Below, one piece after another: positions 1-64,000 of a stretch of DNA of 64,000 nt (positions are counted from its first letter, which is position 1; every line of letters starts with the position of its first letter). Below the pieces are notes generated by a model. That model ran no database searches and was not told the origin of the DNA. It saw nothing but the letters and a program-made list of their open reading frames with translations. Made by a program: the position numbers and the translations under genes. Source of the DNA: Panorpa germanica (lineage: Eukaryota > Arthropoda > Insecta > Mecoptera > Panorpidae); the NCBI GenBank assembly GCA_963678705.1, contig OY783221.1, positions 9,176,001 to 9,240,000 on the forward strand, read 5' to 3'.

Positions 1-97
1 TTTATTTGTTCATATATAGCAAATCCTGCTTTATTTTTTTCTAAATCAATGGATGCATCTGTATATATTATTTTTGTAAAATTTGTATTAAATTGAT

Positions 98-175
<78 letters not shown>

Positions 176-3100
176 GAATAAACATGACAGTACATGCTAT
201 GTACTTTCAGCAATGTTTAAATATGCACATACCTTTGCATAAGCACATACATATGACATACAGTGTAGGTTTTACATCACAACAGCATGTAGCATGTTAC
301 ATAAGATATGCAATATACATAAATGTATATACCTTGAATATAGTATGTATATCCAAATATTTTCTGGGTTAATAACAGTGACATTCGCTTCAAGTTCTCT
401 TAATGTAAACTGCTTTTGCTTCGGTTTTCTCGGACTATCAATTATTACATAAAGAAATCTGTAGTTACTCTAAAAAGGGGCACAACTTTGGATGTAACCT
501 ATATATTTTTACTACATATGTTTTCGTGAATTCTATAAATATTATACGCTTAAGAAATATTATCTGGGAAAGTACACACATGGCTGTATTATGAAAGTAG
601 AACATTTTGCTTTAACTCTTGAAATAAAATAGAATTAAATTCTGAGAGAATAAAGTAAAAAATGCAGCTGTTAAAACGTGAATAAACAGAAAATATTTAC
701 GTTTTAATGTTATCAAATGTATTGTTTTAATGTTATTATAGTATTAGTAAGAGAAGTTACTTTTATAAATATTGAAATAACAGGCGAAGTAATAATAGTG
801 TTAGACTTTTTAAGTAAATTATATGCAAAACGTAAAAATAATATAAATTTTGTTCATAAATAGAATAAAGCCCGATAAATAAAGTAAGGTTTATTTAACA
901 TAAAAAAGTTAACCATTTTTAATATAATATAAACAAAAATTATGTGTTAAAAATTATTGACTATGTGACGACTGAATTATGTTAAACTTCGTAAATGATA
1001 AAACGTATCTTTATGTAAAAAATATTACGTTACATTTTCTTTAATTTTCATTTGCTCTTTCTACTATTTCACTTCAACATATTTTGACCCCTCTCTAAAA
1101 CTAAACAATTGTTTAAATTAAATAACTAAATGTTTCTAGATATAAAATAATTACGTGTTATCTATTTTGTTATATTTGGGACCCCCTTAACCCCTGCCTT
1201 TCACTTCTCATTATTACGTCTTGTCACACATTATGAATTTACCCCCACTCTCCCCTTATTGGGACGTTACTCATTAAAATAGGTTTAACTCATAAAAATT
1301 AGGTTTACTTTTTTAGAATTTTTTTCTTAGTCAAATTTTTGATTAGATATACCGGTACAAAGATCCCCTTAGCGTGTGACGTAATTAATGGATGATCTAT
1401 TTTATCGTATTAATATAATTATAAAACTTTCACATTTCAAAATTTTAAGAAACCATTTTCAAGGTTAAAGAAATTATTATTCTTATATATCTGTAGAACT
1501 AAAATTTAGCTGTAAATATAGTATGCAATATAAATGAATAATTGTAACATACCAAAGTAAACTTCTTTCTTCTAACAAAGACTATTTAAAACCTATTTAC
1601 ATAATATTCTTAAATTGATTTTTAAAGCGCCCTAATTCGTGTATACAAACTCGTAGCTTAATAAACAAACAACTCGACTGCATTGTTATAAATTGAGATA
1701 GTACAAATACCGTTCTGAATAGAATAGAGTTTGATGGTTTGATGGTAGACGATGTTTAAATAGAACAACTAGATGGAATATTTTCTATTTGCATACCAAA
1801 AAGTACATAAAATATTATAAGAAATTTACATAAAGTAAATACCGTTATCACGAATATTTATTTATCGTTCTACCAATTCAGTAACGCCATGAAGTTCTCA
1901 CAGATGAATGGAGAGAATGGTACTTTAAAGACTAATAGTCTCTTGTAAAATATTACACAGCAAGTTAAGGTGATACTAATAGCGTTTGCTATAAAGAAGA
2001 AGAAAATTTAACTATTGTTTCTATTCAAATGTGGTTTCGAGAATATCTAGAGGTCGTCAAAATAATACAAAATAAAAATATTGTATATATATTTTTTTAA
2101 TGCATTTTACTACTACTTTACATTCTTCTCACATTAAAACATTAATTATGGTTGAAGTTACGAGAGTTCGGCGGTGTCTCATATTCAAAACAAGTTGTGG
2201 AGTATAAACTGCTAATATAACTAAAAAGCACTGACTCATTTATTTTTCTATAATGTATATAGAAACGAATAAGACAAAATTCATTATCGTATTATAAATT
2301 TATACCGCTCTTATAACCTCTTTTAAGTATAAGTCACCGCCGATCTATCGTGATTTTGACTATACAATATAATGCATTAAACTTCAAACTATTTATAGAA
2401 TGTAATTAAACTTAAACTTAAGACATCTCTTTCTTGTCCTCCTAGTTTAATTCTTTCCCTCCTTTAGTTTACCATTTTTAACTACTTGATTCACCTTCTT
2501 GCCCTATTTCTTTTTTCTTCTTCTCCATACCTTCACCATCCACCTTCTTCTTTCCTTGTCTCCTCCCAGCACGCCTTCTCTATCTTCTTTTTCACTGACA
2601 ATCCTGAACGTCTTCTTTCTTGCCTAAACATTATGCAGACTCTTTCTTTTATTTCTTTCCAATACCTGTTAACCTTCTCTAATTTCCACTTCTTAATCTT
2701 GCTATTCGCATAAGCTGGTACTTAATTCTCTCATATATAAAGTGAAATATACCCTTTCCTAGTTCGTATATTTTTGGACAATGTTTGGAAATATATTTAA
2801 TTCCATTTTAGAACATATCACTAGGCAATATTGCTCTCTCTTTGGTGCGAATAAATATGATCATGTGAAAATCAGTGTCATTCCAGATGAAGCGCTGATT
2901 TCAATTTTAAAACATTTGTCTATTTTTCTGTTGCCATCTTCGTAGGAGTTCATCTGCGATAAATTTTTAATTGGGGTAGTAAAGTATGCAATGACCCTTC
3001 AATGCGTTATGCTCCATTCAAGTACCTTATCAGGAAGTTTGTCTCATCACGATCCTTGCAACATTCTACTCGGGCATTTCTATCCTTGCCAGAGCAGTAG

Positions 3101-5295
3101 TAAAGTCTATTTGCACGAGGCGTTATTGTCACAAACTGCCAAATTATGGCAAAAAAAGATATGTGGTCTTTTAAACGATTTTTGAAACACCTACTCTGAA
3201 TGAACACAAAAAGATCTGCACTGTATTTCTTTTTTTAATCTGTAAAGCCTTTTTCTTAATAGAATTTAGTCGAAGCTTTTTTAATTAGTTGTTTTTAATT
3301 ACAATAGCGGCCAAAATCTTTGACAGTACAGACAGCTCCATCCGCTTTGATTAGTTTGATTAAAGTCAAGAATTGTTTCCTTAAAACTTCAATGAAATGC
3401 TGTCTGTTATATGTCATATTAGGATAATCGATATTTGGTTTTGTATTCTATTTTTAGATTAATGGCAGAGACATATCGTTCAATTAAATAAACGATCAGT
3501 GTTTTGTAAGCCCCTAGTCTCGCTATATTCAGTGTAGGGTGCGCCAGTACTATTACCCTTCTACCTCCATCACCATAAGCGCACGTAGATAATTTTATCA
3601 TGGGAGCATGACTACCACTTTTCATTCTATCTAAATTTGTTATGTAAGATTAAAATAATCAGACTCTGAATGCAACCATGGCATTAGGAATGATACTAGC
3701 TAATGTTACACCAGCGCTTTCTTGAAGGGATTCCAGGACTCTCATTAGAATGTTTTTCTAAGGCGTTACAGGATTAACAACGGTCCACTTTTCTGAATCG
3801 CAACACTTCTCCAGCTATTTAAATAGAAATTTATCATGATAGAGACACATTGCATATAACTATAATAAGAAATTATATTTCTAACATTTGCAAGCTCATT
3901 CTATTTAGTACACATTTCTACATTCAATTCTCTGTTTGCCCTTACATCCGGACGCTTATGCTCACCACTACATTGTTTTAATTCGCATCATGAAATGTCA
4001 GAAATTAGTTATTTACGTTACTATGAAATATACTGTTGAAATATGACTGTGGGTAATTCTAGAAATTTGTTGTTGATTACATATATTATGCGTTCAATTA
4101 TTCAAACACTTTACACTGATGATAGGTTTTCAGCATAGTATCATTTTCTATATTGATATTTTGTATGTGTTAGCTTCATGACAATATTTAAAGCTTTTTG
4201 GATTTAACACTTGTATAAAAATATTCAGACTAATACGAACATTTTAAAGAAAGAATTAGCCAAATTGGTCCAGGTGTTAGCAAGTGATGCGCTTACCAAT
4301 GAATAGATATTAAATGTTCGTATACATTTAGTTAATTGTGGATTCCCTTTTAACAACCTGCTTTAATTAATAGTGCTGCAACGACCGAGCAATTTGACCG
4401 CAACTTTTCTTCGGATGAAATAAAGCATGGCATGAAATAATTCAATATCTTAAGGTGTGATACTTTTAAAAAATTTCTAATATACTATAGTAGTAAAAAG
4501 TAGCTTTCTGCGGGTGCTGAGGATACTTTTATTTTGTCTATTACTAAATACGGCCCTGGTGAGCTCTTGTACATAACTTATTAGGAGTGAATATGTGTTT
4601 TACGGTGTGACTTACATGACAACCCGTGAGTTAGGAACGCATATTAATCTATAATTTAAAATAATTTTATTTGTAAACGGTTGAAAAAGTAAGGGTTAAA
4701 TAAAAGGGTCCATAAAGGGTTGTTAAATAATACTCATTTTATTTGAGCTTATGAACAACCGCTTTACATAAATATCTGTTAATTAACTGCTGTACGATAT
4801 TTGTGACGTATTAGTTTTATGAATTGAAACATATAGCATGAAACATTCGGATATTAAATACAAACGTTATGAACACAATATAATAGTATTTCTTTTTGGA
4901 AGTTGTACTCAATACATTTATACAGATAACTACTATCACACCGTTAAGAAATATGGCAACGCTGTCAACTGTAATGCAACGGCAGTACGATTTGGAGCTG
5001 TCTAGCGCTGCAGCCGACTTTTTCAATAGTGTGTATTCGGGTTGCTTCACATTAATGCAGTTTATAATGAGAGGAAACTACTACTTTAATATTTAACAAT
5101 ATATCTTTGTACTATGACTTATGAAATTGCTTATTTATATAGTAGTATCGTTTTCTTTTCTAATCGATCCGCTCACAATAAAATAATGCACATAAAGACT
5201 CACCTTATGTAAGAATATTCATGTTCCCGGCATATTCTGGATATATGCTACTGCGAGTACATCGTAGTGCAGCACTTTAATACACTCGAACCTGT
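1..5295. other. AT-rich upstream region without a recognisable gene
   Basis: I see no coding exon here that I can support. Open frames are short, low in complexity or without family likeness. The region holds a TA microsatellite near its left end and a pyrimidine-rich stretch around 2430-2690. It lies upstream of the first recognised receptor exon, so it could be intergenic or part of a 5' UTR intron. The acceptor at 6710-6711 shows that an upstream non-coding exon must exist somewhere to the left. Confidence 0.5.
98..172. repeat. TA dinucleotide microsatellite
   Basis: About 75 bases of almost uninterrupted TA repeats. This is ordinary simple-sequence DNA, likely to vary in length between individuals and to be assembled imprecisely. 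Confidence 0.95.
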
Positions 5296-5487
5296 GGCCC
5301 TACTCCTGAGTCTTGCGAGCAATGATCGTGATCGAACAGATCTGATTTATATGAGTGAAACATTTTACGAATCACTTTTAAAAGAGTATTCCTGTACTAT
5401 TACTGAATTTTATTATTAACGTTTCTTTTATATAAATCATATCTGTTCGATCACGATCATTGCTCGCAAGACTCAGGAATAGGGCCC
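5296..5487. mobile_element. MITE-C foldback element, copy 1
   Basis: A hairpin element of about 192 bases. The left arm reads GGCCCTACTCCTGAGTCTTG and continues through GCGAGCAATGATCGTGATCGA. The right arm is its near-perfect reverse complement, ending in AGGAATAGGGCC. The centre is AT-rich. Two further copies occur at 7903-8103 and 30886-31090. No coding capacity is visible, so it is a non-autonomous DNA element. Confidence 0.88.
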
Positions 5488-5539
5488 TGTGTCGAACTAT
5501 GTTAGTCAGGCATTAAAGTAGAAACTTTCTCTCATGATA

Positions 5540-6010
5540 AAGTGTACTTGTATAACTATATCTTACTGAAGAAGTCTTCAGAGCAGAGAGAGTAGAGCTC
5601 TTGGTCTGCAACAACACAAGTCACACTTGACTGCTCTCCTTCGCTCTGGCAGCAGCTACTCGCCCTGTTATACCAGTTACTCATCACAGTGTGAACGGTC
5701 GAGGCGAATCGAGCTACTGACATGCAAGTCAGTAACTCGAGGCAGTAACTGTCTATAGCTAGATCAGCAGCTCGCACCGTGCAACCAATTCTTTTTATAT
5801 GTCTCACCAAAGGTGATGTCAAAGAAAAATAATACTGTTCCATACATTTTGTACGAAGCTATTTGTTCTCGTCAGTGTCAGTGCCGTTAATTTTTCTCCT
5901 GGTTAAAAACGACTCGACTCTGTATGTGCGTACAGACCTTTATAATGCAAATAAATACACCCAAAATGAGCGGGCCGCGCCGGACCGATTTATTTCATTT
6001 AGCGTCTTTA
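5540..6010. promoter_or_regulatory. GC- and CpG-richer patch, possible promoter or 5' UTR region
   Basis: This patch is clearly richer in G+C and CpG than its surroundings, with a CpG cluster at about 5968-5988 (GCGGGCCGCGCCGGACCG). It also has nested short palindromes around 5715-5765. It lies about 0.7-1.2 kb before the first recognised receptor exon, and the acceptor there needs an upstream non-coding exon. A promoter or 5' UTR exon is an inference only. A transposon fragment is the main alternative. Confidence 0.25.
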
Positions 6011-6711
6011 CAACATGTAAATAATTAACGAAAGCGAAACAACACAAACACGGGACAATATGGCGTAGTTAAGATAAATTCATGATTACTAAAACAATCA
6101 ACAAAACTTAAATATTCAGTACGTGATAGTATTAATTAAGAATACAGAATAGGGCTCGAGTCCCGACGCGAGCATGTACAAATTACGAGTATTTTAGTCA
6201 CGCCTTGTTTATTATTCAGAACAAGAAGTTGTTTAATTTGAATTTCTTGAAGAATTTAAACGCAGTTTCTTAACAAATGATAATCAATATCAATAGAACA
6301 CTTACAAGTAATTCAAAAAAGTTTCGGAGTCTCTAATGTATCTTATCATTCACTCCCTGGCATGAAGAAAGTAGAAGTCGATTTTTTTGAATTTTTAACA
6401 CCTAAACAAAGGTTTATTTTTAATTTCTGTTTTAGCAGTTTGTTAGGATATGCTTTTCATCTTCTTAATCGTATTTTTTTTGGTTTAAAAAGATTAATTA
6501 TTAAGCGGAGAAATAAGCGTCTGCGCTCAGCTTGTTTTCTTTCACTTCTTCATCTAAAATTACAAAAATTAAAGTTGTTACCAACATATGAGTATTCCAG
6601 TATTTGAAATCAATTTTATAATTAATTTTAATAGCATTATCTTTCAATATGTTATATGTTAATGTATATATGTTATATAATATTAATGTATTCATTTTTC
6701 TTTTATTTCAG

Positions 6712-6915
6712 ATCCATAATGTTTTTATTTTGGTCGCGGTGATGCGCTGTTGGCAGTGGCTGCTGTGTGCGTTGTTGTGGGGGGCACAGGGGCTCCAAGG
6801 TACAGTACAAGGTGCCGATACACGTCTTGATTCCTCCATAATAACGCCACAAGAAGCACCACCCACAGAACCATGCGAATCTAGAACTCTAAATAAAGTT
6901 CCGCGACCACCTGAG
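6712..6915 (+). CDS. Receptor exon 1: start codon and signal peptide
   Basis: The acceptor TTTCAG ends at 6711 and the donor is GAG|GTAAGT after 6915. ATG at 6742 opens a typical signal peptide ([20 protein letters not shown]) followed by a Ser/Thr/Pro-rich linker, 58 residues in all, ending in phase 0. The start is chosen because it gives the hydrophobic leader. A short upstream reading frame at 6719-6742 precedes it. Confidence 0.85.
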
Positions 6916-9900
6916 GTAAGTGACTTTTCACTATATATCCAAATTAAGAATTGCTATTTATGCTAAAATTTATTTACTGGCTAATCTAACAACCAGTGAG
7001 CTATTTTAATTAAGTGTTTGATTCACAGTGAAATTTGGATTTCTGTCACATATTTTTTTGCAACTTTGACCTATGCGCAGCACCTTCTGTAACAAGGAAG
7101 GTCAAGCAAACATGCGATTACCTATTTATGTATCTTTAAGGTATGTCCGTGCAAAATCTCACCTGAAATCAAACGCTTAATTAAAATGGGTCGGTTAAAT
7201 AACGCCTTGTTGTTTAACACAGACAATGACACTTGGCCCTTAAGACCCTGATATACTTGACTAATCTTCTCCATTTCTTTGAGGACATAGCAAACCCAGT
7301 GCCATTACAAGATTGTTTATGATACATGTATAGTATTACTAAGCAAATATGTTTTTCTCTTTTGTATATAGTGGGCGCGCCCCGTCCAAGAAACTACTAT
7401 TACAATAGCTCGGACTTTGGCAAATCAAGGAGCCCGTGCCAATACTTCATCTGCGGGCATATTAGCAAGGGAAGCGTTGCAAGAACATAAGAGAACACAT
7501 GACAGTGAGCTTGATAGTGGAGTTCTTGCAGTAGCACTTGCTTTACCTCAGCTCCAAGTCGCCATCTTGTTGTTTCGTGGCAGTAATCAGGTAACTGCAA
7601 CATCCATTTAAGAAATTCTAGTTCATGTCATGACAATTCACTAACTATAATGTGTTATTGTTATAGTTAGACTATCAAGTGAATAGTTCAGGGGCGGGAC
7701 AATATTGGCGACAATTAGGAGCTGCTTGGAATAGAACTGTGAATGCTTTAAGTGCAGATACTAGCACAACTGCAGAATGGGGTGCACCATTTTTAGATTG
7801 TGTTACTTTAAGTGGACGATGGGTGCAGCCATATTCTGTTGCCATTACCAACAAACAACTGAAGTAAGTAAACAGTTAAGAAAAGTAAATTATCGTAACT
7901 GTGGCCCTGTTCCTGAATCTTGCGAACTATTGTAGTGATCGAACAGATTTACATGAGTGAAATATTTTATGAATCACTTTTAAAAGTATTTCTGAACTAT
8001 AATAATAATTAATAATAAATTCAGGAATAGTACAGGTTTCACTCATGTAAATCACATCTGTTCGATCACGATCATTGTTCGCAAGACTAAGGAATACGGG
8101 TCCTGATTCGTATTTCGTATTTGTATTTCGTAACAAATTGCACTTTTATAAATTAAAATGTTTTTAAAGTTTGGCTATTGTTTCCCAAATATGTGATTAT
8201 CATTATATGTTAATTTCAAATTCCCTACATATTTGGATCCACCGTTCTCAAACAACGACTTCTGAGTCTGGCCCGCGGACTCTGTTAAATAAAACTAGGA
8301 AATGTAATCCTGTTCAAAGAATGCAACATGCATGCATTCACAAACCAATACAATGGGCTTGTGTCCTCATTTTTTAGTGGTCGATTTTTCAATTGTTGAT
8401 TGAAATTAATGTTATTAAATGTGTATTGGCGTGTCTATTTTATTAAATATCTAAATGTTGACGGAGATATAACAATTAAAAGTTTGAATTGTAGTTTAGC
8501 GCTAGGAATGGTCGGCCATATTTTTATGACGTGAAATGCATTTTAACGTCAGTTATTTGTTGAGTAGGTCAGTGCTGTGATAATGTTCTGTAGCTGTTGG
8601 TAGTCAAATAATCAAGTCAAGTCAAAGAATAATAAGTTTTTATTTTATTTAACCCTGCTAAGGCAGACATAATATTGAAATTTGATTGTTCCTTGAAATA
8701 GCTGTAAATAATATTTGATATTTTGATATATAAATACATATAGCAGAGATTTATGAGCTGTAAGGTTGGTCACCTTAAACAAGGATTGTGATGTCACATG
8801 CACTTGGAATGTGTACAACGTTGAATCCCTTTAATAATTAAAGAGACAAAATGACTTTTTTAATTGTTAATATCTCTTAACATATAAGGAGTTATTAAAA
8901 AATAATTGAACATTTGAGGTTCTAGTAACCCACTTTATCAATATATAGTACACTTTAATAGAACTTAAGACATAAGACACAAGCCCATTATAATGCTATT
9001 GAAACTTGTCATGACTATTATCTCTTCAACAAAAAATTATATTTAGAGAAATGAATTTAGGTCAGTTTAAAAGTTTTCAAAATGTTTATATCAAGTGAAA
9101 CACGAAACTTTTTGACAAGTGACTTCAAAAACACACGCATATCTTTGTCACACAACTATATCTATCCTTTTTAGACCTTGTGAATTTAAAAAAGACCGAT
9201 ATAATCACAAATGTGTCAATGTGTATTCGTTTGATATTCTAACTTTTTTTTGATCTTTAAAAAATATGATTTGTCAATTCCTCAAATGCTTGGAAGCAAA
9301 AAACGGTCGCAATAGGCTTAGTCTGAAGAAATTCATAGCCTGATTTAATTAATTTTGCAGTTACAATTAGGTATATGGTAGCCATCCCAGTAAACATTTT
9401 GGAGTCACTTTGGCATCATATTGGAGATGCGTATGATTTTTTTGTCATGAAAGAGTTAATTTATAGTTCAGTTTCTCACAATCGTTCATCTGAAATGTCT
9501 GTTTTATCGGCTACATATGACGGAACCACTCCACCTGTCGGAATACAAATGAAGATAAAGTTGATACGGACTATAATTGAATTGAAATAGTGATAGAAAC
9601 GTCACAGAAAGGAACACTTCACCAAATGTTTACTGGGTTATTAATTATATAATATTTTCTTTCTCAATCTGGCCCGCTGAGTACTTTCAATACATCTATG
9701 TGGCTTATGAACACGAAAGTTTGAGAACCTCTGATTTGGATGATTTTATTTTACAGAATTGAAATAGTACTGACATCGTATTCAGCAATTGTTGCTTTCA
9801 ATTCCGTTGTTAAACAATCAAATTTATATTTTGTAATATGAATATTCCCTGCGTGCTAATTATGTAGATCACTTTGATCATTTAATTTAATTTTAATGAA

Positions 9901-12900
9901 TGTATCAGACCAAATAATTATATCTGAATAACAGATATATGATATCTCTAAATTTCCAATATTCGAATTAACACTTGATTCCATCCCCCTTCCCACATTC
10001 ATCCTTCCATAAAACACCACATTTTGTTTGTTCCTACTTCCCACTTTTCAGTCATTTGGGATTCTAATTAAATTAATGATTGGTTTCAGAGCTGTAGCCG
10101 CCATATTTATAGCCGCTGATTTGGATCAGTGTGAAATCCCATTAGGAGATATTTTTGGAGGGCCTGATAGGTGCGATCCCGAAACAACTGAAGTAAGTAC
10201 GAGTATAATACATCACAGCAACTTGTACACATTTAGTACAACATTAAGCATTTAACCAACCCATTTCCATTCATCTTGTTGAAAGGGAGAGAGGGAGAGG
10301 ATCTGTCATCAGTTTCTCATGAGATGTGTTTATGTTTTAGTGTGTACCAGATGCGGGGTGGGGACCGAATCGAGGTCGGTATCGTTGCGTGTGTCGAGAT
10401 GGGTACTTTAAACCTGGTGAACCTCCTACATGGAATGGATTCTCTGGGGAACTTGTTGAAAACGACCCCATTGGCGATCACAGGTAGGAATATTTGCTGA
10501 TTAATAGTAATTAAATATAGAAATTTATAGTACATACAAATTAGAAAAAATATTTCTCTAAATCTTTTAACTAAAAATAATATTTCTTAAAAGAACAAAA
10601 TGAAAATATTTAAGCTATCCTAAATGGGCTTCTGTCCTCATTTTTAGTGGTCGATTTTTCAATTGTTGTTTGAAATTGATGTTAATAAATGTGTATTGGC
10701 GTGTTTATTTTATTAAATATCTAAATATTGACGGAGATATAGCAATTAAAAGTTTGAATTGTAGTTTTAGCGCTAGAGATGGTCAGCCATATTTTTATGA
10801 CGTGAAATGCATTTTAACGCTGTTTCAAGAATCAGGTTACCTCGAATATAAATATAAACACAAGCATTTTCCATTATTTTTCCTTTTTATAGTTGTGAAA
10901 TAGAGTGCACTTGCGGTGAAATTCACGCTATGATATGTACTTGATACACCACCCACCCCTATTTATACAGCAGATCAACCGAACAGTAAATTGCAGTGTT
11001 TTCGTAATTTAATTATTTTAACTCGTACTTTGGTTTACCACTGCTGCATTAACTACGTTTTCAGAGTCTAGCTTTACAGTCAATATTTGATATAACTGCA
11101 ATGCATATAGGTACAATTAATCTTTTGGGGGAAGATTAATACAAAAAAAAGACAAGTAGTAATTTAAACATTGAACTTTTATTTGCACTTGTAATAATAC
11201 ACGTAAGCTTTGAAGTTAAACTAATTAGATGTGTGTTCGGTATAGTTGAACAACACAACTACTACGTTGATTATTATATTGAGACTGAGCTCCTGAGCAA
11301 TGTGACCATGCGTTTATATAGTATTATTTGTCATTTGATGACCTATAAGCAAATGGTTACTATGCAGGTGACAATGGTACGATGGTACGACTTGTTGTTG
11401 TCAATAGGTAATATGAGTAATATTAGTCTTATCTTAAGGTGATTAAATTATGCGAGTAATATTAGACTCGTCTGGGTATTTATGATATATATGATATATA
11501 TATTGATGTTATACATAAGAAATTAACTGTACACTACAAACACACGTTGGGGGGTCTTTTATCTGCCAGATGCGAGGAACCTTTTTATTCTTAAAAGAAA
11601 ATACATTGAATACGTTGTTAACGTACCATGGCTTATACTGGTCCAAATGTATGTAAATTGAATTTTACTTATTTTTTTAGATTTTTGCAACATAAAAGCC
11701 TTTATCGACACAGTAGGAGAAAGCATTGATGTTTTACACTGACTGCTGTGTCGTCGGCTTTACTCCTTCTTGTAACAAATCATATTTCTTTCAAATAAGG
11801 ATACACTATCTTGTTATTTTTTAAAATACATTGTATTAATATTAGAAGGATTAAACTATCCAGCGTTGGAAGCGTGTGAATCTTACTCGCAGTAATGGAT
11901 GGTGTGGCAATTGTATATTTTCCCACTGCAAAACAAAATTATTAATTATAGATAACGTTAACATAAGAAAATACATGGAATGGTGCAATAAATACTATAG
12001 TACATACCGTCTCATACTTATGTATTCCATGCTGTGGCTTGAAAATAATATTTAAAATATCTTTCCTGTCTGTTTGTTGACTTAAGACATCGATTGTTTT
12101 AAGCAGAAATTGATATACGTTGAAATCAGCTAAGGCAGCTACGCTAGTTTCCAGTAGCTATAAACAAAAATATTATGGTATTGAAAAACATTTTCTTCAA
12201 CCTTTCCATCTGATGATTATTAAAACTTGAAGTCATATACTAATAATCAGTAGATTTGGAGTTAATCTCTTCACTTGTTCTGTTTAGCAAATAAAGTTGT
12301 TAATAGGTATATTTAAATTTTGTTACTTACTTTTAATGATTTACAATGCTCGATCAATATCAGCGCAAATGTGTCAATATGGGTCCTGCAGTGTTTGAAT
12401 TTAACAGTTTCCAAAGTGGCGCATGTACTTAAAATTCTCATACATTGACTGTTAAAAAGATCCTTGCCAAATTGAATTGTATTTAATTTTGGCAGCCTAA
12501 CAATATATTCCATTCCTTGTTCGTTGAGATTGAACGTCTTAATCAAATTCAATTCTTCTATTTTCAGACAACGTTGTGATATCACTTGCAATATGTTGTT
12601 TATGTTTGTATTCTCATTAGTACATAAAGAAAAAGTTTTCAATTTGTCTAATTCTCCTAGTGCTTCAAAATGCATCGCTTCATTATTCATAATTAGTGAT
12701 AGGTGGTGCAAGTTAGGAGCCACTTGTACTAAATTTGTGACAAAATTAGCATCATATTGTTGTTCATCGTCTGTGTTGTAAAAAGGTCGTCGAAGTGTGA
12801 AGGTAGTTAGATCCAATCTTTCCAACCGCGTTAGTAAATTGGTTTGACTAAATTTTACATTTGTTGAAAGGTTAAGTGAATTCAAGGACAATGGCAAATA

Positions 12901-15900
12901 TTGGAACATTGCACCTCTTTCTATACCTTCTGATGACAAAATCGTAAAATCAACCAGACCTGGATTGTTTTCGAATAATGTGCGCAATATGAAATCATTT
13001 GGATGATCATACCTTACATGCAGTGATGTCAAGTTTCTAAATTTGCTTAATTGTTCCATAACTTCAAAATTAATTGGGAAGTCTAGCAAATGAAATCTTT
13101 TCAAGTTCCACTTTTTCATGGCTTGTACTAGATTAACTGTATTAAATTCACTCAACCGAAGAATTAAAACCTCAAGAGATCTTGGTAATTTTAGGAAACA
13201 AGATCCTTTGTTATCTGAAGATTCTCCAGTGCATGTTAGATACAGTTCCTTAAGTCTTGGAATGTTTTTAAATGCTTCTCCTAGACCAGAGTTGTATAAT
13301 ATTTCACATTCAAGAGAAAGTGACCTTAGAAAATGAAATTTGCTCAACTTAGTAATGTAATGATTGTATAGACGAGATCCTGTTATATTCAGAACTTTTA
13401 TTCGTGGATTAAGACTTTCAATTATTTGTAAAATGTTATAAAATTTAAGTCCAAATCTTTTTTTGGTTAAGGTGAAAGTTTTTAATTTTATGCACCTTTT
13501 TAATACTCTGCATAGAGCAGAGGGGCGTTCATATTCTGTTTCATCAACATTAATCACGTGATGGGTGTTCCAATGGTTACTAACTGCTTCATGCTGTTCG
13601 GGAAAACAATACCCGAAGTTGATGATGTCAATGTCATCTAAATTCTTCAGTATCTGCGCCGCAGCATACGTGTTTATATCCTTCATCGACTTGGCGACTG
13701 TAAAATAGAAACAAATATATTAATAACTTTTCCATTAACCTAATAAAAATTAATCTAATAGTATTTTCCGCCGTCTTATAAATTATTTTATTTGCATTTA
13801 TTTCCTGTGCGGATGTAGAATTGCTGTGTTCATCAACCATCTATATTTTTTTATGAAAGTTGTAACTTTGAAGCTGTTTATACATATACAGACTTTTATC
13901 AAAAAACTATGCTATTCAAAAATACATTAAAACTTAGATTTTGATACAGATCTAAAAATCTAACCTCTAAAAATGTATAAAAATATTATTTATTTACAAA
14001 GCAAGGATATATTTATCACAGCTGTTCGTACGATACAAATCACTTTGAATAAATAATGATAATAATGAACCTTTTTCAATAACAATAACAATAAAAATAT
14101 ACAAATAACATTAATTCTTAAATAAAAATAAATTCTAACCTAAAATTAAACTGTTTAAATTATTTGCCTGTTAAATGTCGAATTATTATTCATCTTTTCT
14201 AATTATATAATATTGGTATATAATATATGTTAAACATGAGTTTAATTACATTTATGAAAACACATGTCATACTAAATTACGATTAAATAAAATTCAGGTT
14301 AGAATTAATATAACTTACCTCGTTTCATCTTTTAAATCTCGATAAATGTGTTTTAAAATCTACTATATACAGTTGCTTCTAACCACTTCTAACACTCAAC
14401 ATCACTCAAAGTAATTCAAAACTGAAATAATAAATTTTCCAAGTGTAGTCACTAGACCAAATTTTCTAACTTGTTAATCAGTTAACTTCTGGTTTAACTT
14501 TCAAAATTGTTCAAAACAGAGAAAAAAATTATCAGTAGATTTTATCAGTAGCTTTCGTAAATTTTTGTCAATGTCTACATCTGGCAATACTGTTACTTTA
14601 ACTACAATTGAAACATACCCAGCGTATTTGATACATATAGCAAATTTTTGAATTTTTTTTAGTATAAATTTTTTATTTTCTTTGTAAATGGCAAGTATTT
14701 AAGTAGGTAAAGGGTAGGTTCAATCCCATTATAAAATAGTTTATACCTGGTTAGCTTAGTTACCCGATACCTGGTGTTAGGGATTGTCAAAATATTTTTG
14801 AAATTATTTTTAGACTTTTGCCAACACCCGCCATAACAAATAATTAAATAAAAACAGCATTTTTAGCACCTTTTCAACAGTCCCAGGTAAACCCGTATTG
14901 TATTCGCAAGTTACCAAACCTAATAATAAGTTCAATAATCATTTAATTATTTGGTCAATGGTCATGTATAATATTTGGTCAAATTCCACATTCCGTGTAA
15001 GTATGTGTAGTAAACATTTGGTGAAGCACTCCCTTTTTGTGACGTTTCTATCACTATTTCACTTCAATTATAGTTCGCTTCAACTTTATCTTCATTTGTA
15101 TTCCGACAGGTGGAGTGGTTCCGTCATCTGTAGCCGATAAAACAGACATTTCATATGAACGATTGTGAGAAACTGAACTATAAATGAACTCTTTCATGAC
15201 AAAAAAAATCATACGCATCTCCAATATGATGTCAAAGTGACTCCAAAATGATTACTGTGTATTCTAAAAACCTAAAATCAAATGAATAAAAAAGACTTCC
15301 CAGTAAACAATTTGGTGAAGTGTTCTATTTAGTGACGTTTCTATCCCTATTTCACTTCAATTAACGCATTAACTTTATCTTCATTTGTATTCAAACAGGT
15401 GGAGTAATTTCGCTATTTGTAGCCCATAAAGTAGACATTTTATATGAAAGACTGTGAGAAACTGAACTGTAAATAAACTCTTTCATGACAAAAAAATCAT
15501 GACGCATCTTCAATATGATACAAAGTGACTCCAAAATGATTAGTGGGTTCCTAACATTTTGTACTTCTAATGTGCAAAGGAATATATTTAATTTTTAAAA
15601 AGCAGTAAAATCGGTCACAAAACTTTATGTAATAGGTAAAATCGGTTAATGGCCCAGTCATTTAAGCTTAAATTAGGTAAGAATCTCGGAATTCGAGATA
15701 CCCAGCTGTAAGTCTGTAAATACTTGTATATTGACACCCTAAAAGTTGTCTCAAAACCTACATATGGTAGGGTGTGCGCAACTATTAAATTTCAAGGTCA
15801 AAGGTCACAAAAATCGGTTTTTTGCGCTTTTTTTTGTAAATATCTCATTTCCTATGGGTTTTTTGCTATTTTTATTTATTATCAATATTGTAGAATACAA

Positions 15901-18900
15901 AATTCTCTACAAATTTTGTTTAAAAAATTTTTATATCGTTGCGTGTGTCGAGATGGGTACTTTAAACCTGGTGAACCTCCTACATGGAATGGATTCTCTG
16001 GGGAACTTGTTGAAAACGACCCCATTGGCGATCACAGGTAGGAATATTTGCTGATTAATAGTAATTAAATATAGAAATTTATAGTACATACAAATTAGAA
16101 AAAATATTTCTCTTTTAACTAAAAATAATATTTCTTAAAAAAACAAAATGAAAATATTTAAGCTATCCTAAATTATAATTGAAAAGGAGATCTCCAATCC
16201 TTATACTTCAATTATTAAAATGTATAATTCACTTTGCTTTGGTTTATTAAGTCATGTTATTTTCTTTACAATACTTTATTTTACCGGAAACATTTTTCGC
16301 CTAATAAGAAATTAAAAAACATAGAATTCTTATAAGATACTTTAGATTTACATTATTTTATTACCCGCAAGAAAATACTATTTAGGAACAATTCGTTTAG
16401 AAATAAGTGTGTTTAGTATCACATACCAAAACACATTTAAATAAAATTTCCTATAATAATAATTTAATTATTTATCATTTTCATGTATTCGTTATTACAC
16501 TAATTTTAACAAAGTAAAAAAAAATCAAAAGTGTTAAAAATAATAATTTTTTTGTATGAAGGTCCCGCAGTTTGTATCGAGCCCCACGTTTTTTTGGGTT
16601 TGGATCTTAGGGAAATGTTAATCTTAATGGGCTTGTGTCCTCATTGTTTAGTGGTTGATTTTTCAATTGTTGATTGAAATTGATGTTAATAAATGTGTAT
16701 TGGGGTTTCTATCTTATTAAATATCTAAATGTTGACGGACATATAGCAATTAAAAATTTGAATTGTAATTTTAGCGCTACAAATGGTCGGCCATATTTGT
16801 ATGACGTGAAATGCATTTTAACGTCAGTTATTTGTTGAGTAGGTCAGTAGTGTGGTAATGTTTTGTAGCTGTTGGTAGTCGAAATAATCAAGTTAACTCA
16901 AATAATAATAAGTTTTTATTTTATTTAACCCTGCTAAGGTAGACATAATATTGGAATTTTATTATTCCTTGAAATATATAAATACATATAGCAGAGATTT
17001 ATGAGCTGTAATGTTGGCAGCGATTGTGATGTCACATGCATTTGGAATATGTACAACGTTGAAACCCTTTAATAATTAAAGAGACAAAATGACTTTTTTA
17101 ATTGTTAATATCTCTTAACATATAAGGAGTTATTAATAAATAATTGAACATTTGAGGTTCTAGTAACCCACTTTATCAATATATAGTACACTTTTATAGA
17201 AATTAAGACATAGGACACAAGCCTATTGTACAATTTATCAATATCAGCTCCTCACTTAGTATGGGTACTTTCTCCGGGCGGGCAATTCATGGAGGCTTCA
17301 AATTCATACATTTGTATTTATTTTTGGAGAAATGACTCTTTTTTTAGTTCTCACGGATTGTCAAGAACAAATAACCTACCCTGTTCATATTTCAAAAATT
17401 TCCAAGACACCGATTCTGAAAGCGGCACTTGGCCCCAGTGTCAAGTTTTTGCACCGGTTCAAAAAAATCGATCGCGTACTTTGTAAAAGAATAAACTATG
17501 CACTTCACCCCTAAACCGTGCAAAATTATTTTTAAACAAATAAAGTTTACGGTTTATTTAATATTTATACATACTTTCCACATTACTGTTTTCCTTCTGA
17601 GGAAATAAAGGTATAATAATATGAAGAGAATACTGAGAGATGAATTTCAAACGAACCTTTCATATGCACTTTATATTTTTCTTATAAATTTTTATGCTGT
17701 TTCAAGAATCAGTTTTCCTCGAATATAAATATAAACACAAGTATTTTCCATTATTTTTCCTTTTTGGAGTTGTGAAATAGAGTGCACTTGCGGTGAAATT
17801 CACGCTATGATATGTACTTGATACACCACCCACCCCTATTTATACAGCAGATCAACCGAACAGTAAATTGCAGTGTTTTCGTAATTTAATTATTTTAACT
17901 CGTACTTTGGTTTACCACTGCTGCATTAACTACGTTTTCAGAGTCTAGCTTTACAGTCAATATTTGATATAACTGCAATGCATATAGGTACACCACAAAT
18001 ACACGTTGGGGGGTGTTTCATCTGCCAGATGCGAGTAACCTTTTTATTCTTAAAAGAAAGTACTTTAATTAAAATAGAATACATTGAATACGTTGTTAAC
18101 GTATCATGGCTTATACTGGTGCAAATGTATGTAAATTGAATTTTACTTATTTTTTTAGATTTTTGCAACATGAAAACCTTTAACGACACAGTAGGAGAAA
18201 GCATTGATGCTTGACACTGACTGCTGTGTCGTCGGCTTTACTCCTTCTTGTAACAAATCATATTTCTTTCAAATAAGGATACACTATCTTGTTATTGTTT
18301 AGAATACATTTAATTAATATTAGAAGGATCAAACTATCCAGCGTTGGAAGCCTGTGAATCTTACTCGCAGTAATGGATGGTGTGGCAATTGTATTCTTTC
18401 CCACTGCAAAACAAAATTAATAATTATAGATAACGTTAACATAAGTAAATACATGGAATGGCGCAATAAATACTATAGTACATACCGTCTCATACTTATG
18501 GAATACATGCTGTGGCTTGAAAATAATATTTAAAATATCTTTCCTGTCTGTTTGTTGACTTAAGATATCGATTGTTTTAAGCAGAAATTGATATACGTTG
18601 AAATCAGCTAAGGCAGCTACGCTAGTTTCCAGTAGCTATAAACAAAAATATTGTGGTATTGAAAAACTGATCTGATGATTATTAAAACTTGAAGTCATAT
18701 ACTAATAATCAGTAGATTGGGAGTTAATCTCTTCACTCTTTCTGTTTAGTAAATAAAGTTATTAATACGTATATTTAAATTTTGTTACTTACTTTTAATG
18801 ATTTACAATGCTCGATCAATATCAGCGCAAATGTGTCAATATGGGTCCTGCAGTGTTTAAATTTAACAGTTTCCAAAGTGGCGCATGTACTTAAAATTCT

Positions 18901-21900
18901 CATACATTGACTGTTAAAAAGATCCTTGCCAAATTGAATTGTATTTAATTTTGGCAGCCTAACAATATATTCCATTCCTTGTTCGTTGAGATTGAACGTC
19001 TTAATCAAATTCAATTCTTCTATTTTCAGACAACGTTGTGATATCACTTGCAATATGTTGTTTATGTTTGTATTCTCATTAGTACATAAAGAAAAAGTTT
19101 TCAATTTGTCTAATTCTCCTAGTGCTTCAAAATGCATCGCTTCATTATTCATAATTAGTGATAGGTGGTGCAAGTTAGGAGCCACTTGTACTAAATTTGT
19201 GACAAAATTAGCATCATATTGTTGTTCATCTTCTGTGTTGTAAAAAGGTCGTCGAAGTGTGAAGGTAGTTAGATCCAATCTTTCCAACCGCGTTAGTAAA
19301 TTGGTTTGACTAAATTTTACATTTGTTGAAAGGTTAAGTGAATTCAAGGACAATGGCAAATATTGGAACATTGCACCTCTTTCTATACCTTCTGATGACA
19401 AAATCGTAAAATCAACCAGACCTGGATTGTTTTCGAATAATGTGCGCAATATGAAATCATTTGGATGATCATACCTTACATGCAGTGATGTCAAGTTTCT
19501 AAATTTGCTTAATTGTTCCATAACTTCAAAATTAATTGGGAAGTCTAGCAAATGAAATCTTTTCAAGTTCCACTTTTTCATGGCTTGTACTAGATTAACT
19601 GTATTAAATTCACTCAACCGAAGAATTAAAACCTCAAGAGATCTTGGTAATTTTAGGAAACAAGATCCTTTGTTATCTGAAGATTCTCCAGTGCATGTTA
19701 GATACAGTTCCTTAAGTCTTGGAATGTTTTTAAATGCTTCTCCTAGACCAGAGTTGTATAATATTTCACATTCAAGAGAAAGTGACCTTAGAAAATGAAA
19801 TTTGCTCAACTTAGTAATGTAATGATTGTATAGACGAGATCCTGTTATATTCAGAACTTTTATTCGTGGATTAAGACTTTCAATTATTTGTAAAATGTTA
19901 TAAAATTTAAGTCCAAATCTTTTTTTGGTTAAGGTGAAAGTTTTTAATTTTATGCACCTTTTTAATACTCTGCATAGAGCAGAGGGGCGTTCATATTCTG
20001 TTTCATCAACATTAATCACGTGATGGGTGTTCCAATGGTTACTAACTGCTTCATGCTGTTCGGGAAAACAATACCCGAAGTTGATGATGTCAATGTCATC
20101 TAAATTCTTCAGTATCTGCGCCGCAGCATACGTGTTTATATCCTTCATCGACTTGGCGACTGTAAAATAGAAACAAATATATTAATAACTTTTCCATTAA
20201 CCTAATAAAAATTAATCTAATAGTATTTTCCGCCGTCTTATAAATTATTTTATTTGCATTTATTTCCTGTGCGGATGTAGAATTGCTGTGTTCATCAACC
20301 ATCTATATTTTTTTATGAAAGTTGTAACTTTGAAGCTGTTTATACATATACAGACTTTTATCAAAAAACTATGCTATTCAAAAATACATTAAAACTTAGA
20401 TTTTGATACAGATCTAAAAATCTAACCTCTAAAAATGTATAAAAATATTATTTATTTACAAAGCAAGGATATATTTATCACAGCTGTTCGTACGATACAA
20501 ATCACTTTGAATAAATAATGATAATAATGAACCTTTTTCAATAACAATAACAATAAAAATATACAAATAACATTAATTCTTAAATAAAAATAAATTCTAA
20601 CCTAAAATTAAACTGTTTAAATTATTTGCCTGTTAAATGTCGAATTATTATTCATCTTTTCTAATTATATAATATTGGTATATAATATATGTTAAACATG
20701 AGTTTAATTACATTTATGAAAACACATGTCATACTAAATTACGATTAAATAAAATTCAGGTTAGAATTAATATAACTTACCTCGTTTCATCTTTTAAATC
20801 TCGATAAATGTGTTTTAAAATCTACTATATACAGTTGCTTCTAACCACTTCTAACACTCAACATCACTCAAAGTAATTCAAAACTGAAATAATAAATTTT
20901 CCAAGTGTAGTCACTAGACCAAATTTTCTAACTTGTTATTCAGTTAACTTCTGCTTTAACTTTCAAAATTGTTCAAAACAGAGAAAAGAATTATCAGTAG
21001 ATTTTATCAGTAGCTTTCGTAAATTATTGTCAATCTCTACATCTGGCAATACTGTTACTTTAACTACAAACGAAACATACCTAGCGTATTTGATACATAT
21101 AGCAAATTTTTGAATTTTTTTAGTATAATTTTTTTTATTTTCTTTGTAAATGGCAAGTATTTAAGTAGGTAAAGGGTAGGTTCAATCCCATTATAAAAAT
21201 AGTTTATACCTGGTTAGCTTAGTTACCCGATACCTGGTGTTAGGGATTGTCAAAATATTTTTGAAATTATTTTTAGACTTTTGCCAACACCCGCCATAAC
21301 AAATAATTAAATAAAAACAGCATTTTTTAGCACCTTTTCAACAGTCCCAGGCAAACCCGTATAAAGGTAAAATTGTCCAAAATATGTATTTTTGAATTCG
21401 CAAGTTACCAAACCTAATAATAAGTTCAATAATCATTTAATTATTTGGTCAATGGTCATGTATAATATTTGGTCAAATACTGTATTCCGTGTAAATATGT
21501 GTAGTAAACATTTGGTGAAGCACTCCCTTTTTGTGACGTTGCTATCACTATTTCACTTCAATTATAGTTCGCTACAACTTTATCTTCATTTGTATTCCGA
21601 CAGGTGGAGTGGTTCCGTCATCTGTAGCCGATAAAACAGACACTTCATATGAACGATTGTGAGAAACTGAACTATAAATGAACTCTTTCATGACAAAAAA
21701 AATCATACGCATCTCCAATATGATGTCAAAGTGACTCCAAAATGATTACTGGGTATTCTAAAAACCTAAAATCAAATGAATAAAAAAGACTTCCCAGTAA
21801 ACAATTTGGTGAAGTGTCCTATTTAGTGACGTTTCTATCCCTATTTCACTTCAATTAACGCATTAACTTTATCGTCATTTGTATTCAGACAGGTAGAGAA

Positions 21901-24900
21901 TTTTCGCTATTTGTAGCCCATAAAGTAGACATTTTATATGAAAGACTGTGAGAAACTGAACTGTAAATAAACTCTTTCATGACAAAAAAATCATGACGCA
22001 TCTTCAATATGATACAAAGTGACTCCAAAATGATTAGTGGGTTCCTAACATTTTGTACTTCTAATGTGCAAAGGAATATATTTAATTTTTAAAAAGCAGT
22101 AAAATCGGTCACAAAACTTTATGTAATAGGTAAAATCGGTTAATGGCCCAGTCATTAAGCTTAAATTAGGTAAGAATCTCGGAATTCGAGATACCCAGCT
22201 GTAAGTCTGTAAATACTTGTATATTGACGCCCTAAAAGTTGTCTCAAAACCTACATATGGTAGGGTGTGCGCAACTATTAAATTTCAAGGTCAAAGGTCA
22301 CAAAAATCGGTTTTTTGCGCTTTTTTTTGTAAATATCTCATTTCCTATGGGTTTTTTGCTATTTTTATTTATTATCAATATTGTAGAATACAAAATTCTC
22401 TACAAATTTTGTTTAAAAAATTTTTATATCGTTGCGTGTGTCGAGATGGGTACTTTAAACCTGGTGAACCTCCTACATGGAATGGATTCTCTGGGGAACT
22501 TGTTGAAAACGACCCCATTGGCGATCACAGGTAGGAATATTTGCTGATTAATAGTAATTAAATATAGAAATTTATAGTACATACAAATTAGAAAAATATT
22601 TCTCTTTTAACTAAAAATAATATTTCTTAAAAAAACAAAATGAAAATATTTAAGCTATCCTAAATTATAATTGAAAAGGAGATCTCCAATCCTTATACTT
22701 CAATTATTAAAATGTATAATTCACTTTGCTTTGGTTTATTAAGTCATGATATTTTCTTTACAATACTTTATTTTGCCGGAAACATTTTTCGCCTAATAAT
22801 AAATTAAAAAACATAGAATTCTTATAAGATACTTTAGATTTACATTATTTTATTACCCGCAAGAAAATACTATTTAGGAACAATTCGTTTAGAAATAAGT
22901 TTGTTTAGTATCACATACCAAAACACATTTAAATAAAATTTCCTATAATAATAATTTAATTATTTATCATTTTCATGTATTCGTTATTACACTAATTTTA
23001 ACAAAGTAAAAAAAATCAAAAATGTTAAAAATAATCATTTTTTTGTATGAAGGTCCCGCAGTTTGTATCGAGCCCCACGTTTTTTTGGGTTTGAATCTTA
23101 GGGAAATGTTAATCTTAATGGGCTTGTGTCCTCATTTTTTAGTGGTTGATTTTTCAATTGTTGATTGAAATTGATGTTAATAAATGTGTATTAGCGTATC
23201 TATTTTATTAAATATCTAAATGTTGACGGACATATAGCAATTAAAAATTTGAATTGTAGTTTTAGCGCTACAAATGGTCGGCCATATTTGTATGACGTGA
23301 AATGCATTTTAACGTCAGTTATTTGTTGAGTAGGTCAGTGCTGTGGTAATGTTCTGTAGCTGTTGGTAGTGAAATAATCAAGTCAAGTCAAAGAATAATA
23401 AGTTTTTATTTTATTTAACCCTGCTAAGGTAGACATAATATTGGAATTTTATTATTCCTTGAAATATATAAATACATATAGCAGAGATTTATGAGCTGTA
23501 ATGTTGGCAGCGATTGTGATGTCACATGCATTTGGAATATGTACAACGTTGAATCCCTTTAATAATTAAAGAGACAAAATGACTTTTTTAATTGTTAATA
23601 TCTCTTAACATATAAGGAGTTATTAAAAAATAATTGAACATTTGAGGTTCTAGTAACCCACTGTATCAATATATAGTACAGTTTTATAGAAATTAAGACA
23701 TAGGACACAAGCCTATTGTACAATTTATCAATATCAGCTCCTCACTTAGTATGGGTACTTTCTCCGGGCGGGCAATTCATGGAGGCTTCAAATTCATACA
23801 TTTGTATTTATTTTTGGAGAAATGACTCTTTTTTTGGTTCTCACGGATTGTCAAGAACAAATAACCTACCCTGTTCATATTTCAAAAATTTCCAGTATTG
23901 AAGTGTCAAGTTTTTGCATCGGTTCAAAAAAATCGTAGATCGCGTACTTTGTAAAAGAATAAACTATGCACTTCACCCCTAAACCGTGCAAAATTATTTT
24001 TAAACAAATAAAGTTTACGGTTTATTTAATATTTATACATACTTTCCACATTACTGTTTTCCTTCTGAGGAAATAAAGGTATGATAATATAAAGAGAATA
24101 CTGAGAGATGAATTTCAAACGAACCTTTCATATGCACTTTATATTTTTCTTATAAATTTTTATGCTGTTTCAAGAATCAGTTTTTCTCGAATATAAATAT
24201 AAACACAAGCATTTTCCATTATTTTTCTTTTTGGAGTTGTGAAATAGAGTGCACTTGCGGTGAAATTCACGCTATGATATGTACTTGATACACCACCCAC
24301 CCCTATTTATACAGCAGATCAACCGAACAGTAAATTGCAGTGTTTTCGTAATTTAATTATTTTAACTCGTACTTTGGTTTACCACTGCTGCATTAACTAC
24401 GTTTTCAGAGTCTAGCTTTACAGTCAATATTTGATATAACTGCAATGCATATAGGTACACCACAAACACACGTTGGGGGTGTTTCATCTGCCAGATGCGA
24501 GGAACCTTTTTATTCTTAAAAGAAAGTGCTTACTTTAATTAAAATAAAATACATTGAATACGTTGTTAACGTACCATGGCTTATACTGGTCCAAATGTAT
24601 GTAAATTGAATTTTACTTATTTTTTTAGATTTTTGCAACATGAAAACCTTTAACGACACAGTAGGAGAAAGCATTGATGCTTCACACTGACTGCTGTGTC
24701 GTCGGCTTTACTCCTTCTTGTAACAAATCATATTTCTTTCAAATAAGGATACACTATCTTGTTATTTTTTAGAATACATTTAATTAATATTAGAAGAATC
24801 AAACTATCCAGCGTTGGAAGCCTGTGAATCTTACTCGCAGTAATGGATGGTGTGGCAATTGTATTCTTTCCCACTGCAAAACAAAATTAATAATTATAGA

Positions 24901-27900
24901 TAACGTTAACATAAGTAAATACATGGAATGGCGCAATAAATACTATAGTACATACCGTCTCATACTTATGGAATACATGCTGTGGCTTGAAAATAATATT
25001 TAAAATATCTTTCCTGTCTGTTTGTTGACTTAAGATATCGATTGTTTTAAGCAGAAATTGATCTACGTTGAAATCAGCTAAGGCAGCTACGCTAGTTTCC
25101 AGTAGCTATAAACAAAAATATTGTGGTATTGAAAAACTGATCTGATGATTATTAAAACTTGAAGTCATATACTAATAATCAGTAGATTGGGAGTTAATCT
25201 CTTCACTCTTTCTGTTTAGTAAATAAAGTTATTAATACGTATATTTAAATTTTGTTACTTACTTTTAATGATTTACAATGCTCGATCAATATCAGCGCAA
25301 ATGTGTCAATATGGGTCCTGCAGTGTTTAAATTTAACAGTTTCCAAAGTGGCGCATGTACTTAAAATTCTCATACATTGACTGTTAAAAAGATCCTTGCC
25401 AAATTGAATTGTATTTAATTTTGGCAGCCTAACAATATATTCCATTCCTTGTTCGTTGAGATTGAACGTCTTAATCAAATTCAATTCTTCTATTTTCAGA
25501 CAACGTTGTGATATCACTTGCAATATGTTGTTTATGTTTGTATTCTCATTAGTGCATAAAGAAAAAGTTTTCAATTTGTCTAATTCTCCTAGTGCTTCAA
25601 AATGCATCGCTTCATTATTCATAATTAGTGATAGGTGGTGCAAGTTAGGAGCCACTTGTACTAAATTTGTGACAAAATTAGCATCATATTGTTGTTCATC
25701 TTCTGTGTTGTAAAAAGGTCGTCGAAGTGTGAAGGTAGTTAGATCCAATCTTTTCAACCGCGTTAGTAAATTGGTTTGGCTAAATTTTACATTTGTTGAA
25801 AGGTTAAGTGAATTCAAGGACAATGGCAAATATTGGAACATTGCACCTCTTTCTATACCTTCTGATGACAAAATCGTAAAATCAACCAGACCTGGATTGT
25901 TTTCGAATAATGTGCGCAATATGAAATCATTTGGATGATCATACCTTACATGCAGTGATGTCAAGTTTCTAAATTTGCTTAATTGTTCCATAACTTCAAA
26001 ATTAATTGGGAAGTCTAGCAAATGAAATCTTTTCAAGTTCCACTTTTTCATGGCTTGTACTAGATTAACTGTATTAAATTCACTCAACCGAAGAATTAAA
26101 ACCTCAAGAGATCTTGGTAATTTTAGGAAACAAGATCCTTTGTTATTTGAAGGTCCTCCAGTGCATGTTAGATACAGTTCCTTAAGTCTTGGAATGTTTT
26201 TAAATGCTTCTCCTAGACCAGAGTTGTATAATATTTCACATTCAAGAGAAAGTGACCTTAGAAAATGAAATTTGCTCAACTTAGTAATGTAATGAATGTA
26301 TAGACAAGATCCTGTTATATTCAGAACTTTTATTCGTGGATTAAGACTTTCAATTATTTGTAAAATGTTATAAAATTTAAGTCCAAATCTTTTTTTGGTT
26401 AAGGTGAAAGTTTTTAATTTTATGCACCTTTTTAATACTTTGCATAGAGCAGAGGGGCGTTCATATTCTGTTTCATCAACATTAATCACGTGATGGGTGT
26501 TCCAATGGTTACTAACTGCTTCATGCTGTTCGGGAAAACAATACCCGAAGTTGATGATGTCAATGTCATCTAAATTCTTCAGTATCTGCGACGCAGCATA
26601 CGTGTTTATATCCTTCATCGACTTGGCGACTGTAAAATAGAAACAAATATATTAATAACTTTTCCATTAACCTAATAAAAATTAATCTAATAGTATTTTC
26701 GGCCGTCTTATAAATTATTTTATTTGCATTTATTTCCTGTGCGGATGTAGAATTGCTGTGTTCATCAACCATCTATATTTTTTTATGAAAGTTGTAACTT
26801 TGAAGCTGTTTATACATATACAGACTTTTATCAAAAAACTAGGTAATTATTGGATGCGACTATACACTTTTGTTTTTAGAAAAGGCGGTTTTTTTATACC
26901 AAAACCGCCTTTTCTTATAACAAAAAAAAATTTCTCACTCTAAATACTTAATCTTACATGTTTCTAATTTAGTAATTATATATAAGTTACATGTATTTAA
27001 AGATTGTAGAATGTTTCTCATTCTAAATACCTAATTTTACTTTTCATAGAACATTTGGTTTGAATCTAAATAAGCCAGTATTAAGCAAGAAATCTGTCAA
27101 TTGATACACATAACAGTGGTGACATAACCTCAATTTTGAAATTTCAACTTTAACCCTCAATATCTCCTATTTATTAATTAAAAGTGGTAAAATAATTATT
27201 ACGTAGTGATTTTGACATGTTTTGAGAATACAATAAGCATAATAAAACATATAAAAATGCAGTAGTTTTTTTACAAAGTGAAAAACAAAAGTGTATAGTC
27301 GCATCCAATAATTACCAAAAATATTTATTATTTACAAAGCAAGGATATATTTATCCCATGCATTTGACATTACTTTAATAACAGCTGTTCGTACCATACA
27401 AATCACTTTGAATAAATATATTTAGTAATTGTTTTACATAATATACCTTTTTCAATAACAATAACAATAAAAATATACAAATAACATTAATTCTTAAATA
27501 AAAATAAATTCTAACCTAAAAGTAAACTGTTTAAATTATTTACCTGTTAAATGTCTAACGAATTATTATTCATCTTTTCTAATTATATAATATTGGTATA
27601 TAATATATGTTGAACATGAGTTTAATTACATTTATGAAAACACATGTCATACTAAATTACGATTAAATAAAATTCAGGTTAGAATTAATATAACTTACCT
27701 CGTTTCATCTTTTAAATCTCGATAAATGTGTTTTAAAATCTACTATATACAGTTGCTTCTAACCACTTCTAACACTCAACATCACTCAAAGTAATTCAAA
27801 ACTGAAATAATAAATTTTCCAAGTGTAGTCACTAGACCAAATTTTCTAACTTGTTAATCAGTTAACTTCTGGTTTAACTTTCAAAATTGTTCAAAACAGA

Positions 27901-30900
27901 GAAAAAAATTATCAGTAGATTTTATCAGTAGCTTTCGTAAATTTTTGTCAATCTCTACATCTGGCAATACTGTTACTTTAACTACAAATGAAACATACCT
28001 AGCGTATTTGATACATATAGCAAATTTTTGAATTTTTTTTAGTATAATTTTTTTTAAATTGTATTTAAGTAGGTAAAGGGTAGGTTCAATCCCATTATAA
28101 AAATAGTTTATACCTGGTCAGCTTAGTTACCCGATACCTGGTGTTAGGGATTGTCAAAATATTTTTGAAATTATTTTTCGACTTTTGCCAACACCTTTTG
28201 CCAATAATGAAATAAAAACAACATTTTTTTGACACTTTTTCAGTCCCAGGTAAACCCGTATAAAGGTAAAATTGTCCAAAATATGTATTTTTGTATCCGC
28301 AAGTTACCAAACCTAATAATAAGTTTAATAATCATTTAGTTATTTTCTATTAAATATGTATAATATTTGGTCAAATACTGTATTCCGTGTAAATAGGTAC
28401 CAGCTTTAATTTATTGCATTATGGAGTCTCTTTGACATCATATTGGAAATGCGTAAGATTTTTTTGTCATGAAAGAGTTCATTTATAGTTCAGTTTCTCA
28501 CAATCGTTCATATGAAATGTCTGTTTTATCGGCTACAGATGACGGAACCACTCCACCTGTCGGAATACAAATGAAGATAAAGTTGATGCGAACTATAATT
28601 GAAGTGAAATAGTGATGGAAACTTCACAAAACAAGACACTTCACCAAATTGCAGTTATTTAGGAATCTGTTTTTAATTTTATTTATGATTTCTTGGGCAT
28701 CCTAGGCACGTAGCCGTATCGCACATAATAATGTTCTGTTTTTTTAACTTTATATTCCGATCACGCCATTGTACTTATGAATGGGCACACATTAATCAAT
28801 TAAATAGAGGCATTGAAAGATTTAAGTTAATTATTATACAAAATACAATCGACTGGGATAATTTCTGTAACCAAGTAGAAGCAGTTTTATTAGTAAACCA
28901 AAATCAGTCCATGGCTACGCTTGAAAATAAGTATAGTTATTTAATTGAGTCAATTGAATCTGCAGCTAAAATTATTGCAAACAATAAAATCTCAAAATAT
29001 CCCCAAATTCTTGGTGGGATGATGAATGTAAAGAGCCTGTGAAAACAGAAAAAAAGCCTATAGAAGATACCACCGAAATAGTTTTGAAACAAATAAAGTA
29101 GCCTTAAAAAAATAGAATTTGAAACGACCAAGTTACTAAAGTTCAAGAAAAGACAAGCTTGAAGAAACATTGCCCAAGAGGTTATCTTTGTTATATAAAG
29201 GAAAAAAGAATCCTATTTGAAATATTCATATTTTAACCACCAAATAATGATTTAAATACATTATCGTTTTCGCTATATATAATATACTCGTATACGAATA
29301 TATATTTATTTATGTACTATATATGCAAGTCAGACAGTACAAAACAAAAGCAGTTGGATTCATTACAGACCAGAACAATAGAAACTAAATCATAAATGTA
29401 CATTCAATTTGATTGAAACTGATTTCATAACAATAGTCTCCGGTATTTCACTCCAGCTAAACAACAGGAGAATCAGGGTACATTCACACTGCAACAAACT
29501 ACTTTGACGTAGACTTTTTCTGTATTGTGTATTCGAGTTGTTTTGTATTTGTATATTTTATCGTGAGATGAAGTTTCTACTTTGTTTCTACTATCAATAC
29601 ACCACTGTTGTGATATAATCTTCAGTTCATACTTCAAAATTCTTAACCCAGGACAACACTCTACATTAACTTAGGTCTTGTAATTACTCTACTGTCTTAT
29701 TTGTTCAAGATTTATATCTCATGTTACAAACACACTGATACAAAAATTTAATATTTAACTACCCAGTAAACATTTTGGAGTAAATTCTACTTAATTTCTA
29801 TTACGTATCATGAATTTTTTGTCTGGAACGTGTTCGTTTTCTATTCAGTCGTTCAAAGGAAAGGTCCTTTTTATGAGCTACAGACATCGCAACGACGGTT
29901 CACTGCTGAATTAAAAGCGGAGTAGGTTTATGATTTATGACCGGATAATAAAAATATACCCATGTGGGAAAGAAACAGAAATACTTAATGAATGATGTTG
30001 GAAAAAGAAAGAATATTATTATGAAAAACTAACACAAAATCTGTGACAGGTAGAGAACTTGTAAAGCGTTAGAATAGAATTGTACGAGTGACTCGAACTT
30101 CACCAAATAGGACACTTCACCAAATTGTTTACTGGGTATACAATATATATCAGTATAGTTTTTTCAAATCAATTGTTTTTTCTTTAAAGAAAAACAAATT
30201 CCATCCAACCAAGAATTTCACCCTAATCGTAACTCTAGGATCCAGATCATCCCCCATCATTATTTTTAAAGTTATTCATTTTCACTTCCATATTGGATGC
30301 ACGAACTACCCTCCACTCCAGCCGCAACCCTTGAAGAGTGGGGGTGAATGGGGATGTGTATTTCACATTTACGTTTACAACGGATTCAAATTCAGCTTTA
30401 GTTTCTACTGATACATCAGTTCGTTCTACTCAATCTTGTTCAGTTGTTGTCAGGTTTAACATACGACTATTGTTAACCATCAACGAAATAACAGCACAGA
30501 GTATTTGAGAAATTTAACACATGTATCCTGCATAATGCTAGAGCGGGACCTGGACCAGGACTGACACCAGGATAACCCCCTTTACTGAAACCCAATACAT
30601 GTCAAACTCGATTCTAAATAAATTTTAGAACAAGGTTAGTTTGGATAATTAAATTTCGTGTGGTAGTTTTTTTAATATCTGTTTGAATGCATCAACATTG
30701 ATCAGTTTTTAGAACGAAAAGAATATATATGTATATTTATAATTTATATTTACAATTTATACGTTAAAATGCAACTGTTAATAAGCTAGTTATACAATTA
30801 TTATGTAATTACTTAAAAAATATATAAATTGCGATTATTACTTGAAAATTTATATATTTTTTTATATTTTTCTGATTTCGGACCTGGGGCCCTATTCCTG

Positions 30901-33900
30901 AGTCTTGCGAGCAATGATCGTGATCGAACAGATATAATTTATATAAGTGAAACATTTTACGAATCACTTCTAAAAGAATATTTCTGAACTATAATAATAA
31001 TTAATAATAAAATTCAGGAACAGTACAGGACTCTTTTAAAAGTGATTCGTAAAATGTTTCACTCATATATAAGACTCAGGAATAGGGCCCAGGTACAAAA
31101 TCAGCAAAATATTAAAAACAAATAAATTTTCAAGTAATAATCGCTATTTATTTATTATTGAAACCACAGGTTTTGAAAAACCCTAGCTATAAACTACACA
31201 GTTTTATTTTTAAATTTTAAACGTTTTTACGACTTTAAAAGCGTCTAGTATTTTTTTTCAATAACACAGATGCTTGGTACTTATGGTTTATTAGATTAAA
31301 TCTGATCACATTTGACAAACCCCAAGAAATTAAACAATTAACATACCAACTTAAATTGGTGCACCGTTGGCATTTTTATACTGTCAAAAATTGTATTTTT
31401 ATAAAAATAGAAGTTAAAAATAAAGAATCACACTTTGTCTAAGACATGTATGGCTCAACATGTTCTAAATGGTGTCAACTATCATCCCCTTAAGGCTTTG
31501 CACACTGGTTACAAACACCCTGTATTTGTTTTAATAAACACCAAGGTTTATGTTTTTCCGCTAACTTGGAAAAATGGTCCAACTTCCTGGCGCAACAGCG
31601 CGCTTGTTAATGAATTTAGAGATAAGTTTTAAAGTTTTCGCAATGGCTTATAAATTGGTAAACTTAGTGTTGCACTGCTGGCCTCAATATGTAGAGTCTT
31701 TCAACAAGAGCGGTCATTTTTAATCGCAAGATATCTGTGATATTTGGCAGGTATTGTGTTTCATAAGTAACCTCAGAGTTTATAATTTGGATTAAATTCA
31801 AAATATCACCACTTTTCACGGAAATATTGCGTTTTTGTATTGATTATTTCTATATATCACATGGGCAAAAAAAATTTGTTTCATCAAGACAACGCACCGT
31901 GTCACAAGTCAATCAAAACAATGGCAAGGCTACATGAATTGAACTTCGAATTGCTCCCACATCCACCGTATTCGCCAGATTTGGCTCCCAGCGACTACTG
32001 CCTGTTCGCAGACCTGAAAAAAATGCTCGCCGGTAAGAAATTTCGCACGAATGAAGAGGTTATCGCTGAAACTGAGGCCTATTTTGAGGCAAAAGATAAA
32101 TCGTTCTACAAAAGTGGTATTGAAATGTTAGAGCGGCGCTGGAATGATTGCGTTGCTCTTGATGGAGATTACGTTGATGAATAAAGCTAATTTTGAACCA
32201 AAAAAACTGTGTTTTCTTTGTTAGGCCCGGGACTTTTCAGCCAATATGTTATATACCCTTTGAGCGGTAAATTTTACATAAGTACTGTTTTGGTATATGT
32301 ATTAATTTACGTAATAATTCATCTAGCGTAGTAGCTGTCATAACATTTGTTATGTAATAATTAATTTGTTTATTATGTGCTTGCATTGGTTGTCTCTGCT
32401 GCACTGCACTGCATATCCCATTCAAACTTGTTCTCTAACCACATAAAATTAATTATAAACATAAATTGCAAATGCATCCACCCGAATATTATATATATTG
32501 CACCTCCTCTACTCTTGTTAATAATTATTTTTGATAATGATAAAACTCTTTTATAATAACACGTATATAAGCACAACAAAATATATACTACATATAATAC
32601 ATAATAAAAGTTTTTCCATTGTATAAATTGAAAAATGTAAATAATGAAAAATATTATATCAAAACTCTAAAGTATACAATATAGAAAAATTGTTAGAGGT
32701 AAATAAAATTGAAGTTTTATTTTATATTTTGTTGTGCAAATATAGCAAAACATACTCCAGTCGTATGAGTGAGTATGGTAAAGAAACTAGTGTTGTGTAT
32801 ATGCTCGTAAACATCGATTCTTTATATCGACAACTTATTATCTATTTATTATTTCTTGTATATGGACATATATATGTAAGGCACGCACTGGATATCAGAT
32901 TATGTTTGTTTACAGCACAATTTGTAAAGTTCAAACAAACATCTTTTTGTTTATCTTTTATTTAGTAATTAAGCTCACTCCCTAAAGACAGTTACGTATA
33001 TTTAAGTTTAATATTACATAAAAATGTTAACTGTTCACATAGCATTTTTGTATTAATATCAGGGCTTGGGCATGTGAGAGATGCAGTTGTATCTGACATC
33101 ATTATAAATGTAGATCCAAACTGTAATTTAATTCCACTGTAGACTATTTTAATGTAGAACGAGAGCGCCAAATCATTTCGCATCTTCTATAAACTTATAT
33201 CAGTGCAGGATTTTTAAGATCTTTTAAATTTATTGAATGGCAATGTTCTATAATTCTTTTAAACCTGGGTAAATAACAACCCAGTAAACATTTTGGAGTC
33301 ACTTTGACATCATATTTGAAGATGCGCCATTATTTTTTTGTCATAAAAGAGTTCATTTATAGTTCAGTTTCTCACATTTTTTCATATAAAATGTCTACTT
33401 TATCGGCTACAGAAGGCGAAATTACTCCACCTGTTAGAATACAAATGAAGATAAAGTTGATGCGAACTATAATTGAAGTGAAATAGTGATAGAAACGTCA
33501 CTAAATGGGGCACTTCACCAAATTGTTTACTGGGAAAACGTGGCAATAGGTAAAAAGTATACATACAATAATACATTAATTTACGTTTAGTGTTTTAATT
33601 GTTATATCCTATTTTTTATATTACATATTTTACTTTAATAAAACTAAAAGTTTAAAAACATTATAAAGATATCTATTTTTATATACTGGAAGAGATAGCT
33701 GTTTATAATTGGAAATAGTTTGATCAAAATCTATGGCCTTAGCAATTTTGCATATTTATAAGTCTCAGTATAATCATAATTACAGCATATCTCATCATAG
33801 TCTCAGCATAATCACAAAATATCGATTTGTAATTGTACTTATCACAAATCATCGATGTTTTCGATATATCTATGGAACACACTAATCCGGATAAAGTAAC

Positions 33901-36900
33901 TGAACGTGTTGTAAACAGAAGATATTTTTATTTCTATTTCTATTCCAATTTGCAACTAACTAATGCGACCGTTCTAGCGAGGGTAACTCATATTTGTTCC
34001 GTCATACGATTTCCGCACAACATAAAGTAACGCTCGAAATAAAATTATGATGTTGTTTGTTTATTTTATGAGCTTGAAACTTTTAAAATAAAGACAACGA
34101 CAACTTATGCAACACTAGAATTCAAATACGAGATTTACTTGTTAAATAAAGATTTCTGTGTTATATATTCGACAACATCACACGTAACATTGTTATGTAT
34201 ATTTTACATAAAACATATTACAAATTACGTAGAAATATTTATATAAAATATTTGGTTATAAGTATACGACATTAGAACTTTTACCATTACTTTTTATCAT
34301 TAAATATTAGTAAAATATTGGTATGCATTTTTATACATAATTTAAAAAAAAAAATTATTTGGGTTTGGCTTGTTCGATACGATTTGTAAGATCTGATTGG
34401 AAACAATAATCTGACAGTATGGTCTTCCCTTGTACATTCCGTCTTCCGTCTCACATTTTAGTATTTTTACCTACGATAAGCGGAGAGCTTTTCTGAATCT
34501 TAGCTGAGATTTTAAATATTGAGTTTTCCCATCCGTGATTTTCCAAGATATTTTTCCATTCACAGTTTTCTTCTATTACAATGTATATTAATATTAAATG
34601 CTTAATCTCGTTAAAGATTAGCTTATAATTTTAGTTATATATTTAAAATTATAAAGAGAAAATTACTTCCGCAAGAAACAAATTATGAAAAGGGGGAAAA
34701 ACTTGCTACAAAAAAACATGTCACTGTATAGTTGAAAAGCACTTTAAGTATTATAACCCCGAAGCTATGTGACAGGGAGGGGAGTGAGGGGGTTGGTTAA
34801 TAAACGATGGTGTTAGGTTCATAGTCAAAGAGTAAAAGATTGAGAAAACGGGAGTGGGGTGGTTATTCATGGGTAGTAATATTACATTTTAATTGCACTT
34901 GTGTAATATTTTCATATAGAAAATGTCTTTTTATACCGAAATGCTGACATTAAACAAAAATTATAAAACGTGTCTAAGAGGATTCAATTTTAAAGTGACA
35001 CGTGTTGGAAAAAAGGGACTTTAAATTGTTTAAAAGATAAATGGGTAGTTGAGCGACGTGTAAGTGAAGACTTGGATAATGTTGCTTCTGCGTCACTATT
35101 TATTTCTAAACAATGGCCATAGTCGAAGAATATTACCCGTAGTGGGAGAAGCATGCTGAGGCACAGCGAGGGTCATGCTTTAGTTCTATTGTTCTGTTCT
35201 ATGTTCTATTCACCATGACAAATATTTAAAAAAATATATGACGTCACTGTTAAAAATGTTCTTCATTTTAATACAAATTTAATGGACAAATGCGTATTAA
35301 AATAAAGAACTGGTTATTAATTTTTTTTAAGATAAATTTAGGTCTGGATTTGTAAAAGAAATGCATTGTATAATGTATATCTTATGAAAATTTATATATC
35401 TGGATCTGAATTTTTTTTAATACTTGGTTTCTAAAATATGCTTTAGAACCTGTTCTAAAAACTATACAGTTTTTTTAAGAGTTTAGCTTATGGTTAATTA
35501 ACTAAAATTGTAATCTACTCTCTCTTAACTATAAGAATATCATGACTTCATAACTGTACTGTGAAAAATATAAAAGTAAAAACTGCTATTTGAAGTACTT
35601 CTTGGGTACAAAAATTCCTATAGAGTCAAATCAAAATTACTATATATAAGACACAGTCTTATATAGTAATAGTAAGTAAGACTTGCAATCAAATTTAATT
35701 GGTTATGCGCTAACATCATCATAAATATGAAAATATGATTTCAAAGAAAAATACGAAAAATAGCAATGAAAAAAACAGCTTTATAAAAGAGAGAGAGATA
35801 TGATTGAAACAATAGAATTTGTAGAACTAGGAGGACTTAATTAGCAGATGAACGAAATATACATTTTAAAAGAAGTAAGAAATGCAATGGGAGACATCGC
35901 AGTGTAGATGATTCCTGTATCAGATCGTAATGCGGTTGTTGTTAAAATGAAAATAAATGATGAAAATGGATGATGAGGTTGTTAGGAAGCAACGAAGAGT
36001 TTGGAATAGAATGAGAAAAACTGAGAAATAAGAAAATTATGAATTTTAAAAATTATGTATTATGAAAGCTTTGTAATTTAAGCGCTAATAACTATCAAAA
36101 AGTTGATGCACTCAAAATAAATTCAAAAAAAGTAGTTCTGTGTATTCCACACAGTGTAGCATTTACCCCGGAAACAGGAGAATTCCCACTAAAATAATTA
36201 GTATGAGTTTTAAATATAGGTTAGAAAAATTCCATTGATTACTTTACAGATAACGTCATATTGATTATAAATTAATTAATTGCATATTGATTAGCATTGT
36301 TAAAGTTTTATTGCCTTAATTATCACCTTGAAGCTGTAATTACTTCAGCAAACACTCATTTCTAGTGTAATAAACTATATGTGTTCCATGACATAAATAC
36401 TATAATTAAAATTACTGATAAACGTAATTACTTACCCTTCCCTTGTTCCACCTTCCCCCTTTTCCTATAATTTTCATGCATTTCTCAACAGGAAAACGTA
36501 CATACCTTTGTTAAACCTCGCCCAGTTTTCATATTTATTAGTTTCACTAAATTCATCGCCATAAATTATATTTGACCCCAATTGATGAACACCGGTTCAA
36601 TCATTACGTGGGATGAAATGACGTATATAAAAACATCGATGTATTGTGTTCAATATCGATGTTTTTATATACGGCTTAAGTATTTATTGCTTGGTACTTA
36701 CATCGATGGTTAAAACTCTGAGCACTATGTTATGATGCTTCTCCCATACCTCTCTCATCACCCTGACTTCATCCATCGCCTTTCACCGCCCCCTCGTCCT
36801 CGGAATACTTCATCCGGCACATATTAGCGATTGTAATTGCTTTTTCAATCGATATGCTCTCTGTCATTGAATAAGAAAAAACTTCAGAGAATTTTACTGA

Positions 36901-39900
36901 GCTTTATGGAAAAGCTTTTCACAGAAGAACTACATGTATGGAAAGCTCGTTAACTGTACGGGTTGCAGTTAAATATTTACTAAAGTACCTATTTTGTGGT
37001 TATTTCAATAGCTGCAAGCTATCAATTGTGACTTTAATATTGTACGGTGGAAAGTCAGTATTGTAGTTAAACATTTTACGTTTTTCGCCCCTTTTTATTA
37101 ATTCTACATAGTTTTTTTTATATATCTTTAAAAAAATATTATTTCGCTTATGCTCATTTTTATAAATCAAAATATTTTTGTAAAATTGTTATTTTGTAGA
37201 GAAATCTTTCTTTTAGTTTAGGCGTCCTCGAATTTTTCTTCTAGTTTTCTAAGTAGCTGTTATTTTGGAAAACCTTATGAAAATTTAAATTTATTTTTTA
37301 ATTATTTATATACATTGTTTTAATAATTTAGAGAAACCACTCTTCGTATATGTATCTTAATAACAAATATTTTTTTTTTATTTATTTATTTATTTGCTTT
37401 AACTTTTATTCGTCATAGCCACCATCAAACATTTTTTTTATACATATTTAACATAACATTTATAATTCTATTTTACAAATTTCTAAATATTTTAATAATC
37501 ACTAATTAATTTTGTATCACTTAACAAAAATTCAGTATTAACAGAAAAAGTTTTAATCACATCTAATATTTCACTATTGAATTTTGATCTTTCTAAACTA
37601 TAATTTATGCATTCAAATAAAATATGATCTAAAGTTACTTCTTCACCACATTGACATCTATCATCAGATTTAATATTAATTTTACACAGGTGAGCTGGAC
37701 TTTTACAATGATTACTTTTGATTCTGATTATAGTTAATATAATTTTGCGGGACTCATTTCTGAACCATCTTTTCTTACTTAAATTTGGATGTAATATATA
37801 ATAATCTCTTCCTTTTAGCTGACTTTTGTTAATGAAATCTTGGTTTCCCAAATGCACTACTTATATATATGTTACTTATATGTTACTTATATGTTACATA
37901 TTGAGAATAAGCTATCCCCCAAAATTAAGGAACACAGATATTTTTCTTGCGTTTATGTAATGTTTTACTAATATATCAAATCTAGTAATATGTAATCTAA
38001 TACGGTTTAAATATAGATATATCGTTACTAATCAAACCTTAAAAAGGATTCTATAATCTTTGAATTATTTTTAATTTTAATTTATTGCAAAAAGGTATTA
38101 CATAACTCTTTAAGGAGGTCAGGACGTACCGTCAATATTACAAGTTTATCTCTCGCTAATACGAAATGCAAAATACGAAGTACATGAGGGACGAGCAAAT
38201 ATTGGGCCTGTACCTTTGAAAATGAATTTTTCAATTCCCTATTAAACTGCTTTTTGCTTGTTAAAATGATTTTTTTATGCATATAATAGTTTAATAAATG
38301 TTATATTTTATATAATATTTATTCCGATTTAAACATTATGATTTGTATGGAAAATGACTATTTTTAATCATGTATAAGAAGAAAACTATTAACCCTAGGT
38401 CTCTAAAATTTTAAAACAGCATGTATTTTAACTATTTGTATCGACCCTCCAAATTTTACAACGTTTTCATCATTTACGTTAACGTCCTATACCTCCTTAA
38501 CTTCGTTGACATCTCTATTGACAAATCCAAATGATTATCATATAGTACCAACTTTCAAACGATATGTGTCAAAATTTCATAATATTCCGACCATTTCTGT
38601 ACGAGTTACAATGGATTTAGTGAAGACACTTTCATAATTTTCAAAACAATAGAAATATATGAATTTCGTTTTTTGGTAAAGCATTGCTTTTTAATGGGAA
38701 AAAGTAACGTTTGACCGAAGCAATGGCTTGGCAAGTATTATTCAGACTTGGTCAGTAAAATAAGCCACAACAAGTTGTATTTCAGTTACATTATTTACGT
38801 AATTTGTAACTTTGTAGTTATGTTAGATAAACCGTAATTACACATAACTGTTTTCTCGAAAAATATATATTATTCATTGTCCCATATATAAAGGTAATCC
38901 CTCGGTGTTATATTCTGGTATAGTATTCTTACGATGCAGTACTATTATATCTCCGGGCTAGATATTGCACCGATCAGCATTCACTTCACTTGCCAGGATA
39001 TAGCATGTAATCCACTAAGCCACTACTACCAACCACATGGTGCTGAATGCAACCACCCTCCTACAATTCCACCCACTTTCAACATCATAAATCGAGATCA
39101 TTCTATTTGGCTCATATAAAATGCACTATACTCGGGATTCACGGATTATTTCAAATGTTTGATGGATTTTAGAATTTGTAATTTTGTATCTGAACATCAG
39201 TTTTTTAGTAATTGTATTGTTAGTAATTTCAATGTGATTGCAGAAATCAAGTCCTAAATGGCGGAAACTATTTGAATCGGAGGAGCACATTGACTTAGCA
39301 CACATATTTTCTAATAAAAAAAGTATAGTACCGTACACACTGGTGCGACTTAAACATGCGACAACCATTATTTGTTGAAAGAAGTTGTCCACACTAGTAC
39401 GACATACAACTTAATACGTCGGAAGATTTTAAATTTCGAACGAATTTCTTCAACCTGCTTTAGAAAAAAAACATAATAAAACTCAGTTCTTTAACAATAC
39501 CCAGTAAACATTTTGGAGTCAATTCTACTTCATTTCTATTACTTATCATGAGTTTTTTGTCTGGAACGTGTTCGTTTTCTATTCAGTCGTTCATAGGAAA
39601 GACCCTTTTTATGAGCTACAGACATCGCAACGACGGCTCACTGCTGAATTAAAAGCGACTCCGGTTTATGATTTATGACCGGAGTTATAAACTTGACACT
39701 AGTTGAAGGCCTGTTGTCTTCGTCAGGAATGGCAGGAGTATAAAACTTAATGGAATTCTACTTTTTAGAGTCTGCAAAATATAAATATTTAAATGAAGAA
39801 ATAAATAGATGTAATCTTTAGTACGGATCGTTATTTTTTTAATGAATATTATTCATCTTCAACAATACTCGTTATATTAGTTTTTTACATTGTTTTGGTG

Positions 39901-42900
39901 ATTCAAAAATCCACGATCGGCAGGTCTGCGTTAGGTTTGAAACCTCTGTCTTACCATCGCTGCTTTGAGTATTCGTTTAAACACATTATATTCGGGGATT
40001 GAGGGAGACAGCGTGTGCCTATTACCATTAAAGAAATATTTGTTGAAAAAGGATAGCATATACTGTAAACATACTGTACTGAACGAAATACTATACAAGT
40101 ATACAAGTGTAACGGTGAAAAATATATTTTACTTGTCTAACCGCATCTCGTTTCTCTCTCATTTTGGAATGAAAATGAACTAAAAAAATATATATCCAAG
40201 TGTGAAAGAAACAACTGCTACTTAATGAATGATGTTGGAAAAAGAAAGAATATTATTATTACAAAATCTGTGATAGGTAGAGAATCAATTTGAACTAAAG
40301 GCGACTTTTGTGTACCAATTTTGAACTATTAACGAACTTGCTAAGACTACATATATCAGATTTTATTTCACAAAATCTTGACAGGTAGGGAATAAATTTG
40401 AACTAAAATTGGTTTCTGTGTTGTTGCTTCGAACTTGTAAAGCGTTAGAATTGAATTGTACGAGTGACTCGAACGTCACTAAATAGGGCACTTCACCAAA
40501 TTGGTTACTGGGTAGACAACGGTCTACAGTCACACACTTCAATAGTATGATATACTTGCTCCCAAAAATAAATACCACTTTTTATGTCTAATAAAACTTT
40601 TGATTTGCGTTAAGATAATTAACAAATTTCATATATAAACCACTGTATGTTGACTTACATTTTACAACCTACATCTGTAATAAAAATATTTAAACCACAT
40701 GCTACTGTTACTTAAAACAAGAGAGAGGGTGTAGAAAAAGGGGTTGTTAGTTGAATTCTGTACTAGAACACGGCTTATCTATTTATTGTTCATGATCATC
40801 ACAGTGGAAAACATGTAATAACTACACCGTCGTAATTTCCATTTAACAAAGAGGGTGAGTGAGATGGGGATTGGGATAAGGGTAGGGAGTAGTTATCAAA
40901 ATATACTGTATATGTGTACACGGTTTGTTTAGGTTATACGAGTATTATGACGTGCTGGGTCCCGAACAAAGGTTAAAGATTATGTGGGTTTAATGTAATC
41001 GGACGGACATAATATAACTTTTTGTATTTCGATTATGTCCTCTTCAGGATGATACAGATGTGACTTCATTTAGTTTATTGAACTGAAATGTGTTATGTAT
41101 GATTGACGTTTTATGATGGGTTTACTTATTATTCTCAGAGTTTAAGGTAGTTCCAGAGCTAAACCACTTTTCAAATAGATTTTTTTAAATTTTTGTTTGT
41201 AGGATAAGAATAACGTTAACTATTATATCTCGAAGTTTCAGAATTTCAGAAGTTTAGAATTAGGCCGTCCGCACATTCGTCGACTGATTGCAAACGCGAG
41301 CCCCGAATCTGCCCGAACCGAATGAGAGTGGACTGACTTTGTTACGAATAAAACTAAACTGATTTGAAATTGGTTTTGAGCGACTGTGTTTCTAGGTCGC
41401 AGGCAATTACGTTGAATGCTTTTGATGGTCATGAGCAGAAATGTGCACAAATACTTTTCAAAAATATTTATATACATACGAGGCGTGTTTTTTAAGTAAG
41501 TACCGTTTTGGAATTAAAAAAAGACGTGCAAAGATATCGCAATAATTTTATTTTTACATGAAAGCCTGTACCTTAATCTACTTTTCTACATAATTTCCGT
41601 GAATATTGAGGCACTTGTCATAACGTGGCACCAGTTTTTGAATACCCTCCTCATAAAATTCTGCCGCCTGACTTGTTAACCACTGTATCACAACTGTTTT
41701 GACTTCGTTATCGTCTTGAAGACGCTGCGGCATTCTTTAAATGCTCTCACCCATTTCCTTACCATTCCATCACTCATCGGCGGGACCCACGATTGTCGGA
41801 GGCATCTTAAACACTCAGTAAACAACGTATACAATGAAGAATCAAACTGTAATGGCGTCAGTGCGTAGACAAGAGATGTAGGTAACCAGCGCGCATGCGC
41901 GGAACGCCGACCGTAGCGCTGCAAAGGCGGAAACGCAAAACGGTACTTGCTTAAAAAACATGCCTCGCACATACAGACAAATACCTCACAATACGACACA
42001 ATATAATCCCCTATTATGCTGTTGTTAAAAGTTCTATGGAGTCACAAAACACGGCTCGACATGGCTCGTTTTTCGTTTTCGTTGGAAACTTCGTTGCGCG
42101 TCTAGTTTGGAATCAGTCGACTCGTGTGAGAACGGCCTCAGAGATAATTCATATCACAGTTATCAACTTTTAGACTCACTCCCATTTGAAGCATGTTAAG
42201 CTTTCTGTCCGCCTAACTATTTCCTATTGTACACAAAAATATCTCGATAGAATTTTGAGAAAGAACAGTAAAGAAAAATGCTTATCACCGATTCGTATTT
42301 GAGATATAGTAGTTTTTAAGAGAGAATATAATTTTTTTTAAATTTCAACACGTTCTTTTCATTGTCAATGATGATCCAGCAACGCTGCACGCAAAATTAT
42401 TTTGATTAATGTAGAATAAAGAAAGAAAATTTTAAATTTTTTATGGTACTAATGTGTTTTCAACATTACATGTAATTTGCAAAGTTGGCAGGCAGGTCAC
42501 CGTAACAGAAAATATTTGATAGTATGTGTAGGTATTCGTATGCAGAGATTTTGAATTTCTGAAAGTAAATGTTCTATCTATAGGTACTATAATCAACAAT
42601 TAGTAAGCAACAAAACATTAGCCTAAAGTATCATTCCCACTGCTTTAATTTAATTTAAATTGTTTAGCATATGGCAATACGCGTAGTCGTTCACAGTACC
42701 ATTTTTAATTTAATTTATTTTTTACGTTTTGTTAGTTTTTTTTAGAACCTTACAAGGTCCAATATTTTAAATTAAAAATATCAAATTAAGAAAAACTGTA
42801 TTATATTATAACCTCCAAAATGTCAAAATGCAGTAGGATTTACTTTTAAAAGAAGTTTAATGTTAGTTTTTGAAAAATATAGAAGTGATTAAAAATAGCA

Positions 42901-45900
42901 ATTTTAATTATTTCACATACAATTTTGTCAACTGTCAAAATTTATAATACTAACGATGCATACGCACCAACTAAATTAACTAAACTTAAATTAAAACACA
43001 AATGTGCAAAGGAAAACTTGAAATCTAGATTACAATATTAAATAAAACAGTAAATTAAATATCAAAACAGTGAGTGCGAATGAGGCTTAACTTTAAATCT
43101 ACTAATTTTAAACCTAATTTTAGATAACTATATTTCCGTCAACTTTTCTTATTTTAAAGAATGAAAAAGCCGATAAACGTATATCAGCCTATATTTCAAT
43201 TCAAATTCTAAAAATGGTTTCATTTAGTAAACAAAAATTGATTCTATAGAAATGTTGACGTACATAGTAATTTTTAATGTGTATTTCTCACAGAGCATTA
43301 GAAAGTTTATCAGGGAGTAAGTATTTGCGATATATATCAGAAATTTCTATAGAAATTCTAAAATGCAATACATCTTCATGATGAAATTCCTTACTTTTTA
43401 GCTTTTTTTTTCTTCTAATAATTTTTTCCTGGTCTGTACCTTGCACATCCGCTGTATTGTTCGAAAGCTTCATTTTCCTCTCCATTGTCAGAGTGATGTG
43501 GGGTAACTACAACTAGAAGTAGAGAACTCTGATGACGTTGGTAAAAACTATTTGCTGTACCCTTAGCCGTTGCTCAGTCCCTGTCTCAACTTACACCAGC
43601 ATTAATTATTTTAAATGCATGTTGTATAACGATGTCGGGAACGACGTTAAAAACGACGCTTTGCGAACTCCAAGGGGATGGATGCATTCCCTAGCATACC
43701 AATATAAATTACATCAATCTCTTCTAGTGATTTTATATTTTAGGGAGGATTTCTTCTGCTTGGAAACACGTTATTAATGAAGTTTGTAATGTACTAGTAT
43801 ATCATATTATAAGAGTATGTATGATGATGGGTTAGGTTCGTTGTTGCATATTTTATCAGATTGCAACGAGTTTGTAAACAATTTGATATAGTAAGGCCCT
43901 CCGCACACGACGCGACTGGTTGCAAACCTTAGCCCAAATCTGCCCGAAGCGAATGTCATTACAACTATGTTGTTAGTAAGAGATCGAACTTGTATGCGAG
44001 TGAGATAAAACACGAGAAAAGGCACACGAGTCGGCTGATTGCAAACTAAACGAGAAACGAAGTTTTCAACGAAAACAAGCACGAGCCATGTCTAGCCGTG
44101 TATCGTGACTATAGAATTTTTAACAATAGCAAAACAGGGGATTCTTTTGTGTTATATTTGATTGTATGTATCTATTTAAATATTTTTCAATAGTATTCGT
44201 AAACATCTCTGTTGATGAAACCAACAATCCCCTGCGACTGAAAAATCTTGTCGCTGAATATATGCTCAAAACCTGTTTAAAATCAGTTTAGTTACGTTCG
44301 TACCGTGTGTTTTATTTCACTCGTTAACACGTTCGTTCTTTTACTAACAACACAGTTGTATTGACATTCGGTTCGGGCAGATTCGGGGCTAAGGTTTGTA
44401 ACCAGTCGCGTCGTGTGCTGGGTGCCTTAGATCCGGATCTTGGATTTCTTTTTAGGTAGGGCAATCAGTTAATGACGTTCACACGTTGAAACCTACATAA
44501 ACTACACATATACGTAATTAAAAAATTTGATATTTTAAATTATTATATATCGAATACAAAACGGTGAAGTGCTACTATTTTTTTTTTTTAATTTGTTTAA
44601 GAAATATTTTTCTTTACTTTCCTAAAATTTATCAAAATTCTATCGGGAAATGTTTTGTGTATAATAGAAAATAGTTAGGCAGACAGAGAGTTTTACATGC
44701 TTCAGATGGGAGGTAAACCTGAACCTGAACCTAATTATCTTGGATTTTAAACGGTCAAAAATTCTTAAACTTTGTGATGTATTGTTAGCCTTTAAACAAG
44801 AGAATCTATCAAAAAGTGGTTTCACACTGGAACTTCCTTAAAATCTATTTTATCTAGTCAGTCTAGTTTAGACCCCTTCTCTACACCATAACCCGGGACT
44901 GTGTGTAGTGTAAAATCAAGAATACTGTGAACCATAAGCTTAAAAGACCCCAAATGTCCAATTATTTTTTAGTTAGTCTCAAATCTATGAATTCGCGTAA
45001 CACGAATCCGCATAAATCAAGAACTTACTGCACGGCAAATTATATATACTACTGTTTCGATCAACATATAAACTTTTGATATTTTTTTAAATTCATAAAC
45101 AAGGTTACATACAATCGATTCCTTATTATGTCATGACGTCAGAAATCTACTATTTTAATTGTTAACTAGCTAAATCAAGCCACGCTTCACTGTGGTTCAG
45201 TGTGATATGAAATACATGGAACCGTAAATAAAAAACATATACATACTCAAACACAGACGACGATCAACTAGAAAGAAATATGAATTAGATTCTCAAAAAT
45301 ATACGTATACAAACAAAATTTCAAGTCAATTGACTGACTAGTTTTCGTGCTTTGCGAACACAAATATACGCAGGCGAATTTTTCATATACTTATAGCAAG
45401 TATATCTTCTACATTATTTAATTTTTCTTTTAAAAAAGGTGCCCGGCATATTCAAGTGCAAGTTAACTCTGCAGATAGCATGTTCAGATACATTTCATAA
45501 AATAACAAGATGATTTTATCATTTATTAAAATGGCAACAGAAATTAAATATTATTTGTAGCACAATTTTAAATTAGCGTTCTCTATTCAATTTATATCAT
45601 AAGAAAAATTAATAAAAAAAAAATCACCTTATAATTTCATTTCCATTTCTAAAATTCCATTTACCCCGCTGCGATGTTTTAATTAACCATGATATTACGA
45701 ATATTTTAGCCAAGTTTAATTTTTTTTTTTCATTTTCCTTTTTCTAATTTACATTTATTTGCAGCTACATCAACAACATAAATAATCATCTTCAAATTCT
45801 CCATTTTTTAGGGGAATTATTTCTCTTCCTCTCTTCTATTCAATTATTTCTTTTAATTAGCGAATATGCCAGATTACTCATATATTTTTAATATAATTAA

Positions 45901-48900
45901 TTAAATCCCTCGAACATACAACATAAATCATATTTATCTATTTCCTTTATTATATGAGTAGCTAGAGTATCCTTTTAAAAAGGGAGAATCTTTGTATTGA
46001 TTTCTCCAATGTGGAAATAGTTTTTTAACCTCTGGGGAATCGAGTTTATTCTATCAGTAAATTGGGAAAATAAATCACCTTTCAAAGTTAATCAACATTT
46101 ATATTTCTATTGAGGAAAATAACTAGAAAGAATTGACAAACAAAAGTTATTTCTACTATTTATAAACTATTAAATACCTAATGTATCATACGGCGTGTTA
46201 TTAGGTAGCTTATCCTGTAGTCCTTAAATAACTAGTTCTTAATTTTAATACGCACTTGTCAATTAAAATTAGGAATATTTTTAACAGCGTGGTAGTAAGT
46301 TGAAAAGTGTGAATCTTGCTCTGCAACTCTGCAAGACATTTGCTATATGAGAAGTATAAAATAAACCTTAATTAAGAAACGAGCCTCGCAAAGCTATATC
46401 AACTATAATCAGAATCAAAAGTAATCATCGCAAAATTCTAGCTCACATTTATGAAATTATTTTTAAATCTGACGATAGATGCCAATGTGGCGAATTAGAA
46501 ACTGTAGATCATAATATATTCGTATTTGAATTAACGAAGATCAAAATTTAGCAATGAAATATTAGATGTGATTAAAACCTTTCCAATTAATACAATTTTG
46601 TAAAATGATTATAAATTAATTAGAGGATAATTTACATTTTTAGATAATACTAAAAATTAAAATAGTTTTATAAATAACATGTAAAAGTATTATACATTTT
46701 AAAAATGATAACAATTTCGTAACAAGTTAAGCTTACTGTACAGTCACTTAGAATACAAAAGAATTAAGGTACAATTCACCACAATAATTAAATCAATAAA
46801 ATATACATATCAGAATATATGTAATATAAATTATTCTAAAAATTAAATTAAAAAAAAAGTTAAATTATAATGTTATAATTGTCAATTTCAATTAATTTAA
46901 AAATGCGTCGAGCTAGCAAGCACTACAAGACAATTTTCTAATTGGGAAATGCAGATTTTTAAATAATGTTATTTACCAAAATAAATTTTAAGAAATTTTC
47001 TCAAGAATTTCATTCATATTTGAAAACAACAAAATTGATTTGACATAGGTCAACTGCAAAGCCAGCCGCGACAACCCCTTAACTGAAATTATTTTTCGTA
47101 AGGTGTTATTCTCTTTAATAAAACAACCAACATATAAAAATATTTTATGGGATATTTTTTATAGTAATATAAAAAAAACCAGCCTTTGGCGCACCGTATA
47201 TAGTATTATCGAATATTAGTAGATATTTCGTTTTGAGAAAATAAATGATTACGTTAGAAATATTTCTCGAAAGAAATATTCTCAAATAAATTAAACCCAG
47301 AGTAAATTAATCTCTAGTTCATGAATGCACCTTTCGTTCCATGAAATCAGTGACCCGTGTATATGCATACCTTCATACCTACTTATTCAGCCATTGTAAT
47401 TGTAATTTCCATTTACTAATATACATATTTATATTATCGGTACAGATGCATGAAATGTCCAGAGCACTGTGAACGTTGCGATGGCTCCGGACAATGCGAG
47501 GCTCGAGGAGATCCTCTACTTCGAGCGGTTGTACTCGCATCACAAGCTTCATGTCTGGTTGTAGTTCCGGTTCTTGCCGCTGTCGTGTTCCGGCACAGGA
47601 AATGCAAGGTAAGGAGGTGTTAATTAGCATTTAACATAAATTTACACAATTTATAATTACATTCAAATAATTTGCATGCAAATATTTTATAACTTTTAAA
47701 TTAATTTTTCTCTTATAATAACATACTATTAAATCGCAGATCGTAATATTTCAAGTTCTTTTCTTATTCAGTTTATTAGTGTGACATCTCTGAATACTAT
47801 GTTTAATGACCAAACAATATTCAAGTTGCAACCATTTTGGCGGGATTCGCCAAGTTTATCTGCTTTTCGTAGAATTGAAACAGATAGAGGATAACTGTAT
47901 ACCCAAATCAAATTTCGAAGATGTCTCACTAATGAAATAAACAATTGATATCTATTATATTTAATTTTGAAGTTCTATCTTGCCTATAGAAAAAATATTT
48001 CTAAACTTTTCCTGTTAAAAGTTGATGCGGATTTATTTGCTATATAACTTTGAAATTAGATAGAAAGTTGCAATTTGGTATTTTGGTAATTTAAAAATTG
48101 AAACATGGGCATATGAGCAGTTTTTACTGAAGGTAAAAGTTGTGCAAGAAAGTATACATTTAATACGTAGGCTAACAACGATAGTATATAATTTAAAAAT
48201 CAAATAAAAAACTTCCAAACTTTTAAAAAAGGTCAGAATTTGGGTAGCTGTTATGACATTTTTGGTAGAATAAGTGGCAGTGAAAGCCAGAGGTCTTAGA
48301 AAGCCATTCAAAATATATATTAAAGCAATAACACCGAAAATTGAAAATATTCAAAGAAAATTATATGATGACACAGTGGGTGAGAGCACTGATGTTTCAT
48401 TATCATCATAAACTTAGTAGAGAAGCATCGGAAATAAGGCAACAATAAATAAATTATATAACAGAGTTAAACCTTAATTTTTATAAAAGTGTACTATATA
48501 TTGATAAAGTGAGTTACTAGAACCTCAAATGTTCAATTATTTTTTAATAACTCCTTATATGTTACGAGATATTAACAATTAAAAAAGCCATTTTGTCTCT
48601 TTAATTATTAAAGGGATTCAACGTTGTACCCATTCCAAATGCATGTGACATCACAACCGCTGCCAACCTTACAGATCATAAATGTCTGCTATATGTATTT
48701 ATATATCAAAATATCAAATATTATTTACAGCTATTTCAAGGAACAATAAAATTTCAATATTATGTCTGCCTTTGCAGGGTTAAATAAAATATAAACTTAT
48801 TATTCTTTGACTTGCTTATTTGACTACCAACAGCTACAAAACATTACCACAGCGCTGACCTACTCAACAAATAACTGACGTTAAAATGTATTTCACGTCA

Positions 48901-51900
48901 TATAAATATGGCCGACCATTTCTAGCGCTAAAACTACAATTCAAACTTTTAATTGCTATATCTCCGTCAACATTTAGATATTTAATAAAATAGACACGGC
49001 AATACACATTTAATAATATGAATTTCAATGAATAATTGAAAAATCGGCCACTAAAAAATGAGGGCACAAGCCCATTATTTCAATTTAAAAATGAAAATAC
49101 GAATTATTTTTTTATTAAATTGAAATCCAAAAATATATTAAACAACACGTTGCTTTGCGACGGAACAAACGCAAGTAGAAGTATAATTTTACTCTGCTTC
49201 AACATATATATTTATTTATAATAAAATTTAAATCGTAATGACACTAGGAAATGTAATTTTCAACGTGACTATATTCTTTAAACTCGTATGAAATATTTTA
49301 TGCAGTGAAAATGCAAGTAATTACTGTGGGTATAAAAACATGCTGATACTCGTATAAACGGGAAACTGTTAAATGCTCTCCCTGGGGCAAAACTGTTGCC
49401 ATTATAAGCATGTACGAGGATAAGAATATAGACCACTTGTTAGCCACTTAAGCGAGCAAAATGTAAGCTGCAATGAAAGCTCTTAATAAAACTTTTATGA
49501 ATTCCTGCTTAAAAATAAAGCTCTTTTCAAATAAAAATATAAAAAATATATAGAAATGTTCATGAGCTTAACTAAGAATTGAAAAAAAATGTGGTACTTA
49601 TAGAAAATAAAGATATCAACCTAAATATAATTTTTCTTTTTTGTTTTAGACGATAGCTTCTGGAATGTGGACAATCATGGAGACGATTCTTCTAGGAATA
49701 TTTTTACTGTATTCAGCGGTATGTACATTTACACTTTGATTAAAATTAAGTTTACTGTTGTACTGCTAGTATAAGGTATCATTCCCACTCACTGCTTTAA
49801 ATTGATTTTGTATTTTACATTAAATTTAAGTTGTTTAGCATATAGCAATACGCGTAGTCATTCACAGTACCATTTTTAATTTAATTTATTTTTTAAGTTT
49901 TCTTAGTTTTTTTTTAGAACCTTACAAGGTCCATTGTTTTAAATTAAAAATATTAAATTAAGAAAAACTATATATATATTCCCAGTAAACATTTTGGAGT
50001 AAATTCTACTTAATTTCTATTACATATTATGAGTTTTTTGTCTGGAACGCGTTCGTTTTCTATTCAGTCGTTCATAGGAAAGGCCCTTTTTATGAGCTAC
50101 AGAGATCGCAACGACGGTTCACTGCTGAATTAAAAGCGGAGTCGGTTTATGATTTATGACCGGAGTTATAAACTTGACACTAGCAGGGGTATAAAACTTA
50201 ATGGAATTCTACTTTTTAGAGTCTGCAAAATATAAATATTTAAATGAAGAAATAAATAGATGTAATCTTTAGTACGGATCGTGATTTTTTTAATGAATAT
50301 TATTCATCTTCAACAATAATCGTTATATTAGTTTTTTTCGTACATTGTTTTGGTGATTCAAAAATCCACGATCGGCAGGTCTGCGTTAGGTTTAAAAACT
50401 CTGTCTTACCATCGCTAAATACTATCTTCGTTTATATACATTATATTCGGGGATTGAGGGAAATAGCGTCTGTCTATTACCATTAAAGAAATATTTGTTG
50501 AAAAAGGATAGCATATACTCTAAACATACTGTACTGAACGAAAACTATACAAGTATACAAGTGTAACGGTGAAAAATATATTTTACTTGTCTAAACGCAT
50601 CTCGTTTCTCTCTCACTTTGGAATAAATGAGATGAAAGTGAACTTAAAAAAAATATATCCATGTGAGAAAGAAACAGAAATACTTAATGAATGATGTTGG
50701 AAAAAGAAAGAATATTATTATGAAAAACTTGTAAAGCGTTAGAATAGAATTGTACAAGTGACTCGAACCGCACCAAATAGGGCACTTCACCAAATTGTTT
50801 ACTGGGTTATAACCTATAAAATGTGACAATCTGTCAAAATGCAGTAGGATTTATATTTAAAAGAAGTTTAATGTCAGTTTGTCAAAAATAAAGAATTAAA
50901 AACAATTTCTGTTAATGCTCAAGAACTTCAATTTGTCTAACTGGAAAGTCCGTGCAGAGTAAGCCTTATCGGTAGAATGATATATATTTTTATACAATTA
51001 TAAATGATATTTATTATATCTAATTATCCTGAAAATTTAAAGTTGATTCACCATTTCGGACTCGAGTATTTGGTACATAACGACAAATATGCATGTGACA
51101 AAACATCAAATTAAGTACAGAAAACATTTCTATGACAATTGTCATAAAATAGAAATTTGCAAAGCAATATTGCAAAAATGTTATACAATATAAAAAGTCA
51201 TCACTTTAAGAAAATATTACACAAAAAGAAATTGTTTGTCAAAAATACATAGAATATGATCTTCCTCGCAGGTAATAGTTCGTTTCTTCCCCGCATCCGC
51301 TGAACGCTGTCTGATAGAACCTTGGTGCAGGGAATTGGGATTTGTTATCTGTTACGGAGCCATTATCCTAAAACTTTATCGACACCTCATCGAGTTCCGG
51401 ACTCGTAAAGCCCATAGATGGGTCGTCAGGGATGTGGATCTCTTGAAGTACCTGGCTGCCATGGTAATAAAACACCTTTCTTGAATAACAGCATCGTCGC
51501 AACGTTAGAAGAAGGTTTTCTACATCATTTCATTTTCATGTTTTACAGATTGTTGCAGTGCTTTGTTACTTAGCTGCATTTACAGCATCCAGTTTAGATT
51601 ATTTGGAACATCAGGATCTTGTGGGTACTTGGACCATTCCTTCTGGACTCAAATTTACTGCTTGCAAACCTTTAAGGTAGGATATTTATCAGTGTTAAGT
51701 ATTTTGAATTTAAGTAAAACAACCTCTAATTCTTGAATAGGTTAGGTTAGAAATTAATTTACTATCCTTTATTCCATTAATAACTAACTCAACTAATTTA
51801 ATAACTACTGAAGCTTCTTTAAAATATTTTTTAACACAAGCATTAGCCTCGTCTACATTATTATTCTCAGTAATTTTATTAAATCAAAATAATTTTTTTG

Positions 51901-54900
51901 TTTTTTTCAATTATATTATTAATTTAATAATTAATTCTTCTCTCCTATTAAAAATAGGAGCAGCTCCTTTTCATTTTTGATTTCCTGGAGGTATAGAAGG
52001 ATTGAATTTATTTTAATAACCTGACAAATAATTGCCCCTTTAATATTAATTTCTCATTGTTGAGAAAAAAATATTATTGTTATTATTATTTTAATATCAG
52101 TAATATCAAACTTCTCTTCGAAAATTAATGGCTTATTCTTCAATTAATCAGTTTTATTATTTGAAGGAGAATTCAATTACTAAAATATTTAAATGTAATA
52201 GCAATTTTCGTTTATGCTAAAATTTATGTACCATCTTTGAATGCTCTGTTGCTCAAATGCAATAATTTTGCTTATTTACGTATCAGTTAACCAAGAATAT
52301 GCTTTATCTGTAAATGAATTTGAAGCGCGACGAGATTTGAAGAAGAAAATAAAATAAGAATTAATTAAATATCTCAAATAGTGTTTGTATTATTCCAATT
52401 TAAAATACTGATATTAAAGTTATGTTTGTTTGCAAATTTTATTCCTAAATTAGTACACAAAATAAAATACCCCGATGATAGACAACAAACATAGATTATT
52501 TGCTAACAAAACCTACATAAATTTTGGAGTGTTATTATAGTTTTACTTCTCTCTGACTTTCTCGCTGTTTTATTATTAATATCAAAAAGTTTTTCCAACT
52601 GTTACTATAAAACTTCTCGTTTTACAGATGGGATCTAGTCACGCAAGCCGGCGAAATGTTAATTCTAGCGTTTGGAATTCATCTTAGTTATGCCAGTAGA
52701 AACGCCGCTACACAGTTCCAGGTTATTTTTAGAAAAAAAAAAATACTTTCTGAATTTCGTTTCTTCTAAGGATAAAAATTAAATTTTTCTTTTGTTTTAG
52801 GAACGACAATTTCTTTGTGCAGCAATTTGTGTGGAACTTATTGGTTCTGGAACATTCTATATTATAAGAAATATTTATCATGACTCTGTTCATCCTGATA
52901 GGATATTCTTCATGTACTTCTTCAGATCTCAAGTTACGTGTAGCGTTGTCTTAGGACTGATTTTTGTACCTAAACTATGGTACCAAGTGAAACATGTAAG
53001 TACACGTAAATATTAAAGTTAAAATCAGTGATGGATTTAGATAGAATTAGGCACAAGACACATAGCAAAATGTTTTTCATTTTTTAAACTTGTTACCTAG
53101 TTTTTTTGGTGTCTGATTGGGAGACTGAACCTGGAGGCACAGCAGTCAACATCAGCATCAATGCTCTTGCTCACTGTATCCTCTAGACCTCTCTAAATAA
53201 AATAGCCATATTATGTAGTCTTTCTTCTAACATTTATTTACCTACATAATATTTTACTCTTTTTTACAACAATATGAAATTGTAAATGTGTTAAATAAAT
53301 ATTGTGTTACTTAAGTGTAAACGTACAAAAAGAATTAAGTTAAAAAAATGTGCCCCTATATATCCATATGAAAGAACCACATTAGAATAGTTGGCTAGTG
53401 GAAATACATAGCTATAAAAATCCATTAAAAACATATTATAATTTTGAATACAAACACCACCCCTCATTAAAACTTTTACGTTACATAAATTAGAATAGTT
53501 AAAATACAAAGAATTATGAATTGGTTTAGTCCACCATGGTTTTAGAAGCATTCTTCGTTTCAAACTTGGTGTCATTATTAAAAAAATGGTACATTTTATG
53601 AAGTCAATAATTTTACAAATTTTAAACAAGATACAAGAGACACGATATAAGATGTAAAATATAACAATTAAATATGTAATTAAACATTTTTGATTGTAGG
53701 TTCGTTCTCTTGGTCAAGAGTACTCTTGCAGACTTCCAGTTGATGCATTTAAAAGTGCTGAAGCAGGTGTGGCTCATGGTGAAACAGATATCGCAGAGGT
53801 TAATCTTGCTGATATGAACCCAGAGGATATAAGAGCTGAATTAAAAAGGTAAATTATATTATATTTATGAAAATATATAATTAAACGATTCAATTATAAT
53901 TTTGATTTGGTTATCATTAACTTCAGTTAGTCATCTTTGAGTTAGAAATATAACTCTTTGTGAGCCTCAGCAGCTTCTTTGTCTTTACGAAATTAAGCAC
54001 AAGTTGCTTTTAAAGTAATATTAAAATGATATCTTCTATATATTAAAAGGAATAAATTAAAACATTGGTAGAAATACTTCAAATAAAACAAACCACCATC
54101 TATTTGTTTCAGACTTTACACTCAACTTGAGGTTCTTAAAAATAAAACTATCAGAGCTGACAATCCCCACATCAGTAAGCGAAGGGGAGGTCGCAAAATA
54201 GCTCACCGTAGGTTCTCCTTACAAGTGAGTATGAAGGTATCAATAAAACTTTAAGCTCACTTTTTTCTATATGTTTGTGCTATATGTATTTGTTAATTAT
54301 GCTATAGTTCAGTTTTTGTTTTTGATGTTTGCTAAAAATTTATGCTACCCCATTTTAAACCAACCCCCCTATCCAAAATTACATGTTTCATTTTTTTAAC
54401 GATAGATGGTACTGTGACGATTTTATCAACCAACAATGAAAATTATTGAAAATCCAAAAAATGGAAAATGATTCAATAAAGGTATTAGTTATATTTATGA
54501 TTTACGTATTTAAAATTTAGAGACGTATTTAACATTGCTTTTACAATATTTATTGGTACAACTAGTAAAGCTCAGCTTTTATGATAAAGCTTCATTGGAA
54601 TTTAAAGTTCGCTTTTACTTATCATTTTATATTTTTGGAGCAGTGATAAAAGCCCTGCAAATAGCCTAAAAAGTAAGTTTAGAACTAATATATGTTGAAG
54701 CTTAATATTGCAAATCACTGCCATTTAGCAAAAACATTTACCTGATGTCGTAGCACATGCGTTGACAACAAAGCAATCAACTTATGATAATACAAAATCT
54801 AATCCCTCTTCTGAATCTGTAGAAGTATTTCAATAGAAGAAAACTGTTAGAGCTATGATAAATATGGCACAGTAACGAAAATGTCTTGGCCCCACTTTCA

Positions 54901-56264
54901 AAATGTACAGCTCATACAATCTTAAGTCTTTTTGGTAATATTTTTACTCAGTTAAAATATTTCACTTTTTTAACATAACTCTTCTGTAATAAGTATCTTT
55001 TTGCCCTAATTTTCACTTACTATATTTAGCATATAGTAGCAGTCGTACAAAGCTCCCTTTCTTGATTTATGAATTATGAATTTTATTATAATCCTATGCA
55101 ATCATATATTAAGCCTTAGGCTGCCACACACTTTGTCATTATCGTAGATTATTATATCTTAAGAAATTATTTTTCAAAGTTTAAAGATTTTCTCAATAAC
55201 TATAAAATACTAAAATAAGATAAAAAATAATACATTTTCAGAATAAATATTACTTGATTTGCTTTAGTAAAAAATTACATGAATTTAGGGATTTTATCAC
55301 AACTGTGTGAGTCTTCATATTATTCTTCCATGGCTCTATCTTATACATCCAGTGTGTAGCTATCATAAAAAAGGAAACTTTAAATTTGAACCAATTAATA
55401 ACAAAGAACAACAGAAAAGAGATGTATTGAGAGCTCATCGATATATTTAAAATTCGTTTATAAATTTAATAAAAATTCATTTTAATAAAAGTATAGTATA
55501 TGATCATTATTACTAAAACCAATAGTTATTATTCATAGTGTGAAATTATAACCAATATACGATATAAATTATATCGTCGAACTGCATTGCAATCGTGCAA
55601 TATTTTTTTTATAGTTTCATGAACCTATTGGTTCTAACCACTGAGCTATAGATATTATAAATTATGACGTCACAAAAATCAACATTTCTTTATTAACATT
55701 GCTTATTATATTAATAGTAGTTTATTTTGCAATATAATTATATTTTGCAATTTAATCGTTTATCATTTTTTAACGCAGCATGTATTCTATGTGTAACATT
55801 TTTGTGTTTTTATAAATTTGTGCTAATGTGTCAAAAAAAATTTTCATGCAAACAGAAAAAAGGAAGTCGAGAAAAGGTACGTAAATATCTATCATAACAT
55901 ACTCGTATACATCATAAGCGCTTTGCTATTTTTACATTTACCTTCTTAAGCGTAATAATAGTTGCATAATATTCAGGCGCATAAAAACTTTAATTTTTAT
56001 TAAAAGTTTACTTATTATGTATTTATAAATTTAATATAAAAATATATAATGTATTTTAGATATAAATATTAACATTTATGGAAGGCTTTGCAGCACAAAC
56101 AACGGTCGCAGAAACCTGTAGCGGAAACGGAAGTAACAGAAGCGGAAGCATCTAGAACTCCTGAGGATTCTGTTTGTAGCGTGGAAGGTCCCTCTGGTGT
56201 CGTCGTAAGTGATGCATATGGTCCATCGACAGGAATAGCAGTGCCTCCTGGTGACAACAAATAA
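6712..56264 (+). CDS. GPR158/GPR179-family class C G-protein coupled receptor (whole gene, 15 coding exons)
   Basis: The coding joins are 6742-6915, 7372-7590, 7667-7863, 10090-10192, 10341-10483, 47446-47608, 49650-49718, 51272-51463, 51549-51676, 52628-52721, 52801-52995, 53700-53848, 54113-54224, 55856-55876 and 56094-56264. All use GT/AG borders and phases agree throughout, giving 2130 bases or about 709 residues. Layout: signal peptide 1-20; Cache-like ectodomain about 60-220; Cys-rich EGF-like stalk about 225-300 ([26 protein letters not shown]); seven membrane segments near 305-327, 340-361, 370-394, 415-435, 464-488, 497-518 and 529-550; then a basic cytoplasmic tail. The TM7 exit FVPKLW is class C-like. 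Cys369 and Cys459 are placed to form the usual TM3-ECL2 disulfide. By family, this is a plasma-membrane orphan or metabotropic glycine-type receptor related to insect CG31760 and Smog. Which of the two is the orthologue is not settled here. Confidence 0.9.
6719..6742 (+). promoter_or_regulatory. Seven-codon uORF overlapping the receptor start (TGATG)
   Basis: ATG at 6719 opens a seven-codon frame (MFLFWSR). Its stop TGA (6740-6742) shares the A of the receptor ATG at 6742, forming TGATG. Both lie in the same exon behind the 6710-6711 acceptor. Such an overlap can permit termination-reinitiation. That it regulates translation here is inference. Confidence 0.5.
7372..7590 (+). CDS. Receptor exon 2: Cache-like ectodomain, first part
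   Basis: The exon lies between TATATAG and CAG|GTAACT and encodes 73 residues in phase 0 (about 59-131). It starts [20 protein letters not shown] and contains the long amphipathic helix and the [10 protein letters not shown] strand expected at the front of a Cache-type sensor fold in this family. Confidence 0.88.
7667..7863 (+). CDS. Receptor exon 3: Cache-like ectodomain, middle
   Basis: The acceptor is TTATAG and the donor AA|GTAAGT. It encodes residues about 132-196, with [17 protein letters not shown] and [17 protein letters not shown] possible N-glycosylation site (NRT) is visible. It ends two bases into a codon, completed by exon 4. Confidence 0.88.
7903..8103. mobile_element. MITE-C foldback element, copy 2
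   Basis: This inverted-repeat element starts GGCCCTGTTCCTGAATCTTG and ends in a degenerate reverse complement (CTAAGGAATACGGGTCC). It sits about 40 bases after the exon 3 donor, in intron 3 of the receptor. Its arms are more diverged than those of copy 1, so it is probably older. Confidence 0.82.
8352..8989 (+). mobile_element. MITE-A copy 1 (about 638 bases)
   Basis: Terminal inverted repeats AATGGGCTTGTGTCCTCA and AGACACAAGCCCATT bound a non-coding AT-rich body. Related copies are at 10623-10819 (truncated), 16626-17226, 23117-23716, 48478-49076 (inverted, one end lost) and 56662-57092. No open frame suggests a transposase, so it is a non-autonomous DNA element. It sits in receptor intron 3. 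Confidence 0.88.
9386..9637 (+). mobile_element. MITE-B short form, copy 1
   Basis: An element of about 252 bases bounded by CCCAGTAAACATTTTGGAG and CACCAAATGTTTACTGGG, in receptor intron 3. Relatives occur at 15004-15260, 15299-15547, 21499-21753, 21793-22041, 28415-28660 and 33280-33534. Long forms share the ends. Short open frames through it are part of the repeat, not genes. Confidence 0.88.
10090..10192 (+). CDS. Receptor exon 4: end of the Cache-like domain
   Basis: The exon lies between GTTTCAG and GAA|GTAAGT and restores phase 0. It encodes about 35 residues (197-231), with [20 protein letters not shown] and [10 protein letters not shown], leading into the Cys-rich stalk. Confidence 0.88.
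10341..10483 (+). CDS. Receptor exon 5: EGF-like stalk (source of the duplicated exon fragments)
   Basis: The acceptor is GTTTTAG and the donor CACAG|GTAGGA. It encodes [20 protein letters not shown] and then [14 protein letters not shown], with the spaced cysteines of the EGF-like stalk. The last 104 bases (10380-10483) and the following intron sequence recur exactly at 15934-16037 and 22427-22530. This is the only copy with an acceptor. Confidence 0.9.
10623..10819 (+). mobile_element. Truncated MITE-A, copy 2
   Basis: It keeps the left end (AATGGGCTTCTGTCCTCA) and about 195 bases of body, then joins abruptly to unit sequence (CTGTTTCAAGAATCAG). That unit sequence appears about 870 bases further on in unit 2. 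The right half was therefore lost together with flanking DNA in unit 1. Confidence 0.8.
11707..11770 (+). mobile_element. tRNA-derived SINE head fragment, unit 1
   Basis: The fragment reads GACACAGTAGGAGAAAGCAT then GACTGCTGTGTCGTCGGCTT. It aligns with fragments at 18185, 24655, 48370, 53117-53182 (reverse) and 62519. The better-kept copies show a tRNA A-box-like stretch (CACAGTGGGTGAGAGCA) and a B-box-like stretch (AGGTTCAGTCTCCC) about 45 bases apart. This one has a decayed B box. Confidence 0.55.
11851..14328 (-). CDS. F-box-like/leucine-rich-repeat protein, tandem copy 1
   Basis: Exons on the minus strand: 14328-14319, 13697-12331, 12157-12008 and 11925-11851, all GT/AG with agreeing phases, giving 533 residues. 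The start is the ATG in the 10-base coding exon 1 (MKR), which joins in frame to give [20 protein letters not shown]. Residues about 8-50 look like a divergent F-box ([20 protein letters not shown]). Residues about 75-455 hold degenerate leucine-rich repeats ([60 protein letters not shown]). By family, such proteins are substrate adaptors of SCF ubiquitin ligases; the substrate is unknown. It lies antisense within receptor intron 5. The tail carries G503-I504 where copies 2 and 3 have V-F. No stops or frameshifts were seen. Confidence 0.85.
15004..15260 (-). mobile_element. MITE-B short form in unit 1 (first)
   Basis: An inverted copy bounded by AGTAAACATTTGGTGAAGCA and GACTCCAAAATGATTACTG. 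The same copy is at 21499-21753 in unit 2, so it was inserted before the triplication. Confidence 0.82.
15299..15547 (-). mobile_element. MITE-B short form in unit 1 (second)
   Basis: A second inverted copy, bounded by CCCAGTAAACAATTTGGTGA and CCAAAATGATTAGTGGG. It is matched at 21793-22041 in unit 2. Two adjacent copies in the same orientation suggest repeated insertion at a favoured site or local duplication. Confidence 0.85.
15934..16037 (+). pseudogene. Truncated duplicate of receptor exon 5, first extra copy
   Basis: These 104 bases are identical to the 3' part of exon 5 (10380-10483), including the splice donor and the intron beyond. The 5' part and acceptor are replaced by unrelated DNA ending TTTAAAAAATTTT. 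The nearest upstream acceptor-like site (ATTGTAG, about 15893) would give an early stop in the phase required by exon 4. I infer that the fragment is not used. Confidence 0.9.
16626..17226 (+). mobile_element. MITE-A copy 3 (in unit 2)
   Basis: Bounded by AATGGGCTTGTGTCCTCA and AGGACACAAGCCTATT. It is shared with unit 3 (23117-23716) with few changes, so it was present before those two units separated. Confidence 0.85.
18185..18248 (+). mobile_element. tRNA-derived SINE head fragment, unit 2
   Basis: Counterpart of the unit 1 fragment at 11707 with two or three base changes. It lies just beyond the 3' end of F-box/LRR copy 2. Confidence 0.5.
18329..20790 (-). CDS. F-box-like/leucine-rich-repeat protein, tandem copy 2
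   Basis: Exons on the minus strand: 20790-20781, 20159-18793, 18635-18486 and 18403-18329, giving 533 residues. The large exon differs from copy 1 by a single residue (TDDEQQ to TEDEQQ). In exon 3, G-I becomes V-F through an 11-base micro-inversion. In exon 4, FTRFQ becomes FTGFQ, and the stop is TGA instead of TAA. Splice sites and the MKR start exon are intact. Promoter DNA upstream of exon 1 is duplicated as well, so the copy should be expressible. Confidence 0.85.
21499..21753 (-). mobile_element. MITE-B short form in unit 2 (first)
   Basis: Counterpart of 15004-15260. Its right end reads GATTACTGGG, keeping the family TIR better than unit 1 does (GATTACTGTG). Confidence 0.82.
21793..22041 (-). 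mobile_element. MITE-B short form in unit 2 (second)
   Basis: Counterpart of 15299-15547, bounded by CCCAGTAAACAATTTGGTGA and GATTAGTGGG. Confidence 0.85.
22427..22530 (+). pseudogene. Truncated duplicate of receptor exon 5, second extra copy
   Basis: These 104 bases are identical to the 3' end of exon 5, with the same upstream junction as the copy at 15934. The two extra copies thus share one breakpoint and arose by repeated tandem duplication. The donor is kept and the acceptor is lost. Confidence 0.9.
23117..23716 (+). mobile_element. MITE-A copy 4 (in unit 3)
   Basis: Same element as 16626-17226 at the same position in the unit, ends AATGGGCTTGTGTCCTCA and AGGACACAAGCCTATT. Confidence 0.85.
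24655..24718 (+). mobile_element. tRNA-derived SINE head fragment, unit 3
   Basis: Counterpart of 11707 and 18185, just beyond the 3' end of F-box/LRR copy 3. Confidence 0.5.
24799..27708 (-). CDS. F-box-like/leucine-rich-repeat protein, tandem copy 3
   Basis: Exons on the minus strand: 27708-27699, 26629-25263, 25105-24956 and 24873-24799, giving 533 residues, all open. It is the most diverged of the three: AAAQ to AAASQ-type change in the F-box, LCRVLK to [14 protein letters not shown] to [14 protein letters not shown] to GGPSNN, LERLDL to LKRLDL, and NVYQF to NVDQF in exon 3. Several changes sit in the repeat region, which in this family contacts substrate. Intron 1 is longer because of the transposon at 26842-27316. 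Splice sites remain intact. Confidence 0.85.
26842..27316. mobile_element. TIR DNA element inserted in intron 1 of F-box/LRR copy 3
   Basis: The ends GGTAATTATTGGATGCGACT (continuing ATACACTTTTGT) and their exact reverse complement bound about 475 bases that units 1 and 2 lack. An inner stem (AAAAGGCGGTTTT / AAAACCGCCTTTT) lies at 26881-26913. No coding capacity. Unit sequence present in copies 1 and 2 around the site is missing, so the event was insertion plus local deletion or replacement. Confidence 0.85.
28415..28660 (+). mobile_element. Partial MITE-B
   Basis: The body matches the family from TGGAGTCTCTTTGACATCAT to ACACTTCACCAAATT, but both outermost CCCAGTAAAC ends are eroded. It adjoins the right limit of unit 3. 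Confidence 0.75.
28740..29200 (+). pseudogene. LINE remnant, region between endonuclease and reverse transcriptase
   Basis: Open frame to 29042, then continuing with frameshifts. Visible features are [30 protein letters not shown] and, in a shifted frame, [11 protein letters not shown] and [13 protein letters not shown]. This is the typical WWxxEC and basic-helix stretch of jockey/CR1-type non-LTR elements just after the endonuclease. It is degraded and 5'- and 3'-truncated. Confidence 0.7.
29762..30136 (+). mobile_element. MITE-B long form, copy 1 (internally deleted, 375 bases)
   Basis: The ends are CCCAGTAAACATTTTGGAGT and ACCAAATTGTTTACTGGG. The inner sequence (TCTGGAACGTGTTCGTTTTC and others) is shared with 39500-40512 and 49981-50806, but most of the middle is missing. 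Confidence 0.87.
30828..31142. repeat. Large inverted repeat with MITE-C at its centre
   Basis: The outer arms (CGATTATTACTTGAAAATTT and its reverse complement near 31116-31135) extend well beyond the MITE-C hairpin (30886-31090) that forms the centre. Intervening bits also pair (TCTGATTTCGGACCT with AGGTACAAAATCAG). This is either a longer foldback element that took up MITE-C, or a longer family member. Confidence 0.7.
30886..31090. mobile_element. MITE-C foldback element, copy 3
   Basis: The left arm is GGGCCCTATTCCTGAGTCTT and the right arm AAGACTCAGGAATAGGGCCC. These ends are perfectly complementary, suggesting a young insertion. Confidence 0.88.
31143..31800. other. Intron DNA without a recognisable gene
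   Basis: AT-rich sequence of receptor intron 5. I see no family likeness. The open frame at 31435-31632 matches nothing I know. Confidence 0.4.
31800..32255 (+). pseudogene. Mariner (irritans-type) transposase remnant
   Basis: The C-terminal part of a DD34D transposase is open from 31840 to 32184. It has [11 protein letters not shown] with the second catalytic Asp, 34 residues, then SPDLAPSDY with the third, and ends EGDYVDE-like (LDGDYVDE). The first Asp and the DNA-binding half are missing; faint GILFIDYL-like codons just before show an internal deletion. After the stop, a likely 3' terminal repeat (GGCCCGGGACTTTTCAGCCA) ends near 32250. No left end was found, so it is inactive. Confidence 0.88.
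32256..33279. other. Intron DNA without a recognisable gene
   Basis: AT-rich receptor intron 5 sequence. No coding likeness or repeat shared with the rest of the window was noticed. Confidence 0.4.
33280..33534 (+). mobile_element. MITE-B short form, intact
   Basis: Complete ends CCCAGTAAACATTTTGGAGT and ACCAAATTGTTTACTGGG, 255 bases. It is a good reference copy for the family. Confidence 0.9.
33535..36622. other. Intron DNA without a recognisable gene
   Basis: About 3 kb of AT-rich receptor intron 5. Only short direct and inverted repeats were seen, and no supported gene. Confidence 0.4.
36623..36672. repeat. Perfect 18-base stem-loop with CATCGATG core
   Basis: GTATATAAAAACATCGAT at 36623-36640 is exactly complementary to ATCGATGTTTTTATATAC at 36655-36672, with a 14-base loop. 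It could be a small foldback element or cruciform-prone site. Nothing links it to a function. Confidence 0.75.
37370..37860 (-). pseudogene. LINE 3' end with zinc-knuckle-like C-terminus, copy 1
   Basis: A 121-residue open frame shows [13 protein letters not shown], then [20 protein letters not shown]. This is the CxC..H..C pattern at the C-terminus of many jockey/CR1-type non-LTR polyproteins. Non-coding tail and TTTA-rich end follow toward 37376. It is 5'-truncated. A second copy is at 58718-59340 and a decayed one at 46425-46640. Confidence 0.82.
37861..39499. other. Intron DNA without a recognisable gene
   Basis: AT-rich receptor intron 5. Short open frames (38082-38282, 38934-39119) show no domain. 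Confidence 0.4.
39500..40512 (+). mobile_element. MITE-B long form, copy 2 (longest, about 1.0 kb)
   Basis: Bounded by CCCAGTAAACATTTTGGAGT and ACCAAATTGGTTACTGGG. The inner part is shared with 49981-50806, including CCACGATCGGCAGGTCTGCG and GAATGATGTTGGAAAAAGAA. Open frames are short and match no transposase known to me, so it is probably non-autonomous. Confidence 0.87.
41262..42138. mobile_element. TIR element D, copy 1, split by a mariner
   Basis: The left end AGGCCGTCCGCACATTCGTC continues GACTGATTGCAAACGCGAGC. The right end is the matching reverse complement (GAATCAGTCGACTCGTGTG, AGAACGGCCT). A mariner remnant (41479-41967) is nested inside. Inner motifs CCCCGAATCTGCCCGAAC and CGAAACTTCGTT-like arms recur in copy 2. 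Confidence 0.8.
41479..41967 (-). mobile_element. Nested mariner-type remnant with both ends
   Basis: The ends CGAGGCGTGTTTTTTAAGTA and TACTTGCTTAAAAAACATGCCTCG are inverted repeats of about 32 bases. On the minus strand the transposase C-terminus is readable ([20 protein letters not shown] ending NYVEK-stop near 41582). An N-terminal helix-turn-helix piece ([13 protein letters not shown]) is joined directly upstream. The catalytic core is deleted, so it is an inactive internal-deletion derivative. Confidence 0.85.
42620..42860 (+). repeat. Dispersed repeat E, copy 1
   Basis: It shares GTATCATTCCCACTGCTTTA, GCAATACGCGTAGTCGTTCA, AGAACCTTACAAGGTCCA and AAAATGCAGTAGGATTTA with 49770-50890. There a long MITE-B interrupts it. 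The class is unknown. Confidence 0.75.
43892..44427. mobile_element. TIR element D, copy 2 (uninterrupted)
   Basis: The left end AAGGCCCTCCGCACACGACG continues CGACTGGTTGCAAACCTTAG. The right end is its reverse complement (CTAAGGTTTGTAACCAGTCG, CGTCGTGTGCTGGGTGCCTT). The inner arms also pair. This is a long-TIR non-autonomous DNA element. Confidence 0.85.
44570..44840. repeat. Dispersed repeat F, copy 1
   Basis: It shares TTTATCAAAATTCTATC, TTTTGTGTATAATAGA, CGGTCAAAAATTCT, and AATCTATCAAA followed by TTTCACACT, in the same order as 63352-63620. The class is unknown; the short open frame inside is not a gene. Confidence 0.72.
44841..46424. other. Intron DNA without a recognisable gene
   Basis: AT-rich receptor intron 5, nothing supported. 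Confidence 0.4.
46425..46640 (+). pseudogene. Decayed LINE C-terminus, copy 3
   Basis: On the + strand the translation shows [35 protein letters not shown] and then a broken remainder, matching the zinc-knuckle-like tail at 37492-37857. It is interrupted by frameshifts. Confidence 0.75.
46641..47445. other. End of receptor intron 5, no gene seen
   Basis: AT-rich sequence ending in a normal acceptor (TATCGGTACAG) at 47445. Confidence 0.5.
47446..47608 (+). CDS. Receptor exon 6: end of Cys-rich stalk and TM1
   Basis: Its first base completes the Arg codon begun in exon 5. The sequence reads [19 protein letters not shown], then [20 protein letters not shown] (TM1, about 305-327) and the basic RHRKCK at the cytoplasmic side. 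The donor is AAG|GTAAGG. The 37 kb intron before it is supported by phase and by family order. Confidence 0.9.
47609..48365. other. Receptor intron 6, first part
   Basis: AT-rich, no gene supported. A 92-codon frame on the minus strand (48033-48311) has no recognisable domain. Confidence 0.4.
48366..48402 (+). mobile_element. tRNA-derived SINE head fragment with good A box
   Basis: TGACACAGTGGGTGAGAGCA has the layout of a tRNA D-arm and A box (AGTGGG..AGAGCA). The likeness stops after CACTGATG, so no B box is present. Confidence 0.55.
48478..49076 (-). mobile_element. MITE-A copy 5 (inverted, one end lost)
   Basis: It ends with AATGAGGGCACAAGCCCATT. The other end lacks the GGGCTTGTGTC terminus and begins at the AAGTGTACTATATATTGATA part of the body. 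It lies in receptor intron 6. Confidence 0.85.
49650..49718 (+). CDS. Receptor exon 7: TM2
   Basis: A 69-base exon in phase 0 between TTTTAG and GCG|GTATGT. It encodes [20 protein letters not shown] and YSA, forming most of TM2. Confidence 0.9.
49770..50890 (+). repeat. Dispersed repeat E, copy 2, interrupted by long MITE-B
   Basis: The parts 49770-49980 and 50807-50890 match 42620-42860 continuously. The long MITE-B 49981-50806 sits between them, giving the order of events: E first, then MITE-B. Confidence 0.78.
49981..50806 (+). mobile_element. MITE-B long form, copy 3 (nested in repeat E)
   Basis: Ends CCCAGTAAACATTTTGGAGT and ACCAAATTGTTTACTGGG. About 826 bases, collinear with 39500-40512 with internal deletions. 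Confidence 0.88.
51272..51463 (+). CDS. Receptor exon 8: extracellular loop 1, TM3, intracellular loop 2
   Basis: Phase 0, 64 residues, between CTCGCAG and ATG|GTAATA. It holds two cysteines before TM3 (CLIEPWC), TM3 ([20 protein letters not shown]) and a basic loop [15 protein letters not shown]4 begins with LLKYLAAM. Confidence 0.9.
51549..51676 (+). CDS. Receptor exon 9: TM4 and extracellular loop 2
   Basis: Between TTTACAG and AG|GTAGGA. It encodes [20 protein letters not shown] and [10 protein letters not shown]. Cys459 is positioned to pair with the TM3 cysteine, as is usual in class C receptors. It ends within an Arg codon. Confidence 0.9.
51727..52185 (+). pseudogene. ND2: Nuclear mitochondrial insertion: partial NADH dehydrogenase subunit 2
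   Basis: Read with the invertebrate mitochondrial code (ATA Met, TGA Trp), the segment gives [57 protein letters not shown] and, after a small deletion, TWQMIAPLMLISHCWEK. A decayed [12 protein letters not shown] follows. These are hallmark ND2 segments, in order. It lies in receptor intron 9, has frameshifts and lacks both ends of ND2, so it is non-functional. Confidence 0.92.
52628..52721 (+). CDS. Receptor exon 10: TM5
   Basis: Its first base completes the Arg codon from exon 9. It encodes [20 protein letters not shown] and [11 protein letters not shown] (TM5). The donor is CAG|GTTATT, a weaker variant. Confidence 0.88.
52801..52995 (+). CDS. Receptor exon 11: TM6 and TM7
   Basis: Phase 0, 65 residues, between GTTTTAG and CAT|GTAAGT. 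It contains TM6 ([20 protein letters not shown]) and TM7 ([20 protein letters not shown]), with the class C-like PKLW exit. Confidence 0.9.
53117..53182 (-). mobile_element. tRNA-derived SINE head fragment with A- and B-box-like motifs
   Basis: On the minus strand it reads GATACAGTGAGCAAGAGCAT, then GACTGCTGTGCCTCCAGGTT, then CAGTCTCCC. The B-box-like stretch is GGTTCAGTCTCC. It lies in receptor intron 11 and is the best copy for seeing both pol III boxes. Confidence 0.6.
53700..53848 (+). CDS. Receptor exon 12: proximal cytoplasmic tail
   Basis: Between ATTGTAG and AG|GTAAAT. It encodes [20 protein letters not shown] and [16 protein letters not shown], an acidic tail segment in which a helix is likely. 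It ends within an Arg codon. Confidence 0.86.
54113..54224 (+). CDS. Receptor exon 13: basic tail segment
   Basis: It encodes [20 protein letters not shown] and [17 protein letters not shown]. The chosen donor is CAA|GTGAGT. A second donor 12 bases on (AAG|GTATCA) stays in frame and would add VSMK. RRFSLQ resembles a basophilic-kinase site (R-R-x-S). Confidence 0.85.
54225..55855. other. Receptor intron 13, no gene seen
   Basis: AT-rich; no supported gene or repeat. It ends at the acceptor TGCAAACAG before the microexon. Confidence 0.5.
55856..55876 (+). CDS. Receptor exon 14: 21-base microexon
   Basis: Flanked by GCAAACAG and GTACGTAAAT. It encodes KKGSREK in phase 0, so it can be skipped or included without a frameshift. 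Assignment rests on splice sites and phase only. Its upstream pyrimidine tract is short, which fits regulated use. Confidence 0.6.
56094..56264 (+). CDS. Receptor exon 15: C-terminus and stop
   Basis: After TTTGCAG it encodes [20 protein letters not shown] to VPPGDNK and a TAA stop. A second acceptor 9 bases earlier (GGAAG at 56080-56084) would add ALQ in frame. The tail is short compared with the long tails of the vertebrate relatives. Confidence 0.82.
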   Translation, partial: HKQRSQKPVAETEVTEAEASRTPEDSVCSVEGPSGVVVSDAYGPSTGIAVPPGDNK

Positions 56265-56471
56265 CATCAGGAGACGCACATGTAATATTAAAACGGATGT
56301 AGATGACTGACATGGGTCTAAAGTTGAATTGTGTTCATATTTAGGATAGGTGGAGAGGGAGGAAGGGCCATAACAGGAGGGAGTAAAGTTTGAAGATGAT
56401 GTATATAATAAAATTCGTGTAAAATTCATTTGTGAGATAATATGGACCTAAATGATATGATATTTGCCGTG

Positions 56472-56501
56472 AAATAAATAGATATATATGTACGATAATA
56501 A
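56472..56501 (+). terminator. Receptor polyadenylation signals
   Basis: Two AATAAA hexamers, at 56472-56477 and 56496-56501, lie about 210-235 bases after the stop codon. They give a 3' UTR of about 250 bases. Confidence 0.65.
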
Positions 56502-56661
56502 ACTAGCCTTGCAGATAATATTTTATATTGATTGTATAAAGCGGCATAGACAAGAAATGTGCAACATTAGCTTAAATCCATATTCTAAGTCTGTATTCAG
56601 AAATTTTTAGAAAAATAAGAGATTATTTTATTCAGCAATTATTTCTTGTGGAGAATATTTG

Positions 56662-57092
56662 AATGGACTTGTGTCCTCATTTTTTAACGGTCGATTTTTT
56701 GATTGTTGATTGAAATTAATGTTAGTAAATGTATATTCGCGTTTTTATTTTAATAAATATCTAAATGTTGATGGAGATATAGCAATTAAAAATTCGAATT
56801 TTAATGTGTCTGCATTATTAAGAGTATGTTACTTATTTTTTCCATGGATAACAGTTCTGTGTTGAATATGCTATCTCTTTTACACTCTGTTATATAAAAG
56901 AGATAGCAACTTAGTAAACGTAATGTCACATGTCTTGGAATACTCTACTAGTTGGAACCCATTAATAATTAATGCGACAAAATGAATTTTTTAATTGTTA
57001 ATATCTCCTAACATATAAAGACTTCTAGTAACCAACTTTATCAATATATATTACAGATTTATAGAAATTAAGACATAAGACACAAGCCCATT
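56662..57092 (+). mobile_element. MITE-A copy 6 (diverged)
   Basis: Bounded by AATGGACTTGTGTCCTCA and AGACACAAGCCCATT, 431 bases. It is shorter and more diverged in the middle than copy 1 and sits just beyond the receptor 3' end. Confidence 0.83.
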
Positions 57093-58717
57093 ATAACAAA
57101 TTTCAAAAGCATTTTGTTAGTACAAGTATAAACATAATTTAAAAACAGTAAATCGTTTTATATCGCTTGACTAATGGAGATGGATAATTGTAATGTTTTA
57201 TGATATGTGTTCCAGAGGTAAATAAGCGTTCACTGCTCGCAATGGATTTATTCAATAAAACTTAGAAGAGAAGAGAAGCGGGAAGTAATATGTATGCAAC
57301 GACAACTACTGCTTTACTGTGACAACAACTGAGCAGCATGCATTCCAATTCCAACGGTTGCTCGTCATCAACATCATGTTTGTGTAACTAACCATGCAGA
57401 TGAAAAACGTAACTGTCGCTGCATACGCATACCCTCTTGCTTCAATTCTCTCACACTTCATAATTTAATATAATGATTCAATTTCCAACCCAAATAATTT
57501 TTATTATTTATTTTTTTAACGACGATTTATTAGTAGTTTTAAAATAAATTTTTGTTTAAATGGTTTTTTAATTTTTTGGAACTATATTATATTATTTGCA
57601 AGACTATTTGTAACCAACATACTATGTGTAAAAACATAATTGTTTTTGAGTATATAATATTTGTAAATTAATATTTAATAATTAAATACAAATCATATAC
57701 ATAAATATGGGATTAATATTAAGATATTTGTCTAACAACAGTTGTAGTAAAATTAACTGAATGTGCCCTAATTGCCTCTGATGAGTCTGATTAAAACATG
57801 GATATCAATTAATATAGGTGATGTATCTCTATATTTTTAATTTCACTATTACATTTGATACTAACAATATAATTTTAACTACTAACAACAAAATAATTTT
57901 TTTTAACTGATGTTTTATTATTTATCGAAGTTAAACATATTTCTTTTACATAGCCACTAAACAAATTAAGCAAAATTCATTAAAGATCTGTTAATAATAT
58001 ATTAATTTTTAATGGGTAATGTATAATGTCTTTTAATGTAAAAAAATAGCTTATTAGAAAAAGCAAAATTCAAATTTTTTCAATGTTTTAAAAAGTATAA
58101 AAGTAGCCTCAGTAAAACCTTTATAATTCGTAAACTAATGGTCGGATTGTCATGAAATTTTAATGCTCATCGTTTAAAGGTTGGTGCTATCTAAAAATCG
58201 TATGGATCGGCTGTACCAGAAACTACTACCTTATAAGATGCTTTAAAACTGAAGAAAAATTAAAAATAAGAGATACCCATCCTATCTATTAAAATACATA
58301 CCATGTTTAAATCAATTGTATTTAGTCGCTATAATTGTTATTTGTTTCTGTTAAATCAATAATTTGTTAACTGTTAAATATTGCTTGTTAAAATAATATT
58401 TGATATCCTAGAATTAACAAGAAATAAATATTAGTTTAGTAATAGTAAAAAAGAAAATCCATATTAAAGATAAATGGAATAATGTGTATATAGTTAGAGA
58501 CATTCATGCTTAGAATACGCACAAAAAGAACATTTAGGCCGTAATTTAACGTAAGAAGATTACCACTCGGTTGTTTGTTGATGCAGACGTGTTAAAAACA
58601 TATTTACTGAGAAATTTACATTTTTTTATGCTTTTGGTTTCATGCTAGTGGGTAACATACTAAAGAAATACATCATAAAACGTTGTATATTAGGTAAAAT
58701 TGTTTACGTAACAGATA
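57093..58717. other. Region after the receptor gene without a recognisable gene
   Basis: AT-rich; I see no coding likeness or structured element. Confidence 0.45.
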
Positions 58718-59340
58718 CCTTATTTATTTGCCTTGACTTTTATTCGTAATAGCCACCATCAAACATTTTTTATATATAATTAACATTTTATAATTCTATT
58801 TTACAAATTTCTAAATATTTAAATAATTAACTAATTAATTTTAAATCACTTAACAAATATTTAGTATTAACAGGAAAAGTTTTAATCACATCTAATATTT
58901 CACTATTGAATTTTGATCTGTGTAAACTACGAGTATAATTTATGCATTCAAATATAATATGATCCAAAGTTCCTTCTTCACCGCAGATTTAATATTTTAT
59001 TTTATTCCTGTATGTTGCATCATACTTTAAAAATAATATAATGTCATGTATTGGATTATTTGGTGTAGTAGAAATCCTAATAGCATATTTCATAACATTT
59101 AGTTTTCTTTTAAGTTCTAATGGTTTTTTCTCCAGTTTCGGCTAGTCGTAGGGTTGAATTTTGTATTAAATTTAATCTGTTTTTTGCTGTGTAGTATATT
59201 TCTGATCCCTAATCTAGTTTGGATAGTATGATGCTGCAACTGAAGTTCAGCATAGTCATACAATCAGCAGACGCGTTTTTGATGATGCTAATACATTTAA
59301 AGATTGTAGATATTTTACCTTAATTTCATCAGTATGTGGT
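58718..59340 (-). pseudogene. LINE 3' end, copy 2 (longer but broken)
   Basis: The minus strand shows GSEIYYTAKNRLNLIQNSTL with RLA following, then in other frames LKRKLNVMKYAIRISTTPNN, then the same tail and 3' UTR as 37370-37860 (GTAATAGCCACCATCAAACA). Stops and frameshifts mark it as dead. Confidence 0.78.
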
Positions 59341-62300
59341 TACAAGAATATTTGTTGTCAAATATTAAACCTACGAAGGAGTGTTGGTGAGTCTATGCTA
59401 TTCGTTGGTTTGCAAGATACAGGTTCATGTTAGTTCTATTAGATTTGCTTGTCCCGGGACGACATAATACATGAAGCGCCAATTCATATATTTAAAAAAC
59501 TAAGTATACATTATTTTTTGAGTGTTACAAAAATTTCTTTTTATGCGAAATGACGAGTTTATTTTTTGTTTTACAAACGAAGGAGAAGTAACTGTAAAAA
59601 TTCGCATTTTGAAGGGGGAAGTGGAGGGAGTGGAGGCGCCAGTTTCAAGTTCTTGGCCCTGTTCGAAAAAATCGTAGCTCCGGTACTGATATTGATAACA
59701 CATTGACATTAACAAATTATAGCAGCTTTAATTACATAAATATTTTCTTCATACTCCATAACATTTCCGTTTTGTCTTCAGCATTTTTATGTAACAACAG
59801 CGTTATTTTGATTTATAGAGATTCCTAACGGTCCGTTATTAAATTGATTAACCAATGGTGTTCATTTATAATTTCTAATTACTTATTTTGATTGTTAATA
59901 ACTTCAATTCGGCACATCATTTACTAAAGTTACGGTTTTTAAATCGTAAACCGTTCATTTTTTTTAATTCTATCAAACAAATTTCCGACTGGTAATTCTA
60001 TAAATTATATTTTCAATTAAATATTTTCAATTAAAAAAAGAAATGAATAAAAAATGTTTGTAAATACAGATAAATATATACGTGTACATAAGATTACGCA
60101 AATACAACTTAATCTTAATCAAGTTATATAATTTGTCTAATTAATCCATTATTTTGATTATGTATATTGAATTATGGAAAATAAAACTAATCGCTCATAA
60201 ATCTGTAGTAGTAAAAGTATTAAAAATAATGTCTGGATTATATATTCAAAGTTATGAGGTGTTTCAATACGAACTGACTGATTTGCATTTGTAATTACAT
60301 GGAAAATAACAAGATCATTTCATTGTTTTTTAATTTAATGTAACACTTATACATGGTAATTATTGATAGAGTAGGAAATTGTTCGAAAATAGCCTCGCTT
60401 CTAAATGCGAGCAAGCCTTTACTTTAATGTTTATCCATGCCTATGGTCTTATACACACAACTATTATATACAAAGAAGTGGTATTATGCAGCGTTCTATA
60501 TCTAAATTCCTGAGTGTCAATATTACATATATCAAATTTCAAATATCAAAGTAATCCTTGTACAAAATGCCGCTGATTTTCAAATAGTCACTTCTTATTG
60601 ATACACCATCTACATATATTTTCGATTGTATAACTATACTAAACATATTTCTAACAATAAGTAGCTATAACTATGTACTAATATAACTACTAAATCTATC
60701 TATTTGATAATAATACTGTAAAATTGAATTCTTGTAACAATTTTTCTAAATTTCTTTAAAGCTTACATAATTTTAAAAACACAACCCATTTCATACGTGA
60801 ATAATTCATACATTATACTTTTTGTACCTCAACGCAGCGGCAAAACAATTGTTCCGCATATTACCAGTATTCTTTATAACTTGAAGGCAATCAAGATACG
60901 TCTTTATACTGTTACTCGCTTAATATGATACTATTGTTACAAAACTAGCAACAATTAAACATACAACTGTACATTGTTGAATGGATGTACATGAATTTCT
61001 TGTTAATACCTAGATAGTTTAAATGCTTGTTAGTCTTATTTTTTTTTTTTTTTAATTTGTTACAAACTATTTTCTTATTTGTCCTACATGTGTAAAGGAC
61101 AAATAAAGTTACTTTCTTTTGAAAATTTAAATAAATATATATGCTTATTATCCTCTAGATTTAGAATTTTAAGATTAGCAAAGACTTTTTATTTTAATAG
61201 TTCTGATCTTGCTAATAATTTTTCATTTATTATTATTATTATTATTTCGTCTTCAATTGAAGTAAACGCACATCATTCTGCGTTGTAAGTAACTTATTCT
61301 ATAATATTTATAACTTGAACCATTCATGATTTTTGGATTGAATTTTTAAAATTTGTAAATGTCTCTACTGTTATAGTTATTAAATGAAAGTACTCATACC
61401 TAAAACCAAAAGCCATCTAATAGAAAAGGAAAAAAGAAATGTTTGTTTTCTTAGTTTTGTAATATATTAGGTGAGGGACCAAATTGTCCTTAATAAATAA
61501 GATTGGAAAATAAGTGAATGGAAAATTTATTTGTGAAATTATTTTTTTTATTAGAGATCGATTTTTCTATACGGTATTTTAGAAAATTCCTCATTCTTAA
61601 AATTGATAACAATTTTCAACAACAAATCTTAATCTTATTTTGAAAAAACATAGTGTAATTCTCAATACTAGGCGTAATCAATTATTACTGACCCTCATAA
61701 ACCTTGGTATAGATATTTACTACTTTTTTACATCTACAAAACATAAAGTAAAAGAATCATTTTTGTAAGACATCGTTAAATTTGAAATATTTTGTACATT
61801 TATTTTAGAATTCGTGTTAAACGTTTCTAATTCGTGTAAATTGAGGGTTGGGTGTATTGTGATCACTAGATAATTTACGTCATATCTAAGACATTATTAT
61901 CAACCCTGTTTTTCTTTGTCTAATTGCGACTAAAACAAACATTATACAATGCTGCTATACATTTATAATTCCAACTTTAAAAATAAAATTATTGTAAATA
62001 ATTTAATAAGATTTTTTTATAAAATATTTACGAATATGCTAATCTACAATATTCAACTAATTATACATTTATTAATGAACTTATTTGTATTTATATGCAT
62101 TTAATTGCATATCTGTAATAGTTGTATAAAAATGACTGTTAATTTATAAATATTTGCCAATATCAAAAAATTGAAACCAAATGCTATGTAAAAAAGCTTT
62201 GTAAAATATCTGTGTTACATATGAAAAATAAAGTGAAATGTGTCATTTAAAAATATATGTAAAAAAAAATACGAATATTATTATTTCTATATTTAATTTT

Positions 62301-62518
62301 CCTTACTAGCCCCTTACCGAGTATTATTTTGTAGATATTCATTTCTACTTCGATATTAAAATGTTTTACCTAATGTCGCTCGTTTCACAATGCAATTATA
62401 TTCGTACGGGCTAGAACCATGTCGGCCAATGCTTTTACTTGATTTAACATAAACACATAAATTGTAGTAGTAAACACATAATGTGCATGTAGTTTAAGGA
62501 TTATCTAACAATCGAGAA
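59341..62518. other. Region without a recognisable gene
   Basis: AT-rich. It holds a poly-T tract near 61039-61056 followed by a short stem (GTCCTACATGTGTAAAGGAC) and AATAAAG, which may be a retroelement tail. I saw nothing else I can support. Confidence 0.4.
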
Positions 62519-62582
62519 GACACAGTGAGCAAAAACATTTATGCGGGATGCTGACTTCTGTGTCTTCGGTTTTCATCTTCGG
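62519..62582 (+). mobile_element. tRNA-derived SINE head fragment near F-box/LRR paralogue 4
   Basis: GACACAGTGAGCAAAAACAT followed by GACTTCTGTGTCTTCGGTTT. It lies downstream of paralogue 4 in the same relative orientation as the fragments downstream of copies 1-3. This is either shared ancestry or a chance insertion. Confidence 0.5.
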
Positions 62583-62888
62583 ACTAGAGTTACATTTTCT
62601 GAGTTTGGTACTCATGTACATCTTATTAAATTTTATAAAACTAAATAAATAAATAAAATTCTCGTAGAAAAATTTATTATTACATTACATTAAAATTAAA
62701 AGTACAAAAATACATACAATATAAAAAATTCTCTTATATATAAAAATAAATCAGTCTTATCGATTGACTAGATATTTTGTACTTTAGTTTCTTTTTGGTT
62801 GAGCGCAGTCCGGTTATTAGTTATATTTATTAATTTATGTACATTATTATACATTTTGTCATTATGAAACATCGTCAGACAAAAAAAG

Positions 62889-64000
62889 CTACATAGAGCA
62901 GTATAAGTTGGTAACTATTAGTCTGAGGATCGGGTGCCTCCGCAACAATTCGACCATCTCCATCTGCAAAATAAAATTAATTGTAGATTACATGGTTGGT
63001 CATAGTTCTTAAGGACGTTCCAGCGTGGTATAGTATATTCAGAACTAGGGATGCAATTATACAATTATTTACTTTATTTATTATAAGCTTGGACATGAAA
63101 TATTGAGAATTATAATTATTTTATTCTTTTTATTTATAATAAATAACGGACATAATCTTATTGATTAATCAAAAATCACTTATTCTTTAATTATAAGAGA
63201 GGCTTGTATTTTTTTTAAATATAATAAAAATAAAATCGATAAAAGATAGTTTTTTTTTGGAGTTAGTGTTTTTTTTTTTTTTATATAAATACTCAAAAAG
63301 AATAAATCACAAGTCAGAGCACAAATTCAGAACTTCTCCACACATACTATATACTACTACTAATTTTTTTTAAATTGTTTAAAAAACATTATTCTTTACT
63401 CTCCTAATTTTTATCAAAATTCTATCAAGAGATTTTTTGTGTATAATAGAGAATTGGAGGTGAACCTCAAATTGCTAACTTTGTTATAAATTATCTCGGA
63501 TTCGAACCGGTCAAAAATTCTGAAACTTGGGAATTATTAGTAAATATTACTTTTAGCTTATAAACAAAAATTTAGAAAAAAATCTATCAAACAAGGGTTT
63601 TCACACTTGAATTAACTAAAACATTTCTCCACGTTCGAACGTTAATTAAAAAATGCATATATTTAGGAAAAATAATGCTGGACAGTATAGGTAAAGGAGA
63701 AATAATTGATTAAATTAATTACTGTCGTACGTACCTTTTCATCTATGTCATGATAATTCAATTCCATAGTAATGTTCAAAATATTTTTCCGGTCTGTCTG
63801 TTGATTTAAAATATCGACCATGTTCTCCAGAAATATTAAATCATGAAAATCTTCATCAACGCTAAGTATTTTCAAATTCTGTAAACAAAAACATTTTGGT
63901 AATTAAAAATAGTCAAATTATTCGTTTAATTCTGTAATTCTGTTCTATTCTAATTCTGTAGTCTGTTTTAAAAGTATAGCCTAATTGAAATTGTTAGCCG
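62889..64000 (-). CDS. F-box-like/leucine-rich-repeat protein, paralogue 4 (last two exons; rest beyond the window)
   Basis: Two minus-strand exons: 63878-63735 (48 residues, NLKILSVDEDFHDLIFLENM then VDILNQQTDRKNILNITMEL) and 62963-62889 (24 residues MEMVELLRRHPILRLIVTNL.. and stop TAG). They align with the last two exons of the tandem copies: LNQQTDRKNILNI against [13 protein letters not shown], and RHPILRL against HHPLLRV. Both introns are phase 0 and the final exon is 75 bases in all four genes. The F-box and main LRR exon would lie to the right of 64000. It is clearly diverged, so it is older than the triplication. Confidence 0.8.
63352..63620. repeat. Dispersed repeat F, copy 2
   Basis: Collinear with 44570-44840 (see shared words there). 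It lies in the intron between the last two exons of paralogue 4. Confidence 0.72.

Follow-up and report, generated by a model that had tools for sequence, protein, structure and literature searches.

An F-box-like leucine-rich-repeat (LRR) gene, nested antisense within a large intron of the gene for a GPR158/179-type receptor, stands in three tandem copies in the Panorpa germanica assembly, and the breakpoint of the duplication falls inside a coding exon of the receptor. The explanation that we prefer, to which we give a probability of a little over three in four, combines an antisense nested LRR gene, tandem duplication with an exon-internal breakpoint, exchange between the units and membership of a large gene family. 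Coordinates refer to the window, i.e. the whole 64,000-nucleotide stretch analysed.

Three LRR gene copies lie antisense in one receptor intron

The host gene, for a GPR158/179-type receptor, has its plus-strand exons in two groups, at 6.7-10.5 kb and 47.4-56.3 kb. The protein used for domain searches was joined by hand from predicted exons, less one exon that could not be placed in the 51.46-52.63 kb interval, and it carries both the GPR158/179 extracellular domain (Pfam GPR158_179_EC, PF22572, 2.9e-14) and the class C seven-helix domain (7tm_3, PF00003, 1.2e-26), with a PDB match to GPR158 at 2.1e-49. The 5′ exons (6742-10483), which contain the GPR158_179_EC match, are at 6742-6915 (5′ end approximate), 7372-7590, 7667-7863, 10090-10192 and 10341-10483. 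The 3′ exons (47446-56263), placed by probe matches and reading, are at 47446-47608, 49650-49718 and 51272-51463, followed by later ones at ~52.63, ~52.80, ~53.72 and ~54.11 kb and by a last recognised exon with a stop near 56,263, where the receptor thus seems to end. The first eight exons join into 420 stop-free codons. A single GPCR intron of ~37 kb had been proposed as the host, and this holds: the plus-strand intron at 10484-47445 measures 36,962 bp, has consensus sites (donor GTAGGA, acceptor GTACAG) and is consistent in phase on both sides. Open frames that by eye resemble the end of a mariner transposase (31786-32184) and part of a non-LTR retrotransposon (37492-37860, minus strand) also lie in it.

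All exons of the three gene copies fall inside this intron, on the strand opposite to the receptor. Each minus-strand gene consists of four exons of 10, 1367, 150 and 75 nt, located at 14328-14319, 13697-12331, 12157-12008 and 11925-11851 in copy 1 (11851-14328), at 20790-20781, 20159-18793, 18635-18486 and 18403-18329 in copy 2 (18329-20790), and at 27708-27699, 26629-25263, 25105-24956 and 24873-24799 in copy 3 (24799-27708). The frame is open in 3/3 copies (533 codons plus stop) with GT/AG at every intron, in agreement with the sequence-only reading of an intact four-exon, 533-residue antisense gene per unit; its splice joins 14319|13697, 12331|12157 and 12008|11925 fit the gene model at the sequence level.

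The tandem units share a breakpoint inside a receptor exon

Self-comparison of the window resolves three head-to-tail units with a common junction, at 10380-15933, 15934-22426 (where the junction sequence was also used) and 22427-28395, the starts being correct to the base as previously placed. Matches of unit length span 3.4-5.5 kb at 97.5-98.1% identity, far exceeding chance, and the same three sites were recovered on contig C18 when the whole assembly was searched. Compared with the other two, unit 1 has two deletions and one insertion; unit 3 bears an insert in intron 1 and lacks the tail that in units 1 and 2 adjoins the junction, its homology stopping at ~28,395. The sole other match in the window to the tail at 15555-15933 is its unit 2 copy. 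Both inner junctions have the same sequence across the 121 bases compared and are therefore copies of one event, which together with the retained introns and flanks bears out the proposal that the amplification was DNA-based; a retrocopy origin is ruled out by the introns.

The breakpoint at 10380 lies within the receptor coding exon 10341-10483, which is complete at that site as judged from splice sites and GPR158 homology. The two further units begin with 104-base pieces of this exon (15934-16037 and 22427-22530, plus strand), both identical to 10380-10483, in which the donor is present and the native acceptor absent; 5′ of both, unrelated sequence takes the place of the exon start and acceptor. 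Among 40 scored matches of 1,116 assembly candidates, the exon piece occurs at these three sites only, and the remaining 37 match a dispersed element that lies farther to the right within the query. This exon-internal breakpoint had been missed by the sequence-only reading. Since the complete exon borders on unit 1 alone, the receptor stays readable, and as the extra pieces lack the native acceptor we infer that receptor splicing can pass over them; they should be removed with the intron, leaving this splicing unharmed. Use of the pieces as alternative receptor exons was rejected, the native acceptor being gone and the one AG near the junction that was checked by hand being out of frame.

Every copy retains its own upstream flank, and the claim that promoter DNA was carried along stands for the nearest ~285 bp. 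Further out, 51 of 59 whole-assembly matches of the query fall only in ~14,613-14,985, and this part of the flank is a dispersed repeat. Within the units, the repeat (14613-14985) lies a short way 5′ of the gene start. Two further repeats were noted. One of ~250 bp, at 9386-9637, 15009-15260, 15302-15554, 28417-28649 and 33277-33534, sits, oppositely oriented, at the tail of unit 1, that of unit 2 and the end of unit 3, near the point where unit 3 homology stops. The other, a dispersed element at 8352-8990, 16626-17227, 23117-23717 and 48473-49076, is common to units 2 and 3 and is found in other parts of the host intron, in the sister array described below and on many other contigs.

The product resembles FBXL proteins in its LRR part

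Copy 1 alone gave no significant match in single-protein scans of Pfam or PDB, and a family profile was therefore built. Motifs of LxxLxL type number 28 in the protein against a shuffle mean of 15.2 (reached in 0/5,000 shuffles), and the strict LxxLxL form occurs 6 times against 1.7 (29/5,000 shuffles). The 20-member profile matches FBXL2 (4.7e-7) and FBXL17 (6.3e-7) through the LRR part, and two Pfam LRR models match 7/20 and 4/20 members (E up to 1), with best values of 1.6e-4 and 1.4e-6. Structure prediction for exon 2 gives an LRR solenoid with moderate confidence (mean pLDDT 66.9), placed C-terminally as in FBXL-like proteins; the best eight Foldseek rows are plant F-box LRR proteins, and a second fold comparison ranks FBXL2 first and ribonuclease inhibitor next, although such comparisons separate FBXL little from other LRR proteins. 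An LRR fold is thus supported by profile, Pfam and structure prediction.

The earlier F-box/LRR label survives for this part, whereas its F-box half is weakly backed. The Pfam F-box model scores below the cut-off in 3/7 N-termini (E 0.035-0.092) and not at all in copy 1, hhalign gives an F-box probability of 50% against six human F-boxes, and the N-terminal region of the predicted model lies mostly below pLDDT 60. We accordingly write of an F-box-like LRR gene, membership of FBXL being unproven, and its product would probably be a degenerate F-box/LRR adaptor. The LRR profile and fold match those of FBXL2 and FBXL17 (PDB 6o60 and 6w66), in comparison with which the F-box and SKP1 contact of the nested gene product are only putative.

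A sister array and a large gene family

Searching the window with the gene revealed a further exon 3 at 63878-63735 (minus strand, 48 codons), which shares 46% identity with copy 1 exon 3 over the part that matches. It is found there because a sister array starts at 62,622; this exon belongs to its first gene. Only the left end (62622-64000, minus strand) falls in the window, and self-comparison of the extended locus follows the array for 20 kb more, to ~84,100 in window coordinates, as four units spaced at 5.66-5.68 kb and ~99% identical. Its genes have the same strand as the nested array and an exon 2 that is 47% identical, and the array is flanked by the apparent receptor end on one side and, from 97.7 kb, by a further tandem set on the other. 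This third set, on the plus strand at 97,700-114,000 in window coordinates and outside the window, holds open frames repeated in three to four copies that are 92-99% identical and by eye resemble a ZP-domain protein.

In the whole assembly (464 Mb, 249 contigs), exon 2 has at least 93 matches, a lower bound on family size because these 93 were scored from only 340 first-look candidates. They are distributed as 84 on contig C2, 7 on C18 and one each on C3 and C213, and 76/93 are stop-free within the match. In a midpoint-rooted tree of 39 of the 93 places (19 of them stop-to-stop frames), the seven C18 genes form one clade with support of 1.0. Between C2 members the median dN/dS is 0.78 (range 0.44-1.39 over 378 non-independent pairs). 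The C2 cluster lies at 15.07-17.38 Mb and 18.46-18.65 Mb, with strands plus in 27/27 (15.07-15.89 Mb), minus in 36/39 (16.12-17.38 Mb) and plus in 9/9 (18.46-18.65 Mb), a layout that looks like two opposed half-clusters. The mitochondrial contig reads tRNAs I-Q-M, then nad2, then W-C-Y and cox1; this order is the common insect arrangement, unlike the lepidopteran one.

The locus thereby brings to light an extensive and fast-changing insect family of F-box-like LRR genes, two sister arrays of which were amplified separately at this site; the sister array and the family had both escaped the sequence-only reading. A bolder and rather doubtful extension is that the locus amplifies this family repeatedly under a persistent drive on copy number, such as an immune-type race or genetic conflict. 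On this view, two sister genes that diverged long ago, one intronic and one 3′ of the receptor, would have been multiplied separately to three and four copies, another branch would have reached 84 matches or more on a different contig, and the nested array would be free to vary as its breakpoint spares receptor splicing.

Probable exchange between the units and tests for selection on the copies

In the well-aligned parts, the three unit pairs differ by 2.3, 3.2 and 1.8% in noncoding and by 0.6, 1.3 and 0.7% in coding sequence. A recent origin, as had been suggested, is tenable only in a relative sense, with noncoding divergence at 1.8-3.2%. The differences are unevenly distributed. Units 1 and 2 share a gap-free identical stretch of 1,707 bp (12770-14476, equivalent to 19232-20938 in unit 2) that covers much of exon 2 and continues through intron 1 and exon 1 into the adjacent upstream DNA; to its left, units 2 and 3 resemble each other more closely. 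Over 3,671 well-aligned columns with 107 variable sites, a run of 22 consecutive variable sites joins units 1 and 2, and 0/10,000 shuffles reach such a run; some of these sites fall in intron 1 where unit 3 aligns poorly, but the 1,707-bp identity of units 1 and 2 is independent of unit 3. The mosaic supports the earlier proposal of gene conversion, or else unequal exchange, as the process that left this mark.

The idea that the copies are maintained by selection, whether for dosage or for diversified function, is one that we find unlikely, even though it accounts for several features of the array. All three frames are open, coding indels are zero in 3/3 pairs as against 13, 18 and 14 noncoding events, which may be read as a weak sign of selection, and dN/dS between the nested and sister arrays is ~0.5 at a dS of 0.8, implying that the gene is constrained over the longer term. 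Between the three copies, however, dN/dS is 1.33, 1.25 and 1.19, and the silent and replacement counts agree with a neutral simulation in 3/3 pairs, omega values of 0.2 and 0.3 being rejected at the 0.05 level in 3/3 and 2/3 pairs, respectively; recent selection for three copies, and with it the dosage suggested before, is therefore not supported. In the neutral runs, moreover, the frame escapes stops in 54, 27 and 51% of cases for the three pairs, and since coding divergence is lower overall, part of the deficit in coding indels may reflect conversion.

We regard it as very unlikely that the copy number is an artefact in which fewer true units, on haplotypes differing by 2-3%, were assembled as three. 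The noncoding divergence of the units (1.8-3.2%) is within the range possible for haplotypes, and a misassembly that copied one real junction would likewise yield two identical junctions, but each unit has insertions and deletions of its own that are hundreds of bases long, and the units show the mosaic pattern. Even such an artefact would require that one or more of the exon-internal junctions be genuine. Least probable is an effect of the array on the receptor through antisense transcription or interference, for which the opposite-strand position of the copies within the intron and the nested-gene interference in human cells described in the accessible part of PMC3192792 might speak, but against which stands the title of PMC8467205, reporting no expression divergence despite interference in mammals.

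Proposed history and relation to known nested genes

Under the preferred explanation of duplication from within the receptor exon followed by exchange, the locus would have started with one LRR gene antisense in a large intron of the GPR158/179-type receptor gene. Tandem duplication of DNA, one end of which fell in receptor exon 10341-10483, would then have given two units, the third arising, we infer, by unequal crossing-over or a second duplication, and conversion or exchange would subsequently have homogenised parts of the units. The receptor stays readable, the extra exon pieces presumably leaving with the intron, and the gene belongs to a large family of fast turnover whose nearest members form the second tandem array 3′ of the apparent receptor end.

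The ingredients, namely an antisense intronic gene, tandem duplication and turnover of a multigene family, are known and ordinary in kind; unusual is the combination at one locus of a host-exon breakpoint that leaves the host readable with two separately amplified sister arrays. The locus offers a natural case in which the amplification of an antisense nested gene had its breakpoint within a coding exon of the host gene and yet left that gene readable, so that the effect of intronic copy number on the host gene is directly testable. The tandem Adh/Adhr gene pair of Drosophila, in an intron of outspread, likewise places tandem genes in a host intron, whereas here there are three near-identical copies together with pieces of the host exon. 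The likeness extends to 2mit, an intronic protein-coding gene transcribed in the opposite direction to its host, Drosophila timeless2, which in the accessible part of the source is apparently a single nested gene (PMC3786989), in contrast to the three tandem copies and host-exon breakpoint described here. The expanded F-box families of Caenorhabditis, as the available portion of PMC8665587 describes them, are similarly large adaptor families with copy number changing by lineage, whereas the family here is an insect LRR family in which the F-box is degenerate or unproven. Also comparable are the LRRTM genes, LRR genes located on the opposite strand within large alpha-catenin introns; according to the accessible text of PMC3933685 these pairs multiplied together with the host gene, whereas in the present array the nested gene multiplied within one intron.
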